A stretch of DNA of 64,000 nt, taken from Paractinoplanes ovalisporus (GTDB taxonomy: Bacteria > Actinomycetota > Actinomycetes > Mycobacteriales > Micromonosporaceae). Under the pieces are notes generated by a model that saw only the letters and a list, made by a program, of their open reading frames with translations, made no database searches and was not told the origin of the DNA. Positions 1 through 64,000 of the stretch are shown here, piece after piece (position 1 is the first letter of the stretch; every line of letters starts with the position of its first letter). The stretch spans positions 1-64,000 of the forward strand of contig NZ_JAENHP010000022.1 in the NCBI RefSeq assembly GCF_016834655.1. Reading direction: 5' to 3'. Made by a program: the position numbers and the translations under genes.

Positions 1-18
1 GATCGAGCTTACCAGTTG

Positions 19-72
19 TGTACCGATCGATCCGGAAGTGCTAGCGTACTTCTGTACCGATCGGTTGGTACA
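19..72. promoter_or_regulatory. Palindromic operator upstream of the SDR gene
   Basis: Positions 53-72 hold TGTACC-N8-GGTACA, a 20-bp inverted repeat of the size bound by TetR-type repressors. The half TGTACCGATCG also occurs at 19-29, and GAAGT/ACTTC arms lie at 35-39 and 48-52. The palindrome ends 22 bp before the ATG at 95, so a bound protein would overlap the promoter or transcription start. No regulator gene lies on this side within the window; it may lie to the left. Confidence 0.55.
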
Positions 73-94
73 AAAATAGAACTGGAGAAAAAAG

Positions 95-844
95 ATGCTC
101 AAGGGGAAAACAGCCGTCGTCACCGGTAGCGGCACGCGGGGAATCGGCCGGGCCACCGCCGCGCGACTGGTGGCCGAGGGTGCGTACGTCTTCATCACCG
201 GCCGCCGCAAGGCCGAGCTGGATGAGGCGGTCGAGGCCATCGGCTCGTCGGTCACCGCGGTGCCGGGCGACATCACCGATCCGGACGACCTCGACCGGCT
301 CTACGCCGCGGTCCGCGAGCGCGGGCAGGGCCTCGACATCCTGTTCGCCAACGCCGGCACCGCGTCGTTCGCGACCCTCGACGACCTCGCCCCGGAGGAG
401 CTCGACCGGATCTTCGATGTCAACGTCAAGGGCACCTTCGCCACCGTGCAGAAGGCGTTGCCGCTGCTCAACCCGGGTGCCTCAATCATCCTGAACGCCT
501 CCACCTCGGGTGACCGGGGCGCACCGGCCTTCGGGGCCTACGCCGCGTCCAAGGCCGCCGTCCGGTCCTTCGCCCGCACCTGGGCGAACGAGCTCGCCGG
601 CCGGGGCATCCGGGTCAACGCGATCTCACCGGGGCCGGTCGACACCAGCGGCGTCGAGGAGCTGAGCGCGGCGCACGGGCAGGACCACGAGGCCGTCAAG
701 ACCGCCCTGGCCGCCTCGGTGCCGCTCGGCCGCACGGGCAGCCCGGACGAGGTCGCCCACGCCGTCGCCTTCCTGGCCTCGCCGGAGAGCAGCTTCATCG
801 TGGGAGCGAACCTCTACGTCGACGGCGGCGCGAATCAGGTCTGA
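95..844 (+). CDS. SDR family NAD(P)-dependent oxidoreductase
   Basis: A 249-residue classical short-chain dehydrogenase/reductase. The Rossmann glycine motif TGSGTRGIG is at residues 10-18, with one residue more than the usual TGxxxGIG. The FANAG motif is at 84-88, Ser136/138 precede the active site, and YAASK gives Tyr149 and Lys153. The C-terminal segment ends in YVDGGANQV, as usual for the family. The ATG at 95 follows the RBS CTGGAGAAAAAAG. The substrate cannot be told from sequence. The stop overlaps the convergent cobK stop by 10 bp. Control by a TetR-type repressor is inferred from the upstream palindrome. Confidence 0.9.
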   Translation: MLKGKTAVVTGSGTRGIGRATAARLVAEGAYVFITGRRKAELDEAVEAIGSSVTAVPGDITDPDDLDRLYAAVRERGQGLDILFANAGTASFATLDDLAPEELDRIFDVNVKGTFATVQKALPLLNPGASIILNASTSGDRGAPAFGAYAASKAAVRSFARTWANELAGRGIRVNAISPGPVDTSGVEELSAAHGQDHEAVKTALAASVPLGRTGSPDEVAHAVAFLASPESSFIVGANLYVDGGANQV

Positions 845-1551
845 CGGATCAGGGCCTCGGCCTCGGGCGCGGTGGTTGCCACCAGGGCCCCCGGAAGAGC
901 CGGGCGGTCGACCATGACAACGGGGACACCGAGCTCGCGGGCCGCCGTCAGCTTGGCGTCCGGACCGCCGCTGTCCTTGGTCACCAGCACGTCGATCCGG
1001 TGTTCGCCGATCAGGCGCCGCTCGCCGGAAAGGGTGAACGGGCCCCGGTCCAGCAGCACCTCGAGCCGCCGGGGCATGGGCGGCTCCGGCGGTTCCACCG
1101 AGCGGGCCAGGAACCACGCGTCCACCTGGGCGAACGCGCTGATTCCCTGCCGGCCGGTGGTCAGGAAGACCCGGTGGCCGAGGTGGGGGAGGAGGGCGGC
1201 GGCTCCGGCCAGGTCCCGTACGCGGTGCCACCGGTCGCCCGGCTTCTCGACCCATCCGGGCCGGCGCAGCACGATCAACGGCACCCCGGCCCGGGCCGCC
1301 GCCTCGGCCGCGTTGACGCTGATCACGGCCGCGAACGGATGGGTCGCGTCGACCAGGACGTCGATGCGCTGCTCCCGCAGATAGGCGACCAGGCCGTCCA
1401 CACCGCCGAAGCCGCCGATCCGCACCTCGCCCGCGGGCCGCCGGGGAGAGGACGTACGACCGGCCAGCGAGGTGATCACCCGCAGGTCGGTGAGCCGGTC
1501 GGCCAGGGCGCGGGCCTCGCTGGTCCCGCCGAGAACGAGGACGTGCCGCAT
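835..1551 (-). CDS. cobK: Precorrin-6A reductase
   Basis: A 238-residue protein of the CobK/CbiJ family, which reduces precorrin-6A to precorrin-6B with NADPH in cobalamin corrin-ring synthesis. The N-terminus MRHVLVLGGTSEARALADRL is the family dinucleotide-binding start. Internal DATHPFA and the C-terminal LVTKDSGG motif are also typical. It is the last gene of a leftward cobL-cobM-cobK set and starts only 5 bp after the cobM stop. Cytoplasmic. The stop overlaps that of the convergent SDR gene. Confidence 0.92.
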   Translation of the reverse strand: MRHVLVLGGTSEARALADRLTDLRVITSLAGRTSSPRRPAGEVRIGGFGGVDGLVAYLREQRIDVLVDATHPFAAVISVNAAEAAARAGVPLIVLRRPGWVEKPGDRWHRVRDLAGAAALLPHLGHRVFLTTGRQGISAFAQVDAWFLARSVEPPEPPMPRRLEVLLDRGPFTLSGERRLIGEHRIDVLVTKDSGGPDAKLTAARELGVPVVMVDRPALPGALVATTAPEAEALIRQT

Positions 1552-1556
1552 GACGG

Positions 1557-2306
1557 TCAGGAGCCGGGGCGGCTGCGGGCGGCGGAATAGAGGTGGCTGT
1601 CGGGGAACTGGACCGCGGTCAGGGCCGGCCCGACCACGATGATCGCCGTACGCCGGATGCCGGCCGCGCTGACCTGCCCGGCGATGTCACCCAGGGTGCC
1701 GCGCAGGATCACCTCGTCGGGGCGGCTGGCCCGCGCCACCACGGCCACCGGGCAGTCCGCGCCATAGGCCGGGATCAGCTCGGCCGCCACCGCCTCCATC
1801 CGCTGGACGGCCAGGTGCAGCACCATCGTCGAGCGGCTGGCGGCCAGGGTGGTCAGGTCTTCGCCCTCGGGCATGGCGGTGGCCCGTTCGGCGGTCCGGG
1901 TCAGGATCACCGTCTGGGCCACGCCGGGGACCGTGAACTCGCGCGCCAGCGAGGCGGCCGCGGCGGCAAAGGAGGGGACACCGGGGGTGACGTCGTACGG
2001 GATTCCGGCCGCGTCGAGGCGGCGCATCTGCTCGGCCACGGCGCTGAAGACCGACGGGTCGCCCGAGTGCAGGCGGGCCACGTCATGCCCGGCCTCGTGG
2101 GCCGCGGTCATCTCGGCGATGATCTCGTCGAGGGTCAGCTCCCAGGTGTCGACCTGACGGCAGCCGGGCGGGCACGATTCCAGCAGCTCGACCGGCACCA
2201 GACTGCCCGCATAGAGGCAGACAGGAGAAGAGCCGATCAACTGCTTTCCCCGTACGGTGATCAGGTCGGCCGCACCCGGCCCGGCGCCGATGAAATGCAC
2301 CGTCAC
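1557..2306 (-). CDS. cobM: Precorrin-4 C11-methyltransferase
   Basis: A SAM-dependent uroporphyrin-III C/precorrin methyltransferase (CobM/CbiF). It begins with VTVHFIGAGPGAADLITVRG and carries CLYAGSLVP and the substrate-loop residues HSGDPS. I chose the GTG at 2306 because it overlaps the cobL stop in a GTGA, which implies translational coupling, and because homology starts exactly there. The longer open frame to 2747 is a shadow of cobL. 249 residues, normal for the family. It methylates C-11 of precorrin-4 to give precorrin-5. An in-frame ATG at 2348 is a less likely start. Confidence 0.93.
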   Translation of the reverse strand: MTVHFIGAGPGAADLITVRGKQLIGSSPVCLYAGSLVPVELLESCPPGCRQVDTWELTLDEIIAEMTAAHEAGHDVARLHSGDPSVFSAVAEQMRRLDAAGIPYDVTPGVPSFAAAAASLAREFTVPGVAQTVILTRTAERATAMPEGEDLTTLAASRSTMVLHLAVQRMEAVAAELIPAYGADCPVAVVARASRPDEVILRGTLGDIAGQVSAAGIRRTAIIVVGPALTAVQFPDSHLYSAARSRPGS

Positions 2307-3511
2307 GGTGTCACCGACCAGATCGTCACCGGCATCATGGGTCTCCATCCCGTGAAGCCGCCCACCGGTGAGCCCCGGCTCACCGACAGGCGGGTCAGTT
2401 CCCCGCCCAGCTTGGCGTAGGCGGCCGCCAGCGTGGCCTCGGACTCCAGCGTCACCGCGCTCGCGACCAGGCGGCCGCCCGGGCGCAGCGCGGCCAGGCC
2501 CGCTTCCAGCACACCCTCGCCGGTCAGGCCGCCGCCGATGAACACCGCGTCGGGCGTGGGCAGGCCGGCCAGGGCCGCCGGCGCGTGGCCGGTCACCGTC
2601 TGCAACCCGGGGACACCGAGCGTGGCGGCGTTGGCCCGGATCGTGGCCACGCGGGCGGCCGACGACTCGACGGCGACGGCCCGGCACGAGGGGTGGCTGC
2701 GCATCCACTCGATGCCGATCGAACCCGACCCGGCGCCGACGTCCCACAGCAGCTCGCCGGGCACGGGCGCCAGCACGGCCAGGGTCACGGCCCGCACCTC
2801 ACGCTTGGTGAGCTGCCCGTCCGTCTCGTACGCGGAATCGGGCAGCCCGGGCACGACCGAGACCGACGGGCCGGGGCCGCAGTCGACGGCGATCACGTTG
2901 AGCGGGTCGCCGGGCGGGTGCTCCCACGAGCCGGCCGGAGCCGAGAAGATCCGTTCGGCGGGGCCGCCCAGCTGCTCCAGCACCGTGAGCTCGGCCGACT
3001 CGAAACCCGCGGCGGCCACCAGCGACGCCACGGCAGCGGGGGTGGCGGCGTCGCGGGCGAGCACCAGCAGGCGACGGCCGGGGTTCAGAGACTTCCGTAC
3101 GGTGGCCGGGTCGGCGGTGACCAGGCTCAGCACCTCGGTCGTGGCGAGCGGCCAGCCCAACCGGGCGGCGGCCAGCGCGGCGGACGACGGGTGGGGCAGC
3201 ACCCGTACGCGGGAAGCCCCGATCAGACGCACGAGCGTGGCGCCGATGCCGTGGAACATCGGATCGCCGCTGGCCAGCACAGACAGCCCGGCCGCGGCGT
3301 GCTCCTCGACGAGATCGCCCAGCGCCGGGAGCAGCGGAGACGGCAACGGGACACGGCGGGCCGTCACCGAGGGCGGCAGAAGCGACAAATGCCGCGGACC
3401 ACCGATGATGACGCCGCTGGAGGCGAGCGTGCTCACCGCCGTACGGGAAAGGTCCTCCCACCCGCCGGCGCCGATGCCGACCACCGTGACCAGGTCGGGT
3501 TCGGCGCTCAT
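2303..3511 (-). CDS. cobL: Precorrin-6Y C5,15-methyltransferase (decarboxylating), CbiE-CbiT fusion
   Basis: A 402-residue bifunctional enzyme. Residues ~1-200 are a CbiE-type tetrapyrrole methylase (VVGIGAGGWEDLS near the start, SGDPMFHGIG). Residues ~225-402 are a CbiT-type Rossmann methyltransferase with the SAM-binding LLWDVGAGSGSIGIEW. It methylates C-5 and C-15 and removes the C-12 acetate in aerobic cobalamin synthesis. It is the first gene of the cobL-cobM-cobK set seen here; other cob genes must lie elsewhere. The 164 bp between it and the divergent flavoprotein gene should hold both promoters. I recognise no cobalamin riboswitch there. Confidence 0.93.
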   Translation of the reverse strand: MSAEPDLVTVVGIGAGGWEDLSRTAVSTLASSGVIIGGPRHLSLLPPSVTARRVPLPSPLLPALGDLVEEHAAAGLSVLASGDPMFHGIGATLVRLIGASRVRVLPHPSSAALAAARLGWPLATTEVLSLVTADPATVRKSLNPGRRLLVLARDAATPAAVASLVAAAGFESAELTVLEQLGGPAERIFSAPAGSWEHPPGDPLNVIAVDCGPGPSVSVVPGLPDSAYETDGQLTKREVRAVTLAVLAPVPGELLWDVGAGSGSIGIEWMRSHPSCRAVAVESSAARVATIRANAATLGVPGLQTVTGHAPAALAGLPTPDAVFIGGGLTGEGVLEAGLAALRPGGRLVASAVTLESEATLAAAYAKLGGELTRLSVSRGSPVGGFTGWRPMMPVTIWSVTP

Positions 3512-3675
3512 AGGCCGAACCTATCGGAGCCGGTGGCCGCGAGAATTTCCGCATCCGGTTGAGCGAAGGCGGCGCCGGGTGCGTACAACAGCCCGACGGC
3601 TCCCCGAGACCGGGTCGTCACGTCCGCCGCAGGGGGTGGCAGACGCCCAAGACGACCGCTGAACGGGTGAGGATC

Positions 3676-5319
3676 ATGGCGCAAGGGCCGCCGACGTTCC
3701 AGACCTTTCAAGATCAGCGCTACTCGCCGGACGAGGACGCGCAATACTTCGCCGACCTGCGCGCCACGCCTCAGGACGACCGGGGCGCCGACCCCTGGGG
3801 TGAGCAGGACGACGACCGCCGCCTCTCCGACGGCTGGGGCGTGCGCGAGGTCGACGAGGCCCGTGATCCCTGGCCCGACGACCCGTACCGCGACGACCCG
3901 TACCGCCGCAGCGACATCCTGGTCGAGTCGAACACCGACCCGACCGGCTGGAAGGCCTCGGGCCCGGCCCAGCCGCCGATCCCCGACGACCGCCCGCCGG
4001 CCGAGGCCATCTCGGGCAACCGGCTGCTCACGGTCCTGCTGTTCTTCGCGGGCCTGGCCACCAGTGTCTCGCTCTGGCTGTTCGAGACCCAGTCCGGCGA
4101 GATCAGCGACACCGCGTCCCTCATGCTGGCCGCCGGTCGCATCACCGGCCTGATCGGCGGTTACATCCTGTTCATCCAGCTGCTCATGATGAGCCGGGTC
4201 AGCTGGCTCGAGGAGTGGGTGGGCGCCCGCGACCTGCTGCGCTGGCACCGCTGGCTCGGCACCTCGCTCTGCGTCTTCGTGCTGGCCCACGTCGTGTTCA
4301 TCGTCTACGGCTACGCGCTCACCGCCGAGACCGGCGTCGTCGAGCAGGGCTGGACGATCATCACCACGCTGCCCGAGATGCTGAGCGCCAGCGCCGCCAC
4401 GATCATCCTGGTGGTGATCAGCCTGATCTCGATGCGGGCGGCAAGGACCAGGCTTCCGTACGAGTTGTGGCACCTGATCCACCTCACCGGCTACCTCGTG
4501 CTGCTGCTCGGCTACGGCCACCAGGTCGCCACCGGCGCCAACCTCAGCGGCAAGTTCGCCTCGATCTTCTGGCCCGCCCTGACCGCGCTGGTCATCTCGG
4601 CCCTGGTCTGGGGCCGCCTGATCGAGCCGCTGTGGCTCAACATGCGACACCGCTTCGAGGTGGCCGAGGTCGTCTCCGAGGGCGGCAACACGTTCTCGAT
4701 CTACATCGACGGCAAGAACCTGGAGAAGCTGCCCGCCCAGGCCGGCCAGTTCATGCGGTGGCGGTTCCTGACCCGCAACGGCTGGTGGCAGTCGCACCCG
4801 TTCTCGCTCTCGGCCGCGCCCAACTCGCAGTGGCTGCGGCTCACGGTGACCGCGGTCGGCGGCCACACCCGCAAGCTGGCCTCGATGAAGGCGGGCACGC
4901 CGGTCTGGGCCGAGGGCCCGTTCGGGGTGTTCACCGCCCAGCGCCGCACCCGCCGCCGGGCCCTGCTGATCGCCGGCGGCAGCGGCATCGCGCCGATCCG
5001 GGCCCTGCTCGAAGACATGCCGCCGGACACGATCGTCATCTACCGGGCCAGCCGCCCCGACGAGCTGGTCTTCCGCGGCGAGCTGGAAGACCTGGCCGAA
5101 CAGCGCGACGCCTGGGTGCGCTACATCGTCGGCGGCCGCAACGACCCCGGCCCGCGCCGGCTGTTCACGCCCGAGGGGCTGCTCGGCCTGGTACCTGACG
5201 TGACCCGCCGCGACGTCTACCTGTGCGGTCCGCCCGGTCTCGTCGAGGCCGCGGTGGGGACGTTGCGTGACCTCGACGTCCCGGACAGCCAGCTGCACCT
5301 CGACCCGTTCGAGTTCTGA
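3676..5319 (+). CDS. Ferric-reductase-like membrane flavoprotein
   Basis: A 547-residue protein. Residues 1-110 are acidic and disordered. About five membrane helices follow (roughly 115-135, 150-172, 195-215, 235-255, 268-283 and 298-315) with candidate haem histidines H191, H205, H267 and H282. After these comes a ferredoxin-NADP-reductase unit: flavin motif SHPFSLSA (373-380), nucleotide motif LLIAGGSGIAP (430-440) and CGPPG near 520. It should pass electrons from cytosolic NAD(P)H through FAD and haem to the outer membrane face. The ATG at 3676 was chosen since the frame upstream (from 3559) has no family similarity. The FMN-binding protein and ApbE follow on the same strand, so the likely acceptor is the covalent FMN of the next gene product. 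Confidence 0.87.
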   Translation: MAQGPPTFQTFQDQRYSPDEDAQYFADLRATPQDDRGADPWGEQDDDRRLSDGWGVREVDEARDPWPDDPYRDDPYRRSDILVESNTDPTGWKASGPAQPPIPDDRPPAEAISGNRLLTVLLFFAGLATSVSLWLFETQSGEISDTASLMLAAGRITGLIGGYILFIQLLMMSRVSWLEEWVGARDLLRWHRWLGTSLCVFVLAHVVFIVYGYALTAETGVVEQGWTIITTLPEMLSASAATIILVVISLISMRAARTRLPYELWHLIHLTGYLVLLLGYGHQVATGANLSGKFASIFWPALTALVISALVWGRLIEPLWLNMRHRFEVAEVVSEGGNTFSIYIDGKNLEKLPAQAGQFMRWRFLTRNGWWQSHPFSLSAAPNSQWLRLTVTAVGGHTRKLASMKAGTPVWAEGPFGVFTAQRRTRRRALLIAGGSGIAPIRALLEDMPPDTIVIYRASRPDELVFRGELEDLAEQRDAWVRYIVGGRNDPGPRRLFTPEGLLGLVPDVTRRDVYLCGPPGLVEAAVGTLRDLDVPDSQLHLDPFEF

Positions 5320-5341
5320 GAAGACACGAGGAGTTCTCGAC

Positions 5342-5842
5342 ATGCGACGCAGTACCGCAGCAGCCGTCGGCACCCTGACCGGCGCCGCCCTGATCATCGG
5401 GGTGCGACTGAGCGTGACGCCGCCCGAGGCTCCCGTCGCCCAGGCGCCGGTCGCCGACCTGCAGGACAGCTCTCCGGCGCCGGCCAAGAAGCCGACGACG
5501 AAGCCGGCCGCCAACGGCGAGGGCGCGAAGGAGGAGGAGAAGGCGCCCGAGAAGGCCAAGACCGGCTTCAAGGACGGCGTCTTCAAGGGGAACGCGGCGG
5601 CCAACCCGTACGGGAAAATCCAGGTCACCATCAAGGTCGAGGGTGGCGAGATCACGGGTGCGGACGCCACCTATCCCACCGCCAACGACAGCGGGACGAT
5701 CAATCCGCCGGCCATCGCGACCCTCAAGCAGTCGACCCTGGGCGCCACGAGCGCCGACGTCGCGGCCGTCTCCGGGGCCACTTACACCAGTGAGTCCTAT
5801 GTCAAGTCACTGCAGGCAGCGCTGGACGCCGCAAAGGCGTAG
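5342..5842 (+). CDS. Extracytoplasmic FMN-binding domain protein with flavinylation motif
   Basis: A 166-residue protein with an N-terminal membrane anchor or signal (residues ~5-25), then a Pro/Ala/Lys/Glu-rich linker (30-75) and an FMN-binding domain (76-166). VSGATYTSESY gives SGAT at 144-147; in this family the Thr (here Thr147) receives FMN through a phosphoester bond made by ApbE. The start at 5342 follows GAGGAG and lies 22 bp after the flavoprotein stop; the ApbE gene begins 11 bp after its stop. Inference: a small periplasmic-side flavin carrier that takes electrons from the ferric-reductase-like protein. Confidence 0.9.
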   Translation: MRRSTAAAVGTLTGAALIIGVRLSVTPPEAPVAQAPVADLQDSSPAPAKKPTTKPAANGEGAKEEEKAPEKAKTGFKDGVFKGNAAANPYGKIQVTIKVEGGEITGADATYPTANDSGTINPPAIATLKQSTLGATSADVAAVSGATYTSESYVKSLQAALDAAKA

Positions 5843-5853
5843 GGTCACGCTCT

Positions 5854-6603
5854 GTGCGCCATGTCGAACATGTGATGGGTACGACGGTCAGCATCGAACT
5901 GGCCGACGACCGGCCGGAGGAGGAGCTCCGTCGGCTCATCGCGGGCGTGTGTGACTGGCTGCACGAGGTCGACGCGCGGTTCAGCACCTACAAGGCGGAC
6001 AGCGAGGTGTCCCGGCTGGCGCGCGGCGAGCTGCGGATCGACGACTGCTCGGCCGACCTGCGGCACGTCCTCAAGATGTGCGCCGACCTGTGGCGCGACA
6101 CCGACGGTTACTTCGACGCGTACGCCGGGGGCTCGCTCGACCCGTCCGGTTACGTGAAGGGCTGGTCGGTCGAGGTGGCCTCGGCCCGGCTGGCCGACGC
6201 CGGGTCGCACGACCACTACATCAACGCGGGCGGCGACATCCGCATGCGCGGCCGGCATCCGGAGGGCGGCCCGTGGCGGGTCGGCATCCGGCACCCGTGG
6301 GAGGCCGACAAGGTCAGCTGGGTGCTCGCGCTCAACGACGGCGCGGTGGCGACCTCGGGCACCTACGAGCGGGGCGATCACGTGATCAATCCGCGGACCG
6401 GGCAGCCGGCCCGTGGGTTGCGCTCGGTGACCGTGGTCGGGCCCGATCTGTCGGTGGCCGACGCTTATGCCACGGCGGCGCTCGCGATGGGGGAGGCCGG
6501 GATCGCCTGGCTCGCCAAGCGGGCGGCCGATGGTTACGACTCCGCTGTGGTGACGGATGACGGGCGGGCGTTCAGCTCGGCGAATCTCCCCGCGGCCGTC
6601 TGA
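5854..6603 (+). CDS. apbE: FAD:protein FMN transferase
   Basis: A 249-residue ApbE-family protein that transfers FMN from FAD to a Ser/Thr of target proteins. Visible motifs are MGTTVSIEL (8-16), RFSTYKADSEVSRL (42-55), the conserved NAGGDIRMRG (124-133), TSGTYERGDHVINPRTG (168-184) and the metal-site region VADAYATAAL (201-210). It is shorter than secreted Gram-negative ApbE and lacks an obvious signal peptide. The GTG at 5854 starts the homology. Its likely substrate is the SGAT-bearing protein just upstream. Confidence 0.93.
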   Translation: MRHVEHVMGTTVSIELADDRPEEELRRLIAGVCDWLHEVDARFSTYKADSEVSRLARGELRIDDCSADLRHVLKMCADLWRDTDGYFDAYAGGSLDPSGYVKGWSVEVASARLADAGSHDHYINAGGDIRMRGRHPEGGPWRVGIRHPWEADKVSWVLALNDGAVATSGTYERGDHVINPRTGQPARGLRSVTVVGPDLSVADAYATAALAMGEAGIAWLAKRAADGYDSAVVTDDGRAFSSANLPAAV

Positions 6604-6604
6604 T

Positions 6605-6651
6605 ACCGCCCAGTTTATATGGGCATTTTCCTCATCCCCAGCCTGGGCGGT
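6605..6651. terminator. Inverted repeat after apbE
   Basis: ACCGCCCAG (6605-6613) pairs with CTGGGCGGT (6643-6651), nine perfect pairs around a 29-base loop, directly after the apbE stop. No U-tract follows, as is common in high-GC actinomycetes. A third copy of CTGGGCGG lies near 6687. Confidence 0.4.
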
Positions 6652-6706
6652 CCGTCCGTGCGGTTATCCACAAGCGGGTGAAACTGGGCGGCGTTCATCG
6701 ACTCCC

Positions 6707-8383
6707 ATGAGGCAGCATGGCGACGTGGACTTACGGGGACCGGCGCGCTTTCTCTGGTGGTTGGGCAGATCGAACAAGGGCCGAGTGGGGATGGGAGCCC
6801 TCTTCGGGTCGCTGTGGTTCCTCAGCCTGGCGACCACGCCCTGGCTGCTCTCACAGGCCATCGACCACGGGCTCGCGCCGCACGAACCCCGTACGCTGAT
6901 CGCCTGGGCCGCCGCCGTGCTGATCGTCGGCGCGGCCAGTGCCGGGCTCGGCATCATGCGCCACCGCAGCATGACGAGGCTGCGCATGGCGGCCGCGCTG
7001 CAGACGGCCGACCTGGTCATGTCGCACGCCACCCGGCTCGGATCGGCGCTGCCCCGCCGCATCACCGCGGGCGAGGTCGTCACCATCGGCATCTCCGACG
7101 TGTGGACGATCGGCCGCGCGATGAACGTGGGCGGCGTCGGTGTCGCCTCCACGCTGGCCATCTCGGTGGTGGCGACCATCCTCTTCCAGACCTCGCACAT
7201 GCTGGCCGCCGTCGTGCTGATCGGCGTGCCGGTTCTCGCCGTCTTCGTCGGCCCGCTGTTGCAGCGCGGGCAGAAGGCCGGCCTGGTCTATCGCGAGCAG
7301 CAGGGGGAGCTCAACACCCGCCTGGTCGACGTGCTCGGCGGCCTGCGCATCCTCAACGGGCTCGGCGGCAAGCAGACACACCTTTCCCGGTACGACGACC
7401 AGTCCGCGCGACTGCGTGACCAGGGATATCGCGTCGGTGGCCCGTTCAGCTGGATCGGCGCGCTCGGCGACGGGCTCCCGGTCGTGTTCCTGGCCGTGGT
7501 CGTCTGGCTGGCGGCCCGGCTCGCGGTCTCCGGTGAGCTGACCGTCGGCGAGCTGGTGGCCGTCTACGGCTACACGGCCATGCTGGTCATCCCGGTCAAC
7601 GTGCTGATCTTCTGCTCGTTCGACGTCACCCGCGGGCTGGTCGCGGCCCGCCGCGTGGTCGACTTCCTGCGCCTGCCCGCCGACGACCCGTCCGGCGTGC
7701 CCGGCCCTCCGCATCCGGCCGTGCTGCGCGACCCGGAATCCGGTGTGGTCGCCGAACCGGGCCGCCTGACCGCCCTGGCCGGCTCCCGTCCGGCCGACGC
7801 GGCCGAGGTGATCGACCGGCTCGGTGGTTACGGCGAGACTGCCGTGACCTGGGGCGACATCCCGCTCGCGGAGGTCGCCCAGCCCGAGGTCCGGGCCCGT
7901 CTCCTGGTGGCGCAGCCCGGCGCCGACCTGTTCGCGGGCGAGCTGCGCGACGTGGTGGCCGGCCGGGACGACGCCGACGACGAGCGGGTCCGCGGCGCGA
8001 TCACCACCGCCGTCGCCCACGACGTGGCGTCCAGCCTCGACCGGCCGATCGAGTGGTCCGGCCGCAACATCTCCGGCGGTCAGCGCCAGCGCGTCCGCCT
8101 GGCCCGGGCCGTGCACGCCGACCCCGAGATGCTGCTCGCGGCCGAACCCACCTCGGCCGTCGACGCGCACACCGAGGCCGCCATCGCCGAACGCCTCACC
8201 GCCGCCCGGCGGGGCCGCGGCACGGTCGTCGCCACCACCTCGCCGGTGATGCTCGACCAAGCCGACGTCGTGCACTACCTGGTCGACGGCCGGGTCGCCG
8301 CCACCGGCACGCACCGGTCGCTGCTCCTGGAGAACCCGGGCTATCGCGCTCTCGTGTCGCGCGTCTTCGGGGAGGACGCGTGA
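6707..8383 (+). CDS. ABC half-transporter, exporter fold, degenerate ATP-binding domain
   Basis: A 558-residue half-transporter with a six-helix ABC transmembrane domain (~1-310) and a C-terminal nucleotide-binding domain. The C-loop ISGGQRQRVRLAR is intact. The Walker A region reads LTALAGSRPADAAEV, with no GxxGxGKS and no lysine. Walker B is MLLAAEPTSAVD, so the usual Asp is Ala. It therefore supplies a normal signature to its partner but cannot bind ATP normally itself. The partner gene at 8380 overlaps by GTGA, so a heterodimer is likely. The ATG at 6707 was chosen; homology does not extend upstream. Substrate unknown. Confidence 0.85.
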   Translation: MRQHGDVDLRGPARFLWWLGRSNKGRVGMGALFGSLWFLSLATTPWLLSQAIDHGLAPHEPRTLIAWAAAVLIVGAASAGLGIMRHRSMTRLRMAAALQTADLVMSHATRLGSALPRRITAGEVVTIGISDVWTIGRAMNVGGVGVASTLAISVVATILFQTSHMLAAVVLIGVPVLAVFVGPLLQRGQKAGLVYREQQGELNTRLVDVLGGLRILNGLGGKQTHLSRYDDQSARLRDQGYRVGGPFSWIGALGDGLPVVFLAVVVWLAARLAVSGELTVGELVAVYGYTAMLVIPVNVLIFCSFDVTRGLVAARRVVDFLRLPADDPSGVPGPPHPAVLRDPESGVVAEPGRLTALAGSRPADAAEVIDRLGGYGETAVTWGDIPLAEVAQPEVRARLLVAQPGADLFAGELRDVVAGRDDADDERVRGAITTAVAHDVASSLDRPIEWSGRNISGGQRQRVRLARAVHADPEMLLAAEPTSAVDAHTEAAIAERLTAARRGRGTVVATTSPVMLDQADVVHYLVDGRVAATGTHRSLLLENPGYRALVSRVFGEDA

Positions 8384-10092
8384 CGGCCGCGCTTCCCGTC
8401 GCCGATCAACGCGGTGTGGCCCGGGCCGCCCTGGCCCTGATCCGGGCCGACCGCCGCTCGGTGGCCGTCATGACCGTGATCAACGTGCTGGCCGCGCTGG
8501 CCGGTCTGGGCGGCCCGTGGCTGCTGGGCCGCATCATCGACACCGTCGCCGGCGGGGGCGGCGCCGGCCGGGTCGACCAGCTCGCCGCGGGTGTGCTGGC
8601 CTGCGCCGTGCTGCAGACGCTGCTGGCCCGGCAGTCGCTGGCGATCGCGTACCGCTTCGGCGAACGCACCGCCGCCCGCATCCGCGAGGGTTTCCTGCGC
8701 CGCTCGCTCGGCCTGCCCGCGGCCGTGATCGAACGGGTTCCGGCCGGTGACCTGGCCGCCCGCGGCACCACCGACGTCGACGCGGTTGCCAACACGCTGC
8801 GCGACATCCTGCCCAACATCCTCATCGGCGTCGTCCAGATCATCTTCATCGTGGTCGCCGTGCTGCTGCTCAACCCGCTGCTCGGCGTCGTCGGTGTGCT
8901 CGGCCTGTCCGGCATCTGGTTCGCCACCCGGTGGTACCTGCGCGTGGCCCGCTCCGCCTACCTCAAGGAGGGCGAGGCCAACTCCCGGCTCGCCGACGAA
9001 CTGGCCGCGACCACCGCCGGCGCCCGCACCATCGAGGCGTTCGGCCTGGCCGAGCGGCGCCTCTCGGCCGGCCGCGAAGCGATCATCGAGACCCGGCGCA
9101 CGCGCCTGGCGACCCTGGGCCTGCGCAGCGTCTTCTTCCCGTCGGTCGAGATCTCATACGCCGTACCCAGCGTGCTGGTGCTGCTGCTGGGCGGCTTCCT
9201 CTACTTCGACGGCCACGTGAGCCTGGGTACGGTCGGCGCCGCGGTGCTCTACCTGCGTCAGCTGGTCGGCCCGCTCGACATGATCCTCATCTGGATCGAG
9301 TCGTTGCAGAGCAGCAGCGCCTCCTTCGCCCGCATCGAGGGCCTGGCCGCCGTGCCCGCCGGGCCACCGGTCTCGACCACCCTGCCGCAGGGCGACCGCA
9401 TCGAGATCTCCCAGGTGCGATACGCGTACGACGAGGGCCGCGACGTGCTGCACGACGTGAACCTGACCGTGCGCCCCGGCGAGCGGCTGGCCATCGTCGG
9501 GCTCTCCGGCGCCGGCAAGTCCACATTGGGCCGCCTGATCGCCGGCGTCGACCGCCCCGCGTCCGGCTCGCTGACCGTCGGCGGTGTCCCGGTCGCCGAC
9601 CTGCCGGCCGACGAGCTGCGCCGCCAGGTAGTCCTGGTCACCCAGGAGCATCACGTCTTCCGCGAGTCCCTGCGCGACAACCTGATGATCGAGGCCCCCG
9701 ACGACGACCTGCGGCGGGCCCTCAAGACGGTGGGCGCCGACTGGGCCGACGACCTCGACCGTGACCTGGGCGTGAATCCGCCCGACGGCGCCCAGGCCCA
9801 GCAGCTGGCCCTGGCCCGGGTGGTGCTGGCCGACCCCCACACGGTCATCCTCGACGAGGCCACCGCGCTGCTCGACCCCACGGCGGCCCGCACGGCCGAG
9901 CGCGCCCTGGCCGCGGTGCTCCACGAACGTACGGTGATCGCGATCGCCCACCGCTTGCAGACAGCACACGACGCCGACCGGGTGGTGGTCATGGAGGACG
10001 GCCGCATCATCGAGGTCGGCACGCACGACACTCTGGTCGCGGCCGGTGGCCCGTACGCGGCCCTGTGGCACTCCTGGCACAGCAGCGATTAG
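8380..10092 (+). CDS. ABC half-transporter, exporter fold, partner subunit with variant C-loop
   Basis: A 570-residue half-transporter. The transmembrane domain lies at ~15-310, followed by an ATPase domain with intact Walker A (VGLSGAGKSTLGRL), Q-loop (VTQEHHVF), Walker B (HTVILDEATALLD) and switch His (IAIAHRLQ). The C-loop is not LSGGQ but PDGAQAQQLALAR. Combined with the upstream subunit, one composite ATP site is complete and the other lacks both Walker A and LSGGQ. The GTG at 8380 overlaps the upstream stop. The second ABC pair at 38.9-42.4 kb shows the same asymmetry. Substrate unknown. Confidence 0.87.
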   Translation: MTAALPVADQRGVARAALALIRADRRSVAVMTVINVLAALAGLGGPWLLGRIIDTVAGGGGAGRVDQLAAGVLACAVLQTLLARQSLAIAYRFGERTAARIREGFLRRSLGLPAAVIERVPAGDLAARGTTDVDAVANTLRDILPNILIGVVQIIFIVVAVLLLNPLLGVVGVLGLSGIWFATRWYLRVARSAYLKEGEANSRLADELAATTAGARTIEAFGLAERRLSAGREAIIETRRTRLATLGLRSVFFPSVEISYAVPSVLVLLLGGFLYFDGHVSLGTVGAAVLYLRQLVGPLDMILIWIESLQSSSASFARIEGLAAVPAGPPVSTTLPQGDRIEISQVRYAYDEGRDVLHDVNLTVRPGERLAIVGLSGAGKSTLGRLIAGVDRPASGSLTVGGVPVADLPADELRRQVVLVTQEHHVFRESLRDNLMIEAPDDDLRRALKTVGADWADDLDRDLGVNPPDGAQAQQLALARVVLADPHTVILDEATALLDPTAARTAERALAAVLHERTVIAIAHRLQTAHDADRVVVMEDGRIIEVGTHDTLVAAGGPYAALWHSWHSSD

Positions 10093-10229
10093 CCGATCTT
10101 CGCGGTCCTGGTGGCCGCACGGACGGTATCGGTGACCGTCATTGGCTCCTACCTTCGGTGATTGTCCGATTACCGGCGGCCGCATCGACGGCCGTCGGTC
10201 TTGCCGGATCCTCACGAGGAGGAACCCTC

Positions 10230-11183
10230 ATGCAACGAAGGCGAATCAGCACCGTCGTGATCGGAGTCCTCGGGGCGGCGCTGATCACGGCCCCGTCGAG
10301 CGGGGTGGCCGTCGCCGCGGCCGACTCCGTCGCGGCGTGCACCTCCGTCTCGAGCGAACGTGTGCGCGGCAACCGGCCCGGCGGGTCCGACCCCAACGAC
10401 CTGACCCGCAGCGAGGCCACCCAGGCCGAGAAGCAGATGACCGCCAAGCTGAGGTCGAAGGGTCTTACCTGGAAGTCGAAGGTGCCGAGAGGCCAGATCA
10501 CCATCGACGTGCGCGTGCACGTGATCACCCGCGCCGACGGCACCGGGGGAGTGACGAAGAAGCAGATCGCCGACCAGATCGCGGTGCTCAACGCGGCCTA
10601 CGGCGGCCGGACCTCACCCTTCGACGCCCGTACGATCTTCCGCTTCACCACGAAGTCGGTCGACTACACCCGCAACGACGACTGGTTCGACTGGGCCGAC
10701 CCCGACGTCGACCCGTCCGACGACCAGGAGGCCAAGGCGGCCCTGCACCGCGGCGGCTACGACGACCTCAACATCTACATCGCCGGCTTGTCGGGCGGCC
10801 TGCTCGGCTACGCGTACTACCCCAACGAGGCCACGCTGATCCAGGACGGTGTCGTGGTCCTCAACGAGAGCCTGCCCGGCGGCGCGGCGGCCCCCTACAA
10901 CGAGGGCGACACCCTGACCCACGAGGTCGGCCACTGGCTGGGCCTCTACCACACGTTCGAGAACGGTTGCACCGCTCCCGGCGACCAGGTCTTCGACACC
11001 CCCTACCAGGCCGACGGCGACAACATCTTCGAGTGCAACGAGTCCGACGACACCTGCCCCGCCCCCGGCCGCGACCCCGTACACAACTTCATGAGCTACG
11101 GCGACGACCCGTGCCTCGACCGTTTCACCCTGGGCCAGAGCATCCGCATGGCCCTGATCTGGTTCGCCTACCGAGCCGGCTGA
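10230..11183 (+). CDS. Secreted zinc metalloprotease, M43 (pappalysin-like) family
   Basis: A 317-residue protein with a Sec signal peptide (RRR, then hydrophobic residues 8-30). A propeptide-like stretch precedes the catalytic domain. The zinc motif HEVGHWLGLYH is at residues 231-241 (three zinc His and catalytic Glu232), with the Met-turn NFMSYGDD at 286-293. Cysteines at 247, 269, 276 and 295 probably form the M43 disulfides. The ATG at 10230 follows GAGGAGGA. Extracellular; it probably degrades proteins or processes secreted precursors, target unknown. Monocistronic, with its own 137-bp upstream region. Confidence 0.9.
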   Translation: MQRRRISTVVIGVLGAALITAPSSGVAVAAADSVAACTSVSSERVRGNRPGGSDPNDLTRSEATQAEKQMTAKLRSKGLTWKSKVPRGQITIDVRVHVITRADGTGGVTKKQIADQIAVLNAAYGGRTSPFDARTIFRFTTKSVDYTRNDDWFDWADPDVDPSDDQEAKAALHRGGYDDLNIYIAGLSGGLLGYAYYPNEATLIQDGVVVLNESLPGGAAAPYNEGDTLTHEVGHWLGLYHTFENGCTAPGDQVFDTPYQADGDNIFECNESDDTCPAPGRDPVHNFMSYGDDPCLDRFTLGQSIRMALIWFAYRAG

Positions 11184-11218
11184 CCCGTGGCCGGAGCCCG
11201 CGCCCGCTGACGTGCCGG

Positions 11219-11467
11219 TCAATGGGCGAGGGCTCCGGCCAGCACCCCGGCGACGGGAATCGCGAGCAGGAGGGTGAGCACAGCCCAGCCGGCCGGGTGT
11301 CCGAAGTTGACTGTCCAGCCCAGGCCGCTGCGGCGGGGGACCAGCAGGCGGGGGTCGTCCCGGTTGACGTAGAACATGCCGGCGCGCCAGTGCTCGTCCT
11401 CCGGCACCTGGGATCTGCTTGTGTGCGGCCGGGATGCGTACGCGGTCATGCCGAGAAATCCGCCCAA
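11219..11467 (-). CDS. DUF5808-type small membrane protein, possibly N-terminally truncated
   Basis: Up to 82 residues from a TTG at 11467, or 76 from the ATG at 11449. The HWRAGMFYVNRDDPRLLVPRR segment followed by GWTVNFGHP is the DUF5808 signature, and one C-terminal helix follows (AVLTLLLAIPVAGVLAG). The same frame stays open upstream to beyond 11558, encoding a second hydrophobic stretch (AGTAIAAALCFAAGLGGF) but no ATG/GTG start. Family members usually carry an extra N-terminal membrane region, so this may be the tail of a larger gene cut by the end of the AraC gene. Function unknown. Confidence 0.6.
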   Translation of the reverse strand: MGGFLGMTAYASRPHTSRSQVPEDEHWRAGMFYVNRDDPRLLVPRRSGLGWTVNFGHPAGWAVLTLLLAIPVAGVLAGALAH

Positions 11468-11558
11468 GCCGGCGGCGAAGCAGAGTGCCGCCGCGATCGC
11501 GGTGCCGGCGCCCAGATTGCCGTCGTGCCAGATGCGGTCGGGGCCCTGTCTCCGGTCA

Positions 11559-12527
11559 TCAGGTCTGCAGGGTCTGGCTCGGGCGGCGGCCGAACGCCTC
11601 GCGGTAGTAGCCGGCGAACCGGCCCAGGTTGGCGAACCCCCAGCGATACGCGATGTCCGCGACGGTGTCCCCCCTCGCGGCGTCGGCGGCCTGCAGGTCG
11701 CGGTGCGCCCGCTGCAGCCTCACGTGACGCAGGTAAGCGGCCGGAGTGGTGTCGAGGTGACGGCGGAAACCGACCTGCAGCGTACGGGTCCCGATGCCGG
11801 CCGCGGCGGCGATCTCCTCCACGGTGAGCGGTTCGGCGGCGTGCTCGTCCACATAGGCGACCGCCCGGCGGATGACGGCGGGCGCTATCCGGCCGGGTTC
11901 CGCGATGTAGTCGACCGTCATGGCGGTGTTCGGGAACACGGTCACCGCCGTCGTCGTCACCACGTCGAGGGCGGTTCTGAGCAACAGCTGATGGATCTCC
12001 GGGCCGGCCATCAACTGGTTGAGATAGGTGGCGGTGGCCTCCCAGCGGCGGGCCGCGGCGGGCGACACCGGGTTCATCGCGTCGAACCGGAAATCGGCCG
12101 GGTCGAGGCCGAACCGCTCGGAGACCCGCCGCACCTCGCCGACCGGAAACTGAATGGCGATCTGGGTCGACCGGTCCAGCGAGATCTCGAGCGGAAGACC
12201 GACCGGATACAGAAGTGCGCTGCCCGCTTTCGCGCCGGCCTGCTGCCGACCGGCGGTCACCTCGGCCCTGCCGTCGACCACGGTCAGAATGTGGATCGCG
12301 TCGAACGGCTGGGTGTGAAAGGTCATGCCGGCCCGCCATTGCGGCGAATCGACGATGAGCGGGCCCGCGGTGGCCATGCGAGACCGGAAGAGAAAGTCGG
12401 GCTCCGTGCTGCCCGCCTGGGTGTGGTGATCGACGTAGCGCCGCCGGAGCAGATCTTCCGACTCGCCGAAGTCGTAGGTCTCCATGCTGGTGCGCAAAAT
12501 CGGAACAGAACCCGGCTCCGCGGACAT
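11559..12527 (-). CDS. AraC family transcriptional regulator
   Basis: A 322-residue regulator. Residues ~20-200 form an AraC-binding-like/cupin sensor domain (DAIHILTVVDGRAEV). The C-terminal ~100 residues hold the two AraC helix-turn-helix motifs (LTVEEIAAAAGIGTRTLQVGF and TVADIAYRWGFANLGRFAGYY) ending FGRRPSQTL. This resembles the AraC group controlling aromatic or small-molecule catabolism. The only close gene on its strand is the DUF5808 remnant downstream. The ATG at 12527 is the first family-consistent start. Confidence 0.88.
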   Translation of the reverse strand: MSAEPGSVPILRTSMETYDFGESEDLLRRRYVDHHTQAGSTEPDFLFRSRMATAGPLIVDSPQWRAGMTFHTQPFDAIHILTVVDGRAEVTAGRQQAGAKAGSALLYPVGLPLEISLDRSTQIAIQFPVGEVRRVSERFGLDPADFRFDAMNPVSPAAARRWEATATYLNQLMAGPEIHQLLLRTALDVVTTTAVTVFPNTAMTVDYIAEPGRIAPAVIRRAVAYVDEHAAEPLTVEEIAAAAGIGTRTLQVGFRRHLDTTPAAYLRHVRLQRAHRDLQAADAARGDTVADIAYRWGFANLGRFAGYYREAFGRRPSQTLQT

Positions 12528-12636
12528 GGCGACCCCTCCTCCGCGGAGAATAGGCCGCCCTCGCCGTGATCAGAATGACCCACCTGGACGATTCCGGGGC
12601 ACGCTCCCACGCCCTCCCGCGTCGCCGTCCGGGTGC

Positions 12637-14460
12637 TCAACGGGGCACGATGATGACCTTCTTACGGACCGGATCGCCACTGGATCTGTAGGCGATGGTC
12701 ACGCCGCGCAGACTCGAAGGCCCATCCGGCCCGGGGCACGGTGCCCGCGGGAACTCCACGTCCACCGGCGCGTCGCCTTCGGAATCCCAGATCTTCAGTT
12801 CCTGGCCCGAGAACACGACCGCCTTCTGGCCGCCCAGGTCGATCACCTTCTGCCGGCCGCGTTCCCGGCCCAGATAGATGAGGCGCAGCCCGTGTGAGTC
12901 CGGCCCGTCCGGCGCGAGCATCAGAAGATACTCATTCGGATCCACCTGGATGGCGGCCAGCGTCGCCGCCGCGACCGCGAGATATTGGTCAAAGGCCTCA
13001 TTCGCCGGTGGGTACAGGCTGGTTCCGCCCGATCCGGTGCCCATGAGGTGATGCCAGGCGTGAATAATGATCTTGGATGCGAGCCGGCGGGTGGTGCGGG
13101 GATCGTTGGCCGCAGCGGCGTCGGTCAGGCCCGCCATGATGGCCTCGTGCAGGTCGGCGGTGAGGACTTCCCGGTTGTCCCGCAACGCATCGCGGAGAAG
13201 CGCCCTGGTCAGGTCGTGCATGCGGACTCCGTCGTCCGTCATGTCGATCAGGAACAGATCGCGGAGATGCTCGAGTGCTTCCTGGGTGGCGGCCCGCGCG
13301 ACCTGCGGCCCGGGTGTTCCGTTCGGTCCCGGCTTCCGGAACGCCTGGAACAGGAACCTCACCTTGAGCGGTCCGCTCCCGGCATACGCGATCATCCCGA
13401 GGAGCAGCGCCTTTCGCGGATGCCGCGCTCGAAGGTCGTGATAGGTCTCGCGGTAGATCTGCGCCAGACCGGGCCGCTCCCGGTCATCGAAACCGTCCAG
13501 CAGCAGCGGGGCGTGTCTCTGAAGATCACTGACAAGGCCGTCGACATCCGACGATTCCCTCTGCTTGAGGCGTCCGCAGATCGCTGTGACGGCGAGTGGA
13601 TGATTGCCGACGGCGCCGGCCAGGGCGGCTCGCTGGTCCGCCGTCAGGTCATCACCGAGAAGGTGTTCGGCCAGCTCGATCGCCTCGGTGGTGCTCATCG
13701 CGCCCACCTCGATCACCGCTTCGGGTGGCAGCAGCCGATGCCGGATCCGCGTCGTCACGACGACCGTGCCCTCCCAGTCGGGTGGGATCAGGCGCTCGAG
13801 GTCTTCCGCTCGCCGGACGTCATCGAGTATCAGTGATCGGCTCGTTCTGAGATACCGGTGGAATGCCAGTTCCAGCTGCGGGACGGTATACGTCGCCGAC
13901 CGCGCATGGTGGCTCAGGATCTCTCGCATCCCCCGCTCGATGTCGCTCTCTGAGGTGCACAGGATCACAGGGGCGTCCGCGCCGGCCAGCGACGTCGCCA
14001 ACGTCGTCTTCCCGGTGCCGGCCGAGCCGACCAGGGCCACGAGCGGGGAGCCCGACTGCACGAGCTTCCGGTAGTTCCCGGACAGCTCCGGCCGGTCGAC
14101 AAACGGGTGTTTCTGCTTGACGATCAGGGCTTTCCGGCGAGGCTTCGCGCTCGACCGGCGAACGCGGGCGGTGGCCATCTCGTGAAAGAGGGCGTCCGCA
14201 CGCTGTACCTCCTCGGAGCCTCCACCGAGCGCCCGGGTCAGATCCTCGACCTGTCTCCTGCTCGCCGGCCGGACGCGGCCCGACAGGATGCGGGAGACCT
14301 GCTCGTCGCTCAGATGGACAGCGGCGCCGATTTTCAGGAACGACAGCCGTTCTCCGGCCGGCCTGGACTCACGGAGGTCATCGAGCAGCTCCAGCAGCTC
14401 CCGATGCGGACCACCGGCGGGCCAGGCTCCACGTGGAGTCTCTTGAGGCTTACGGGGCAC
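12637..14460 (-). CDS. HTH-STAND (NB-ARC-like) NTPase
   Basis: About 607 residues from the GTG at 14460, preceded by GGGAGG. An in-frame ATG at 14514 is the alternative. The N-terminus has a helix-turn-helix (FLKIGAAVHLSDEQVSRILSG). Near residue 140 comes Walker A LVGSAGTGKTTLATS, then Walker B SLILDDV and the sensor-like VVVTTRIRHRLLPPEA, the order seen in NB-ARC/STAND switches. Winged-helix-like regions follow (HDLTRALLRDAL). The usual TPR or WD repeat sensor is missing; a ~100-residue beta-rich tail with IYLGRERGRQKVI and VVFSGQELKIWDS takes its place. Such proteins act as regulators or defence switches. Role here unknown. Confidence 0.75.
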   Translation of the reverse strand: MPRKPQETPRGAWPAGGPHRELLELLDDLRESRPAGERLSFLKIGAAVHLSDEQVSRILSGRVRPASRRQVEDLTRALGGGSEEVQRADALFHEMATARVRRSSAKPRRKALIVKQKHPFVDRPELSGNYRKLVQSGSPLVALVGSAGTGKTTLATSLAGADAPVILCTSESDIERGMREILSHHARSATYTVPQLELAFHRYLRTSRSLILDDVRRAEDLERLIPPDWEGTVVVTTRIRHRLLPPEAVIEVGAMSTTEAIELAEHLLGDDLTADQRAALAGAVGNHPLAVTAICGRLKQRESSDVDGLVSDLQRHAPLLLDGFDDRERPGLAQIYRETYHDLRARHPRKALLLGMIAYAGSGPLKVRFLFQAFRKPGPNGTPGPQVARAATQEALEHLRDLFLIDMTDDGVRMHDLTRALLRDALRDNREVLTADLHEAIMAGLTDAAAANDPRTTRRLASKIIIHAWHHLMGTGSGGTSLYPPANEAFDQYLAVAAATLAAIQVDPNEYLLMLAPDGPDSHGLRLIYLGRERGRQKVIDLGGQKAVVFSGQELKIWDSEGDAPVDVEFPRAPCPGPDGPSSLRGVTIAYRSSGDPVRKKVIIVPR

Positions 14461-14683
14461 CCGGCCTCCCGTCAGGTCGTTCGGGCGGCCATCGTAACGA
14501 ATCGAAAGCCACATCCAATGCCACGACCGGGCGCCCGCGTCGCTTCGTTTCAGCAGGTCAGAGCACGCCGGGCAGCGTGCTGGGACGAGGTGGCATTCGT
14601 GTGGCCATCAGCTGCCCGTTCACTCCGCAGTGTCGGTCGCGACAGCGGCTTCGGCCGGCGAACGGCAGCACAGAGGAGTGACG

Positions 14684-14800
14684 ATGGCGCACTGGCTGGA
14701 ATGGGCCTCGATGATTGTCGAGGTGCTGCATCTGGGGGTGGCGGCGACAACCCTGGCCCTGGTTGTCCGATCCGATCGCGGCTCGGGTCCCGGCGCGTGA
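14684..14800 (+). CDS. Small single-pass membrane protein (38 aa)
   Basis: A short ORF with a good RBS (AGAGGAG, 7 bp before the ATG) reading MAHWLEWASMIVEVLHLGVA, then ATTLALVVRSDRGSGPGA. One hydrophobic helix spans residues ~9-28 and the tail is short and positively charged. It lies alone between the divergent STAND NTPase gene and the double hairpin after argG. No family recognised. The case rests on the RBS and membrane-helix composition. Confidence 0.4.
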   Translation: MAHWLEWASMIVEVLHLGVAATTLALVVRSDRGSGPGA

Positions 14801-14807
14801 TCGCCGC

Positions 14808-14894
14808 GCCGGGCGGCTGTCCGGCCGCCCGGCACTGAGCCTTCCGGCCGGCCACGCCGGGGCCGGCAGCCGGCGGCCTGATCGGGCCGCCGGC
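14808..14894. terminator. Tandem perfect hairpins between the small ORF and argG
   Basis: Two perfect 10-bp stems with 6-base loops: GCCGGGCGGC (14808-14817) with GCCGCCCGGC (14824-14833), and GCCGGCGGCC (14869-14878) with GGCCGCCGGC (14885-14894). They sit just after the leftward argG stop and the rightward small ORF stop, so they can terminate from both sides. Confidence 0.7.
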
Positions 14895-14906
14895 TGGTGC
14901 TGGGGT

Positions 14907-16354
<1,448 letters not shown>

Positions 16355-16454
16355 AGCCGCCACCCTCTTCCGTGTCCGACCTGACCTCCCGCGCTGCGGC
16401 GCCGGCGCAGCGTGCAAGCAGCACCGCGAGCTTGTCCGCAACCGGAAGGCGGGC

Positions 16455-17024
16455 TCAGTGCGAGCGGAACACCCCGTCCAGGGCCAGGTCGATCGTGCGG
16501 TCGGCGGCGGCCTGGGGCTGGGCCGCGCCGTCGAGTGTGCCCTCCAGGACGCCCTCGACCATCGTGAAGATCAGCACCAGGTCGCCGGGCTCGAGGTCGC
16601 GGCGTACGTAGCCGTGTTCCTGGGCCCGGCGCAGCGGTTCGGCCAGCAGGGCGACGATCCGGCGCAGGAACCGGCCCTGGACGGCGGGTTCGAGCCGGCG
16701 CGCCAGCCGTACGAGGGGACGCATGGTGACCTGGGAACGCAGCACGGCGTCGAGGATCGATCGGAACGCGGCCGGCTGCTGGCTGGTGGCGGCGACACAG
16801 GCCGCGAGACGGTCGACCTGAAGGCCGATGACCGCGGCCGTCAGGGCGTACCGGTCGGGAAAGTGCCGGTAGAGCGTCGCCTGGCCGACCCCCGCCCGGC
16901 GGGCGATCTCGGGCATGCCCACCGCGGAGCGTTCGCTGGTCATCAGATCGCAGGCGGCGCGCACGATGGCGTCCCGGTTGCGTTGCGCGTCGCGTCGCCG
17001 TGGCGCCTGAACCCCGTACAGCAT
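16455..17024 (-). CDS. TetR family transcriptional regulator
   Basis: A 189-residue repressor-type regulator. The N-terminal helix-turn-helix GMPEIARRAGVGQATLYRHF (residues ~36-55) is followed by DRYALTAAVI, typical of TetR proteins. The C-terminal ligand domain is not assignable. The divergent neighbour is the secreted hydrolase at 17250, and an 18-bp palindrome lies between them at 17076-17093, 52 bp from this start. Autoregulation and control of the hydrolase are inferred. Confidence 0.9.
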   Translation of the reverse strand: MLYGVQAPRRRDAQRNRDAIVRAACDLMTSERSAVGMPEIARRAGVGQATLYRHFPDRYALTAAVIGLQVDRLAACVAATSQQPAAFRSILDAVLRSQVTMRPLVRLARRLEPAVQGRFLRRIVALLAEPLRRAQEHGYVRRDLEPGDLVLIFTMVEGVLEGTLDGAAQPQAAADRTIDLALDGVFRSH

Positions 17025-17075
17025 CGGGCTGCCTCCGCTCGTCCGCCGCTCGTCCGCCAGCCTCGAAGTGACCTA

Positions 17076-17093
17076 CGTTACTGGCTAGTAACG
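17076..17093. promoter_or_regulatory. Candidate TetR operator
   Basis: CGTTACT-GGCT-AGTAACG is a perfect 7-bp inverted repeat with a 4-bp centre. It lies in the divergent region between the TetR gene (start 17024) and the hydrolase gene (start 17250). Confidence 0.6.
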
Positions 17094-17249
17094 ATAATGT
17101 CATGAAGTTCAATTTCTCGGAACCGGCCCATACGCTGCCGAAACTGGAGCGCTCCAGCCCCTCCCACCGACGAACCGCCCATCCGGGTGGGCGTGCCACC
17201 GCGTCCCCCGTACGGGCTCGTCGACCTTGCTCTGCACTGAGGAGAGCGC

Positions 17250-18839
17250 ATGGAGCTCCGTCGGAAGATCATGCTCAGCGTCGCCCTGGCCACCGGACTC
17301 GTCCTCTCCGGTGCCGGCCCCGCCCCCGTCTCGGCCGCCCCCGCGCCGGGCTCGGCCACCCCCGCGGTCGCGCGTTTTCAAGCCGTCGCCACCACCGGCT
17401 ACAAGTTCGTCGACATTCCCGGCTCGGGGGTGACCCTCAAGGCCAACGTGATCGCCCCGGCCGCCGCCGGCCGCTACCCGGCGGTGATCTTCCCGGCGAG
17501 CTGGGGGCTCAACGACCTCGAATACCTCGCCCAGGCCAGGAAGTTCGCCGAGGGCGGGTACGTCGTCGTCTCGTACACGCCCCGCGGCTGGTGGGCCTCC
17601 GGCGGGGAGATCGACACGGCCGGCCCGAAGGACATGGCCGATCTCTCCAAGGTCGTCGACTGGACGCTGGCGAACACGGCCGCCGACCCCGCTCGCCTCG
17701 GCGCGGCCGGGATCTCGTACGGGGCGGGAATCAGCCTGCTCGGCGCGGCTTTCGACAAACGTCTGCGCGTCGTGGCGATGATGAGTGGCTGGACCGACCT
17801 GGTGTATTCGCTGTACAGCGACTCCACCCGCCACCGTCAGTCGGCCGGGCTGCTGGAACTGGCGGCCGGCCTGCTCGGCAACCCCGGGCCGGAGCTGAGC
17901 GGCAAACTCGCCGACTTCAAGGCCAACCGCAACGTCGGCGAGGTGATGGCGTGGGCGCGCGTCCGTTCGGCGTCGACCTACCTGTCGCAGCTCAACACGA
18001 ACGCCCCGGCCGTGCTGATCGCCAACGCCTGGGGCGACTCGTTCTTCCCACCCAACCAGTTGGTTGATTTTTATCGGCAGCTGACCGGCCCGAAGCGTCT
18101 CGAACTGCGGCCCGGCGACCACGCGATCGCGGAGCTGGGCGGCATCTTCGGTTTCCAGAACGACGTCTGGGCTTCCGTACGGGCATGGTTCGATCAGCAC
18201 CTGACCGGCGCGAGCGGTTCCGGGCAGCCGGTGCTGGTGCGCCCCGAGAACGCGTCGGTGGAGTCGTACGCCGACTGGTCGGCCCTGAGCACGTCGACCA
18301 CACGCTACGGCCTGGGCCGCATCCGCACCCTCGACGGCACCGGCCTGCTGGGCGGCGCCCCCACCACGGGCTGGACGAAGGCGCTGCCGACCGACAAGGA
18401 CACCACCGCGAACGGCGGGGTCGTGCTGCTGACCAACGGCATCTCGGCCTTCACCAACACCCGCCCGTCGGTCTGGCTCCCCACGGTCGATCGTTCCCGG
18501 GCCGGCGTCTGGGCGTCGTCCCGCCCCGGCAGCACGCTCAAGATCCGAGGCATCCCGCGCGCCCACCTGAAGGTGTCCCAGTCCGAGGGGTCGGCGGTGG
18601 TCTACCTGTATGACCTGGACGCCCTCGGAACGGCCCGCCTGATCACGCACTCTCCGGTCGCGTGGTCGGGGACGACCGAGGTCGACCTGGCCTTGTCGGC
18701 GGCCGCCTATGACGTGCCCGCGGGCCACTCGCTGACGCTGGTCGTGGACACTGTGGATCCGCTCTACTACGACGCCAACGAGCCCAACCGGCAGATCACC
18801 ATCACCGGCGGCTCCTACCTGGACGTGCCGACCCGCTGA
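17250..18839 (+). CDS. Secreted alpha/beta hydrolase, CocE/X-Pro dipeptidyl-peptidase-like
   Basis: A 529-residue protein with a signal peptide (RRK then a hydrophobic run, AxA-type cleavage near residue 30). The alpha/beta-hydrolase core carries the nucleophile elbow GISYG (Ser156). An Asp in NAWGDSFFPPNQ and a His in PGDHAIAE complete a likely triad. The C-terminal ~200 residues form a jelly-roll like the PepX/CocE C-terminal domain (YLYDLDALGTARLIT). It may hydrolyse peptides or esters outside the cell; the exact substrate is open. The ATG at 17250 follows GAGGAG. Probably controlled by the divergent TetR. Confidence 0.85.
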   Translation: MELRRKIMLSVALATGLVLSGAGPAPVSAAPAPGSATPAVARFQAVATTGYKFVDIPGSGVTLKANVIAPAAAGRYPAVIFPASWGLNDLEYLAQARKFAEGGYVVVSYTPRGWWASGGEIDTAGPKDMADLSKVVDWTLANTAADPARLGAAGISYGAGISLLGAAFDKRLRVVAMMSGWTDLVYSLYSDSTRHRQSAGLLELAAGLLGNPGPELSGKLADFKANRNVGEVMAWARVRSASTYLSQLNTNAPAVLIANAWGDSFFPPNQLVDFYRQLTGPKRLELRPGDHAIAELGGIFGFQNDVWASVRAWFDQHLTGASGSGQPVLVRPENASVESYADWSALSTSTTRYGLGRIRTLDGTGLLGGAPTTGWTKALPTDKDTTANGGVVLLTNGISAFTNTRPSVWLPTVDRSRAGVWASSRPGSTLKIRGIPRAHLKVSQSEGSAVVYLYDLDALGTARLITHSPVAWSGTTEVDLALSAAAYDVPAGHSLTLVVDTVDPLYYDANEPNRQITITGGSYLDVPTR

Positions 18840-18857
18840 TTTCCCGTACGCCCATAG

Positions 18858-18889
18858 GGCCGCCCCGCCCACCCAGGGCGCGGGCGGCC
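18858..18889 (+). terminator. GC-rich hairpin after the secreted hydrolase
   Basis: GGCCGCCCCGCCC (18858-18870) and GGGCGCGGGCGGCC (18876-18889) pair with one bulge around a 5-base loop, 19 bp after the hydrolase stop. Confidence 0.6.
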
Positions 18890-19166
18890 GCGCACGTTCA
18901 CGTCGGCCGCACCCAAGTCACGCGCCGAGCCACCTCAGGGCCACTCACCAGCATCGCGCCCCGCCAACCTGGGCGCGGTGGGTCGCGGACGTGCACGCCG
19001 GCTGCCCCCGAGTCACGCGGCGAGCCGCCTCAGGGCCGATCACCAGCATCGCGCCCCGCGCGTGCCCCCTTCTTCCGCTCGCGTCCACGCGGGCGCGACC
19101 ATTTCTCAGAAGTGCCGGCGTGCCCCACCCACTTCCATGCGGGCGCGACCGCTTCTCAGGCGTGCC
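18861..19166. repeat. Imperfect tandem repeats in a non-coding stretch
   Basis: Two ~95-bp units (about 18861-18956 and 18957-19051) share ~85% identity; the clearest shared part is at 18912-18964 and 19007-19059 (CACCAGCATCGCGCCCCGC is identical in both). A second pair with 50-bp spacing follows: GCGGGCGCGACC-N2-TTCTCAG near 19089 and 19139. No convincing coding frame is seen between 18890 and 19155. Apart from the terminator I see nothing else in this stretch. Confidence 0.6.
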
Positions 19167-19488
19167 CGTGCTCCCGCTTACGCCCGTGTACCCGATGCGG
19201 GTGGCCACGATGCGCGCGCCCCTGCCCGCGGCCCTTGACCGGAGGCTGGTCCGGGCTGGCCAGGATCGCCCACCGGCTCCGCCAGGCCATCACGGAACCG
19301 ATCGAGACCGCCGACAGCACCGACCCGATCGACAGCCACGAGCCGATCGACAGGATCGAGCAGTTCGACCCGATCGACCCGATGGACAACGACGACCCGA
19401 CCGAGCCGATCGACAGCACCGACCCCTTCGAATAGATGCTCAGAACGGAACCCTGGGACTTGTACGACAGGATCGATCTGTCATTCAT
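19156..19488 (-). CDS. Nonapeptide-repeat (GSxLSIGSx) beta-solenoid-like small protein
   Basis: A 110-residue protein. Residues 13-66 are six near-perfect 9-residue repeats: GSVLSIYSK, GSVLSIGSV, GSSLSIGSI, GSNCSILSI, GSWLSIGSV and LSAVSIGSV. The lead-in is MNDRSILSYKSQ and the tail is basic, rich in Arg and His. Alternating Ser/Gly and Leu/Ile at fixed spacing is what a narrow beta-solenoid would need. No signal peptide. Similar GSxLSIGSxGS proteins are known as uncharacterised actinobacterial proteins. Function unknown. The ATG at 19488 has a distant GGAGG. Confidence 0.6.
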   Translation of the reverse strand: MNDRSILSYKSQGSVLSIYSKGSVLSIGSVGSSLSIGSIGSNCSILSIGSWLSIGSVLSAVSIGSVMAWRSRWAILASPDQPPVKGRGQGRAHRGHPHRVHGRKREHGHA

Positions 19489-19625
19489 CCCGTGATTATC
19501 GCCTCCTTCGCCCCTCGCCAGAACCCCGCGCGACCGCCGGCCACAACTCCGCGACCGCCGGCCGGGAATCCGCGCGGGCGCCGGTCAGAATCCGCGGCCA
19601 CCGGCCATGACTCCGCGCGCGTGGG

Positions 19626-20807
19626 TCAGAAGTCCGCGCAGATGTACGGCATCTCACGCGGGAACATGCTGCTCAACACGCCCACGGCCGCGCCGTCGAC
19701 CCGTCCCAGGCCACGCGTGATCACCTCGATCGGGTCGAGAACGCCGTACAGCAAACCGCTGAACCCACCCACCGAGAGCGTCGCCGCCGGTTCCGCCGTC
19801 CCCTTGGTCACCGTCAGCCGGCCGCCCTCGCCCACGAGCCGCCACGACCCGCCGACGAGCGTGTCGTCCGGGATCTCGATCGTCACGTCACCGTCCCCCA
19901 CCGCGGTTCCGCTCAGGCCCGGCATGTCGAGCACCCGCACCATCGCCCCGCCGTGCGTCGGAAAGTCGACACGCCCCTCGGTCGTCACCGCGAAATCCGT
20001 GCCCCACAACTCAGGAACGTCATCGGTGCCCACCCGGACCCGCACCCGCGCGACCTGATCAACGTGCCGCGAGAGGAACTGCAGCAGCAGCGCCCGCCCC
20101 AACGGCCCCGTCGTCAGAAGATCAGAACCAACAAGCTCCCCGCCGTACGCCTTCACCTGGTACGACAACGCCCCGACCACCTCACCGTCGACGCGCGCGA
20201 TCGCCACCCACCGCTTGTCGTCACGGAACTCGGCCGCACGGGTCTCGTCGTACACCGCGAACCCGTGGCGCGTCTCGACCAGCCGGCGCTGCAGCCCCTG
20301 CCACTCGGCGAACCCGTCGCGCATCGGCAGCCGCTCCACTTCACCCGGCAGCTCGGCCCGGTTCAGGTGAGACAGACCTTCCGGGGCAAACGTCGCGATG
20401 CGGTGCCGAGGCGTGCCGACATAGCCGAACCGGGCATAGAACGACGGCCGGAACGGATAAAGCGCGCTGACGGTGTGCCCCTCATCGCGAGCCTGACCCA
20501 GCAGCCGCTCGATCACCCCCCGAACCAGCCCCCGCCGCCGAGCCGACGGATGCGAGGCCACCGACGCCACACCCGCCATGTCGTGCACCGTGCCCCGCAC
20601 GTTCTGCCGCATCCGCAACGCCGCCGCGCAGGCCAGCGTCTCCCCGTTCTCCTCCGCGACCCAGTTCAGAGCCGTCTCGAAGAACTTCATGCGTTCCCCG
20701 TACGCCTCCTGGTCGCCCTCAGGCCAGGGCGATGACACAAACGCGTACGACTGGAGGGGAAACATGCTCGCCGTGCGCTCCACCGCGCTGATCTGCCGGA
20801 AGGTCAT
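19626..20807 (-). CDS. Eis-like GNAT N-acetyltransferase with SCP2-like C-terminal domain
   Basis: A 393-residue protein in the Eis layout: an N-terminal GNAT domain with acetyl-CoA motif VASVASHPSARRRGLVRGVI, a second GNAT-like domain, and a C-terminal sterol-carrier-like domain (LTVTKGTAEPAATLSVGGFSG). It ends YICADF; in Eis the free C-terminal carboxylate takes part in catalysis. Homologues acetylate lysines or aminoglycosides at several positions; the substrate here is unknown. The ATG at 20807 was chosen because upstream residues are unrelated to the family; a GTG at 20822 is possible. Confidence 0.85.
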   Translation of the reverse strand: MTFRQISAVERTASMFPLQSYAFVSSPWPEGDQEAYGERMKFFETALNWVAEENGETLACAAALRMRQNVRGTVHDMAGVASVASHPSARRRGLVRGVIERLLGQARDEGHTVSALYPFRPSFYARFGYVGTPRHRIATFAPEGLSHLNRAELPGEVERLPMRDGFAEWQGLQRRLVETRHGFAVYDETRAAEFRDDKRWVAIARVDGEVVGALSYQVKAYGGELVGSDLLTTGPLGRALLLQFLSRHVDQVARVRVRVGTDDVPELWGTDFAVTTEGRVDFPTHGGAMVRVLDMPGLSGTAVGDGDVTIEIPDDTLVGGSWRLVGEGGRLTVTKGTAEPAATLSVGGFSGLLYGVLDPIEVITRGLGRVDGAAVGVLSSMFPREMPYICADF

Positions 20808-20918
20808 GGGCTCATCCAACACCGAACGGCCCTCGGGCCGCCCGCCCGTTTTCCAGGCTGTGGATAACTCCGGAACCCCAGGTGAGCCCCCGACCGCGAC
20901 GCGCCGGGGGACCCCGGT

Positions 20919-20948
20919 TTGGCAAGGCCCCAGGGGACCCGCTAATGT
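20919..20948 (+). promoter_or_regulatory. Putative promoter of the tRNA cluster
   Basis: TTGGCA (20919-20924) and TAATGT (20943-20948), separated by 18 bp, match a housekeeping sigma -35/-10 pair. They end 33 bp before the first tRNA base. Confidence 0.5.
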
Positions 20949-20981
20949 TTCTTCCGTCGCCGGGGGAGCCCGGGCAGACAA

Positions 20982-21054
20982 GCGGACGTAGCGCAGCTGG
21001 TAGCGCATCACCTTGCCAAGGTGAGGGTCGCGGGTTCGAATCCCGTCGTCCGCT
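20982..21054 (+). tRNA. tRNA-Gly (GCC)
   Basis: Acceptor GCGGACG (20982-20988) pairs with CGTCCGC (21047-21053). The anticodon loop CTTGCCAAG gives GCC, and the T-arm GGGTTCGAATCCC is canonical. No encoded CCA. First of three tRNAs on one strand. Confidence 0.97.
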
Positions 21055-21088
21055 CGGAGAGGCCTTCACAGTCGTGCTGGGCCGGCTC

Positions 21089-21159
21089 GGTGGAGTGGCC
21101 GAGAGGCGAGGCAACGGCCTGCAAAGCCGTCTACACGGGTTCAAATCCCGTCTCCACCT
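21089..21159 (+). tRNA. tRNA-Cys (GCA)
   Basis: Acceptor GGTGGAG (21089-21095) pairs with CTCCACC (21152-21158). The anticodon GCA lies in CTGCAAA and the T-arm is GGGTTCAAATCCC. No encoded CCA. Confidence 0.97.
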
Positions 21160-21179
21160 CGGCAGTATGATGTACCCGA

Positions 21180-21251
21180 GGGCGATTGGCGCAGCGGGAG
21201 CGCGCTTCCTTGACACGGAAGAGGTCACTGGTTCGATCCCAGTATCGCCCA
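21180..21251 (+). tRNA. tRNA-Val (GAC)
   Basis: Acceptor GGGCGAT (21180-21186) pairs with ATCGCCC (21244-21250). The anticodon GAC lies in TTGACAC and the T-arm is TGGTTCGATCCCA. Its 3' end faces the integrase remnant 180 bp away, so it may have been an attachment site. No second copy of its 3' end was noticed nearby. Confidence 0.97.
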
Positions 21252-21429
21252 CGAGATGCAGGGGCCGTGTGTCCGCGGAAAGCGCGGACCGCGGCCTCTC
21301 GTCATGTCTGCTCAGGGGGCCGAGCCCCCTGAAACCCCACGGTGCGATGGTCACGGTGGGAGATCAGCTCCCAGCACTCCGGCCTCGGATCTTCCTTGAT
21401 CCGCGCAGGCACTCATTCGGCTGGCTCCA

Positions 21430-21735
21430 TCAACAGCCTGTCGAGCACGGCCACCAGTGACCGCGAATCGGATCGGCCGGTGAGCCTTCAGCGCCGGCCG
21501 CCAGAGCGCGGTCAGTCCGTCCAGAAGCCGTTGGGTCATCTCCCTGAGTGACGTGGGAGTGGATGGCCTGCACCGAGCCGTCGGCGTGACCCATCAGGGC
21601 GTCCATCAACGCCGCAGGTGTACCCAGCTCGATCGCCAGGGTCTTGTAGGTGTGCCGCAGCCCGTGCGGCGTCAGCCCCGAAGCCATCAGCAACCAGCAC
21701 GAATCGGCCTTCGCGGTCGCGCCCCGTCCGCGCAC
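21430..21735 (-). pseudogene. Tyrosine recombinase (integrase) C-terminal remnant
   Basis: About 100 codons. GLTPHGLRHTYKTLAIELGT, then LMDALMGHADG and QAIHSHVTQ, match the end of an actinophage-type tyrosine integrase with the HxLRH box. The catalytic Tyr expected in a Y-SHVT context reads His (IHSHVT), and the N-terminal core-binding domain and first catalytic Arg are absent. It lies beside tRNA-Val, a common integration target, pointing leftward to it. A dead relic of an integrated element. Confidence 0.7.
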
Positions 21736-21839
21736 CGGAACGCCCGGCTACGGATCAGCCGGCACCGGGACAGGCGCGGAGCCTTCGCCGGATAACGACC
21801 CGTCACGGCCGGCTGGAACAGCCAGGTGGCGAAGCCGTT

Positions 21840-22016
21840 ACGCCGCCGGTGAGCGGCAAGCTGTCCCGCAGGACGGCCACGCACGTAGCCCGGGTCCTCC
21901 ACGGCGGCCATCACCCGATCCCGAGTTGCCGGAGCAACGACCGGCTTACCCGCGAGCACGGCCGAGGCCGTACCCACAGCGACCGCGGCCCGGCGAGCGA
22001 CATCCACCAGCCGTGG
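21840..22016 (-). pseudogene. LacI-type HTH remnant
   Basis: The reading frame PRLVDVARRAAVAVGTASAV, then LAGKPVVAPATRDRVMAAVE and DPGYVRGRPAGQLAAHRR, follows the LacI family DNA-binding domain (LxDVAxxAGVSxxTxSxVL, then RxRVxxAxxxLGY). The sugar-binding domain is missing and the frame runs on into unrelated sequence. With the integrase piece it marks about 0.8 kb (21.4-22.2 kb) of decayed DNA with no intact gene. Confidence 0.6.
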
Positions 22017-22280
22017 ACCTGCCGGTTCCGTGCACCCGGCGCGTTCCGCAGGGACGGCCAGGTGAGCACCTCTGCCGCTGTTCATGCGGCCCCGGACAAG
22101 CCGCAGCCGGGCCGTTCCCATCGCGATGGAAAGTCACGGACCCGTACGGGGTCCACCGACCGGCTATCCGCTGACGATCTGTTCAGCACTCAGAGGTGGC
22201 CGTCCGCTCGACATCCTGTGTCGGTTAAATGCGGTTTGTCCGAATGTACAGCGCCACGCAAGCAGTACGAGAGGATCACG

Positions 22281-22898
22281 ATGAACAAGCTCACCCGCGC
22301 CCTCGCCCTGGGAGGGTTCGGCGTTCTCACCGCTTTGACCGTTGGCATGGGTCCGGCTCAAGCTGCCCCGGCCGGGCCGGTCGGGCCGGCGGCAACGGAC
22401 AGCAAGATCACCGCCAGCCAGAACATGTGGCGGGGCGAGAGCCAGATCGTCGGCTTCTACCGCTCGTTGCGGGCCTGCCAGCTGGCCGGCATGTACGGCG
22501 AGCGCAGCGGCGCCTGGGACGACTTCGACTGCAGCGCCGTTCGTGTCGGCCCCCGCCGCGGTGCCTGGGCCCTCGAGGTCGCTGACTACGACAACTGGGG
22601 CTCGTTCGGCTTCGGCCGGCCGTTCCAGGTCGTGCGTGGCTTCCCGGCTCAGTTCCGTCCCGCCTGGGCGGGCCAGTTCCGCCAGGGTCGTCCGGGTCAG
22701 TTCCGGCACTTCCGCCCGGGTTCGCACCGCAACGACTGGATGCGGGACCGGGACCGTCGCCACGGTGGCTGGGACCGCAATGACGGTCGCGGTGGCCGGG
22801 ACAATGACGGTCGCGGTGGCCGGGACAACGACGGCCGGGACCGGGGCAACGACGGCCGCGGCAACCAGGGCAACAACCCGCGCGGCGACCGGCACTGA
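22281..22898 (+). CDS. Secreted Arg/Gly/Asp/Asn-rich repeat protein
   Basis: A 205-residue protein with a signal peptide cleaved after PAQA (near residue 28). A compact middle region (45-110) has two Cys (CQLAG and FDCSAV) that could form one disulfide; QFRPAW/GQFRQGRPGQFR motifs follow. Residues ~155-205 are tandem DGRGGRDN-type repeats with high charge and no hydrophobic core. The ATG at 22281 has GAGAGGA 8 bp upstream. I do not recognise the family. The low-complexity tail could bind polyanions, cell wall or metal. Monocistronic. Confidence 0.75.
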   Translation: MNKLTRALALGGFGVLTALTVGMGPAQAAPAGPVGPAATDSKITASQNMWRGESQIVGFYRSLRACQLAGMYGERSGAWDDFDCSAVRVGPRRGAWALEVADYDNWGSFGFGRPFQVVRGFPAQFRPAWAGQFRQGRPGQFRHFRPGSHRNDWMRDRDRRHGGWDRNDGRGGRDNDGRGGRDNDGRDRGNDGRGNQGNNPRGDRH

Positions 22899-23022
22899 CG
22901 CCACGAGCACGATCTCGGGCGCGCCGGCCCCCGGGCCTCCGGGGCATCAGACGCATCCGAGTAGCGCGAGGAGGGGATGCGTTGTCGCGCGATCCCCATA
23001 CCGATAGGTGACTTACAAACCT

Positions 23023-23073
23023 TTGGCCGCCAGGCGATCACTTCGCTTGGCGGCCAAGGCCTTTCTGGCCTTG
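23023..23073. terminator. Strong hairpin pair downstream of tsaD
   Basis: TTGGCCGCCA (23023-23032) pairs with TGGCGGCCAA (23048-23057), and the stem continues inward to about 15 bp. A second stem CAAGGCC/GGCCTTG (23055-23061 and 23067-23073) overlaps its right arm. It fits bidirectional termination between the rightward secreted-protein gene and the leftward tsaD. The rest of 22899-23223 shows no gene I can support. Confidence 0.6.
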
Positions 23074-23223
23074 TTGGACAGGCTTCGGCATAACGCACGG
23101 TGACGGCGGCAACCGATGCGTTCACGATTGCGCTGGTGCGGCGCGGAAACGAACTGCTGCGATTGGCAACAAGGGGAACCTGAACAGGGAAAACGTGGTT
23201 CTTATTTTGACGGCCGGATCGCG

Positions 23224-24240
23224 TCAGGGATGCACGAGCGCGTGGGTGAGGGTCGCGGTGGGGTGCATGGCGAGGTCGAGCGGGCTGGGCGGCAGCCCGG
23301 CGCGGATCACGAGGTCGCCGACGGCGGCGATCATGGCGCCGTTGTCGGTGCACAACCGGGGCGTGGGTACGCGCAACTCGATCCCGGCCTTGGCGCATCG
23401 CTGAGCGGTGAGCGCGCGGACCCGGCTGTTCGCGGCCACCCCGCCGACCATCAACAGCGTCGAGGCGTCGTGTTCGTGGCAGGCGGCGACGGCCTTGCGG
23501 GAGAGGGTGTCGGCGACGGCTTCCTGGAACGAGGCGGCGACGTCGGCGACGGGCACCGGGCCCGGGTGACGTTCGACCCAGCGCGCGACGGCGGTCTTGA
23601 GGCCGGAGAACGAGAACGTGTGGGTGCCGGGCAGGGCTCGCGGAAACGCGATGGCGTGCGGGTCTCCCTCGCGGGCGACCCGGTCGATGGCCGGTCCGCC
23701 GGGGTAGGACAGGCCGAGGAGGCGGGCGACCTTGTCGAAGGCTTCGCCCGCGGCGTCGTCGAGAGTGTCGCCGAGGTGGACGATCGGGTCGCGGGCGAGG
23801 TCGCCGAGCAGCAGCAGTGAGGTGTGTCCGCCGGACACGATCAACGCGATGCACCGGCCGGGCAGCGGCCCGTGTTCGAGGGTGTCGACGGCGGCGTGAC
23901 CGGCCAGGTGGTGCACCCCGTAGAGGGGCACCGCGAGGGCCAGCGCGTACGCCTTGCCGGCGGCGAGCCCGACCTGCACGGCGGAGGCCAGGCCGGGGCC
24001 GGCGGTGACCGCGACGGCGTCGATGTCGGCGAAGGCGACGCCGGCCCGGTCGAGGGCGTGCCGGACCATCGCCGGCAGGGCTTCCAGGTGGGCGCGGGCG
24101 GCGATCTCGGGGACGACGCCGCCGAAGCGGGCGTGCTGGTCCATGCTGGAGGCGAGGGCGTCGCCGAGCAGCACGCCGTCGCGGACGAGGCCGACGCCGG
24201 TCTCGTCGCACGAGGTCTCGATGCCCAGTACGAGCGGCAC
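23224..24240 (-). CDS. tsaD: tRNA N6-adenosine threonylcarbamoyltransferase (TsaD homologue)
   Basis: A 338-residue Kae1/Qri7/TsaD protein, which transfers threonylcarbamoyl to A37 of ANN-decoding tRNAs. It starts [18 protein letters not shown]; metal ligands H111 and H115 sit in VHHLAGHA, with [24 protein letters not shown] and the C-terminal Asp in LCTDNGAM. All key residues are present. The gene follows alaS by 20 bp on the same strand and has none of its usual partners (tsaB, tsaE, rimI) beside it, so it may be a second copy. If so, the metal-type operator upstream of alaS would control both. Confidence 0.9.
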
Positions 24241-24260
24241 GGCTCAGCCCCGGTCGGCGG

Positions 24261-26867
24261 TCATGCCGCGGCGACCAGGTCACGCAGGCGGGTCAGCAGC
24301 TCGGCCGGGCTCCCGGTCGCCTTGCCCTGGGCGAACGCGTCGTTGCCGCCTCCCCGGCCGGACAGCAGTTGCTTGACCAGGTCGGCGGCGGACAGGCCGC
24401 GCTCGGCCGCGGCCGGAGTGGTGGCGACGACCGCGCCGGAGCCGGCGATCACGCCGATGACGGCGGGGCGGTTGCCGAACCGGTCGCGGACCTTCTCGGC
24501 GAGCTTGCGGCCGTCGCCGGTGGTGGTGACTCCGACGTAGGTGATGCCGCCGAGGTCGAGCGCGCCGGCCGTGTACTCGGCGACGTCGAGGTCGAGGATC
24601 CGGTCGCGCAGGTCGCCGGCTTCGCGTTCGACCTGCTTCATCCGGGCCAGCAGGGCGGTGACCCGCTCCGGTAGTTCCTCGGGGCGGGCCTTGAGCTGGG
24701 CGGCGAGCCGGCCGACGAGGTCGCGTTCGCGGGCCAGGTAGCGGAACGCCTCGATGCCGGTGACCGCCTCGATGCGACGTTGCCCGGCGCCGACCGACTG
24801 CTCGCCGGTGATCGCGAGCGAGCCGATCTGAGCGGACCGGTCGACGTGGGTGCCGCCGCACAGCTCCCGCGACCAGTCCCCGCCGATCTCCACCACGCGG
24901 ACGGTTTCGTCGTAGGTCTCGCCGAACAGGGCCAGTGCGCCTTCGGCCCGGGCCTGGTCAAGGGGCAGGTAGCGCACGCCGACCGGCAGGTCGCGGCGGA
25001 TCGCGAGGTTGGCGACCTCCTCGACCTCGCTGCGGGTGGCGTCGGACAGGCCGCCGCGCCAGGCGAAGTCGAGGCGCAGATAGCCGGGGCGGTTGTACGA
25101 GCCGGACTGCAGCGCGCCGGGGCCGAGCACCTGCCGCAGCGCGGCGTGCACCACGTGGGTGCCCGAGTGGGCCTGCCGGGCGCCGGTACGCCATTCCGGG
25201 TCAACCTGCGCGTGCACGGTGTCACCGACCGCGATGGTGCCGTCAAGGATCCGTACGGTGTGCGCGATCAGATTCTTGATCGGGCGTTGCACGTCGATGA
25301 CCTCGGCGCGCAGGTTCGGGCCGGTGAGCAGGCCGGCGTCGGAGTCCTGACCGCCGCTCTCGGCGTAGAAGGGGCTGCGGTCGAGCGCGACGGTGACGAT
25401 CTCCCCGGCTCCCCACACGGCCAGGACCCGCGACTCGGTCTCGAGGGTCTCGTACGCGAGCCAGTCGGTCGGCCCGTGGGCGTCGAGCACGGTGCGGTAG
25501 GCGGACAGGTCGGCGTGGCCGGTCTTGCGGGCCTTGGCCCGGGCGCGCTGCTCGGCCATCAGCGCCCGGAACCCGTCGGCGTCGACGTCGAGGCCCTGCT
25601 CGTCGGCGATCTCCAGGGTCAGGTCGATCGGGAAGCCGTACGTGTCGTGCAGCTGGAACGCCTTCTCACCGGTGATCGCCGAGCGGCCGGCCGCTCTGGT
25701 CTCGGCGATCGCCGTGTCGAGGATCGTGGTGCCGGCCCGCAACGTACCGAGGAAGGTTTCCTCTTCGCCGTAGGCCGTCTGCTCGATGCGGTCGAACTCC
25801 TTGGCCAGCTCGGGATAGGACGGCGCCATGCAGTCCCGGGCCACCGGCAGCAGCTCGGGCAGCGCCCGTCCGTGCCAGCCGAGCAGCCGCATGGCCCGGA
25901 TCGCCCGGCGCATGATCCGGCGCAGCACATAGCCACGACCCTCGTTGGCGGGTGTGACACCGTCGCCGATGAGCATCAGTGCCGTGCGGACGTGGTCGGC
26001 GATGACCCGCAGACGTACGTCGTCGGGGTGGCTCTGCGCGGCGGCGGGCCCGGAGTGCACACCGTAGGTCTTGCCGGTCAGCTCGGCGGCCCGGCTCAGG
26101 ATCGGCCGGACCTCGTCGATCTCGTACAGGTTGTCGACGCCCTGCAGCAGCGAGGCCATGCGTTCCAGGCCCATGCCGGTGTCGATGTTCCTGGCCGGAA
26201 GATCCCCGACGATCCGGAAGTCCTCCTTGGAGACCACGTCGGCGATCTCGTACTGCATGAAGACCAGGTTCCAGAATTCGAGGTAGCGGTCCTCATCGAC
26301 CTCGGGACCGCCCTCGGCGCCGTAGGCCGGACCGCGGTCGTAGTAGAGCTCGGAGCACGGCCCGGCCGGTCCGGGGATGCCCATCGACCAGAAGTTGTCG
26401 CTGCGGCCCCGGCGCACGATCCGGTCGGCCGGCAGCCCGGTGCGCTTCCAGATGTCGATGGCCTCGTCGTCGTCGAGGTAGACCGTCGCCCAGATCCGTT
26501 CCGGATCGAGCCCGAAGCCGCCCTGGTCGATCGGCTTGGTGGACAGCTCCCACGCGAGCGGGATGGCGTCGGCCTTGAAGTAGTCGCCGAACGAGAAGTT
26601 GCCGTTCATCTGGAAGAACGTGCCGTGGCGCGAGGTCTTGCCGACCTCGTCGATGTCCGGTGTGCGGATGCACTTCTGCACCGACGTCGCCGTGGCGTAG
26701 GGCGGTGTCTGCTGACCGAGGAAGTACGGCACGAACTGCACCATGCCCGCCGCGACGAACAGCAGGTTCGGATCGCCGACGGCCGGCAGCGGCGCACTCG
26801 GCACGACCGCGTGGCCGTGCGCCTCGAAATGCGCAAGGTAGCGCCGTTTGATCTCCGCCGTCCGCAA
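24261..26867 (-). CDS. alaS: Alanine--tRNA ligase
   Basis: An 868-residue enzyme from the TTG at 26867 (reads [20 protein letters not shown]), preceded by AAGGGG; an in-frame ATG at 26903 is the alternative. The catalytic domain has [37 protein letters not shown] and the class II motifs. The editing domain has HSGTH and CGGTH zinc ligands, and the C-terminal DHHA1-like region has [13 protein letters not shown]. Activity looks intact. Wording in several blocks departs from the usual actinobacterial AlaS, and the neighbours are not the normal alaS-ruvX context, so this could be a paralogue. A TTGC-N9-GCAA operator lies directly upstream. Confidence 0.9.
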
Positions 26868-26880
26868 GACGCACCCCTTA

Positions 26881-26897
26881 TTGCCGCTGAGTTGCAA
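26881..26897. promoter_or_regulatory. Nur-box-like operator 1 (alaS / def remnant)
   Basis: TTGCCGCTGAGTTGCAA, i.e. TTGC-N9-GCAA, lies between the divergent alaS (TTG 26867) and the deformylase remnant (GTG 26917). The same 17-bp pattern recurs at 27248, 28264 and 33264. The spacing equals that of the Streptomyces Nur box (TGC-N9-GCA). Confidence 0.6.
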
Positions 26898-26916
26898 ATG
26901 CATAGTATGGGCAACT

Positions 26917-27258
26917 GTGCAGACGCGTTCCGGTACCCCGCGCCCGATCACCCGCCACGGCGAGCAGGTGCTGCATCGCCGGTGCGCCGAGGTGACCATG
27001 TTCGACGACGGTCTCGCCCAGCTCGTGGCCGACATGTTCGCCGGCATGGCCGCGGCCCGCGGGGTCGGGCCGGCCGCGAATCAGATCGGCGTCGATGCCC
27101 GCGTGTTCGTCGTCGACTGTCCCGACGCCACCGGCGCGCACGTGGTGGCGCCGAGCATCCCGGCGTCGGCGCCGGCACCCCGAACGACGCGAGCTGAGGC
27201 CTGCGGCGAGGATAGGGCAGCCTTACTCAAATGCCTCTCGATTGGTGTTGCAAGATAG
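26917..27258 (+). pseudogene. Peptide deformylase N-terminal remnant
   Basis: From the GTG at 26917 the frame reads [20 protein letters not shown], later [19 protein letters not shown], then [20 protein letters not shown]. This is the N-terminal half of a class I peptide deformylase. Motif 1 is GVGPAANQ instead of GxGLAAxQ. The frame then leaves the family (after HVVAPSIP), and motifs EGCLS and HExxH are missing, so no active enzyme can be made. It shares operator 1 with alaS. A recent partial deletion is likely, since the surviving 70 codons are well conserved. Confidence 0.75.
27210..27225. promoter_or_regulatory. Weak iron-box-like sequence upstream of sod
   Basis: GGATAGGGCAGCCTTA matches about 11 of 16 positions of the IdeR/DmdR core (GGTTAGGCTAACCTAA). 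It lies 23 bp before operator 2. A second metal input for sod is possible but weak. Confidence 0.25.
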
Positions 27259-27264
27259 TGGCAA
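27248..27264. promoter_or_regulatory. Nur-box-like operator 2 (sod)
   Basis: TTGCAAGATAGTGGCAA, ending 31 bp before the sod ATG. The following bases (GCAATAGC-N6-ACGGCAAGTGG-N6-CAGC) are nearly the same as those after operator 3, so both promoters share more than the palindrome. Confidence 0.7.
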
Positions 27265-27295
27265 TAGCTTGATCACGGCAAGTGGAAGGTTCAGC

Positions 27296-27925
27296 ATGGC
27301 CATCTACACGCTTCCTGACATGCCCTACGACTACGGCGCGCTCGAGCCCGCGATGAGCGGCCAGATTCTCGAGCTGCACCACAGCAAGCACCACGCCGCG
27401 TACGTCAAGGGCAGCAACGACACCCTCGACCAGCTGGCCGAGGCCCGCGACAAGGGCGACTACCACGCCCTGGTCGGCCTGGAGAAGACGCTCGCGTTCA
27501 ACCTGTCCGGGCACGTCCTGCACTCGATCTTCTGGAACAACCTGCGTCCCGGCGGCAGCGCCGACCGGCCCGAGGGTGACCTCGAAGCCGCGATCATCGA
27601 GCACTTCGGTTCGTACGAGGCGTTCTCCGCGCAACTGTCCACGGCGACCAAGGGTGTGCAGGGCTCGGGCTGGGGCGTTCTCGCGTGGGAGCCGCTGTCG
27701 CAGCGGCTCATCGTCGAGCAGATCTACGACCACCACGGCAACGTCGGGCAGGGCTCGACGCCGATCCTGGTCTTCGACGCCTGGGAGCACGCGTACTACC
27801 TGCAGTACAAGAACGTGCGCCCCGACTACGTCGACCGCCTGTGGAACCTGGTCAACTGGGCCGACGTCACCAAGCGTTTCGACGCCGCCCGCGCCGCCGG
27901 CAACCCGATCATCGTCGCGCCCTGA
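27296..27925 (+). CDS. sodF: Superoxide dismutase, Fe/Mn family (Fe-type SodF-like)
   Basis: A 209-residue cytoplasmic enzyme converting superoxide to oxygen and hydrogen peroxide. Metal ligands His28 (in ELHHSKHH), His76 (VLHSIFWNN), Asp161 and His165 ([11 protein letters not shown]) are all present. The GSGWGVL and DHHGNV stretches match actinobacterial SodF/SodA; Fe versus Mn cannot be settled from motifs alone. The start is the ATG at 27296. In Streptomyces, sodF is repressed by the nickel regulator Nur, and the palindrome just upstream fits that pattern. A 93-residue ORF follows after 2 bp. Confidence 0.93.
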
Positions 27926-27927
27926 TC

Positions 27928-28209
27928 GTGGACGCCGCCGACGCTTTTGCCGGCGCGCAACGTGCCGCCGGGGTCATCGCGGCCAAGCACCGCGGTGACC
28001 TCGCCGGCGCGCACGACCTGCTGGCCGCCTTCCCCGACGAGCAGGCCCGCACCCAGGGCTTCCAGCTGCTGGCCGAGTTGGCGCTGACGATTCTGCGCAC
28101 CCAGACCGGCGAGACCATGGACGAGATCGTGCAGGAGATCAGCCTGCACATCGCGGCCGCGGCGGTGAGCGGGCCGCCGGCGGAAGGCGGCCCGCGGCAA
28201 GATCGGTGA
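27928..28209 (+). CDS. Small conserved-context protein of unknown function
   Basis: A 93-residue protein from the GTG at 27928, two bases after the sod stop, so it is co-transcribed. It is predicted all-alpha: AADAFAGAQRAAGVIAAKHR, then DLAGAHDLLAAFPDEQ, FQLLAELALTILRTQTG and ETMDEIVQEISLHIAAAA. No signal peptide, no cysteines. I do not recognise the family; it resembles small helical proteins found as hypothetical actinobacterial genes. Its place in the sod transcript suggests a link to metal or oxidative stress. Confidence 0.7.
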   Translation: MDAADAFAGAQRAAGVIAAKHRGDLAGAHDLLAAFPDEQARTQGFQLLAELALTILRTQTGETMDEIVQEISLHIAAAAVSGPPAEGGPRQDR

Positions 28210-28263
28210 GGCTTCACACAGCTTCGCGCCCCTTCTTCTCGCCCCGATCTGCTTGGTACGTTC

Positions 28264-28280
28264 TTGCCTAACTTTGGCAA
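28264..28280. promoter_or_regulatory. Nur-box-like operator 3 (FecCD-type transporter operon)
   Basis: TTGCCTAACTTTGGCAA ends 30 bp before the GTG at 28311. The trailing bases TAGCCGAATCAAGGCAAGTG match those after operator 2. Confidence 0.7.
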
Positions 28281-28310
28281 TAGCCGAATCAAGGCAAGTG
28301 GGGGATCAGC

Positions 28311-29399
28311 GTGTCGACCGTCCTCTCGGACGTCCGGGAGCCCGACGTGCTGGGGGTCGGTGCGCAACGCCGCCGCACGAGCGTCTGGCTCGTGTCGCTG
28401 AGCGCCGGGCTGATCGTCACCGCGGTGGTCGCGGTGGGCACCGGGGCCATCGCGATCGATCCCCTCACCGTGGCCCGCATCCTCGGCCATCAGTTGTTCG
28501 GCCTGGGCGAGGTGACCTGGGAGCCGCCGCAGGAGGCCATCGTCTGGCAGGTACGGCTCCCGCGCGTGCTGCTCGGCATGCTGGTCGGCGGCGGGCTCGC
28601 CGTCTGCGGCGTCGCGCTGCAGGCCATGGTGCGCAACGTGCTGGCCGACCCCTATCTGCTGGGCATCAACTCGGGTGCGTCCAGCGGCGCCGCCGCGGCC
28701 ATCCTGTTCGGGGCGGGCGCCGGCTTCGGCCAGTACGCCCTGTCCACCAGCGCTTTTCTCGGCGCGCTGGCCGCCTCGCTGCTGGTCTTCCTGATCGCGC
28801 GCAGCGGCGGCCGCATCACCTCGATCCGGCTGCTGCTCTCCGGGGTCGCCGTCGGCTACGCGCTGTACGCCACCACCAGCTTCCTGATCTTCGCCTCGGG
28901 ATCGGCCGAGGGTGCTCGCTCGGTCATGTTCTGGCTGCTCGGCTCGCTCGGCTTGGCCCGCTGGGACGCGTTGCTCACGGTGGCCGCGGTCGTGATCGGC
29001 GGCACCACGCTCTATCTGACCGTCGTGGGCCGTCGGCTCGACGCGCTCGCGGTCGGTGACGAGACCGCGCACACCCTGGGGATCAACCCCGACCGTTTCC
29101 GCGTACGGCTTCTGGTCGTGGTCTCGCTCTGCGTCGGTGTGCTGGTCTCCGCGTCGGGCAGCATCGGCTTCGTCGGCCTGGTCGTGCCGCACCTGGCCCG
29201 TCGGCTGGTCGGCGCTCCGCACGTCCGTGTGGTGCCGGTGGCCGCCCTGCTCGGCGCGATCCTGCTGGTCTGGGCCGACGTGATCGCCCGGGTGCTGCTG
29301 GCCCCGCAGGAGATCCCGATCGGCATCATCACCGCCCTGCTCGGCGCCCCGTTCCTGCTCGTCCTCATCCGCCGACTGCACGCCGGAGGCATCGCGTGA
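28311..29399 (+). CDS. FecCD-family ABC transporter permease
   Basis: A 362-residue inner-membrane permease with 9-10 helices. LRLPRVLLGMLVGGGLAVCG-like sequence (here QVRLPRVLL), LADPYLLGINSGASSGAAAA and GLVVPHLARRLVG are FecCD signatures. It closely resembles permeases that databases often label putative F420-0 transporters, a name based on genome patterns and not on transport data. Substrates of the wider family are siderophores, haem, cobalamin or metal complexes. First gene of a five-gene operon with 4-bp or shorter overlaps. Operator 3 suggests control by a metal regulator, perhaps nickel or cobalt supply. Confidence 0.88.
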   Translation: MSTVLSDVREPDVLGVGAQRRRTSVWLVSLSAGLIVTAVVAVGTGAIAIDPLTVARILGHQLFGLGEVTWEPPQEAIVWQVRLPRVLLGMLVGGGLAVCGVALQAMVRNVLADPYLLGINSGASSGAAAAILFGAGAGFGQYALSTSAFLGALAASLLVFLIARSGGRITSIRLLLSGVAVGYALYATTSFLIFASGSAEGARSVMFWLLGSLGLARWDALLTVAAVVIGGTTLYLTVVGRRLDALAVGDETAHTLGINPDRFRVRLLVVVSLCVGVLVSASGSIGFVGLVVPHLARRLVGAPHVRVVPVAALLGAILLVWADVIARVLLAPQEIPIGIITALLGAPFLLVLIRRLHAGGIA

Positions 29400-30354
29400 A
29401 GAGAATCGCCGCCCTGTCCACCGTCCTCGTCCTGGCTGCCGGGTGCGGCGCCGCCGCCGACGACACCCAAGCGGGATCGTCGGGCGCCGGCTACCCGTTG
29501 ACGATGAAGAACTGCGGCGCCGACGTCACCTTCGACAAGGCCCCCGAGCGTCTGGTCATGCTCAAGAGCTCGGCCGTGCCGTTCCTGCACGACCTGGGCG
29601 TGATGGACCGGGTCACCGCCCGCGCCGGGCAATATCCGAAGGAGTACTACGACGCGGCGACGCAGGCTGAGATCGACAAGGTCCCGCTGCTCACCGACAA
29701 GACCGACACCAGCGGCCACCTGCAGATCAGCAAGGAGGTCGTGATCAGTCAGCAGCCCGACCTCGTGCTCGGCGAGGTCGACAACCTGTCGCGCGACACG
29801 CTCTCGGCCGTGGACATCCCGCTGCTCGAAGAGCCGACCATGTGCGAGGGCAACACCGACGCGCCCACCTTCGACTCCATTTACGCGCAGATGGAGGCGT
29901 ACGGGAAGGTCTTCGGTCGTCAGTCCGAGGCGGCGACTGCGGTCACGGCGCTCAAGGACCGCATGTCCAAGATCAAAGCCGAGAAGAGCGGCCGTACGGC
30001 GGCAGTCCTGTACCCGACCGTCGGCGGTGGAGTCACGTACGCGTACGGAAATGCCTCCATGGCGCACCCCCAGCTGGAGGCGGCCGGGTTCACGAACGTG
30101 TTCGCCGACAGCAAGGAACGCGTCTTCGAAGTCACCCTGGAGGAACTGCTCGGACGCAACCCCGACGTGCTGATCCTGCTCTACGGCGACGGCGACCCCA
30201 AGGCGGTCGAGCAGGCGGTCACCGGGCTGCCCGGCGCCGAGAAGCTGAAGGCCGTGCAGAACAAGAACCTGATGACGCAGCTGTTCAACTTCACCGAGCC
30301 GCCGACGCCGCTGTCGATCGACGGCCTCGAGCGCATCGTGGAACGGTTCCCGGG

Positions 30355-30358
<4 letters not shown>
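29396..30358 (+). CDS. ABC transporter substrate-binding lipoprotein
   Basis: A 320-residue class III (TroA/BtuF-like) binding protein. The signal peptide has the lipobox LAAGC (Cys ~17), so it is anchored on the outer membrane face. YPLTMKNCGADVTFDKAPER opens the domain; the conserved extra Cys pair (NCGA and MCEG) probably forms a disulfide. The GTG start overlaps the permease stop by 4 bp. It delivers the ligand to the upstream permease; the ligand is unknown. Confidence 0.88.
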
Positions 30359-31157
<799 letters not shown>

Positions 31158-31161
<4 letters not shown>

Positions 31162-31820
31162 CCGCCCAGGACCGCATCAACGACTACTGGACCGGCCGCG
31201 CCCCCAGCTACGCCGAATACCAGCGGCAGCCCGCGCGGCTGGCCGACGACCTCGCGGCCTGGTCGCAGGTCTGGGCCGGCGCACTGCCCCCGGCGCCGCT
31301 GGACGTGCTCGACGTCGGCACCGGCAGCGGCCAGGTCGCCGGGGTGCTGGCCGGGCTCGGTCACCGGGTCACGGGTATCGACCTGTCACCCGGCATGCTC
31401 GAGCAGGCCCGTTCCACGTACGGGAATGTGGGTTTCCGCCTCGGTGACGCCGTCGAGCCGCCTTTCCCGCCGTCGTCCTTCGACGCGGTGACCGGCCGCT
31501 ACGTCATGTGGACGCTGCGCGACCCCGGCGCCGCGGTGGCGAACTGGATGCGGCTGCTTCGCCCCGGCGGCACGGTCGCGGTCGTCGACAGCACGTGGTT
31601 CCCGGACGGGCCGCAGTCGTTCTACGATCCGTCGGTGTGGGAAGCCCTGCCCCTGGCCCAGGCCGAGTCCATCAACCAGACCGCCGCCGTCCTCGAGCAG
31701 GCCGGCTTGGCCGACGTCACGGTCACGCCGCTGACCACGATTTATGAGCTGGACGAGAAGTACGGGGTCGCGCCGGGTCACGAGCTGCAGACGCAATATC
31801 TGATCACCGGGCACGTCTGA
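31158..31820 (+). CDS. Class I SAM-dependent methyltransferase
   Basis: A 220-residue methyltransferase. The SAM motif LDVLDVGTGSGQVAG is followed by GIDLSPGMLEQAR, then VTGRYVMWTLRDPGAAVANW and RLLRPGGTVAVVD, as in type-11 methyltransferases. Its ATG overlaps the ATPase stop (ATGA), so it is translated with the transporter. It may modify a metallophore or cofactor handled by the transporter; this is inference from operon position only. Confidence 0.85.
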
Positions 31821-32431
31821 TGGAGTTCCGCGAGGCGCTGCGCGGCCGGCGGATCGTCCGCAATTACCGCCCGGACCCGGTACCCGACGAAGTGGTCGAG
31901 CGGATCGTCAAGGTCGTGCACCGCGCGCCCAGCGCCGGTTTCAGCCAGGGCCACCGCCTGGTCGTGGTCACCGACCCCGCCGTGCGGGCCGCATTGGCCG
32001 CGGTCGCCGAGCCCTGGTATCTGGAGAACGGCTTCGAGCCGTGGATCTCGCTGGCTCCGGTGCAGATCGTGCTCGGCATCCGCGAGCAGTCGTACCACGA
32101 GCGCTACACCGAGGCCGACAAGCTCGAGGAGGACGGCGAGGAGATACCGTGGCCGGTGCCGTTCTGGTGGTTCGACTCCGGCGCCCTGTTCACGCTCCTG
32201 CAGCTGGCCGCGGCCGACGAGGGCCTGGCCAGCGGCTTCTACAGCCCGGCCCCGCCCGAGGAACTGGCCGCTCTGGCCGCCGCCGCGGGATTGCCGGACG
32301 ATGTCGCGGTGGCCGGGGTGCTGACCCTTGGCTATCCGGCCGGCGACGGCGCTGTGCCGTCGGCCAAGCTGGCCAAGCACCGCAAGCCGCTCAATGAGCT
32401 CGTCACCTGGCGACGCGCCGCCGCGAGTTGA
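31820..32431 (+). CDS. Nitroreductase-family flavoprotein
   Basis: A 203-residue nitroreductase-fold protein expected to bind FMN and use NAD(P)H. EALRGRRIVRNYRPDPVPDE is the family N-terminus, and HRAPSAGFSQGHR gives the FMN-contact region. Near the C-terminus, VAVAGVLTLGYPAGD matches the family end block. TGATG overlap with the methyltransferase. Last gene of the operon. It could reduce a metal chelate or a cofactor precursor, but the substrate is unknown. Confidence 0.83.
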   Translation: MEFREALRGRRIVRNYRPDPVPDEVVERIVKVVHRAPSAGFSQGHRLVVVTDPAVRAALAAVAEPWYLENGFEPWISLAPVQIVLGIREQSYHERYTEADKLEEDGEEIPWPVPFWWFDSGALFTLLQLAAADEGLASGFYSPAPPEELAALAAAAGLPDDVAVAGVLTLGYPAGDGAVPSAKLAKHRKPLNELVTWRRAAAS

Positions 32432-32546
32432 TCCACCGGCCTTCCGTCCGGCTCAGATCCGTCGAGTAGGTGGCCGCCGATCCGGTCGGTGCGGCGTAGT
32501 GGGCCGGTCCGCGACACAGGCTGACTCCCGGGCCGGGTCCGCCTCC

Positions 32547-32654
32547 CGCGGGAGGCTCGTTCCAGGGCGGGAGCGCGAAGCACTGCTGGTAGATGACGTG
32601 AAGCTGGGCCTGCCGGGCGCGCAGGCCGGCCGCCGTCACCGGTTCGATGACCAC
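32547..32654 (-). pseudogene. GNAT N-terminal fragment
   Basis: MVIEPVTAAGLRARQAQLHV followed by IYQQCFALPPWNEPP is the first ~36 residues of a GNAT acetyltransferase (Y-x-x-CF-x-x-PPWNE). The following codons do not continue the fold and run to a stop at 32403. No other piece of the domain is seen. A relic between the nitroreductase and fur genes; the remaining 32432-32721 interval has no other supported gene. Confidence 0.45.
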
Positions 32655-32721
32655 CGTCGCGGTCCCTTTCTCGTCTCGGCGTTACCGTGGACGCCGGTCA
32701 GGGGTGAACGAGAGGTGGATC

Positions 32722-33165
32722 GTGACGGGAACACGGCAGCTCGACAGGATGGACGCGGTCCGCGACCTCGTGCGGGCGAACGGCCGCCGCTGGACGGTGG
32801 CCAAGGGCGCGGTGGTCGAGGCGCTGCTCGGCACGGACGAGCACCTGTCGGTGCAGCAGGTGCACGAGCAGATCGGCGCCCGGTTCCCGCAGATCGACCG
32901 ATCGACCGTGCATCGCGTTCTGCTCGGGCTGGCCGAGGAGGACGTCGTGCACGTGCTGGGGCGGCAGGGCGAGGCGCGGTACGGAATGGCCGATCGTCCG
33001 CACCACCACGCCGTGTGCGCCCGGTGCGGCCGGGAGGCCGAGATCCCGGCCAAGGTCATCGCGCCCGCTCTCAAGTCGGCCGCGGCGGCGACGGGATTCA
33101 CCTTCACCGCGGGCAGCATCACCCTGACCGGCCTGTGCGAGTCATGCTCGGCCGGAACAGGCTGA
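32722..33165 (+). CDS. Fur-family metalloregulator (Nur/Zur/Fur type)
   Basis: A 147-residue regulator. The winged-helix domain spans ~1-85 (LSVQQVHEQIGARFPQIDRSTVHRVLLGL region). The metal domain has HHH at 94-96, and two CxxC pairs at Cys99/102 and Cys139/142 form the structural zinc site. The GTG at 32722 follows GAGGTGG. Metal specificity cannot be read directly. The nearby palindromes have Nur-box geometry and the presumed targets (Fe-SOD, metal-complex transporter) fit a nickel regulator, so Nur is my leading guess. The palindrome at 33264 lies 99 bp after its stop. Confidence 0.85.
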   Translation: MTGTRQLDRMDAVRDLVRANGRRWTVAKGAVVEALLGTDEHLSVQQVHEQIGARFPQIDRSTVHRVLLGLAEEDVVHVLGRQGEARYGMADRPHHHAVCARCGREAEIPAKVIAPALKSAAAATGFTFTAGSITLTGLCESCSAGTG

Positions 33166-33263
33166 AGGCGCCCCGGCTGGATCATCGCTCCGGAGCGCCC
33201 TCGCAGGTCGGAATGACGGGTCACGGTCAATGAACGCCAGTTCCTGATGCCATCATCTAGTAA

Positions 33264-33280
33264 TTGCCAGTCGGATGCAA
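33264..33280. promoter_or_regulatory. Nur-box-like palindrome 4
   Basis: TTGCCAGTCGGATGCAA, the same TTGCM-N7-KGCAA pattern as operators 1-3. It lies between the convergent ends of the Fur-family gene and the frameshifted GNAT gene, so it has no evident target unless an untranslated RNA or antisense transcript starts here. It may be a chance match. Confidence 0.4.
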
Positions 33281-33290
33281 CAAGCGATCT

Positions 33291-33880
33291 CTAGGCGGGG
33301 TCGACCGTTTTCACCATCACGCAGTTCTTCAGGCCCTTGGGGCGGTCGTAGGTGAAGCCGAGCCGCTCGTAGAGACGCCGCGTGCCGTTGTAGAGGAACG
33401 ACGCCGACATCTTCTTGGTCTGGCCGGTCAGGTCGTGGGGGTAGCTCTCGACCCGCCCGCCGCCGGCCCTCGCGATCAGGTCGAGCGCCCCGGTGATGGC
33501 CAGCTCGGTGATGCCCTGACGCCGGTGGCGTTATCGACGAAGACGCAGGTGATCCGGTAGTCGGGATCGGCGGTCTTGGTGGCGTCGTACTGCTTGCGGT
33601 GGTGCAGGGTGGGCAGCTCGGCCGGCGTGCCGAACTCGGCCCACGCGATGGCCTCGTCGCCGTCCATCACCAGCGCGGCGTGCGCTTCGCCCCGCTCGAC
33701 GTAGGTCTTCTTCAGCGCCCGGTTGGCCTCGGCGCCTTGGCCGCGTTCGGGGCCGTCGGGGTGGAACCAGATGCACCAGCAGCCTCCGAAGATGCCGTTG
33801 TGCCGCTGCACCAGCGCATCGAAGGCGGGCCAGGTCTCGGGGCTCAGTGGCGCGCTCGTGTACGACGACTCGGTGGCCAT
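33291..33880 (-). pseudogene. GNAT acetyltransferase with a single-base frameshift
   Basis: Frame one (from ATG 33880) reads TSAPLSPETWPAFDALVQRH, GGCWCIWFHPDG, then YRITCVFVDN. At about 33530 the homology moves to another frame: RHRRQGITELAITGALDLIA, SYPHDLTGQTKKMSASFLYN and GTRRLYERLGFTYDRPKGLK, ending VKTVDPA at the stop at 33291. Restoring one G after GATAA gives the expected VFVDKRHRRQGI acetyl-CoA loop. The rest of the sequence is undamaged, so this is either a very recent mutation or a sequencing error. Confidence 0.75.
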
Positions 33881-33889
33881 GAGGGCACG

Positions 33890-34591
33890 TTATGCGATCC
33901 CACGGCCGAGTGGGGCGGTCACCGGCTGCGCGGCCGTGAAGGCGACACTCAACAGGCCCGCGGTGGTGCGCACCTGGTAGCGGGTCCGGCCGCGCTTCTC
34001 GACGGTTCCGGTCAGCCCGGCGTATTTGCCGGCCCCGGTCAGGCGGACGCGGGCGCCGACCGCCACCAGCGTCGGGGCCGGTGACGGGGTGCGGCTGCTC
34101 AGACGGGCCAGCTCGGCCTCGTAGCGGGGGTCCATCTCGGCCGGGCGTCCGTGATGGGTCCAGGTGTAGCGGGCCGACAGGGTGAAGCTGGGCGAGCACT
34201 GCGGGCACGACCGTACGCGGACCGGGCGCCGGTGGGCCGTCGTCCGGTGACCGGCCGTGCACGTGCCCACCCACGGGCCGTCGACCTTGGGGGCGTCCAC
34301 CGGCAGGCAGCGGCTCCCGGAGCAGCCGATCCGCCGGGCGATCGCCCGCCACTTCTGGTTGTGGCCCTGCCGGGAACCGGCCAGCGCGTGGGCGATCTCG
34401 TGGAGCACGGTCTCGGTGACCTGCTCGGGGGCGTAGAGGCTCATCAGCGGCCGGGACAGGGTGATCTCACGGCGGCCCGAGTGGCAGGAACCGGCGCGGG
34501 TCTTCGCGTTGTCGAACCGCAGGGTCCAGCCGGTCAGCCGGTGGCGGGCCATCAGTTCCGCGGCCAGCTCCCGCACATCCCCGAGATTCAC
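33890..34591 (-). CDS. SprT-like zinc metalloprotease domain protein
   Basis: A 233-residue protein. The SprT-like domain has HEIAHAL (zinc His64 and His68, catalytic Glu65) and a third ligand in GHNQKW (His77). A zinc-ribbon-like part follows with CTAGH and CPQC pairs. The C-terminus has a KOW/SH3-like strand set (GARVRLTGAGKYAGLTGTVE). SprT/Spartan relatives in eukaryotes cleave DNA-protein crosslinks; bacterial SprT-like roles are poorly known. Intracellular; single gene. Confidence 0.85.
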   Translation of the reverse strand: MNLGDVRELAAELMARHRLTGWTLRFDNAKTRAGSCHSGRREITLSRPLMSLYAPEQVTETVLHEIAHALAGSRQGHNQKWRAIARRIGCSGSRCLPVDAPKVDGPWVGTCTAGHRTTAHRRPVRVRSCPQCSPSFTLSARYTWTHHGRPAEMDPRYEAELARLSSRTPSPAPTLVAVGARVRLTGAGKYAGLTGTVEKRGRTRYQVRTTAGLLSVAFTAAQPVTAPLGRGIA

Positions 34592-34689
34592 CCGACGAAT
34601 ACTGCCACGCCACGGCCGGGGAACCCGATGCCGAGGCGGCGGCCTCCGGGGTGACGATCGTCTCGCGTCGACCGGGCCGGAACCGGGCG

Positions 34690-35625
34690 TCAGACCGGAG
34701 TCGGCCTTCCGATCTCACTCAGGTAATAGGCGGCGGCCGTACGAAAATCCTCCTCGACCGGCAGGGCGGCGTCGCGGACGGCCCGCTGCCAGGCGGCGGC
34801 TTTCGGCACCCGGCCGACCCGGCAGGCGAGCGTCGCCGACCGTCGCAGTGTTTCCGCGGGGGCCAGATCCGACCACACGTCGAGATAGGCGTCGCGGAGG
34901 CCGTGCAATTCGCCGGGAGTGGTCTCGAAGAAGTACTGGGCCGAGCCCAGAGCGGTGAGCAGACAACTGAACGGATGCGCGACCGCGGCGTCGCCCCAAT
35001 CGAAGAAACGGTTGCCGGGAAAGACGTTGTCGTCGTGCAGATCGTCGTGTTGCAGGGAGGCCGGCACGCCGTCCGCCGCCAGTTCCGCACACCATTTCCC
35101 GTACGCCGTGAGGTCGACCCCGCCGTCGACCGGCGTCTCGGCCAGCATCGTCGCGAGCCGGCCGGGCAGCACCTCGGGACGCATGTCGGGCACGCCCAGG
35201 GCCGTCATGGCCTGCGCTTTCGGGGCCAGGGTGCGCTGCAGAACCGCGTACGCCCGAAGCATCTCCCGCCACGCGGCCAGCTTGGCCTCCCGGTCGTCGG
35301 GAAGCGACTCCCGCAGGGTGGGCCCGCGATCGGCGGTGAGCAGCCAGCCGCGGGATTCCTCGACAGCGATCGGCGTCAATACCGAATCGGGCGCCCAGCC
35401 GGCCAGCGCCTGAACCAGGGCCGCCTCGTACGCGCAGTCCGTCGTGTTCGCCTTGAACCACCGGACCCCGGCCGCGGTCGGCGCCTTGTGCGTGACGGAC
35501 CACGGGCGTACGCGCGTCTCCTCGATGTCACCCGTCACCGGGGTGCCGATTCCGGCCAGGCTCTCGCGGATCCACGAATGGGCCTCGGCCTGCCACCGGG
35601 GGTCATGCCAGTCGTTCGCACGCAT
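34690..35625 (-). CDS. Aminoglycoside phosphotransferase-like kinase
   Basis: A 311-residue protein-kinase-like small-molecule kinase. The catalytic loop LQHDDLHDDNVF and the metal-binding RFFDWGDAAVAHPF are the Brenner and DFG-equivalent motifs of the APH family. The N-lobe is diverged (VRWFKANTTDCAYEAAL supplies the Lys and Glu). Many actinomycete genes of this kind are not resistance genes. Substrate unknown. Divergent from the NACHT gene with only 37 bp between, so the two promoters must overlap. Confidence 0.82.
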   Translation of the reverse strand: MRANDWHDPRWQAEAHSWIRESLAGIGTPVTGDIEETRVRPWSVTHKAPTAAGVRWFKANTTDCAYEAALVQALAGWAPDSVLTPIAVEESRGWLLTADRGPTLRESLPDDREAKLAAWREMLRAYAVLQRTLAPKAQAMTALGVPDMRPEVLPGRLATMLAETPVDGGVDLTAYGKWCAELAADGVPASLQHDDLHDDNVFPGNRFFDWGDAAVAHPFSCLLTALGSAQYFFETTPGELHGLRDAYLDVWSDLAPAETLRRSATLACRVGRVPKAAAWQRAVRDAALPVEEDFRTAAAYYLSEIGRPTPV

Positions 35626-35662
35626 AGTTCAGGGACTTTAAGCGGTAGGACATCATGAAGCG

Positions 35663-38600
35663 ATGCCCCAGGGTCTGTCCTATGCCGACGCCGTCCGTCT
35701 TCTGGGTGGTTCCGGCCCGCTCGCCAAAGCCGTCGACAATCTGCTCGGCGGGGTGCTCTCGGTGGCGACCGCGGGCGGGAGTGATCTCGCGATCAGCCTG
35801 TTCGACGCCAAGACCGAGGTGGTCCGGCTGGGCGGTCTGGTGTCGGCCACGATCAATGATTCCGTACGGGGGTTGGGTCGCTACGACCGCAGCGAGCGCC
35901 TGCAAGCGGCGCACGTGTGCCTGGTCGTGGCCGCCTTCTTCGAAGCGCTCGACGACTGCCTCGACGCGGCCGGCATCGACCGGCCCGGGTTCAGCCGCGA
36001 GGACCAGCTGCGGGTCGTCGTCCCGGGAGCCGGAACCGGCCTGATGAGCGACCTTCTCGCCGCGCCCGTGCCGATGCCCGCGCCCGACGTCTCGTACGCC
36101 GCGCTCCTGGACCGGCTCGGGGACTGGTTCGGTGCCACCGCCGAGCGGATGATCTTCCACTTCCCGGGGCTGGCCGTCTGGGAGAACGCCGGCGACTCGG
36201 CCCGGCGCGAGCTCACGAGCCGCCTCCGCGACCGTCTGCCCGGCCTCGCCCGCGACCGGTACGACGAGACGCACCGCCGCCTCGCCGCCGACATCCCCGA
36301 GTTCGCGATCTGGGCCGACCGCCTCGAGGCCCGCGCGACCGCCCACGGCCTGGAACGTCTCGAATCCGTGCTGCGGCAGGCCACGTCGGGCCGCGACCCG
36401 GACCGCCACCGCGCCGCGCTCGCCCGCGCCTATCGGGCCGAGCTCAACCGCCCGGTCCTCGGCGGCGACGCGGGCGATCTGCTGCTCCCGGCGCTCGGAA
36501 CCGCATACCTGGACCCGGTCTTCCGCGTCCGCGCGGCCGGCCCGGGTGCCCGGCCCGCCGACGACCACTGGTGGACCGACGCCGCGACGCGCACCGACAT
36601 CGCCGCTTTCCTGGCCGCGCATCTCACCACCACCCAGGCCACCGAGGCCCCGATGCTGCTGCTCGGCCAGCCCGGCGCCGGCAAGTCGTCGCTCACCCGC
36701 ATCCTGGCCGCCCGGCTGCCCGCGAGCGACTTCTTCGTCTGCCGGGTGGTGCTGCGCGACGTGCCGGCCGAGGCCGAGATCCAGGACCAGATCGAGCTGG
36801 CCCTGCGCGCGGCGATCGGCGAGACGGTGTCGTGGGCCGCGATCGCCGGGACCGGGGGAGCGCTGCCGGTCGTGCTGCTCGACGGCTTCGACGAGCTGCT
36901 GCAGGCGACCGGGTTGCATCAGAGCGACTACCTGCAGCGGGTGGCCGCCTTCCAGCAACGGGAGGCGGCGCTCGGCCGGCCGGTGGCGGTCATGGTCACC
37001 AGCCGGGTCGCCGTCGCCGACCGGGCCCGCCTGCCCGCGGGCGCTCTCGCCGTACGGCTGGAACCGTTCGACGACGACCAGATCGAGCGCTGGCTGGCCG
37101 TCTGGAACGCGACCAACAACCTGACCCGGCCGCTGACCCGGGAGGTGCTGCGGCCGCTGCGCCACCTCGCCGAACAGCCGTTGCTGCTGCTCATGCTCGC
37201 CCTCTACGACGGCACCGGGCACGGGTTGCGGGACAGCTCGGTGCCGCTGGACGGCGGTCAGCTCTACGAGCGGCTGCTGGCGTCGTTCGCGGCCCGGGAG
37301 GTGCGGCGCGTCCACGCCGGGCAACCCGACGAGCAGATCCCGGCCCTGGTCGAGCAGGAGCTGCTGCGTCTGTCGGTGGTGGCGTTCGCGATGTTCCACC
37401 GGCTGCGCCTGTGGGTCACCGAGCGCGAACTGGACGACGACCTCGCCGGGCTCGGCCTCGGCCCGTCGCGCGCGGGCCGCACCGAGGCCTTCCGCACGCC
37501 GCTGACCGCCGGGCAGGAGATGGTCGGGCGCTTCTTCTTCATCCAGCGCGCGCGGGCCGTCCGCGACGATCAGACCCTGCAGACGTACGAGTTCCTGCAC
37601 GCCACATTCGGCGAATATCTCGTGGCCCGGCTCGTCGTGCAGGCCGTCCGCGACACGGCCGCGCGCGAGGCGGCGAGCACGCTGGCGCTGCGCCTCGGCC
37701 CGGCCAACGACGACGATCTGCTGAAGTCGCTGCTGGGGTACACGGCATTGACCGCGCGCGCCACGATCCTGTCCTTCGTCAGCGATCTGTTCGCCGGGCC
37801 CGGCCGCGACCGGTTGCGCGAGTGGCTGGTCGCGCGCACCAGCCAGGCGGTGACGCGTCCGGCGTACGGGGAAACGGCTTATCGCCCCGTCGACAAGCGC
37901 GTGGACCACTGGATGTCGACGTACTCCTTCAACCTGATGCTGCTGACCCTGGCCTGCGGCGGATCGCTGCGTGCGTCCGAGCTGTTCACGCGGGCGGCCG
38001 ACCCGGCGTACTGGATGCGCGCCTCGGCCCTGCAGTGGCGGGCGGCGATCCCCGGTGACATGTACATGGACGCGCTGGAGGTCCTGACCGTGCGTCGCGA
38101 GTGGCACGAGGGCCGCCGCGACATCGTGCTCGAGTTGGCCCTGGACTGGGCGCCGACGTTCCCCGACCCGATGGACGTCACCTGGTTCAACGACCACCCG
38201 CCGGGCACCGCGACGCCCGAGGTCCACCGGTCCGAGTTCGGCCTGCACACGCTGCTCAAGTCGATGCAGCTGAGCAATTCGCTGGGCGACAGCACGATGC
38301 TGCACGCGTTGGAACCGCTGGTGGCCCGCGTGCCCGACGCGCTGACCACCTTCGTCGGCGACGAGTCCCTGGCCCACAGCCTGGTCGAGCTGTGGCTGGC
38401 CTCCGCCCTGGACACCCCGGATTTGCTGGCCGCCCGCTATGACCGTGTGACGTCGGCGATCCTCACGCTGATCGCGCGCGGGACCAGCGCCGAAGCCGCG
38501 GTCACGCTGCTGATGCAGGCCTTGCGGGCCGACGCCGACCGCCTCCCACCGGCCCGGGTCGTGGGCATCGCCCATGTGCTCGTCGCCGTGCCGTCGACGC

Positions 38601-38881
38601 GCGGGGCCGACCTCGCCCTACGCTCCCTGCTGACCCCTCGGGTGGCCGCGACGGACTCGGCGCCCCCTCTGATGGCAATGCTCCTGACCGGTTACCTGGA
38701 AGCCTTGGACGACGCGCTGCTGGCTCAGGCCCTCCTGGTCGTCACCGATTCGCCGTCGGTCGACCCCGCGAAGATCCGCGACCTCGTACGGCAGCTGGAC
38801 GGCCTCGACCACGGGCGCCGGGCCAAGACCGTGGAAAGCCTGGACCCGGCCCTGCCCGAACGGCTCTCGATCTACCGCTGA
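35663..38881 (+). CDS. NACHT-domain STAND NTPase (1072 aa)
   Basis: Large cytoplasmic NTPase. Residues ~1-150 are helical and rich in short hydrophobics (AKAVDNLLGGVLSVATAGGS), like the helical N-terminal domains of actinobacterial NACHT proteins. Walker A LLGQPGAGKSSLTRIL is near 333, Walker B VVLLDGFDELLQATG near 410, sensor MVTSRVAVADRARLP near 445, with the NACHT tail EFLHATFGEYLVARLV near 645. The C-terminal ~400 residues are alpha-helical and probably form the sensor. Bacterial NACHT proteins include anti-phage factors. No separate effector gene is visible. Its stop overlaps the convergent ABC operon end by 10 bp. The start at 35663 has only a weak RBS. Confidence 0.85.
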   Translation: MPQGLSYADAVRLLGGSGPLAKAVDNLLGGVLSVATAGGSDLAISLFDAKTEVVRLGGLVSATINDSVRGLGRYDRSERLQAAHVCLVVAAFFEALDDCLDAAGIDRPGFSREDQLRVVVPGAGTGLMSDLLAAPVPMPAPDVSYAALLDRLGDWFGATAERMIFHFPGLAVWENAGDSARRELTSRLRDRLPGLARDRYDETHRRLAADIPEFAIWADRLEARATAHGLERLESVLRQATSGRDPDRHRAALARAYRAELNRPVLGGDAGDLLLPALGTAYLDPVFRVRAAGPGARPADDHWWTDAATRTDIAAFLAAHLTTTQATEAPMLLLGQPGAGKSSLTRILAARLPASDFFVCRVVLRDVPAEAEIQDQIELALRAAIGETVSWAAIAGTGGALPVVLLDGFDELLQATGLHQSDYLQRVAAFQQREAALGRPVAVMVTSRVAVADRARLPAGALAVRLEPFDDDQIERWLAVWNATNNLTRPLTREVLRPLRHLAEQPLLLLMLALYDGTGHGLRDSSVPLDGGQLYERLLASFAAREVRRVHAGQPDEQIPALVEQELLRLSVVAFAMFHRLRLWVTERELDDDLAGLGLGPSRAGRTEAFRTPLTAGQEMVGRFFFIQRARAVRDDQTLQTYEFLHATFGEYLVARLVVQAVRDTAAREAASTLALRLGPANDDDLLKSLLGYTALTARATILSFVSDLFAGPGRDRLREWLVARTSQAVTRPAYGETAYRPVDKRVDHWMSTYSFNLMLLTLACGGSLRASELFTRAADPAYWMRASALQWRAAIPGDMYMDALEVLTVRREWHEGRRDIVLELALDWAPTFPDPMDVTWFNDHPPGTATPEVHRSEFGLHTLLKSMQLSNSLGDSTMLHALEPLVARVPDALTTFVGDESLAHSLVELWLASALDTPDLLAARYDRVTSAILTLIARGTSAEAAVTLLMQALRADADRLPPARVVGIAHVLVAVPSTRGADLALRSLLTPRVAATDSAPPLMAMLLTGYLEALDDALLAQALLVVTDSPSVDPAKIRDLVRQLDGLDHGRRAKTVESLDPALPERLSIYR

Positions 38882-40578
38882 CCGGCCCGCCACGCCTCCC
38901 ACAGCTCGGCGTAGGTGCCGCCGGACCCCACGAGCTCGTGGTGCGTGCCGGTCTCCACGATCCGGCCGCGGTCCAGGACGACGATGCGGTCGCACTCGGC
39001 GGCCTGGGACAGGCGATGCGCGATGATCAGCCCGGTGCGTCCGGCCAGGGCGGCCCCGGCGGCGTGATCGAGCGGTCCCGCCTGCGTGGATCCGGCCTCG
39101 GCGGTGGCTTCGTCGAGGATGGCGAGCTCGGGGTCGGCGAGCAGCAGCCGGGTGAGGGCGATCTGTTGCGCCTGCGCGTCGGTGAGCGGATGCCCACCGG
39201 CGCCCACCGCCGTGTCGACACCGTCCGGCAACTGGTCGAGGAGATCGGCGGCGCCGGTGGCATCGAGCGCGGCGCGGATGTCGCGGTCGGTGGCGTCCGG
39301 GGCGGCCAGGGTCAGGTTCTCGCGCAGGGTTCCGGCGAACACGTGCACCTCCTGAGTGATCACCGCCGCGCGGCCGGGCCGGGCCACGGTTCCGGCCTCG
39401 GGCCGGTGGATCCCGGCGACCACCGCGGCGAGGGTGCTCTTGCCGGCTCCCGAGACGCCGACCACGGCGACACGTTGACCGGGCGCGATGTCGAGGCTGA
39501 CCCCGTCGAGCGCGGGCGGGCCGTCGCCGTAACGGAAAACGACCTCGCGGAGCCGTACGGCGGTGGTCGCGGGCCCGCTCCCGTTCCGCTCGGCGGGGAC
39601 GGTGACGACGCCGATCATGCGGTTGAGCGAGGCGAGGGCGGACTGGAGGGTGTCGATCACGAACAGCAGTTCGTTGACCGGCCCCAGCAGGCGCAGCACG
39701 AGCAGCATGGCGGTGGTGGCGCCGCCGACGGTCGAGTCGCCGCGGCCGACGAGGACGAAGCCGACGACCAGGACGGCGGCCAGGCTCAGGCATTCGCCGA
39801 GGTTGAGGCGGGCGCTGAGCATGCTCTGCACGATCCGGGCGCGCACCGACTGCACCGCGACCTCCCACGAGGTGGTCATCACCGCGCGGTGTCGTGGCCC
39901 GGCGAGCCCGAAGCCGAGCACGGTGGCGTAGCCGCGCTGGGATTCGAGGATCTGCTGGGCGCGGGCGCTCATTGCCGTCCGTTCGGCGCGGTACACCCGT
40001 GGCCCGGTGCGCAGATACCAGCGCATGGCGAGCACGTAGACCGGCAGCACGACGGCCAAGGCAGCGGCGTAGGGCCATTCCAGCGCCGCGAGCCCGCCCA
40101 GCGACACCACGATGGTGAAGGCGGTGACGGTGAGCGCCGGGATCACCGCCGGGGCGGCGTCGGCCACGGCGGTGACGTCGTCGCTGGACCGGGAGATCAG
40201 GTCGCCGGTGCCGGCGCGCTCGACGACGTGCTGCGGGAGCGTCATGGCCCGGCCCACGAGTCGTTCGCGCAGCGTGGCCAGGATGGTGTGGTAGGTCCGG
40301 GTGGCCAGCACGATCGTCACCGCGGTGCCGGCCGCGCCGAGGACCGCCGCGACCACCATGACGGCGGTGACGGTCAGCACGGTGCCGAGGCCGGCGGTTT
40401 CCGTCCGCACGCGGTCGACGAGATAGCCGATCGCGACCGGTGGGATCAGGTCGACGCCGGTGCTGACGATCCCGAGCACGCCGGTCGCGGCGAGCCGGAG
40501 CCGGTGTCCGTGACTGAGCCGCCAGACCTCCCGGGCCGTCTGCCGGCCGTCCGCGACCGGCAGCACGTGCCCGCTCAC
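38872..40578 (-). CDS. Exporter-fold ABC half-transporter with variant C-loop (possible siderophore importer subunit)
   Basis: A 568-residue half-transporter, last gene of the iron operon. The six-helix domain lies at ~20-300; the ATPase domain has intact Walker A (VGVSGAGKSTLAAV), Q-loop (ITQEVHVF), Walker B (LAILDEATAEAGS, D-loop altered) and switch His (LIIAHRLSQ). The C-loop reads LTDAQAQQIALTR instead of LSGGQ. The GTG at 40578 overlaps the partner stop. Together with the partner it gives one good and one dead ATP site. Because it sits in an operon with SIP and FecCD uptake genes, it may import siderophore like IrtAB or YbtPQ, although the fold alone would suggest export. Confidence 0.85.
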   Translation of the reverse strand: MSGHVLPVADGRQTAREVWRLSHGHRLRLAATGVLGIVSTGVDLIPPVAIGYLVDRVRTETAGLGTVLTVTAVMVVAAVLGAAGTAVTIVLATRTYHTILATLRERLVGRAMTLPQHVVERAGTGDLISRSSDDVTAVADAAPAVIPALTVTAFTIVVSLGGLAALEWPYAAALAVVLPVYVLAMRWYLRTGPRVYRAERTAMSARAQQILESQRGYATVLGFGLAGPRHRAVMTTSWEVAVQSVRARIVQSMLSARLNLGECLSLAAVLVVGFVLVGRGDSTVGGATTAMLLVLRLLGPVNELLFVIDTLQSALASLNRMIGVVTVPAERNGSGPATTAVRLREVVFRYGDGPPALDGVSLDIAPGQRVAVVGVSGAGKSTLAAVVAGIHRPEAGTVARPGRAAVITQEVHVFAGTLRENLTLAAPDATDRDIRAALDATGAADLLDQLPDGVDTAVGAGGHPLTDAQAQQIALTRLLLADPELAILDEATAEAGSTQAGPLDHAAGAALAGRTGLIIAHRLSQAAECDRIVVLDRGRIVETGTHHELVGSGGTYAELWEAWRAGQR

Positions 40579-42389
40579 GGCGCCGCTTCCCCGAGCAGGT
40601 CGACAACCCGGTCGCAGCAGCCGAGCAACGCCGGGGACGAGGCGATCAGCAGCGTCGAGCGGCCCGCCCGGACTCCGCGCAGCCGACCGGCGATGGCGTG
40701 CTCGGTCACCGAGTCGACCGCGGTGGTCGGGTCGTGCAGCACGAGCACGGGCGCGTCGCTCGCCAGCGCACGGGCGAGCGCGACCCGTTGGCGCTGGCCG
40801 CCGGAGAGGCGGTTGCCGCCCTCGCCGACCGGAACGCCGAGATCGGTGGCGAAGTCGTCGCACGCGGCCGCTCGTACGGCGGTGTCCGTCAGTTCGGGGT
40901 TTCCGGCCACGTTGTCGCGGATCGTGCCGATGAACAGCATGGCCCGGTGCGGCGCGACGGTGACCCGGGAGCGGTACGTGGCCGGCGACAGCTCCCGCAC
41001 CGGCACTCCGTCGAGCCGTACGTGGACGTCGTCGCCGGCCCACGGGTCCAGCAACGCGCCGGCGATGCGAGCGGCGGTGCGATCGTCGGCCCGGACTCCG
41101 ACGAGCTCGCCCGGCCCCACCGTGACCGGCGGCTCGGACACCTCCAGCACGGGCGGCCGCGTGACCTCGTACGGAAGCGTCTTGCCAGGCTCAGGCGTGG
41201 AGGTGTCGTTGTCCCGCGTGACCTCGTACGGAAGCGTCTTGCCAGGCTCAGGCGTGGAGGTGTCGTTGTCCCGCGTGACCTCGTACGGAAGCGTCTTGTC
41301 AGGTGCAGGCGTGGAGGAGTCGTTGTCCCGCAGGACGTCGAGGATGCGCGCGGACGAGGCGCGGGCCCCGGCGAGGTTGGGGATGGACAGGTTCGCGATC
41401 GACTCGATCTGCGGCAGGAGGGCCTGGGTGAGTCCGACGGCGGCGATCAGCCGGCCGATGCTCAGCTGCCCGTCCACGGCGAACCAGCCCGCCAGTCCCA
41501 TCACCGCGGCCACGAACAGGCCGGTGACCGCCCCCGAGCCCACCAGGAACCGCCCCAGCAGCCCCGCGTTGCGTCTGGCGCCGACAAGAGTCTCCTGGCT
41601 CGCCTGCCGGTAGCGCCGGGTCGCCTCGGCCTCGGCCCGCACACCGATCCCCTTGACGACGCGGTAGCCGGTGACGAGGTCGGTGGCCCGCCCGACGGTG
41701 GCGGCCAGCAGCTCCTGGAACTCGCGGGTGTCCCGGGAGAGCCGCTCGCTGAGCAGGCCCATCAACCAGACCGCGACCGGCGCCCCGACCAGCACCACGA
41801 GCCCGAGCAGCCAGTGCGTGGCCAGCAGCGACACCGCGATGAACCCGATGGCGACGACCCTCGAGACCGGCATGATCCCCAGGATCACCGCGTTGGCCAG
41901 GCGGGCGACGTCGCTCGTCATCACCGACACGACCCGGCCGTCCGGCGCCCGGCCGGTCCCGTCGTCCGGATGCAGCACACCGGACGACAGGGTGCCGCGG
42001 AGCCGGTGTTGCAGCAGCTGCACCGCATAGGCGGTCAGCCGCAGCGCGAGCCTCGCCGCGGTGGTCAACGCGACGTAGAGGGCGACCAGCACACCGAGCC
42101 ACAGCACCAGCTGTCCGGCGTCCCCGGTCGCCAGCGCCCGGTCGATCGCGAGCCCCATCACCACCGGGACGGCGGCCTCGCCCACCTGCCACACGGTCGC
42201 GAACAGCATCGCGGGGACACTGACCCGCGGCACCGAGGAGATCACCCGCAGCAGGAACCGGCCCGGTGTGAGCCCCGCCCCGGCCGCGAACGGCCGGATC
42301 CCCGCTGGTTCGGCCGGGGCGTGCAGGATCACGGGTAACCAGCGGGTCAGCGGGCCGCGCCCCAGGCCCACCGGGTCGGTCCGCGTCAC
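40575..42389 (-). CDS. Exporter-fold ABC half-transporter with degenerate ATP site and repeat linker
   Basis: A 604-residue half-transporter from the GTG at 42389, overlapping the ATPase-gene stop (GTGA). The membrane domain spans ~40-330. A linker of three 19-residue repeats (TLPYEVTRDNDTSTPEPGK) follows at ~353-409. The ATPase domain lacks Walker A (VGVRADDRTAARIAGAL), keeps a perfect C-loop LSGGQRQRVALARAL, and has an altered Walker B (VLVLHDPTTAVDS: Asp to His, Glu to Asp). It complements the partner at 38872, whose C-loop is variant. The likely complex is a heterodimer moving an iron-siderophore or related ligand. Confidence 0.85.
   Translation of the reverse strand: MTRTDPVGLGRGPLTRWLPVILHAPAEPAGIRPFAAGAGLTPGRFLLRVISSVPRVSVPAMLFATVWQVGEAAVPVVMGLAIDRALATGDAGQLVLWLGVLVALYVALTTAARLALRLTAYAVQLLQHRLRGTLSSGVLHPDDGTGRAPDGRVVSVMTSDVARLANAVILGIMPVSRVVAIGFIAVSLLATHWLLGLVVLVGAPVAVWLMGLLSERLSRDTREFQELLAATVGRATDLVTGYRVVKGIGVRAEAEATRRYRQASQETLVGARRNAGLLGRFLVGSGAVTGLFVAAVMGLAGWFAVDGQLSIGRLIAAVGLTQALLPQIESIANLSIPNLAGARASSARILDVLRDNDSSTPAPDKTLPYEVTRDNDTSTPEPGKTLPYEVTRDNDTSTPEPGKTLPYEVTRPPVLEVSEPPVTVGPGELVGVRADDRTAARIAGALLDPWAGDDVHVRLDGVPVRELSPATYRSRVTVAPHRAMLFIGTIRDNVAGNPELTDTAVRAAACDDFATDLGVPVGEGGNRLSGGQRQRVALARALASDAPVLVLHDPTTAVDSVTEHAIAGRLRGVRAGRSTLLIASSPALLGCCDRVVDLLGEAAP
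41161..41331. repeat. Three in-frame 57-bp tandem repeats inside the ABC gene
   Basis: Copies at 41161-41217, 41218-41274 and 41275-41331. The first two are identical base for base; the third differs at a few positions. Each encodes 19 residues, so copy-number change keeps the frame. The repeat begins GTGACCTCGTACGGAAGCG on the plus strand. It fills the linker between membrane and ATPase domains. Confidence 0.95.
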
Positions 42390-43213
42390 GACCGGCCCCG
42401 GTCCCGGCCCAGGGGTACGACATGCGGTGTGCCGACGACGGGATCGGGCATGACCAGGCACCGCAGGCCGAAGACGTCCTCGACCAGTTCGGCCGTCACG
42501 ATCTGCGAGGGCGCGCCTTCGGCGACCACCGCGCCGTCCTTCATCGCGATCAGATACGTGCCGAAGCGCGCGGCGTGGTTGAGATCGTGCAGGACGGCGA
42601 CCATCGTGTGCCCGGTGCCGTTCAGGTCGGTGAACAACTCCAGCAGCTCGATCTGATGCGTGATGTCGAGAAAGGTCGTCGGCTCGTCCAGCAGCAGGAT
42701 GTCGGTGTGCTGGGCCAGTGCCATCGCCACCCACACCCGCTGCCGTTGCCCGCCCGAGAGCTCGTCGACCAGCCGCCCCGACAGGTCGGTGACCGCCGCG
42801 GCGTCCATCGCCCGCCGTACGGCCTGCTCGTCGTCCTCGGTCCACTGCCGGATGAACCCCTGGTACGGATATCGGCCCCGCGCCACCAGATCGGCGACGG
42901 TGATGCCGTCGGGGGCGATCGCGGTCTGCGGCAACAGCCCGACCCGCCGGGCCACCTCCTTCGTCTTGTACGACTGGATGTCCGCGCCGTCCAGGATCAC
43001 CTGGCCTGTGCTCGGCTCGATCAGCCGTGACAGCCCGCGCAGCAGCGTCGACTTGCCGCACGCGTTCGGGCCGACGATCACGGTGAACGACTTGTCGGGG
43101 ATCGACACCGACAGGCTCTCGCTGATGACGCGCTTGTCGTAGCCGATCGTCGCCGAGTCGATGTGGAGCCGGGCGGCGCCGCTTTCCTGGACGGGGAGGG
43201 CAGACACGTTCAC
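42386..43213 (-). CDS. Iron-siderophore ABC transporter ATP-binding protein (FepC-like)
   Basis: A 275-residue ATPase with Walker A VGPNACGKSTLLRGLSRL, C-loop LSGGQRQRVWVAMALAQ, Walker B ILLLDEPTTFLDI and switch His VLHDLNHAARF. VADLVARGRYPYQGFIRQW is the FepC/FecE-type signature. The GTG at 43213 overlaps the permease stop by GTGA. It powers the two FecCD permeases encoded directly upstream. Confidence 0.93.
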   Translation of the reverse strand: MNVSALPVQESGAARLHIDSATIGYDKRVISESLSVSIPDKSFTVIVGPNACGKSTLLRGLSRLIEPSTGQVILDGADIQSYKTKEVARRVGLLPQTAIAPDGITVADLVARGRYPYQGFIRQWTEDDEQAVRRAMDAAAVTDLSGRLVDELSGGQRQRVWVAMALAQHTDILLLDEPTTFLDITHQIELLELFTDLNGTGHTMVAVLHDLNHAARFGTYLIAMKDGAVVAEGAPSQIVTAELVEDVFGLRCLVMPDPVVGTPHVVPLGRDRGRS

Positions 43214-44256
43214 AGACGTCTCCTGGCTTCGGTGAACAGCAGCCGGCCCAGGTAGCCGCCGCCGAGTATGACGGTGATGATCCCGACCGGCAGCGGGGTC
43301 GGGGCGATGTGCTGTGCGATGTAGTCGGCCGCCAGGCACAACAGCGCGCCGACCAGGGCGGCGGGCACGAGGGTGATTCCGGCGGTGCGGGCGAGCCGCC
43401 GGGCGATCTGCGGCGCGACCAGGGAGATGAAGGCGATCGGCCCGGACGCGGCGGTGACGGTCGCGGTCAGCGCCACGCCCACCACGACCAGGCCCAGGCG
43501 GGCAGGGGAGACCCGCACCCCCTGCGAGGCGGCCGTGTCGTCGCCCAGCTCCATCTGCCGCATCGACCGGCTCAGCACCGCGGTCGACAGCAGGAGAACC
43601 ACGATGCAGATGCCGCCGATGACCACCTGATTCCACGACACGCCGTTGAGCGACCCGGCCCCCCAGGCGGCCGCGGCCATCGCCTGCTCCCGTTCGGCCT
43701 CGAGGATCAACCAGGTGTTCAGCGACCCGAGCGTGGCCGAGACGCCGATGCCGACCACGATCAGCCGGAACCCCTGCACCCCGCGCCGGTAGGCGAGCAC
43801 GTACACGGTGAGGGCGGTGGCCATGCCGCCGGCCAGGGCCCCGCCGACCAGCTGCCAGTAGGCGCCGTTGACGACCAGGATCACGAGCAGCGCTCCGGTG
43901 TAGGAGCCCTGGGAGAACCCGATGACGCCGGGGTCGGCCAGCGGGTTGCGCAGCATCGACTGGAAGACCGCACCCGACACCCCGAGCGCGGCGCCGAACA
44001 CGAGCGCCGCCACCACCCGGGGCAGCCGCCACTCGACCACGATGTCGTGGACGAGCCCGGTCTCGCCGCCGGTCAGCGCGGAGACCACCTGCCCGGGACC
44101 GAGCTGGTAGGAGCCGGTCATCAGCGCGAGCACGGCCAGGCCCACGACCGCCAGGGCGAGCACCGCGCAGACGACGACCGGGCGCCAGTCGAGCCGTACG
44201 GCGATCCGCCCGCGCCGCAGCACCAGCACGCGCCGCCCGAAGTTCACCGTGCTCAC
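43210..44256 (-). CDS. FecCD-family iron-siderophore permease (second subunit)
   Basis: A 348-residue permease with about nine helices. LPRVVAALVFGAALGVSGAV, RNPLADPGVIGFSQGSYTGA and the terminal THP/LPVGIITVILGGGYLGRLLF are FepG/FhuG-like. The GTG at 44256 overlaps the preceding permease stop. It pairs with the next-upstream permease as a heterodimeric channel across the cytoplasmic membrane. Confidence 0.92.
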   Translation of the reverse strand: MSTVNFGRRVLVLRRGRIAVRLDWRPVVVCAVLALAVVGLAVLALMTGSYQLGPGQVVSALTGGETGLVHDIVVEWRLPRVVAALVFGAALGVSGAVFQSMLRNPLADPGVIGFSQGSYTGALLVILVVNGAYWQLVGGALAGGMATALTVYVLAYRRGVQGFRLIVVGIGVSATLGSLNTWLILEAEREQAMAAAAWGAGSLNGVSWNQVVIGGICIVVLLLSTAVLSRSMRQMELGDDTAASQGVRVSPARLGLVVVGVALTATVTAASGPIAFISLVAPQIARRLARTAGITLVPAALVGALLCLAADYIAQHIAPTPLPVGIITVILGGGYLGRLLFTEARRRL

Positions 44257-45296
44257 AGTCCGCTCGCCTTCTTCCGCCGCACCAGCGCGATGAGAACCGG
44301 AGCGCCGACGAACGCGGTGACGACGCCGACCGGGATCTCTCGCGGGTGCATGACGAAGCGCCCGAGGATGTCGGAGGCCAGCAGCAGGATCGGGGCCAGC
44401 AGGACGCTGTAGGCGAAGATCCACCGTTGGTGCGGGCCGGCGATCCAGCGGGCCACGTGCGGCACCATGAGCCCGACGAAGCTGATGGGTCCGGCGATCG
44501 CCGTGGCGCCGCCGGCGAGCAGGGTGAGCGCGATGATCGCGAGGACACGGGTGTGGGCCAGCCGGACGCCCTGGGCCGCGGCGAGCTCGTCGCCGAGGGC
44601 CATGGCGTTGAGCGGTCCCGACACCGCGAGGGCGAGAACGAGTGCCACCACGAGGAACGGCAGGATCGGCCACACCAGGTCGAGCGGGCGGCCCACGATC
44701 GAACCGGCGTTCCAGGACCGCATCGCGTCGAAGGCGTCCGGGTTGGTCAGCTGAAGTGCCTCCCGGGCGCCCCCGAGCACCGCGCCGACGCAGACCCCGG
44801 CGAGCACCATGGCCACCGGCGACCGGCCGTGCCGGGTCGACCCGAGGGCGAGCGCCATGAGGGTGACGATCAGCGCCCCCGCGAAGGCGAACCACATGTA
44901 ACCCCGGATGTCGCGGACACCGAGCACACCTACGGCGACCGTCACCGCGAAGGACGCACCGGCATGGACGCCGAGAATTCCCGGATCGGCCAGGGGATTG
45001 CGGGTGAGCGCCTGGATCAGCGCGCCCGACAGGCCGAGCGCGACGCCGACGACCAGACCCACGACCGTGCGCGGCAGCCGGTAGTCGCGGATCGCGAACT
45101 GGTCGATGTCGGCCGACGGATGGAACAGGGCGTCCCACACCACCGACGGCCGGATCGCGGTCGATCCGATCATGACGCTCAGCACCAGCAAGGCCAGAAG
45201 AACCAGCAGCGCGGCCACCAGGCCGAGCAGACGACGACGCGGTCCGGGCACCGCGATGGTTCCCGGACCGCGTCGTCGCAGGGCGAGGACTGTCAC
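44253..45296 (-). CDS. FecCD-family iron-siderophore permease (first subunit)
   Basis: A 347-residue permease. YRLPRTVVGLVVGVALGLSG, LTRNPLADPGILGVHAGASF and GLMVPHVARWIAG identify it as FepD/FhuB-like. The ending PVGVVTAFVGAPVLIALVRR is typical. The GTG at 45296 overlaps the binding-protein stop. It works with the 43.2-kb permease. Confidence 0.92.
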   Translation of the reverse strand: MTVLALRRRGPGTIAVPGPRRRLLGLVAALLVLLALLVLSVMIGSTAIRPSVVWDALFHPSADIDQFAIRDYRLPRTVVGLVVGVALGLSGALIQALTRNPLADPGILGVHAGASFAVTVAVGVLGVRDIRGYMWFAFAGALIVTLMALALGSTRHGRSPVAMVLAGVCVGAVLGGAREALQLTNPDAFDAMRSWNAGSIVGRPLDLVWPILPFLVVALVLALAVSGPLNAMALGDELAAAQGVRLAHTRVLAIIALTLLAGGATAIAGPISFVGLMVPHVARWIAGPHQRWIFAYSVLLAPILLLASDILGRFVMHPREIPVGVVTAFVGAPVLIALVRRKKASGL

Positions 45297-46282
45297 TCCT
45301 TGGCCGGGAGGGACGCCAGGGCGGCGTCGAGCGAGTCCAGGTACTGCAGGACGGGCCCGTAGGAGTTGTTGCCGGGGCAGAAGACTCCGAGTGCGCGACC
45401 GGAGGTCACGGCGGGCAGCGCCTTCCAGGTGTTGGTCTCGACCACCGGCGCGAAGGACTTCTTCGGCTTTCCGGCGGCGTCGACCGGATAGGTGATCACG
45501 TCGTACTTGGACAGACCCGCGATCTGCTCGAACGGCAGGGACGTCCAGCCCAGGGGGTCCGCACCGGCGGCCGCCTTCGGGAAGTCCATGCCGATGTCAT
45601 CCTGGGCGATCTCGACGCAACCGAAGTCGGCCACCGAGAACGTCCCGGGATCGGAACTCTCCCAGCGGTCGACGTTGACGAACGAGGTGTCGCCGATGAG
45701 CTTGCCGTACGTCTCCTTGATCTTGGCGATCTTCGCCTCGAACTTCGCCCGTTGGTCGGTCAGCCCGGCCGTGACGTTGCCGGCCTCCGAGAGCCCGCCG
45801 GCGAGAGCCTTCCACTCGACGTCGAGCCCCCAGAAGACCGTCGGGGCGATCGATGTCAGCTGCTTCTCGATCTGCTCGAACTCGCTGTCGGGGAGCTGGG
45901 CCAGGATGAGATCCGGCTTCAGGCCGGCGAGCTTCTCCATGTCGACCTGGTCGCCGCTGGAGCCGAGACTTGTGGCGGCCTCGTAGGTGGCTTTCTGGTC
46001 GGCCGGAATGAGGTCGATCTCGGAGGCGCCCACCTCGGTGACGCCTACCGGCTTACCACCCATGTCGATCAGCGGAAGGGTCGTGTTGCCGATCGTGACG
46101 ACCCGCTGCGGCGCGGCCGGGACCGTGACGGTGCCGTTGTCGGCCGTGACACTGCGCGTCTCGGCCGGCGCCGCTTCTTCGGTGTCGGCGCTGTCCCCGC
46201 CGCAGGCGGTGAGGACGATTGCGGCGCTCAACAGGGTGGCGGCCAAGGCCGCGCCCCGGCGCCTCGATGGTGTCATGGTCAT
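45293..46282 (-). CDS. Iron-siderophore substrate-binding lipoprotein
   Basis: A 329-residue lipoprotein with lipobox VLTAC (Cys ~26) and a class III binding fold: VTVPAAPQRVVTIGNTTLPL opens the domain and LAGLKPDLILAQLPDSEFEQ is the FepB/FhuD-type helix entry. It is anchored outside the cell membrane and hands ferric siderophore to the permease pair. The ATG at 46282 lies 28 bp after the SIP-methyltransferase stop. Highest-expressed part of such operons in iron limitation; regulation inferred from the iron box at 48208. Confidence 0.92.
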   Translation of the reverse strand: MTMTPSRRRGAALAATLLSAAIVLTACGGDSADTEEAAPAETRSVTADNGTVTVPAAPQRVVTIGNTTLPLIDMGGKPVGVTEVGASEIDLIPADQKATYEAATSLGSSGDQVDMEKLAGLKPDLILAQLPDSEFEQIEKQLTSIAPTVFWGLDVEWKALAGGLSEAGNVTAGLTDQRAKFEAKIAKIKETYGKLIGDTSFVNVDRWESSDPGTFSVADFGCVEIAQDDIGMDFPKAAAGADPLGWTSLPFEQIAGLSKYDVITYPVDAAGKPKKSFAPVVETNTWKALPAVTSGRALGVFCPGNNSYGPVLQYLDSLDAALASLPAKE

Positions 46283-46310
46283 GAATATGTTCTTCTTTCT
46301 CTTCCGGGGG

Positions 46311-48167
46311 TCAGGCGGGTGTGAGCTCGTGGACGGTGGTGCCCCAGCCGACGGTGTGCGTGGCTCTCCGGTCGAGCCCCGCCCGCGTGATGACGGCGTC
46401 GAGTTCGGCCGCGGTGCGCAGGCCGGAGCCGTGCACGGCGAGGGCGAGCAGGTCCGCCTCGCCGTCGTGCTCGTCCAGGTCGTCGGTGTCGAAGAGGTCC
46501 TCCACCAGCAGCACCCGGCCGCCGGGGAGCAGGTTCTCGGCGGCCCGGCGCAGGGCGTGGGCGGCATCGGCGTCGGGCAGGCTCTTGAAGGCGCGGATGA
46601 CGAGCACGACGTCGGCGGCGGGGCTGGGTTCGAAGACGGACTGTTCGACCACGCCGACCCGCGCGCGCTGCCGCTCGTCGGGGATCGTGTCGGGCAGGTC
46701 GCGACGCAGCCAGTCGGCCTGGGCGGGCAACGCGCAGATCGTCACGCGCAGGTCCGGGTGGGTCGCGAGGAACTCCCGGACCTGGGCGCCGGCGCCGCCG
46801 GAGTGGAGCACCAGGTGCTCGACCCCGCCGAGCAGTCCGGACTTGGCGATCGGCTCGGCCAGCGCCGCCTGGAACAGCGCCAGCCGTTCCAGGTAGCGGT
46901 CCTCGTAGTCCTGTTCGGCGCGCACCTCGGCGAAGGTCTGCCCGGTGACCGAGGCGTAGGCGGCGCGGCCGGTGCGGATCGACTCGGTGAGCCCGTGGAT
47001 GCCGATCATCTCGCGTCCCGTCACCCCGGCCGGGTGCAGGGCGTTGGCGACGAACTCGACGGTCAGGACCTCACCGACCGGGGTCAGGCCGTAGTGGTCC
47101 GGCCCGGTGCGGGTCACCACGTCCAAGGTGTGCAGGTAGCGCAGCAGCTTGCCCAGCGCGCGCTCGTCGGCGCCGGTCCTGATCGCCAGGTCGGCGACGC
47201 TGGTGACGCCGCGGGAGATCTGCTCGGGCACCCCCAGCTCGACGGCGGTGCGGATCGCGATCGGCGCGATCAGCTCGGTCAGATCGTGCAGCTTCTCGAA
47301 CGGGGTTCTCGTCTTCTCGGGGTCGGGCAGCGCGGCGTCGCCGGCCAGGGCGACGACCTCGCCGCGACGCCAGTACCCGGTGAAATCGATGTTCTCCTTC
47401 GGCAGGCCCCGGTCCTCGATCAGATGGCGCCGGATGTCACGCACCGACCGCTGTTCCCCGGCCAGCCAGGCGAAGGGGCGGCCGTCCCACCAGCCGAAGC
47501 TCCGGACCGCCTCCAGCAGCAGGGGCGTCGTGCCCGCCTCGGCGCCGTCGCGGACGAGCCAGGTCACCTCGACGCCGGGCGGTGTGGGCAGTTCCTGGCG
47601 ATGGTCGTGCTCGGCGATCTCGATGAACACCTGGGCCCGCGTGCCCGGGGGGATCTCGTCGAGCAGGCGGCTGATCGCGGGCAGCGCGGTGTCGTCGCCG
47701 GCCACGAGCAGCCAGTCCGCCCCCGTCGGGAACGCCTTCGAGCTGCCCGGACCGGCGAGGTGGATGCGGTCACCCGGCTGGGCCCGGTAGGCCCAGGTCG
47801 TCGCCGTGCCCACGCCGTGCTTGACGAAGTCCACGGTGAGCTCGCCGGCCTCGGGATCCCAGCGGCGCACGGTGTAGACCCGCGACAACGGCCGGGGGTC
47901 CCGGGGCACCTCGATGCCCTTCTCCTTCTGCACCGGGAGCACCGGCTCGGTCTGGCCGGGATAGCAGAAGGCCAGCCGGATGTCGTCGTCGAAGCCCGTC
48001 GAAGCGAAGGCCGGCTGGGGGAAGCCGTTGGCCGACGTGAACGCGCCGAGCTGCGGACCGGCCAGCGTGACCCGCCGCATCCCCGGCGTCAGGTCGGCCA
48101 CCCGGACGACCTCGACCTCCCGCAGGGTCACGGGACGCACGGTCAGTTGGCGTGAGGTCTTCGGCAT
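46311..48167 (-). CDS. Siderophore-interacting (SIP) ferric reductase fused to a methyltransferase-like domain
   Basis: A 618-residue two-domain protein. Residues ~10-270 are a SIP/ViuB-type FAD flavoreductase: the flavin motif RPLSRVYTVRRWDPEAGELT-like block, HGVGTATTWAYRAQPGD, then LLVAGDDTALPAISRLLDEI for NAD(P)H, ending GYWRRGE. Residues ~290-618 are an O-methyltransferase-type fold: dimerisation-like helices (LIAPIAIRTAVELGVPEQIS), then HLVLHSGGAGAQVREFLA where a SAM motif is expected, and LLPGGRVLLVEDLFD. The SAM glycine motif is weak (LHSGGAGAQ). SIP enzymes release iron from siderophores by reduction. The start at 48167 lies 41 bp from the iron box. Confidence 0.85.
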   Translation of the reverse strand: MPKTSRQLTVRPVTLREVEVVRVADLTPGMRRVTLAGPQLGAFTSANGFPQPAFASTGFDDDIRLAFCYPGQTEPVLPVQKEKGIEVPRDPRPLSRVYTVRRWDPEAGELTVDFVKHGVGTATTWAYRAQPGDRIHLAGPGSSKAFPTGADWLLVAGDDTALPAISRLLDEIPPGTRAQVFIEIAEHDHRQELPTPPGVEVTWLVRDGAEAGTTPLLLEAVRSFGWWDGRPFAWLAGEQRSVRDIRRHLIEDRGLPKENIDFTGYWRRGEVVALAGDAALPDPEKTRTPFEKLHDLTELIAPIAIRTAVELGVPEQISRGVTSVADLAIRTGADERALGKLLRYLHTLDVVTRTGPDHYGLTPVGEVLTVEFVANALHPAGVTGREMIGIHGLTESIRTGRAAYASVTGQTFAEVRAEQDYEDRYLERLALFQAALAEPIAKSGLLGGVEHLVLHSGGAGAQVREFLATHPDLRVTICALPAQADWLRRDLPDTIPDERQRARVGVVEQSVFEPSPAADVVLVIRAFKSLPDADAAHALRRAAENLLPGGRVLLVEDLFDTDDLDEHDGEADLLALAVHGSGLRTAAELDAVITRAGLDRRATHTVGWGTTVHELTPA

Positions 48168-48207
48168 GCTGAGGGGCAGTCCTTCCCGGTGACGGCGAGA
48201 TCAACGA

Positions 48208-48226
48208 GATAAGGTTAGGCAAACCT
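48208..48226. promoter_or_regulatory. IdeR/DmdR iron box
   Basis: TAAGGTTAGGCAAACCTCA matches 16 of 19 positions of the actinobacterial iron-box consensus TTAGGTTAGGCTAACCTAA. It lies between the divergent starts of the iron operon (48167) and the double AraC gene (48267), so iron-loaded IdeR/DmdR should repress both sides. Confidence 0.85.
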
Positions 48227-48266
48227 CACATCCAGGAATGTGCGCAGCTCGCCATATAGTTAGGAC

Positions 48267-49811
48267 GTGCTGGACGTGGGACTGCCGCCGCCGATTCCGC
48301 CGGTGCGCGCGAGCGGATCATGGGATCAGACCGCGCATCTCCTGCTGTGGGTCCGCACGGGCTCGGCGTGCGTCCGGTTGGCCGACCACCCGGAGTTCCG
48401 GCTCGCCGCGGGCGAGGGTGTCTGGATTCCGGCCGATGTCGGCAACTCCTGGACGGTCGTCACCGAGCCCGGCACGGTCGTCTTCCCGCTGCTGACACAT
48501 CCGAGCATCGCCGCCGGGGCCTTGTCGGAACCGAGGCGGTTCGTGATCCCCGACGGCTGGCAGGACTGGCTGATCCAGCACTTCAACCTCCGGATCACGC
48601 CGCTCACCGGCCACGGGTACTCCCAGGACGTGCTCGCCGACCTTCTCCGCGGGGCCGGCCGGCGACCGCCCGGGACCTCGCCGCGCGCGGTCGATCCGCC
48701 GGCCCTGCCGAGAGCCGGTGGGGCCCGGGAAGTGGCGAACGAGCTGCTCCGGAATCCCGCGCTCGCCCTCACCGTCACCGAATGGGCGGCCCGGGTGATG
48801 TCCAGCCCGCGCACCCTGCTGCGTGACTTCCGCGCGGACACCGGGCTGACCTTCGAGCAGTGGCGGCTACGGTGCCGGCTCAACGCCGCGGTCGACCACC
48901 TCGCGGCCGGCTACGGCGGCGACCACGTGGCGGCACGGGTCGGCTTCGCCAGCCGCAACGGCTTCACCCGCGCGTTCAAGCAGCAGTTCGGGTCGACTCC
49001 GTACGAGTTCAGCCGCGCGCTCTCCGCGCACCAGGCCGACCTCTCCCGCGCGACCGCCGCGCGACAGGCCGACGACCTCGTCCGGATGGTGCGGGAAGGG
49101 CAGGCCGCGCCCGAGCTGCTGCCCGCAACCCGTACGGCCTCGCACTCCAACGATGTCCATGTGCTGTGCTGGGCGTACCGCGGCCGCGGCTACCTGCACA
49201 TCGGCGATCGCCGGTACGAGTGGGGCCGGGGCGTCGCGACCTGGATCCCAGCCGGCGTGGAGCACGTCACGGGCGTCCACGAGAACTCCATCTGCCTGCC
49301 GCTCGGCGACGCCGGCACCGGAGACCTGCGACTGACCGAGCCGCTGCAGGCGCAGTTCTCGCCCGCCTGGGACGACTACCTGCTGTTCTGCTCGGTCAGC
49401 GCCCGCACCCCGGTGCGTCCGGACGGCTACAACCCCAGCCACGTCCTCGACCTGTTCTCCGACCACGTAGCCGCGCAGCGCGCGCTGTCGGTGCCGATGC
49501 CGGCCGACCCCCGCGCACGGGCGGTGGCCATGGACTACCTACGCCGCATCGGCACGTCCGGCGGCTCCGGGCCCGAGGTGCCGGCCGACGTCCAGCGGGC
49601 CTTCCGCGAACAGACCGGCATGAGCGTCGCCCGGTGGTGCTACGCCGCCCGCATGCGCATCGCCCGCGACCTGCTCGCCGGCGGCGCCAAACCGGTGGCC
49701 GTCGCCCGCCGCGTCGGCTACGCCCACCTGCCGACGTTCAGCGCCGCCTTCTCCCGCCTCCACGGGCTCTCACCGCGGGAGTATCAACAACGCGAGACCA
49801 AGAAACCCTGA
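48267..49811 (+). CDS. Double AraC regulator: two cupin plus AraC-HTH modules in one chain
   Basis: A 514-residue protein built from two copies of one regulator layout. Module 1 (~1-255): cupin-like sensor (LLLWVRTGSACVRLA, AGEGVWIPADVGNSW) then AraC HTH (LTVTEWAARVMSSPRTLLRDF, VAARVGFASRNGFTRAFKQQ). Module 2 (~290-514): cupin (VLCWAYRGRGYLHI, GVATWIPAGVEH) then AraC HTH (VARRVGYAHLPTFSAAFSRL). The second first-HTH is degenerate. AraC proteins next to siderophore genes (YbtA, PchR, AlcR) sense the siderophore and activate uptake. Here one chain could mimic a dimer. The GTG at 48267 lies 40 bp from the iron box. Confidence 0.87.
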   Translation: MLDVGLPPPIPPVRASGSWDQTAHLLLWVRTGSACVRLADHPEFRLAAGEGVWIPADVGNSWTVVTEPGTVVFPLLTHPSIAAGALSEPRRFVIPDGWQDWLIQHFNLRITPLTGHGYSQDVLADLLRGAGRRPPGTSPRAVDPPALPRAGGAREVANELLRNPALALTVTEWAARVMSSPRTLLRDFRADTGLTFEQWRLRCRLNAAVDHLAAGYGGDHVAARVGFASRNGFTRAFKQQFGSTPYEFSRALSAHQADLSRATAARQADDLVRMVREGQAAPELLPATRTASHSNDVHVLCWAYRGRGYLHIGDRRYEWGRGVATWIPAGVEHVTGVHENSICLPLGDAGTGDLRLTEPLQAQFSPAWDDYLLFCSVSARTPVRPDGYNPSHVLDLFSDHVAAQRALSVPMPADPRARAVAMDYLRRIGTSGGSGPEVPADVQRAFREQTGMSVARWCYAARMRIARDLLAGGAKPVAVARRVGYAHLPTFSAAFSRLHGLSPREYQQRETKKP

Positions 49812-50010
49812 CCTGGCCGTGGGGCTAGTCGGTGGGCTTGGCCCCGGTGTGGGAGCGGGCGATGATCTACGTCCACCGGGGACAGGATCGCATGCAAACG
49901 GCCGGGGGAGCAGGGCGGGAGCAGGTCGGGAGCAAGGGCCCGGCGGACGAGCCGAGCGGGGTGGTGGCGACCTACCGTGATTGTTACCCCCCTGCGGAAG
50001 GACCCCCTGA

Positions 50011-50709
50011 ATGAGCTCTCGCCTGCGTGTGGCCGTCGTTGCGGCCGCGACCCTGGCCACGCTGTCGATCCCGGGGGCCGCGCTGGCCTCCGGTGGCAAG
50101 GACCGCGACCGGGACGGCATGCCCGACAAGTACGAGAAGGCCAACGGCCTCGACCCGCGCAAGAACGACGCCCGGGGCGACAAGGACCGGGACGGGCTGC
50201 GCAACCTGGCCGAATACCGGGCCGGCACCGACCCCCGCAAGGCCGACACGGACGGGGACGGCATTCGCGACGGTGACGACAAGCGGCCCCGGATCAAGGA
50301 CGGGTCGCGGGCGAAGTTCACGGTCACCTCGTACGACGGGAGCACCGGCGCGCTCGTGGTGGCGTACGGGAAAGGGTCGTCGTTGACCGTGACCGTCACC
50401 GACGAGACCGGGCTCTCGTGGAAGGGCAAGGGATGCGCCTCGCCGGCCACGATCGCCGACCTGGTGACCGGTGCCGGGATCGACAAGCTGCGCCTGGCCA
50501 AGCCCCGGTCGGATGACGACGGTAACGATGAAGCCAAGCCGGACGACGGTGCCAAGCCGGACGACGGTGCCAAGCCCGACGACGATGCCAAGCCCGATGA
50601 CGACATGCCCGGCGACGACAGCGGCCACCACGGCCGCAGCGCCCCGAAGACCAGCGGCACCACGCCGGTGGCCGAACAGATCGCGCTGATCTGCGCCGCG
50701 GGTTCGTAA
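50011..50709 (+). CDS. Secreted calcium-binding thrombospondin type 3 repeat protein
   Basis: A 232-residue protein with a signal peptide ending ALA-SGG (near residue 27). Three acidic calcium loops follow: DRDRDGMPDKYE, DKDRDGLRNLAEY and DTDGDGIRDGDD (~31-93), as in TSP type 3 domains. A beta-rich segment with one Cys comes next, then a low-complexity AKPDDG/AKPDDD repeat (~173-195) and a C-terminal Cys. Extracellular, role unknown. The start follows AAGGA. The 49812-50010 interval before it shows only a short promoter region and no supported gene. Confidence 0.8.
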   Translation: MSSRLRVAVVAAATLATLSIPGAALASGGKDRDRDGMPDKYEKANGLDPRKNDARGDKDRDGLRNLAEYRAGTDPRKADTDGDGIRDGDDKRPRIKDGSRAKFTVTSYDGSTGALVVAYGKGSSLTVTVTDETGLSWKGKGCASPATIADLVTGAGIDKLRLAKPRSDDDGNDEAKPDDGAKPDDGAKPDDDAKPDDDMPGDDSGHHGRSAPKTSGTTPVAEQIALICAAGS

Positions 50710-50733
50710 CGGGGACGCTCTAGGCTGGGCGGC

Positions 50734-51360
50734 GTGACCCGCATCCTGCTGATCTCGGGCAGCACCCGCGAGGATTCCCTGCAGACCGCCGCCCTGCGCA
50801 CGGCCGCCCGGTTCGCGCCGGAAGACATCAACGCCGGCCTTTTCGAGGGCCTGCGCGGCGTGCCCGCGTTCGTGCCGGGGGAGGAACATCCGCACGACAC
50901 GGTCGTCCTGCTGCGTCATCAGGTGCGCATCGCCGATGCCGTGCTGATCAGCACCCCGGAATATGCGGGCACCCTCCCGGGCGCCCTCAAGAACCTGCTC
51001 GACTGGCTGATCGAGGACAACCTGCTCGACGGCAAACCGGTGGCCTGGCTGTCGGTCTCGGGTGAGGGCGAGGACCACGGCGCCCGCGCCACGCTCGAGA
51101 CCGTGCTCAGCCACACCAACGCCAAGGTGCTGCGCGCGGCCTGCATCCGGGTGCCGATCGATCCGCACGCGGTCGACCGTTCCGGCCTGGTCACCGACTT
51201 CCGCCTGCACCAGGCCCTGCAAGACGCGCTGCAGGCCCTGGTGCGGGTGCTGGCCATGTCCGAGGCCCCGCCGCGCCCGGCCTGGCAGCAGTATTCGAGC
51301 GTGTTCCCGGTCATCGAGCGCCGCGACACGTCGTCCCTGCCCGACTGGCAGGCGGGATAA
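50734..51360 (+). CDS. NADPH-dependent FMN reductase family protein
   Basis: A 208-residue flavodoxin-fold protein. ILLISGSTREDSLQTAALRT is the phosphate-binding start and ADAVLISTPEYAGTLPGALK, then NLLDWLIEDN, are the classical NADPH:FMN/azoreductase motifs. It probably reduces flavin or quinone in the cytoplasm. The GTG at 50734 starts the family block. It lies 24 bp after the preceding gene but is unlikely to share function with it. Confidence 0.88.
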   Translation: MTRILLISGSTREDSLQTAALRTAARFAPEDINAGLFEGLRGVPAFVPGEEHPHDTVVLLRHQVRIADAVLISTPEYAGTLPGALKNLLDWLIEDNLLDGKPVAWLSVSGEGEDHGARATLETVLSHTNAKVLRAACIRVPIDPHAVDRSGLVTDFRLHQALQDALQALVRVLAMSEAPPRPAWQQYSSVFPVIERRDTSSLPDWQAG

Positions 51361-51364
51361 GGCG

Positions 51365-53023
51365 TCAGGCGCCCTTGCGGCTCGCGATCGCCTCCAGGAA
51401 GATCTCGCCGATCTTGGCCGGGTCGGTGGCGATGAAGACTCCTCCGGAACCGGAGGCGCGGGCGATCTCCTCCAGCTCCGCGCGGTCGATCGCGGTGCCC
51501 ATGCCGATGATGATCATGCGGACGGGCCGGGCCGGGTCGCGCAGGCTGGTCATCTTCGCGACCAGCTCGTCGATCGTGAGGCCGCCGGGGTTGTCGTTGC
51601 GGCCGTCGGTATAGATGACCACCGAGTTGGACACTCCGGGCCGCCAGCCCTGTTGGACGCGCTGGTAGGCGGCGAGCGCGGTGTCGAAGAGACCGGTGTC
51701 GCCGTCCGGCTTGGGGACGATCCGGCCGATCGCCGCCTCGAGCTCGTCGCGGTGGGTGGCGCAGAGCGAGATCGGCACGTTCTCGACCCACGGGCGCCGG
51801 CCGTCCATGTCGGTGGAGAAGGTCCAGTTGCCGACCGACCAACGGTCGTCCAGAAGCCCCAGGCCCTGCCGGGCCACGCCCTGCGTCACCTGGGCGCGGG
51901 TGAGGCCGCCGGCGGTCGGGACCTTCGCGTTCATCGAGCCGGACACGTCGAACACCGCCAGCATCCGGCCGGGCTGGGTGATCGCGCTCCAGCTGCCGAG
52001 CAGCTGCGAGACGGCCTTGACCGGGACCGGGGTGGCGGGCGGGATCGTGGCCGGCGCGCCCTTCGGCGTCTCGAAGCCGGGACCGGCCGTGCCGTCGGGG
52101 CCGCGGACGCCCGCCCGGGCCAGCGCGGCGGTGAACAGGCCGGTGCTCAGCGCGGTGCGGAGCGTGGCGGCGGCGGCCGCCTTCGGGGGGTCGATTCCGG
52201 GCATGACCGCGTACGGGTAATCGAGCATCACCGACGCCGGTGGGTAGACCGCGGTCAGCGGGGCGGCCGGGTTGTTCCGGTTGTAGGTGATCAGATCGGC
52301 CTCGGACAGCGGGGCCAGGCCGATGCCGGAGCGGCTCTGGAACCTTTCGAGCAGGGCGCCGCGGGTGCCGGCCCGGTTGGCCGACATCGCCTGCATGGCG
52401 CCGACCTTCAGCTTGGCGCCGGTGGCGTCGGCTCCCGCCGCGCCCGCGATGAGCAGCAGCCCGGCCAGTCCGGTGGCGTCGCGTTCGGGGTCGACGACCG
52501 CGGGCCGCAGCTCCTTGTCGGTGGCGATCCGCTGCACGAGGGCCTTCGGGGCGGCGGCGGCCGGCACCGGGCGGTCGGCCGGAACGGCGAACACCAGCGG
52601 GCTCTCGGCGATCGACCCCAGCATCGACGGCGTGAACCCCGGCGCCTCGGCCGCGATCCGCAGCATCCACGTGCTCGAGTCCGCGATCCAGACGTCGGCC
52701 TCGGTGTCGGCCCGGCTCGCACCGCCGTTCACGAGGTTGACCCCGTGCTTCCGCCCGACCGCGGCCGCCATCGTGGTCGGGTCGACGACGCTGACGGTGA
52801 CGGCGACGCACGCCCCGCTGCGGACCCAGGTGTCGGCGGCGTCGCGGACGGCGGGCTGGATCTCGTTGGGGGCGGCCACCTTCAGCCGTACGGGGGCCGG
52901 GCAGTCCTCGGCGGACAGTTGCCGATAGCCGGCCCAGCCGGCGCCGGCGACGGTGACCACGGCGAGCGCGGCCAGGGCGGCGATCACTCCGGAGCGGCGA
53001 AGATGTCGATGGCGACCGGGCAT
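51365..53023 (-). CDS. Membrane-anchored binding protein-von Willebrand A fusion
   Basis: About 552 residues from the ATG at 53023; an ATG at 53059 is equally possible. An N-terminal membrane segment (VIAALAALAVVTVAGAGWAG) precedes a periplasmic binding-protein-like domain (LKVAAPNEIQPAVRDAADTW, ADVWIADSSTWMLRI). After this comes a vWA domain with MIDAS-type MLAVFDVSGSMNAK, later VVIYTDGRND and the Thr-containing DGDTGLFDTALAAY. Extracytoplasmic adhesion or substrate-capture role, unknown. Such SBP-vWA proteins are widespread in actinomycetes. Stop-to-stop 4 bp from the convergent FMN reductase. Confidence 0.83.
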   Translation of the reverse strand: MPGRHRHLRRSGVIAALAALAVVTVAGAGWAGYRQLSAEDCPAPVRLKVAAPNEIQPAVRDAADTWVRSGACVAVTVSVVDPTTMAAAVGRKHGVNLVNGGASRADTEADVWIADSSTWMLRIAAEAPGFTPSMLGSIAESPLVFAVPADRPVPAAAAPKALVQRIATDKELRPAVVDPERDATGLAGLLLIAGAAGADATGAKLKVGAMQAMSANRAGTRGALLERFQSRSGIGLAPLSEADLITYNRNNPAAPLTAVYPPASVMLDYPYAVMPGIDPPKAAAAATLRTALSTGLFTAALARAGVRGPDGTAGPGFETPKGAPATIPPATPVPVKAVSQLLGSWSAITQPGRMLAVFDVSGSMNAKVPTAGGLTRAQVTQGVARQGLGLLDDRWSVGNWTFSTDMDGRRPWVENVPISLCATHRDELEAAIGRIVPKPDGDTGLFDTALAAYQRVQQGWRPGVSNSVVIYTDGRNDNPGGLTIDELVAKMTSLRDPARPVRMIIIGMGTAIDRAELEEIARASGSGGVFIATDPAKIGEIFLEAIASRKGA

Positions 53024-53290
53024 CGGGACATCATGATCGGGCCGCCCGGGCGGGGCCATGGACGAACGGATAAATATTTCACCCGTGCTGCACATAGTTG
53101 ACGATCGATAGCTCTCACCTGCGGATCGAGCCGCGGCCCGGTGGCGGGCATCCCGGTCACGGGCCATGACGAATTTCAGATGAAGCACGCACTCGAGTCC
53201 GGTCCACCGGTGGGCATCCTGCATCCCCATGTGCTTGCCCGTTGTGCGTTTGCACAGCAGAATGGCGGTCGACGGGGGAGGATGGCAACG

Positions 53291-53785
53291 ATGCGATCTC
53301 TGGACGCCACCGATGCGCGCATTCTGCTGGCGCTCGACGCCGATCCCGACGCGACGGTGGTCGCCCTGGCCGAGCGGCTGTCCATGTCGCGCAACACCGT
53401 GCAGGCGCGTCTGCGCCGCATGCGGGAGTCGGGGGCCCTGGGGGCATACTCCCGCCGCCTCGAGCCCGCCTCGCTCGGCTATCCGCTGATGGCCTTCATG
53501 ACGCTGTCGCTCAGCCAGCGCGAGGGCGACCTGGCCGCGCAGCAGATCGTCCGCATCCCCGAGGTGGTCGAGATCCTGGCCACCACCGGCGACGGCGACC
53601 TGCTGGTCCGGATCGTCGCCAAGGACACCGGCGACCTCTACCGCATCACCAACCTGGTGGTGGCCGCCCCGGGCGTGGTCCGCACGTCGACCTCGATCGT
53701 GCTGCACGAGGTCGCACCCAACAGCGTCGACGGCCTGCTGCGCCGGCACACCCATCCGCAAGAATCGTCACCGAGGGTGATGTGA
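53291..53785 (+). CDS. Lrp/AsnC family transcriptional regulator
   Basis: A 164-residue regulator. HTH ALAERLSMSRNTVQARLRRM (residues ~24-43) follows LDATDARILLALDADPDATV. The C-terminal RAM ligand domain includes VVEILATTGDGDLLVRIVAK and APGVVRTSTSIVLHEV. These proteins form octamers that sense amino acids. GGGAGG lies 9 bp before the ATG at 53291, which decides the start over the ATG at 53282. No amino-acid gene lies directly beside it; the APC permease at 54.9 kb is the nearest candidate target. Confidence 0.9.
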   Translation: MRSLDATDARILLALDADPDATVVALAERLSMSRNTVQARLRRMRESGALGAYSRRLEPASLGYPLMAFMTLSLSQREGDLAAQQIVRIPEVVEILATTGDGDLLVRIVAKDTGDLYRITNLVVAAPGVVRTSTSIVLHEVAPNSVDGLLRRHTHPQESSPRVM

Positions 53786-54160
53786 ACCGTTTTGGAAATG
53801 GGTATGGTGGCCGGGAAATGATCTCCGTGCATTCTTGATCATTGACCATTATCGTGGATCTTGCTATTCGTTCGTTTCCGCAAGACAATCAAGGGCCTGC
53901 ACCAGGGGTAATGCGCACGATGTCTAGTACTCCGGGGCCTGAACCGATTGTCGAATCGAGGGACGAATCTACTGTGGCCATTGCAAGTTGCATGCCAAAA
54001 CGGGCACTCGACGCATCCGGTAGATGAATTGGCACATTCAATCGGCCGACACGCATTGTCGTGGTCGCCTAACGGTTCGTACTCTGATGGTCAACAATCA
54101 TCGATCTAGATGAGTGCGACAAGCGGGCCGACCTGGCGGCGGCCTGCGGGGGAGCCGAGC
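53786..54160. other. Lower-GC non-coding stretch
   Basis: About 375 bp with clearly more A+T than the surroundings and no credible frame. It must hold the promoter of the 54161 gene. I see no strong hairpin or repeat in it. Confidence 0.5.
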
Positions 54161-54712
54161 ATGCTTATCAAAGTCATCGACCGGATCACCGACCAAGCGC
54201 TCCACGAGACAATGTGGACCATGTACCGGGATGCGTTCGAAGAGCTGAACCACCTGGCGGTTCAGCGGCATCTGATGTTCCGGCCCGAGTTCGACGCGGT
54301 CATGGAAGACCCACGGGTCGACAAGTATCTTGCCCTCGATGACGACGGCACGATCTGCGGTGTAGCGACCTACACGAATGATCTCGACGCTGTACCCCTC
54401 ATCGCACCTCAGTACTTCGAGCGGCACTGGCCCGATCAGTACGCCGCTCGCAAGATCTGGTACATCGGCTTCGTCGCGGTGAGCCCGGAAGCCCAGGGCC
54501 GCGAGGCGTTTGCCCAGCTCGTCGAGCAGATGTACATGGTGGCGTCGGCTCAGAACGGCCTGGTTTGTCTGGACATCTGCAACCACAACGACGAGGTCCG
54601 TCGGATGTCGCGGGTGTTCCGGATGATGGTGAGCCGTCTCTCCGACAACATGAAGTTCACCCGGATCGACCAGCAGTCGTACTGGCTCTACGAATTCCCC
54701 ACCGCGGCCTGA
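54161..54712 (+). CDS. GNAT-like N-acetyltransferase
   Basis: A 183-residue protein from the ATG at 54161, with GGGGGAG 7 bp upstream; the ATG at 54110 lacks this. IWYIGFVAVSPEAQGREAFA corresponds to the GNAT acetyl-CoA loop, though the RxxGxG/A signature is reduced to AQGREA. DDDGTICGVATYTNDLDAVP is the central strand. The C-terminal FTRIDQQSYWLYEF ends the fold. Codon use is less GC-rich than its neighbours, which hints at transfer. Substrate unknown. Confidence 0.72.
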   Translation: MLIKVIDRITDQALHETMWTMYRDAFEELNHLAVQRHLMFRPEFDAVMEDPRVDKYLALDDDGTICGVATYTNDLDAVPLIAPQYFERHWPDQYAARKIWYIGFVAVSPEAQGREAFAQLVEQMYMVASAQNGLVCLDICNHNDEVRRMSRVFRMMVSRLSDNMKFTRIDQQSYWLYEFPTAA

Positions 54713-54722
54713 CGGCACAAAA

Positions 54723-54759
54723 CGCGGCAGGCCGCCGACTTTGCCGACGGTCTGCCGCG
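54723..54759 (+). terminator. Hairpin after the GNAT gene
   Basis: CGCGGCAG (54723-54730) pairs with CTGCCGCG (54752-54759), and the inner bases extend the stem by about four more pairs. It starts 11 bp after the stop. The rest of 54760-54922 shows no gene. Confidence 0.6.
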
Positions 54760-54922
54760 GAGCTGGGGGGAAACCTTCATGCCATAGGCAACCTCCACAT
54801 CGGAGGGGATGCGATGGTCATCGGGTAGCTGCGTTTTCGAGTGCGGCCACCTCCTTCACCGTGCGGTTCTTTTCCCACGGCCGGCGCGACGTCTCGCGTA
54901 CGTCCATGGCAGCCTCGGGAAA

Positions 54923-56461
54923 TCAGTAGGGATATCCGCTGCGGGCGCCCACCGGGTCGGCGTGCAGCGGCCGCAGCGACGATGTGTTGTCAGGGACGAC
55001 ACTCACCCGCCCCTCGGTGCCACGGCCGATCGCCGCATACACCTCCGGACGCGCGGCCCGCATGATCATGGCCCAGACGAAGCCGACCACGGCGACGGCC
55101 AGATAGAGGGCCGGAATGAGCCACTGGAACGGCGAGTCGCCGTCGACCTGGAGCAGTTCGCCGAATCCGATACACGTCGCGGCCAGCACGACGGTCAGCA
55201 GCAGGAATGCCGTGGCCGGCGCGATGTAGGCCTTCCAGACGCTTTCCCCGCGCCGGTTTCTCATGAAGAAGGCCAGCACCGCGGCCGACGCCGCCCACAT
55301 GAGAATCAGAACGCCCAGGCCGCCGATCGTCGTGAGCCACGCGAAGACGAAGACCAGCGGGTCGGAGCCGACGAGGGCGTACAGGCTGAGCACGATGATG
55401 GCCAGCACGCTCTGGGTGATGGAACCGAGAAGAGGAGCGCCCGTACGCGGGTGGGTGCGGCCCCACGCGGCCGGGAGCACGCCTTCGCGCCCCAGAGCGA
55501 ACTGGTAGCGCGAGACCGCGGCGTGGAACGCCAGCAGCGCCGCGAACACGCTCGTGAGGAACAGGACGTAGCCCAGGTCGACCAGGAAGCCGGGGAGGTG
55601 CGGCCCGACGAGTTGGAAGACGAGGTCGGTCTGATGTTCGGCGGCCCGGGCGGCGATCTGGTCGGGTCCGGTGTTGACGGACATCGCCCAGGCCGAGATC
55701 GAGCAGAGAACACCGGCCAGGATCACCGCGATGTGAGTGGCCCGGGCGATCGTGCGCTTCGGGTCCTTGGCCTCCTCGGAGAGGACCACGGTGGCCTCGA
55801 AGCCGACGAAGCCGGCGATCGCCAGCACCAGCAGGATGCCGACCACCGGGGTCGCCAGCGGTGCCGGGGAGAACTGCGAGAAAGTGATGTGGCCGTTGGC
55901 CGGGTTGCCGATCATGACCAGGTCGTAGATCAGCACGATGCTGATCTCGAGCACCAGCAGGACCGCCAGGACCTTGCCGCTCAGGTCGACCCAGAGCAGG
56001 CCGAGGATGGCCACCGCGAACCAGGCCGCTATCGCGCAGGCGTACCAGGGGACGGCGAAACCGAAGGCGGAGAGGATGCCGCTGGCGACCGAACCGAACA
56101 GCCCGAACAGTCCTATCTGCATCAGGGAGTAGGCCGGTAGGGCCACGAAGGCCGCTCCTACGCCGATGATGCGACCCAATCCGTGCGAGATATAGGAGTA
56201 GAACGCTCCGGTGTTGACGATGTGCCGGCTCATCGCGACGAAGCCGACGGTGAACAGGGAGAGCAGTCCCGCCGTGACCAGATAGGCGATCGGTACGGCG
56301 GTGCTGCCGATGATCGCGTAGATGGTCGTGATCGATCCGATGATCACGGTGAGCGGGGCAGCGCCCGCGACTCCGAAGAACACCACCGACGGGACGCCCA
56401 GCCTGTTCTTGGCCAACGCCTTCGTGACGATGTCCGGTTCTGCGGGTTGCATCTGCGCCAT
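54923..56461 (-). CDS. APC-superfamily amino acid permease
   Basis: A 512-residue, 12-helix transporter. LGVPSVVFFGVAGAAPLTVI is helix 1 with the unwound GVAGAAP motif, and the helix 6 region reads AIAGFVGFEATVVLSEEAKDPKRTIARA, characteristic of the APC family. GGGAGG lies 6 bp before the ATG at 56461, deciding the start. Expected to move an amino acid or amine with protons or by exchange; substrate unknown. It follows the GPP34 gene by 62 bp on the same strand. Confidence 0.9.
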   Translation of the reverse strand: MAQMQPAEPDIVTKALAKNRLGVPSVVFFGVAGAAPLTVIIGSITTIYAIIGSTAVPIAYLVTAGLLSLFTVGFVAMSRHIVNTGAFYSYISHGLGRIIGVGAAFVALPAYSLMQIGLFGLFGSVASGILSAFGFAVPWYACAIAAWFAVAILGLLWVDLSGKVLAVLLVLEISIVLIYDLVMIGNPANGHITFSQFSPAPLATPVVGILLVLAIAGFVGFEATVVLSEEAKDPKRTIARATHIAVILAGVLCSISAWAMSVNTGPDQIAARAAEHQTDLVFQLVGPHLPGFLVDLGYVLFLTSVFAALLAFHAAVSRYQFALGREGVLPAAWGRTHPRTGAPLLGSITQSVLAIIVLSLYALVGSDPLVFVFAWLTTIGGLGVLILMWAASAAVLAFFMRNRRGESVWKAYIAPATAFLLLTVVLAATCIGFGELLQVDGDSPFQWLIPALYLAVAVVGFVWAMIMRAARPEVYAAIGRGTEGRVSVVPDNTSSLRPLHADPVGARSGYPY

Positions 56462-56523
56462 CAACAGCCTCCCGGCCCAATGATCAGAGTTGTGGCGCCC
56501 GAGGTGGTGGCGCCCGGTGCCGT

Positions 56524-57183
56524 TCACCGACGGCCGACAGTGACGACCGAGCCCACGGAGGCTTCGGTGTATTCGACGAGTTCCCGCAGGTCTGCGGGGA
56601 GGGATCCGACCGCGCTCGGCAAGGACTGGAACGCGTGCCTATGCGCTTCGAAGTCGTAGAGCACGTGACGGGTGAGGCCGGTGGCGGCCACCAGGCCGAT
56701 CAGCACCCGGTCACTGATGCTCATGCCGATCCCGCGGACCAGCAGGTTCGCCAGCCGGGCCGGCGCCCACGCGGCGGCATTGCGTTGCGCCGCGCTGTTG
56801 GGCATATAGAGGGTCTCGGTCGACAGCATCCGTCGTTTGGTGACGACCTCGACCGCGCCCAGGCGGGAAAGGCGTTCACCGACACGGATCGCCGCGTCCT
56901 GAGAGAGGAAGGCCAGCCAGATCCGGACGTCCCGGTGTTGCGGCTGGGCCACCAGCAGGTCGAGAATGTCGTGCGCGAGCGCGTCCGACGGGGGATGCCG
57001 GTCGAGGATGATCAGATCTCCGTCCGAAATGCCGATCCGTCCTTCGAGGATGAGCTCGCCGAGTAGTGCAGCGGCCAGGCCTAGGCCGGTCGCACGTGGA
57101 TGGAGACGGGACCGGCCGGTGCGGTCCTCGTGTGCGATCAGGAAGTACTGGTCAGCCAACACGCCGCCACGCCCCTTAGACAA
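56524..57183 (-). CDS. GPP34 (GOLPH3/Vps74-like) family protein
   Basis: A 219-residue member of the bacterial GPP34 family. LADQYFLIAHEDRTGRSRLH, GLGLAAALLGELILEGRIGI and LSRLGAVEVVTKRRM are the conserved blocks. Eukaryotic GOLPH3 binds PI4P at the Golgi; the bacterial role is unknown, though actinomycetes carry many copies. Cytoplasmic. Start ATG at 57183. Probably co-transcribed with the permease downstream. Confidence 0.88.
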   Translation of the reverse strand: MSKGRGGVLADQYFLIAHEDRTGRSRLHPRATGLGLAAALLGELILEGRIGISDGDLIILDRHPPSDALAHDILDLLVAQPQHRDVRIWLAFLSQDAAIRVGERLSRLGAVEVVTKRRMLSTETLYMPNSAAQRNAAAWAPARLANLLVRGIGMSISDRVLIGLVAATGLTRHVLYDFEAHRHAFQSLPSAVGSLPADLRELVEYTEASVGSVVTVGRR

Positions 57184-57393
57184 CGTCTTGATGGTCTTTG
57201 GTCGGGTTGGCAGTGACCACCATGGCCGCGATGATCACTGTCGGTAGAAAACGCTGTGACTCGATGTCCGCGCATCATGTACCCGCCGGAAGGGCCAATA
57301 CAAGAAGGCTAGTACTTTTTGTTTGGTGCTCCGTGTTTGGATCATGAAGGCCTGGGCCGTACTATCGGTCCCATCAGGACCGAGGGAGTCCAG

Positions 57394-58242
57394 GTGTCCG
57401 TAGATGAAGGGCCAACCCTGCGCCGTCGCCGCCTGGGAGCGGAACTCAAACGGTGTCGCGAAGCGGCAGGGCTGACGCAAGAGAACGTCTCGAGGCATTT
57501 CGAGTGGCACGCCGCGAAAGTCACGCGTATAGAGACGGCGCGTGTGGCGGTGACCCCACGCGACGTAAAAGACCTGCTGACGCTCTATGGCGTCGGTGAT
57601 CAGGACTATCGCGAGGCGCTGGTCGAACTGGCCCGGCTCTCGCGCGAGCGGACATGGTGGACGGATTACCGCGACATCATGCGTCCCGGCAACTTTGTCG
57701 GTCTCGAGGCGGCCGCCGCCTCGATGCGCGCCTGGGAACCGATCATCGTGCCCGGTCTGCTCCAGACCGAGGCGTACATGCGCGCGCTCATCCGCACCGG
57801 CCGGTCCAACGAGTCACCGCAGCAGACCGACCGCCGCGTCTCCCTGCGCCTGACCCGTCAGGTGCGGCTGCGCGGCGAACGGCCGCTCGAACTCACCGCC
57901 ATCATCGACGAGTCGGTGGTGCGCCGGGTGGTGGGCGGTGACGAGGTGATGAACGAACAGCTTCGGCATCTGATCGAGGTTGCTCAATTACCCAACGTGA
58001 TGCTGCAGATTCTCCCCTTCAGTGCCGGCGAACACACCTTCCTCGGCGGTTCAGCAGCGCTTTTGGAGTTCCGGGAGACCACCCATTTGGATGTTGTCTA
58101 TCTTGAAGGTCTTGCGGGAGACTACTACGAAGAGCAACCGGCCGAGGTTGTTCGATACCGCCAAGAGTTCGAGCGATTGAGCGCCCGGGCGCTCGACCAC
58201 CGAATGACCATCAAGATGATCGAGAGCCTGCTCGTCGCGTAG
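57394..58242 (+). CDS. XRE-type HTH regulator with DUF5753
   Basis: A 282-residue protein. HTH region LGAELKRCREAAGLTQENVS near residues 13-32, followed by DUF5753 with WWTDYRDIMRPGNFVGLEAA, EPIIVPGLLQTEAYMRALIR and VMLQILPFSAGEH. The GTG at 57394 follows GAGGGAG by 6 bp; homology starts there. This is the WhiJ/AbaA-like regulator class in Streptomyces development and antibiotic control, always paired with a DUF397 gene, present here at 58289. Direct target unknown. Confidence 0.9.
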   Translation: MSVDEGPTLRRRRLGAELKRCREAAGLTQENVSRHFEWHAAKVTRIETARVAVTPRDVKDLLTLYGVGDQDYREALVELARLSRERTWWTDYRDIMRPGNFVGLEAAAASMRAWEPIIVPGLLQTEAYMRALIRTGRSNESPQQTDRRVSLRLTRQVRLRGERPLELTAIIDESVVRRVVGGDEVMNEQLRHLIEVAQLPNVMLQILPFSAGEHTFLGGSAALLEFRETTHLDVVYLEGLAGDYYEEQPAEVVRYRQEFERLSARALDHRMTIKMIESLLVA

Positions 58243-58288
58243 GCCACCTCGACCGACACAACCGCATAGTGAAGGGGGGTGCTTGAGT

Positions 58289-58519
58289 ATGCTCACGCAC
58301 CAGCTAAACGCTGCTGTTCTCACCGGCGCGGTCTGGAAGAAGGCCAGCCGCAGCAACGGCAACGGCGGAAACAACTGTGTCGAGGTCGCGTTCCTCGACC
58401 AGGGCGTCGCTGTCCGGGACAGCAAGGACCGCTCCGGTCCTGCACTGATGTTCACTCAACAGGAGTGGGCGGCCTTCCTCGGCTCGGCCAAGGACGGCGA
58501 ATTCGACCTCGACGCGTAA
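58289..58519 (+). CDS. DUF397 small protein
   Basis: A 76-residue protein. VWKKASRSNGNGGNNCVEVA is the DUF397 signature (W-x-K-S-S...NCVEVA), then VAVRDSKDRSGPALMFTQQE and WAAFLGSAKDGEFD. The ATG at 58289 lies 9 bp after AAGGGGGG, better than the TTG at 58283. It partners the upstream XRE-DUF5753 protein; such pairs have been compared to toxin-antitoxin or regulator-antiregulator modules in actinomycetes. Confidence 0.9.
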   Translation: MLTHQLNAAVLTGAVWKKASRSNGNGGNNCVEVAFLDQGVAVRDSKDRSGPALMFTQQEWAAFLGSAKDGEFDLDA

Positions 58520-58575
58520 ACGAATCCTATCGATAGGTACGCACAGATTCCAAGCGCATACTGAAGGTCATCTCC

Positions 58576-58613
58576 GGGTGCCGTGGCCCTGATTACCGGG
58601 CGTCGCGGCACCC
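58576..58613. terminator. Hairpin between convergent DUF397 and SIS genes
   Basis: GGGTGCCG (58576-58583) pairs with CGGCACCC (58606-58613). An inner GCCC/GGGC pair extends the structure. Placed between two convergent stops. Confidence 0.6.
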
Positions 58614-58636
58614 GCACTAAGAATCACCATTCTCAC

Positions 58637-59596
58637 TCATTCCGGTGAACTTTGTGCGACGTCTCCCCACCATTTCGCGGCCACCAGTTCCGCGACCAGG
58701 GTTTCGGTCGCCAGACGTACCCCCGGATCGTCGTCATGGCGAAAGCGAACCGTTCCCGCGGCGCCCGCCACATCGTCTCCCACCGATACGTAGGGAGAGT
58801 TTCGCCGGCGCATCCAATCGAGTGCCTGCTCGTCGTACCGCGACCCCGGAAACAGCAGTGCACGGTAACGCAGCGTCTTCGTCAGGTAGACGTCGACGTG
58901 CGCCCAGTCGCCCGTCTCGCAGCCGTCGGCAGGGCGGCGCGGCCCCTCACGGAACATGAGCGCCGACTGCAGCGCGGAGGAGATCCGGTCGACCGGCGCG
59001 ATCGGATAGACGCCGTCGCCGTCGGCCAGCAGGTCACTGATCGCGGGCAGCCAGGAGTCACGGCGGTCCAGCAGGTCGGTGGTCGCCTCGGCGGTGCGGT
59101 CGATCAGCCGTACGGTGCCCTCGGTGTTCTCACCCGACAGCCGGCGCACCAGCGCGTCCAGCAGCAGGCTCGTGTGCTGGAAGGACCGGCAGGCGACACC
59201 GCCCGCCTCGGCTCCGGCATGCATGTCGATCACGGCCGTGGCCCCCTTGGCCAGCGGGGAATCCGGATCGTTGGTCATCGCCACATAGGAGCGGCCGGCG
59301 ATCGCGTCCAGCGTCTCGGCGCTCGTGCCGGACGCCGAGATCGCGATCAGCAGGCTGTCCCAGTCGGGTAGCTCGTCGGACGCGTACTCGGCGACGGCGT
59401 CGATGCCGGCCCGGCGCAGGCGACGGGCCGCGACCAGGGCGGCGTAGCGGGAGCTGCCCATGCCGACGAAGGTCACCCGCGACGGCTTCTCGAGGACGGC
59501 CCACGGGTCGTCGCCCGCGAAAAGGGCCAGCTCGCGCAGGGCGGCCGGCTTGGCCTCGAGGTCGGCCAGGAACAGGGCGGGATGCAATCGGATCAC
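58637..59596 (-). CDS. SIS-domain sugar-phosphate isomerase-like protein
   Basis: A 319-residue protein with two SIS domains like the isomerase half of GlmS or AgaS. VTFVGMGSSRYAALVAARRL near residue 42 and LLIAISASGTSAETLDAIAG near 82 are the phosphosugar-binding motifs. SFQHTSLLLDALVRR and YDEQALDWMRRR follow. No glutaminase domain is present. The GTG at 59596 overlaps the kinase stop (GTGA). The partner kinase suggests a pathway that phosphorylates and then isomerises an amino sugar, for example glucosamine. Confidence 0.85.
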   Translation of the reverse strand: MIRLHPALFLADLEAKPAALRELALFAGDDPWAVLEKPSRVTFVGMGSSRYAALVAARRLRRAGIDAVAEYASDELPDWDSLLIAISASGTSAETLDAIAGRSYVAMTNDPDSPLAKGATAVIDMHAGAEAGGVACRSFQHTSLLLDALVRRLSGENTEGTVRLIDRTAEATTDLLDRRDSWLPAISDLLADGDGVYPIAPVDRISSALQSALMFREGPRRPADGCETGDWAHVDVYLTKTLRYRALLFPGSRYDEQALDWMRRRNSPYVSVGDDVAGAAGTVRFRHDDDPGVRLATETLVAELVAAKWWGDVAQSSPE

Positions 59597-60741
59597 CCGT
59601 ACCAGGAACGCAGGACACCCACCGGCGCGTATCGCCAGCGGGGGAGGAACCGGTCCGCGTAGACGAGCTCGCGGCACTCCTGCTCGACCTCGAACGGCCG
59701 CAGCAGCTCACCTCGGAACAGGTCGCCGAGACCCGCGAGATCAAGACCTTTCCCGTACGCCGTAAGCAGGTCATCGGCGGCACGGCGGCCCCACTCGACC
59801 AGGGCGTCGCGGTGCCGGCCGCCGGTGCGCTTGTTGGCGATCTCGGCGACGTGCAGCACGCTCATCCGCAGCTGGGCCACGTCCCGCGCGACCGGCTCGG
59901 CCCGCGCGGCCCGGGTCGGGTTGCCGTCGAAGTCGATCACCGCGTAGCCGTCGCGCCAGCGCAGGATCTGGCCCACGTGCAGGTCGCCGTGCAGGTGGAT
60001 GGCCGGGCCCGGGTTCCGGCGGGCGGGCGAGTCGAGATCGGCCGCCAGCCGGGGCCGCATCGACCTCAGCCACTCCGCCGCGTCGGTGGCGGGTGCCCAG
60101 GGCTCGGTCGCCGTGGCCGGTGACTCGTCGACGTCGGCGGTGGCCAGCGCCTCGTCCAGCAGGTCGGCCCAGCCGTCGGCGGGCGCGGCGGCAAAGATCG
60201 GGTGGGGAATGTGAACCGATGGCGTGGCCAGGGCGGCGTGCATCTCGGCGGTGAGGGCGCCCAGTTCGGCCCCGATTCCGGTGGGTGGGCCGCTGTCGCT
60301 GCCGTCCAGCTCGGTCCCGATTCTGGTGGGTGGGCTGCCGTCGCTGTCGTCCAGCTCGGTCCCGATTCTAGTGGGTGGGCCGCCGTCCAGTTCGGCTAGC
60401 AGGTCATCGACGCACCAGTCGTAGCCGTCCTGGCCGTCCGGCAGGAACTCGGTCACCAGGGCCACCAGGTTGTCGCCGTCGAAGAGGGCGGCGTGCGGGG
60501 TGGGCATCCGGCGGAAGCCGTTGGCGGCCAGGTGGGCCAGGATCCGGGTGGAGCGGTCGGGGGCCGGGGTGCGCATCCATTTGACGACCAGTTTCTCGCC
60601 GACGACTACCGACTCGTTGGTCTGGTCGACGGTGATCGGGCGCTCGGTCGCCTCTATGTCCTGAATTATGGGGACGAAGATGCGTACGGTCTCGTCGCCA
60701 TTGATGATCCTGTGGACCAGCTCGGCCGATCTGCCGGTCAT
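59593..60741 (-). CDS. APH/maltokinase-like sugar kinase with internal repeats
   Basis: A 382-residue kinase from the ATG at 60741, overlapping the TetR stop (ATGA). VVVGEKLVVKWMR is the N-lobe Lys strand; the catalytic loop IHLHGDLHVGQILRW and YAVIDFDGNPTR give the Asp residues for transfer and metal binding. The layout (N-cap plus maltokinase-type kinase) and the SIS partner resemble actinobacterial glucosamine kinases. At residues ~117-160 there are three short repeats (GPPTRIGTELDDSD). Cytoplasmic. Confidence 0.83.
   Translation of the reverse strand: MTGRSAELVHRIINGDETVRIFVPIIQDIEATERPITVDQTNESVVVGEKLVVKWMRTPAPDRSTRILAHLAANGFRRMPTPHAALFDGDNLVALVTEFLPDGQDGYDWCVDDLLAELDGGPPTRIGTELDDSDGSPPTRIGTELDGSDSGPPTGIGAELGALTAEMHAALATPSVHIPHPIFAAAPADGWADLLDEALATADVDESPATATEPWAPATDAAEWLRSMRPRLAADLDSPARRNPGPAIHLHGDLHVGQILRWRDGYAVIDFDGNPTRAARAEPVARDVAQLRMSVLHVAEIANKRTGGRHRDALVEWGRRAADDLLTAYGKGLDLAGLGDLFRGELLRPFEVEQECRELVYADRFLPRWRYAPVGVLRSWYG
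60262..60387. repeat. In-frame 45-bp repeats in the sugar-kinase gene
   Basis: Units begin at 60262, 60307 and 60352 (45-bp period; the last is cut to 36 bp). Each contains GATTC-N-(G/A)GTGGGTGGGC and encodes 12-15 residues (PPTRIGTELD). The sequence is rich in Gly, Asp and Ser and probably forms a surface loop. Confidence 0.85.
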
Positions 60742-61373
60742 CGGCTGAGCTCCAGCGGATTGGCGGTGGCCTGCCGGGCGTACGAGAGAATGAGCTCCTC
60801 GGCGGTCGCGGCGTCGAGCGTGGGATGCCGGGCGACGATCCGATAGCCGTACGCGTCCTCCAGCGCGACCAGATTGCGGCCGATCGTCTGCGAGTCGGTG
60901 GCCAGCGTGAAGATGCCCCGCGCGGCGCCCAGCTCGAGGATCGTCTGATACATCGACACCTGGCGGTCGAACAGCGTAGTGAGCAGGGCCGCGTAGACCC
61001 GGTTGCGCCCGGCCGACCCGCCCAGCTCGCACAACAGCCGTACGTCGGAATCCTCGGCGTCGGTGGGCAGGCCCGACCGGATCGTGACGACCAGCTTCTC
61101 GACCGGGTCGGTGAGCCCGGCGATCCGGCGCATCCGCTCGGCGTAGAAGCGTTCCATGCCGGCCTGGTTGGCCTCGAGCAGCAGGTCGCTCAGGTCGGGA
61201 TAGTGGTAGAGCACGGCGCCGGAGGTCAGCCCGGCCTCCTCGGCGACCTGGTTGAGCAGCACCCCGCCCGGGCCGTGCTGGATCATCGCCCGGCGGGCCG
61301 CCTCGACGAGGTCGGCCCGGCGTTCGCTGCGGGTCTTCCGGGTTGCCAAGGTGTTTCCGTTTCTTCCGATCAT
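60738..61373 (-). CDS. TetR family transcriptional regulator
   Basis: A 211-residue protein. HTH LNQVAEEAGLTSGAVLYHYP is near residue 40; the C-terminal domain (LLCELGGSAGRNRVYAALLT) is of the TetR_C type. The ATG at 61373 is preferred over the TTG before it. It heads the leftward TetR-kinase-SIS operon, and a perfect palindrome at 61425-61448 lies between it and the divergent glycosyltransferase. It probably represses both arms. Confidence 0.9.
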   Translation of the reverse strand: MIGRNGNTLATRKTRSERRADLVEAARRAMIQHGPGGVLLNQVAEEAGLTSGAVLYHYPDLSDLLLEANQAGMERFYAERMRRIAGLTDPVEKLVVTIRSGLPTDAEDSDVRLLCELGGSAGRNRVYAALLTTLFDRQVSMYQTILELGAARGIFTLATDSQTIGRNLVALEDAYGYRIVARHPTLDAATAEELILSYARQATANPLELSR

Positions 61374-61424
61374 CAACTGTCGCCGACAACCATAGGCTCT
61401 GGGTATTGACCTCGCGCAAGACCA

Positions 61425-61448
61425 CTTGTTGAATTGCCGTTCAACAAG
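61425..61448. promoter_or_regulatory. Perfect TetR-type palindrome
   Basis: CTTGTTGAA (61425-61433), a 6-bp centre TTGCCG, then TTCAACAAG (61440-61448): nine perfect pairs. It lies 52 bp from the TetR start and 30 bp from the glycosyltransferase start. Confidence 0.8.
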
Positions 61449-61477
61449 CGCTTGCTTCGTCGAGGCCGGGAGTCGCG

Positions 61478-62755
61478 ATGCCCCTGACGGTACTTTTCAT
61501 GCCCGAGAGCGCGTACGGGCCGACCAACAACTGCATCGGCATCGGCGACGTGCTGCGCCGCCGCGGCCACCGGGTGGTCTTCGCCGCCGAAGCCTCCTGG
61601 GCGGGGAAGCTGACCGCGCTGGGCTTCGAAGAAGACCTCGTGCACCTCGCCGGAGAACCGGACACCCCGCAGGACGCCGGGCAGTTCTGGAAGGACTTCA
61701 TCCGCGACACCGCGCCCGAGTTCCGCAAGCCGACGATCGAGCAGCTCGACACCTGGGTCAAGCCGGTCTGGCAGGAGCTGATCGACGGCGCGAAGTTCTG
61801 CCAGCCGACCCTCACCGAGATCATCGCCCGGGTCCGGCCGGACGTCATCGTCGAGGACAACGTGGTCGCGTTCCCCGCGCTCACCACGGCCGGCGTCCCC
61901 TTCGTACGGATCGTGTCGTGCAACCCGCTCGAGGTGAAGGGCCCGGACATCGCGCCCGTGTTCAGCGGTTATGCGGCCGACGACCGTACGGGATGGGAGG
62001 AATTCCGCTCCGAGTACGACCGCACCCACCGTCCGATGTGGGAGGCGTTCAACGCGTGGGTCGTCGAGCAGGGCGCACCGGCGTTGCCCGACCTGGAGTT
62101 CATCCACGACGGTGACCTGAACCTGTACGTCTATCCGGCCGCGTTGGACTACACGGCGGCGCGGCCGCTCGACGACACCTGGCAGCGGCTCGAGTCGTCC
62201 GTGCGCGAGACCGACGCCTCCTTTTCCCTGCCCGCTGACTTTGTGGACGGCTCCAAGATCATCTACTTCAGCCTGGGCTCGCTCGGGTCGGCCGACGTGG
62301 AGCTGATGCGGCGGGTGATCGCGGCGCTGGCCGAGACCCCGCACCGATACATCGTCTCCAAGGGGCCGCTGCACGCCGAGTTCGAGCTGGCCGACAACAT
62401 GATCGGCGCCGAGTTCCTGCCCCAGACCAGCATCCTGCCGCTGGTCGACCTGGTGATCACCCACGGCGGCAACAACACGACCACCGAGGCCATGCACTTC
62501 GGCAAGCCGATGATCGTGCTGCCGCTCTTCTGGGACCAGTACGACAACGCGCAGCGGGTGCACGAGACCGGTTTTGGCGTACGCCTCGACCCGTACCGCT
62601 TCACGCCGGACGAGATGCGTGGGGCGATCGACCGGCTGCTGGGGGATTCCGCGCTGGCCTCCCGCTTGGCCACCGTGAGCGAGTCGATCCGGTCGGCGGA
62701 CGGGCTGCGGCTGGCGGCCGACGCCATCGAGAAGATCGGCTCGGCTCGCGCATGA
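61478..62755 (+). CDS. GT1-family (MGT/UGT-like) glycosyltransferase
   Basis: A 425-residue GT-B enzyme. The N-terminal acceptor domain starts LTVLFMPESAYGPTNNCIGI; the C-terminal donor domain has KIIYFSLGSLGSADVELMRR, FLPQTSILPLVDLVITHGGN and NNTTTEAMHFGKPMIVLPLF, then WDQYDNAQRV, i.e. the UGT signature. Closest in look to macrolide-type and plant-like UDP-glycosyltransferases that decorate small molecules. The ATG at 61478 is the first consistent start. Controlled by the TetR palindrome upstream. Donor and acceptor unknown. Confidence 0.9.
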   Translation: MPLTVLFMPESAYGPTNNCIGIGDVLRRRGHRVVFAAEASWAGKLTALGFEEDLVHLAGEPDTPQDAGQFWKDFIRDTAPEFRKPTIEQLDTWVKPVWQELIDGAKFCQPTLTEIIARVRPDVIVEDNVVAFPALTTAGVPFVRIVSCNPLEVKGPDIAPVFSGYAADDRTGWEEFRSEYDRTHRPMWEAFNAWVVEQGAPALPDLEFIHDGDLNLYVYPAALDYTAARPLDDTWQRLESSVRETDASFSLPADFVDGSKIIYFSLGSLGSADVELMRRVIAALAETPHRYIVSKGPLHAEFELADNMIGAEFLPQTSILPLVDLVITHGGNNTTTEAMHFGKPMIVLPLFWDQYDNAQRVHETGFGVRLDPYRFTPDEMRGAIDRLLGDSALASRLATVSESIRSADGLRLAADAIEKIGSARA

Positions 62756-62841
62756 CCTGGCTCGACCCGCGCATGAGCTGGCTCGGCCCGCGTGTGACTC
62801 GGCTCGGCCCGCGGGTGACCTGGCTCGGCTCGCGCGTGACC
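62738..62841. repeat. 21-bp tandem repeat at the end of the glycosyltransferase gene
   Basis: Four full units start at 62752, 62773, 62794 and 62815 (for example GTGACCTGGCTCGGCTCGCGC), plus a partial unit over the glycosyltransferase 3' end at 62738-62751. The glycosyltransferase stop lies within the repeat array. The period is a multiple of 3. Confidence 0.85.
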
Positions 62842-62880
62842 CTGACCACCTCTTGCGTGACGGGATCGGTGCGCCCATGA
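62752..62880 (+). CDS. Possible 42-aa heptad-repeat ORF bridging two genes
   Basis: Starts MTWLDPRMSWLGPRVTRLGP and continues RVTWLGSRVTLTTSCVTG to SVRP. The ATG overlaps the glycosyltransferase stop (ATGA) and its stop overlaps the aldehyde dehydrogenase ATG (ATGA), so it exactly fills the gap. The repeat unit is (V/M)TWLGPR. It may be a translated linker that keeps ribosomes coupled, or merely an open frame in repeat DNA. No homology known. Confidence 0.3.
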   Translation: MTWLDPRMSWLGPRVTRLGPRVTWLGSRVTLTTSCVTGSVRP

Positions 62881-64000
62881 CCTCATTGATCAATCCGGCC
62901 TCCGGTGCGGTCGTCTCGGATGTTCCGGAGAGCGATGTCACGGACGTCTCCGCGACGGTCGCGCGGGGCCGGGCCGCGTTTGAGGAGTGGCGCGACGCGA
63001 CGCCCAGCGATCGGGCGCGTGTGTTGTTGCGCGTGGCCGACCTGGTCGAGCGGGACGCCGAGGAGCTGACCCGGCTCGAGGTGGAGGAGACCGGGAAACC
63101 GCTGGCGGTGATGCGGGACGGCGAGTTGCCGTTCGGCGTGGACAACCTGCGGTTCTTCGCCGGGGCGGCGCGGTCGCTGGACGGCACCGGCGCCGGGACG
63201 CTCTCCGCCGGTTACACGTCGATGCTGGTCCGGCGGCCGATCGGCGTGGTCGGCAGCATCGCGCCCTGGAACTTCCCGCTGATCATGGCGGTCTGGAAGA
63301 TCGGGCCGGCCGTGGCCGCGGGCAACGCCGTGGTGATCAAACCGGCGCCGCAGACGCCCCGGAGCACGCTGGCCCTGGTGCGGCTCTTCGAGGAAGCCGG
63401 GGCGCCGGCCGGGCTGGTTCAGGCGGTGACCGGGGGTGCCGAGGTCGGGTCGGCGCTGGTCCGCGACCCGGGCGTGGACATGGTCAGCGTGACCGGCTCG
63501 ACGGCGACCGGGCGCGAGGTCATGCGGGGGGCCGTGGACGGGCTGAAACGCGTACACCTGGAACTCGGGGGTAAGGCGCCGGCCATCGTGTTCGCGGATG
63601 CCGACCTCGAGGAGATGGCGGCCGGGGTGGCGATGGGTGCCACCTACAACACCGGGCAGGACTGCACGGCGGCGACGCGGGTCTACGTCTCGGACGATGT
63701 CTACGACGACGCGGTCGAGGCGCTGGCGTCCGCGCTGGGGCGGGTTCGTGCTGGTGACCCGTGGGATGCCGGGACCGACGTCGGGCCGCTGATCTCCGCC
63801 GCGCACCGGGAGCGGGTCTCGGGCTTCGTCTCGCGGGCCGTGGCCGACGGGGCTCGGGTGGCGGTCGGGGGCCGTGTTCCTTCCGGGCCGGGCTTCTACT
63901 TCCCGCCCACCTTGGTGCTGGACGCCGACCAGCGCAGCGAGATCGTGCAGGACGAGATCTTCGGCCCGGTCGTGGTCGTGGTGCCGTTCTCTTCCTCGTC
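62877..64000 (+). CDS. Aldehyde dehydrogenase (3' end beyond the window)
   Basis: The 374 visible codons form an ALDH-superfamily protein. The cofactor motif PWNFPLIMAVWK is at 130-141; catalytic Glu229 lies in HLELGGKAP, and the nucleophile Cys263 in NTGQDCTAATRV. IFGPVVVVVPF ends the visible part, so roughly 70-100 residues are missing. The GQDCTA context resembles aminobutyraldehyde or succinate-semialdehyde dehydrogenases. Oxidises an aldehyde to the acid with NAD(P)+. The ATG at 62877 overlaps the repeat ORF stop. Part of the glycosyltransferase transcript. Confidence 0.92.
   Translation, partial: MTSLINPASGAVVSDVPESDVTDVSATVARGRAAFEEWRDATPSDRARVLLRVADLVERDAEELTRLEVEETGKPLAVMRDGELPFGVDNLRFFAGAARSLDGTGAGTLSAGYTSMLVRRPIGVVGSIAPWNFPLIMAVWKIGPAVAAGNAVVIKPAPQTPRSTLALVRLFEEAGAPAGLVQAVTGGAEVGSALVRDPGVDMVSVTGSTATGREVMRGAVDGLKRVHLELGGKAPAIVFADADLEEMAAGVAMGATYNTGQDCTAATRVYVSDDVYDDAVEALASALGRVRAGDPWDAGTDVGPLISAAHRERVSGFVSRAVADGARVAVGGRVPSGPGFYFPPTLVLDADQRSEIVQDEIFGPVVVVVPFSSS

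What the first reader, a model, noticed from the sequence alone, without database searches (positions are those of the whole stretch)
26881..33280. Four TTGC-N9-GCAA palindromes mark a Nur-like metal regulon covering alaS-tsaD, sodF and a FecCD-type transporter
The 17-bp pattern TTGCM-N7-KGCAA appears at 26881, 27248, 28264 and 33264. With eight fixed bases I estimate about 0.5 chance hits in 64 kb at ~70% GC, so four within 6.4 kb is notable (I did not scan the other 57 kb exhaustively). Streptomyces Nur boxes have TGC-N9-GCA spacing, and Nur represses sodF there. A Fur-family gene lies in the same locus. The unusual part is the target list: a tRNA synthetase and a tRNA-modification enzyme besides SOD and a transporter.
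Basis: partly seen in the sequence, partly recalled or inferred. Interest (0 to 1): 0.8.

Follow-up and report, generated by a model that had tools for sequence, protein, structure and literature searches.

The report
Nickel regulon with hidden sodN-silencing RNA
Four repeated DNA switches in this actinobacterium look like binding sites of the nickel sensor Nur; three sit before a spare translation-enzyme operon, an iron superoxide dismutase and a metal importer, and the fourth appears to start a small RNA matched to the messenger of the nickel superoxide dismutase.

Summary
The four TTGC-N9-GCAA sites are real (4 found, 0.30 expected, 0 of 100 shuffles) and are halves of 34-bp tandem pairs of 17-bp boxes. 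A model of the 34-bp element, trained partly on them, finds only these four places in the 11.4-Mb genome. Three overlap putative promoters of a second alaS (with tsaD), sodF and a FecCD-type transporter operon. The fourth lies between convergent genes, before a conserved, unannotated ~85-nt sequence whose hairpin carries GCGATGATCC, the exact complement of the inferred 5' end of sodN mRNA. Thirty-one such box-plus-hairpin sequences were collected from Micromonosporaceae; a strict pattern hits 16 of 354 genomes, the backward control 0. The likeliest regulator is Nur, encoded on another contig. The local Fur-family protein is not Nur: it lacks two of three nickel-site histidines, and genomes apparently without it keep the boxes. 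Relatives place alaS2-def2-tsaD2, sodF, nikA, cbiM and fecCD behind the same element. This extends two known things: Nur control of sodF and nickel uptake, and the Streptomyces anti-sodN RNA s-SodF. New are an RNA with its own operator and translation-enzyme paralogues as predicted Nur targets. Nothing was tested at the bench.

The parts
26881..26914 (-). Tandem Nur-type box (two 17-bp boxes) over the putative alaS2 promoter; possible -10 TACTAT inside it
   Evidence: 15 of 16 fixed letters; best site at -46 to -49 from the alaS2 start in 8 of 8 relatives scanned
24261..26867 (-). alaS2, second alanyl-tRNA synthetase (start TTG); the other copy is at C35:19763-22399
   Evidence: NCBIfam TIGR00344 768 bits; other copy 61-64% identical
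23224..24240 (-). tsaD, 20 bp downstream of alaS2, probably the same operon
   Evidence: TIGR03723 equivalog above cut-off; whether a second tsaD exists in this genome was not tested
26947..27204 (+). Remnant of a peptide deformylase paralogue (def2); longer in relatives
   Evidence: 66% identity to residues 1-90 of the 169-aa L024 query
27248..27281 (+). Tandem Nur-type box over the putative sodF promoter; possible -10 GATAGT
   Evidence: 15 of 16; 12 of 14 sodF upstream regions in relatives score 11 or more
27296..27925 (+). sodF, Fe/Mn superoxide dismutase
   Evidence: PF00081 and PF02777
27928..28209 (+). orfX, short unknown ORF that follows sodF or alaS2 in relatives
   Evidence: recurrence; no Pfam or NCBIfam match at E <= 0.001
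28264..28297 (+). Tandem Nur-type box over the putative FecCD operon promoter; possible -10 TAACTT
   Evidence: 15 of 16; 11-12 of 16 in 4 relatives
28311..29399 (+). FecCD-type permease
   Evidence: PF01032 301 bits
29396..30358 (+). Substrate-binding protein of the transporter
   Evidence: PF01497
30355..31161 (+). ABC ATPase
   Evidence: PF00005
31158..31820 (+). SAM methyltransferase of the same operon
   Evidence: PF08241
31820..32431 (+). Nitroreductase-family protein
   Evidence: PF00881; BluB model matched far below its cut-off
32722..33165 (+). Divergent Fur-family protein (Fur1), not Nur
33247..33280 (-). Tandem Nur-type box in front of the candidate small RNA
   Evidence: 14 of 16; conserved in L023 and L024 with the RNA sequence behind it
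33162..33246 (-). Candidate small RNA (about 85 nt, two hairpins); GCGATGATCC at 33188-33179
   Evidence: model R1 80.8 bits (the window sequence was one of its 5 training rows); complementary to the sodN 5' region; no Rfam match there

Best explanation
The four sites are tandem operators of Nur, the nickel-sensing Fur-family repressor, encoded elsewhere in the genome (C44:727089-727421). Inferred mechanism: Ni-loaded Nur binds two adjacent 17-bp boxes that cover the -10 region and blocks transcription. When nickel is scarce, four transcripts start: alaS2-tsaD, sodF, the FecCD-type importer operon (probably nickel or nickel-chelate uptake) and a small RNA on the minus strand. [quoted passage not shown] Shown by computation here: box architecture, its confinement to this locus in one model scan, recurrence at the same genes in relatives, Nur orthologues in all 8 box-bearing genomes checked, and the conserved RNA-like sequence with its sodN match. 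Inferred: binding by Nur, metal response, transcription of the RNA, silencing of sodN, substrate of the transporter, and why translation enzymes are in the set.
For: Box: spacing equals the published Nur box; only these four places in the genome in the model scan. Regulator: Nur orthologue with counterparts of the nickel-site histidines (residue numbers recalled). All 8 box-bearing genomes checked have a Nur orthologue (70-97% identical to L002), and none of their Fur proteins examined (30 of 33 found) is closest to the Fur1/Fur2 group. Targets: 8 of 8 alaS2 regions carry the element at -46 to -49; nikA 4 of 4, cbiM 5 of 5, sodF 12 of 14 and def 9 of 10 score 11 or more of 16, against 113 of 3000 random windows (some loci had been picked by the box). 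RNA: among 42 boxes from loci chosen without the loop sequence, GCGATGATC is the commonest 9-mer within 150 nt (11 boxes, or 10 of 40 distinct box sequences; 1999 permuted 9-mers mean 0.03, largest 2). Strict box-plus-decamer pattern in 16 of 354 genomes, 0 with the pattern read backwards. The covariance model R1, which contains no box, has 14 delivered loci at 33 bits or more: all 14 carry the decamer and 13 have a box of 11 or more within 170 nt upstream (4 of the 14 were training loci). Of 34 box-plus-decamer loci, 31 fold with the decamer in a hairpin; 12 of 15 stem pairs show a change on both sides. Target: GGATCATCGC lies at a fixed place before sodN in 23 of 30 and 18 of 19 regions (9-nt core 25 of 30 and 19 of 19; three genomes in both sets), and in all 10 RNA-bearing genomes examined, one sodN copy each.
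Against: No expression or binding data. The exact complementarity is 10 nt, against 18-19 bp for s-SodF. In the window's own pair the duplex energy is unremarkable: 31 of 200 shuffled sodN leaders pair as well, and co-folding gains only -1.5 kcal/mol; the decamer is partly paired inside the hairpin (on average 7.1 of 10 bases free). The case therefore rests on conservation. The window's own site does not match the strict pattern (0 in G000). FecCD boxes in relatives are weak (11-12 of 16), two sodF regions (L105, L107) have none (9 and 8), and tsaD has its own box in 2 of 8. Nur boxes in Streptomyces are single as far as I recall; tandem occupancy is assumed. The Fur1/Fur2 proteins could compete for the boxes. 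R1 matches below 33 bits mostly lack the decamer behind a box. Five of 30 sodN regions lack even the 9-nt core.
Confidence: 0.78

Rival explanations
1. The boxes belong to the Fur-family protein encoded in the locus (Fur1), which senses another metal (iron, zinc or cobalt) and controls this cassette independently of Nur.
For: Fur1/Fur2 genes lie near alaS2, def2, tsaD2 and sodF in many loci (most of those loci were chosen by Fur1 similarity), and best sites of 11 or more lie before 5 of 14 fur and 4 of 7 fur2 genes.
Against: All 8 checked genomes with tandem boxes have Nur, and no Fur1/Fur2-type protein was among the 30 of 33 Fur proteins examined; boxes also precede NikA-like and CbiM genes; the spacing is that of Nur.
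Confidence: 0.15
2. The element at 33162-33246 is only a terminator between convergent genes, and its loop sequence has no target.
For: It is a strong hairpin between fur1 and a convergent gene, and in L023/L024 it lies between fur1 and the cbiM region.
Against: Related sequences also lie in 5' leaders of sodF, nikA and def2 and divergent from sodF. The loop core is the commonest 9-mer next to boxes in loci chosen without it, stems vary with paired changes, and the core equals the complement of the sodN 5' region.
Confidence: 0.1
3. alaS2, def2 and tsaD2 are self-resistance copies against a metal-chelating or translation-targeting natural product and share the switch because chelation mimics nickel starvation.
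For: Deformylase is the target of a hydroxamate antibiotic (recalled); a Streptomyces plasmid carries tsaD-GNAT-alaS behind a tandem box near gamma-butyrolactone genes.
Against: No biosynthetic cluster was recognised with the cassette, but none was searched for; no inhibitor-binding residues were analysed. The boxes shared with sodF, importers and the RNA fit metal supply more simply.
Confidence: 0.2

Closest known systems
Nur regulon of Streptomyces coelicolor (sodF, nikABCDE; PMC3919588 and PMC7055735, passages read)
   Same: Box spacing, sodF target, a metal importer, a sodN partner gene, a Nur orthologue in the genome
   Different: 34-bp tandem boxes; alaS2, def2 and tsaD2 as predicted targets; FecCD-type importer instead of NikABCDE in this locus; a free-standing RNA with its own box
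s-SodF small RNA of S. coelicolor (PMC3919588, sections 11 and 19 read)
   Same: About the same length, predicted to be made when Nur is off, complementary to the (inferred) 5' end of sodN mRNA
   Different: s-SodF is cut from the sodF 3'UTR and has no promoter of its own; this RNA has its own box, sits in varied places and shows a 10-nt match in a hairpin
Zur regulons with backup paralogues of zinc enzymes (PMC6103462, passages read)
   Same: A metal sensor controls spare copies of enzymes, a tRNA synthetase among them
   Different: Sensor is Nur, enzymes are AlaRS, Def and TsaD, and AlaRS2 and TsaD keep their metal-binding motifs (motifs recalled)
RyhB and related Fur-repressed small RNAs (mentioned in PMC3919588 introduction, passage read)
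   Same: Metal-sensor-repressed RNA that silences a metal-using SOD
   Different: Nickel rather than iron; sequence relation not tested

Membership tests
Nur regulon | Nur orthologue in the genome | tested here: met
   L002 matches 3eyy at E 5e-45, next best chain 1.2e-22
Nur regulon | TTGC-N9-GCAA box overlapping the sodF promoter | tested here: met
   the -10 is read from sequence, no start point is mapped
Nur regulon | Box at a nickel importer | tested here: inconclusive
   FecCD operon boxed here but substrate unknown; NikA-like and CbiM genes boxed in relatives, above Pfam but below NCBIfam cut-offs
Nur regulon | Nickel-dependent binding by Nur | not testable with these tools
   needs gel shift or footprint
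Fur1 as a Nur protein | Three nickel-site histidines (His70, His72, His126; numbers recalled) | tested here: not met
   alignment A3: only the first has a counterpart in Fur1
s-SodF | Complementary to the 5' end of sodN mRNA | tested here: met
   10 nt; the sodN start point here is inferred from the -10, not mapped
s-SodF | Processed from the sodF 3'UTR, no own promoter | tested here: not met
   own tandem box; in the window it lies about 5 kb from sodF
Backup paralogues (Zur type) | Second copy of the enzyme elsewhere, without the box | tested here: met
   alaS only: C35 copy; no box scoring 12 or more in its 12-kb locus. Not tested for tsaD and def
Backup paralogues (Zur type) | Loss of metal ligands in the spare copy | tested here: not met
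   AlaRS2 HSGTH and CGGTH, TsaD HHLAGH present (motif meaning recalled)
Rfam RNA families | Match to a described family | tested here: not met
   window 26500-33600: one match at E 4.6, elsewhere

The most novel reading that the evidence does not exclude
Nur runs a full nickel-sparing programme in Micromonosporaceae: besides importers and Fe-SOD it releases a self-promoted anti-sodN RNA module, repeatedly re-planted behind Nur boxes, and swaps in a dedicated AlaRS-deformylase-TsaD set because the housekeeping versions of these enzymes are in practice nickel-loaded, so that nickel supply is coupled to translation.
Probability: 0.15. Interest if true: 0.9.

Novelty: new variant of a known kind. 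Interest (0 to 1): 0.72.

Why it matters
It adds a small-RNA family that seems undescribed, with a concrete predicted target, in a phylum where few small RNAs have known targets (so stated in PMC3919588, section 19). It suggests that the nickel switch between superoxide dismutases has been built in a second way: an RNA with its own Nur operator rather than a trimmed mRNA tail. It also links nickel sensing to tRNA charging, tRNA modification and deformylation, which raises a directly testable question about the metal these enzymes use in actinobacteria.

Tried and rejected
Rejected: single TTGC-N9-GCAA matches as regulon evidence (63 in the genome, fewer than the 184 of the backward pattern). 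The first 34-bp pattern across 200 relatives is mostly noise: hits in 61 of 200 genomes, with controls of similar number; I pursued 11 places chosen by eye. Rejected: Fur1 as Nur. Rejected: metal-free backup paralogues (motifs kept). Rejected as true RNAs: L076, L078 and L181, which have a box-like stretch and the decamer but no hairpin around it; these 3 of 34 were dropped before the alignment of 31. Mended on re-checking: the 31 of 200 genomes with a Fur1 match are not all Fur1-type; the two weak ones laid out (L118, L119) are Nur orthologues. The decamer is invariant in the set of 34 by construction, because it was the search key; searches are the tests that do not depend on this. Led nowhere: a second target for the conserved 5' hairpin (its complement occurs in 20 of 252 loci, which by their coordinates are the RNA itself); one of two sodN places of a Nonomuraea record (no core sequence); plasmid alaS of Streptomyces NBC_01014 (no box of 12 or more) and of Tsukamurella (none of 11 or more).
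Full report
Setting. The window lies on an 185,723-base contig (C14) of an 11.4-Mb genome. The nearest named loci are Paractinoplanes bogorensis and P. ferrugineus; the family name Micromonosporaceae is general knowledge of that genus.

The observation. The four TTGC-N9-GCAA sites are present and no others are in the window (4 against 0.30 expected, 0 of 100 shuffles). The single pattern is not enriched genome-wide (63 against 184 backwards). Reading the flanks shows that each site is half of a 34-bp element made of two abutting 17-bp boxes. A sequence-only model of this element, built from 21 boxes with the four included, returned only these four places from the own genome at E <= 10 (150 of 388 candidates scored). 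At 26881, 27248 and 28264 the element covers a plausible -10 hexamer and ends just before the likely ribosome-binding site of alaS2 (start 26867, minus), sodF (27296) and the FecCD permease (28311). No start point is mapped.

What the genes are. Pfam and NCBIfam identify AlaRS, TsaD, Fe/Mn-SOD, FecCD permease, binding protein, ATPase, methyltransferase, nitroreductase and a Fur-family protein. AlaRS has a second copy on C35, 61-64% identical, whose 12-kb locus has no box scoring 12 or more of 16. Motifs that I recall as zinc or metal sites are kept in AlaRS2 and TsaD. A truncated peptide deformylase copy lies between alaS2 and sodF. The transporter resembles models named F420-0 transporter, below their cut-offs, so its substrate is open; nickel is an inference from its operator.

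The regulator. The genome has five Fur-family genes. The one on C44 is a Nur orthologue and keeps counterparts of the three nickel-site histidines; the window's Fur1 keeps one of three (numbering recalled, the structure paper was not held). In 8 genomes that carry tandem boxes, every genome has a Nur orthologue (70-97% identical to L002), and none of the 30 Fur proteins examined (of 33 found) is closest to Fur1/Fur2. The published Nur box is tTGCaa-N5-ttGCAA (PMC3919588, passage), the same spacing. Nur is therefore the likeliest regulator. Fur1 and Fur2 may be auxiliary; best sites of 11 or more lie before 5 of 14 fur and 4 of 7 fur2 genes. As a lead only: in some Frankia nur itself lies next to gcp (PMC4531530, passage), which I recall as an old name of tsaD.

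The regulon in relatives. A search with Fur1 matched 31 of 200 family genomes at E <= 1e-15, but the weak end includes Nur orthologues (L118, L119). Among the 22 loci laid out (window, L023, L024, L065, L102-L119), alaS2, def2 and tsaD2 occur together in nine (L023, L024, L102, L103, L108, L109, L110, L113, L117). In one search the best site lies at -46 to -49 in 8 of 8 alaS2 upstream regions (scores 11-15 of 16), and scores 11 or more in 12 of 14 sodF, 9 of 10 def, 4 of 4 nikA, 5 of 5 cbiM and 4 of 4 FecCD permease regions, but in 2 of 8 tsaD regions, where tsaD usually follows def. Random 176-bp windows reach 11 in 113 of 3000. Some of these loci had been fetched by the box itself (L055-L065), which favours them. 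Outside the family, a Streptomyces plasmid carries tsaD-GNAT-alaS behind a 12-of-16 tandem box (80-bp windows of five plasmid-collection loci, real boxes included, reach 12 in 14 of 4000). A Streptantibioticus sodF has an exact TTGC-N9-GCAA box before it.

The fourth site. At 33247-33280 the element faces the minus strand, between the 3' ends of fur1 and a convergent acetyltransferase-like gene (the last name is my reading of the ORF, not a family match). In L023 and L024 the site and the sequence behind it are conserved; the same sequence stands behind a box in another context in L060. It folds into two hairpins. The second carries GCGATGATCC, the reverse complement of GGATCATCGC, which starts seven bases after a TAGTGT -10 and lies just before the ribosome-binding site of sodN in this genome.

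Tests of the RNA. (a) Without using the loop: of 42 boxes (score 13 or more) in loci chosen by box or by Fur1, 11 have GCGATGATC within 150 nt. It is the commonest 9-mer there; 1999 permutations average 0.03, maximum 2. Counting distinct box sequences, it is 10 of 40. (b) Pattern box-plus-decamer: 16 of 354 family genomes, 17 places, against 0 for the backward pattern. One place (L181) has no hairpin, and the own genome does not match this strict pattern because its second box is degenerate. (c) The covariance model R1, built from 5 sequences without the box, scores above 80 bits in 6 of 200 genomes, of which 4 are training loci, and 53.7 in a seventh; 42 of 200 have some match at E <= 1. Of the 14 delivered loci at 33 bits or more, all carry the decamer and 13 have a box of 11 or more within 170 nt upstream (L158 does not); of the 16 delivered below that, three have both (L168, L170, L174). 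(d) Of 34 box-plus-decamer loci, 31 place the decamer in a hairpin, mean z -3.2 over all 34 (the sorting into 31 and 3 is by eye). In the alignment of those 31, 12 of 15 pairs show changes on both sides, though the covariation term is small (-1.72 of -24.18 kcal/mol). (e) Places (34 rows): leader of sodF (L058, L186, L190, L193), of nikA (L108, L185, L187, L189) or of def-tsaD (L103); divergent from sodF (L155, L157, L159, L188); behind sodF (L113, L161, L192); behind cbiM (L023, L024, L060, L183); convergent with fur1 (window). Three rows are the rejects, and ten rows showed no such neighbour in the stretch held. (f) The sodN side: GGATCATCGC in 23 of 30 and 18 of 19 regions; 9-nt core in 25 of 30 and 19 of 19, three genomes being in both sets. 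All 10 RNA-bearing genomes examined have it, one sodN copy each. In G187 the sodN leader has T in place of the first G and the box-linked sequence reads GCGATGATCG, which would keep a G-U pair. Against: the predicted duplex in the window's own pair is not stronger than with shuffled leaders (31 of 200 as good) and the co-fold gain is small.

Relation to what is known. S. coelicolor makes s-SodF, about 90 nt, from the sodF 3'UTR; it pairs with the first 18 nt of sodN mRNA and depends on Nur (PMC3919588, sections 11 and 19 read; review PMC9438474, passages). The RNA described here would do the same job but has its own operator and no fixed host gene, and the window stretch has no Rfam match. Eight full-text searches of an open-access library (listings, showing 20 of 64) brought no title that describes such an RNA outside Streptomyces or alaS/def/tsaD under Nur; I opened passages or sections of six papers, and most subscription papers are not in that library.

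Judgement. Best explanation at 0.78: a Nur regulon in one locus with four outputs, one of them an anti-sodN RNA. Why AlaRS, Def and TsaD copies belong to it is open.

Noticed in passing
window 35663-38881 (+): A 1072-aa protein with an N-terminal NNH7 domain (NACHT N-terminal helical domain 7, Pfam 230 bits); no PADLOC match at E <= 0.001.
   Followed up: partly
window 27928-28209 (+): orfX, a short protein without Pfam or NCBIfam match, follows sodF and, as a more distant copy, alaS2 in many relatives.
   Followed up: partly
window 33246-33209 (-): The 5' hairpin of the RNA has its own conserved core (GTTGC-K-TGGCCGTGACCCG in four of the five aligned sequences, altered in the window); it may be a second pairing or protein-binding site.
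   Followed up: partly
window 26947-27204 (+): Truncated deformylase paralogue, longer in L023 and L024, where a second Fur gene also lies between def2 and tsaD.
   Followed up: partly
L255 (Streptomyces sp. SAT1 plasmid) 4309-8667: tsaD-GNAT-alaS genes behind a tandem box, near gamma-butyrolactone genes.
   Followed up: partly
L056 7482-7515 and L057 7479-7512: Boxes with the loop core immediately after the box, in front of a hairpin-like repeat rather than inside its loop, divergent from a methyltransferase gene.
   Followed up: no
L253 (NZ_LT559118.1): An 11.85-Mb Nonomuraea record is filed as a plasmid in the plasmid collection.
   Followed up: no
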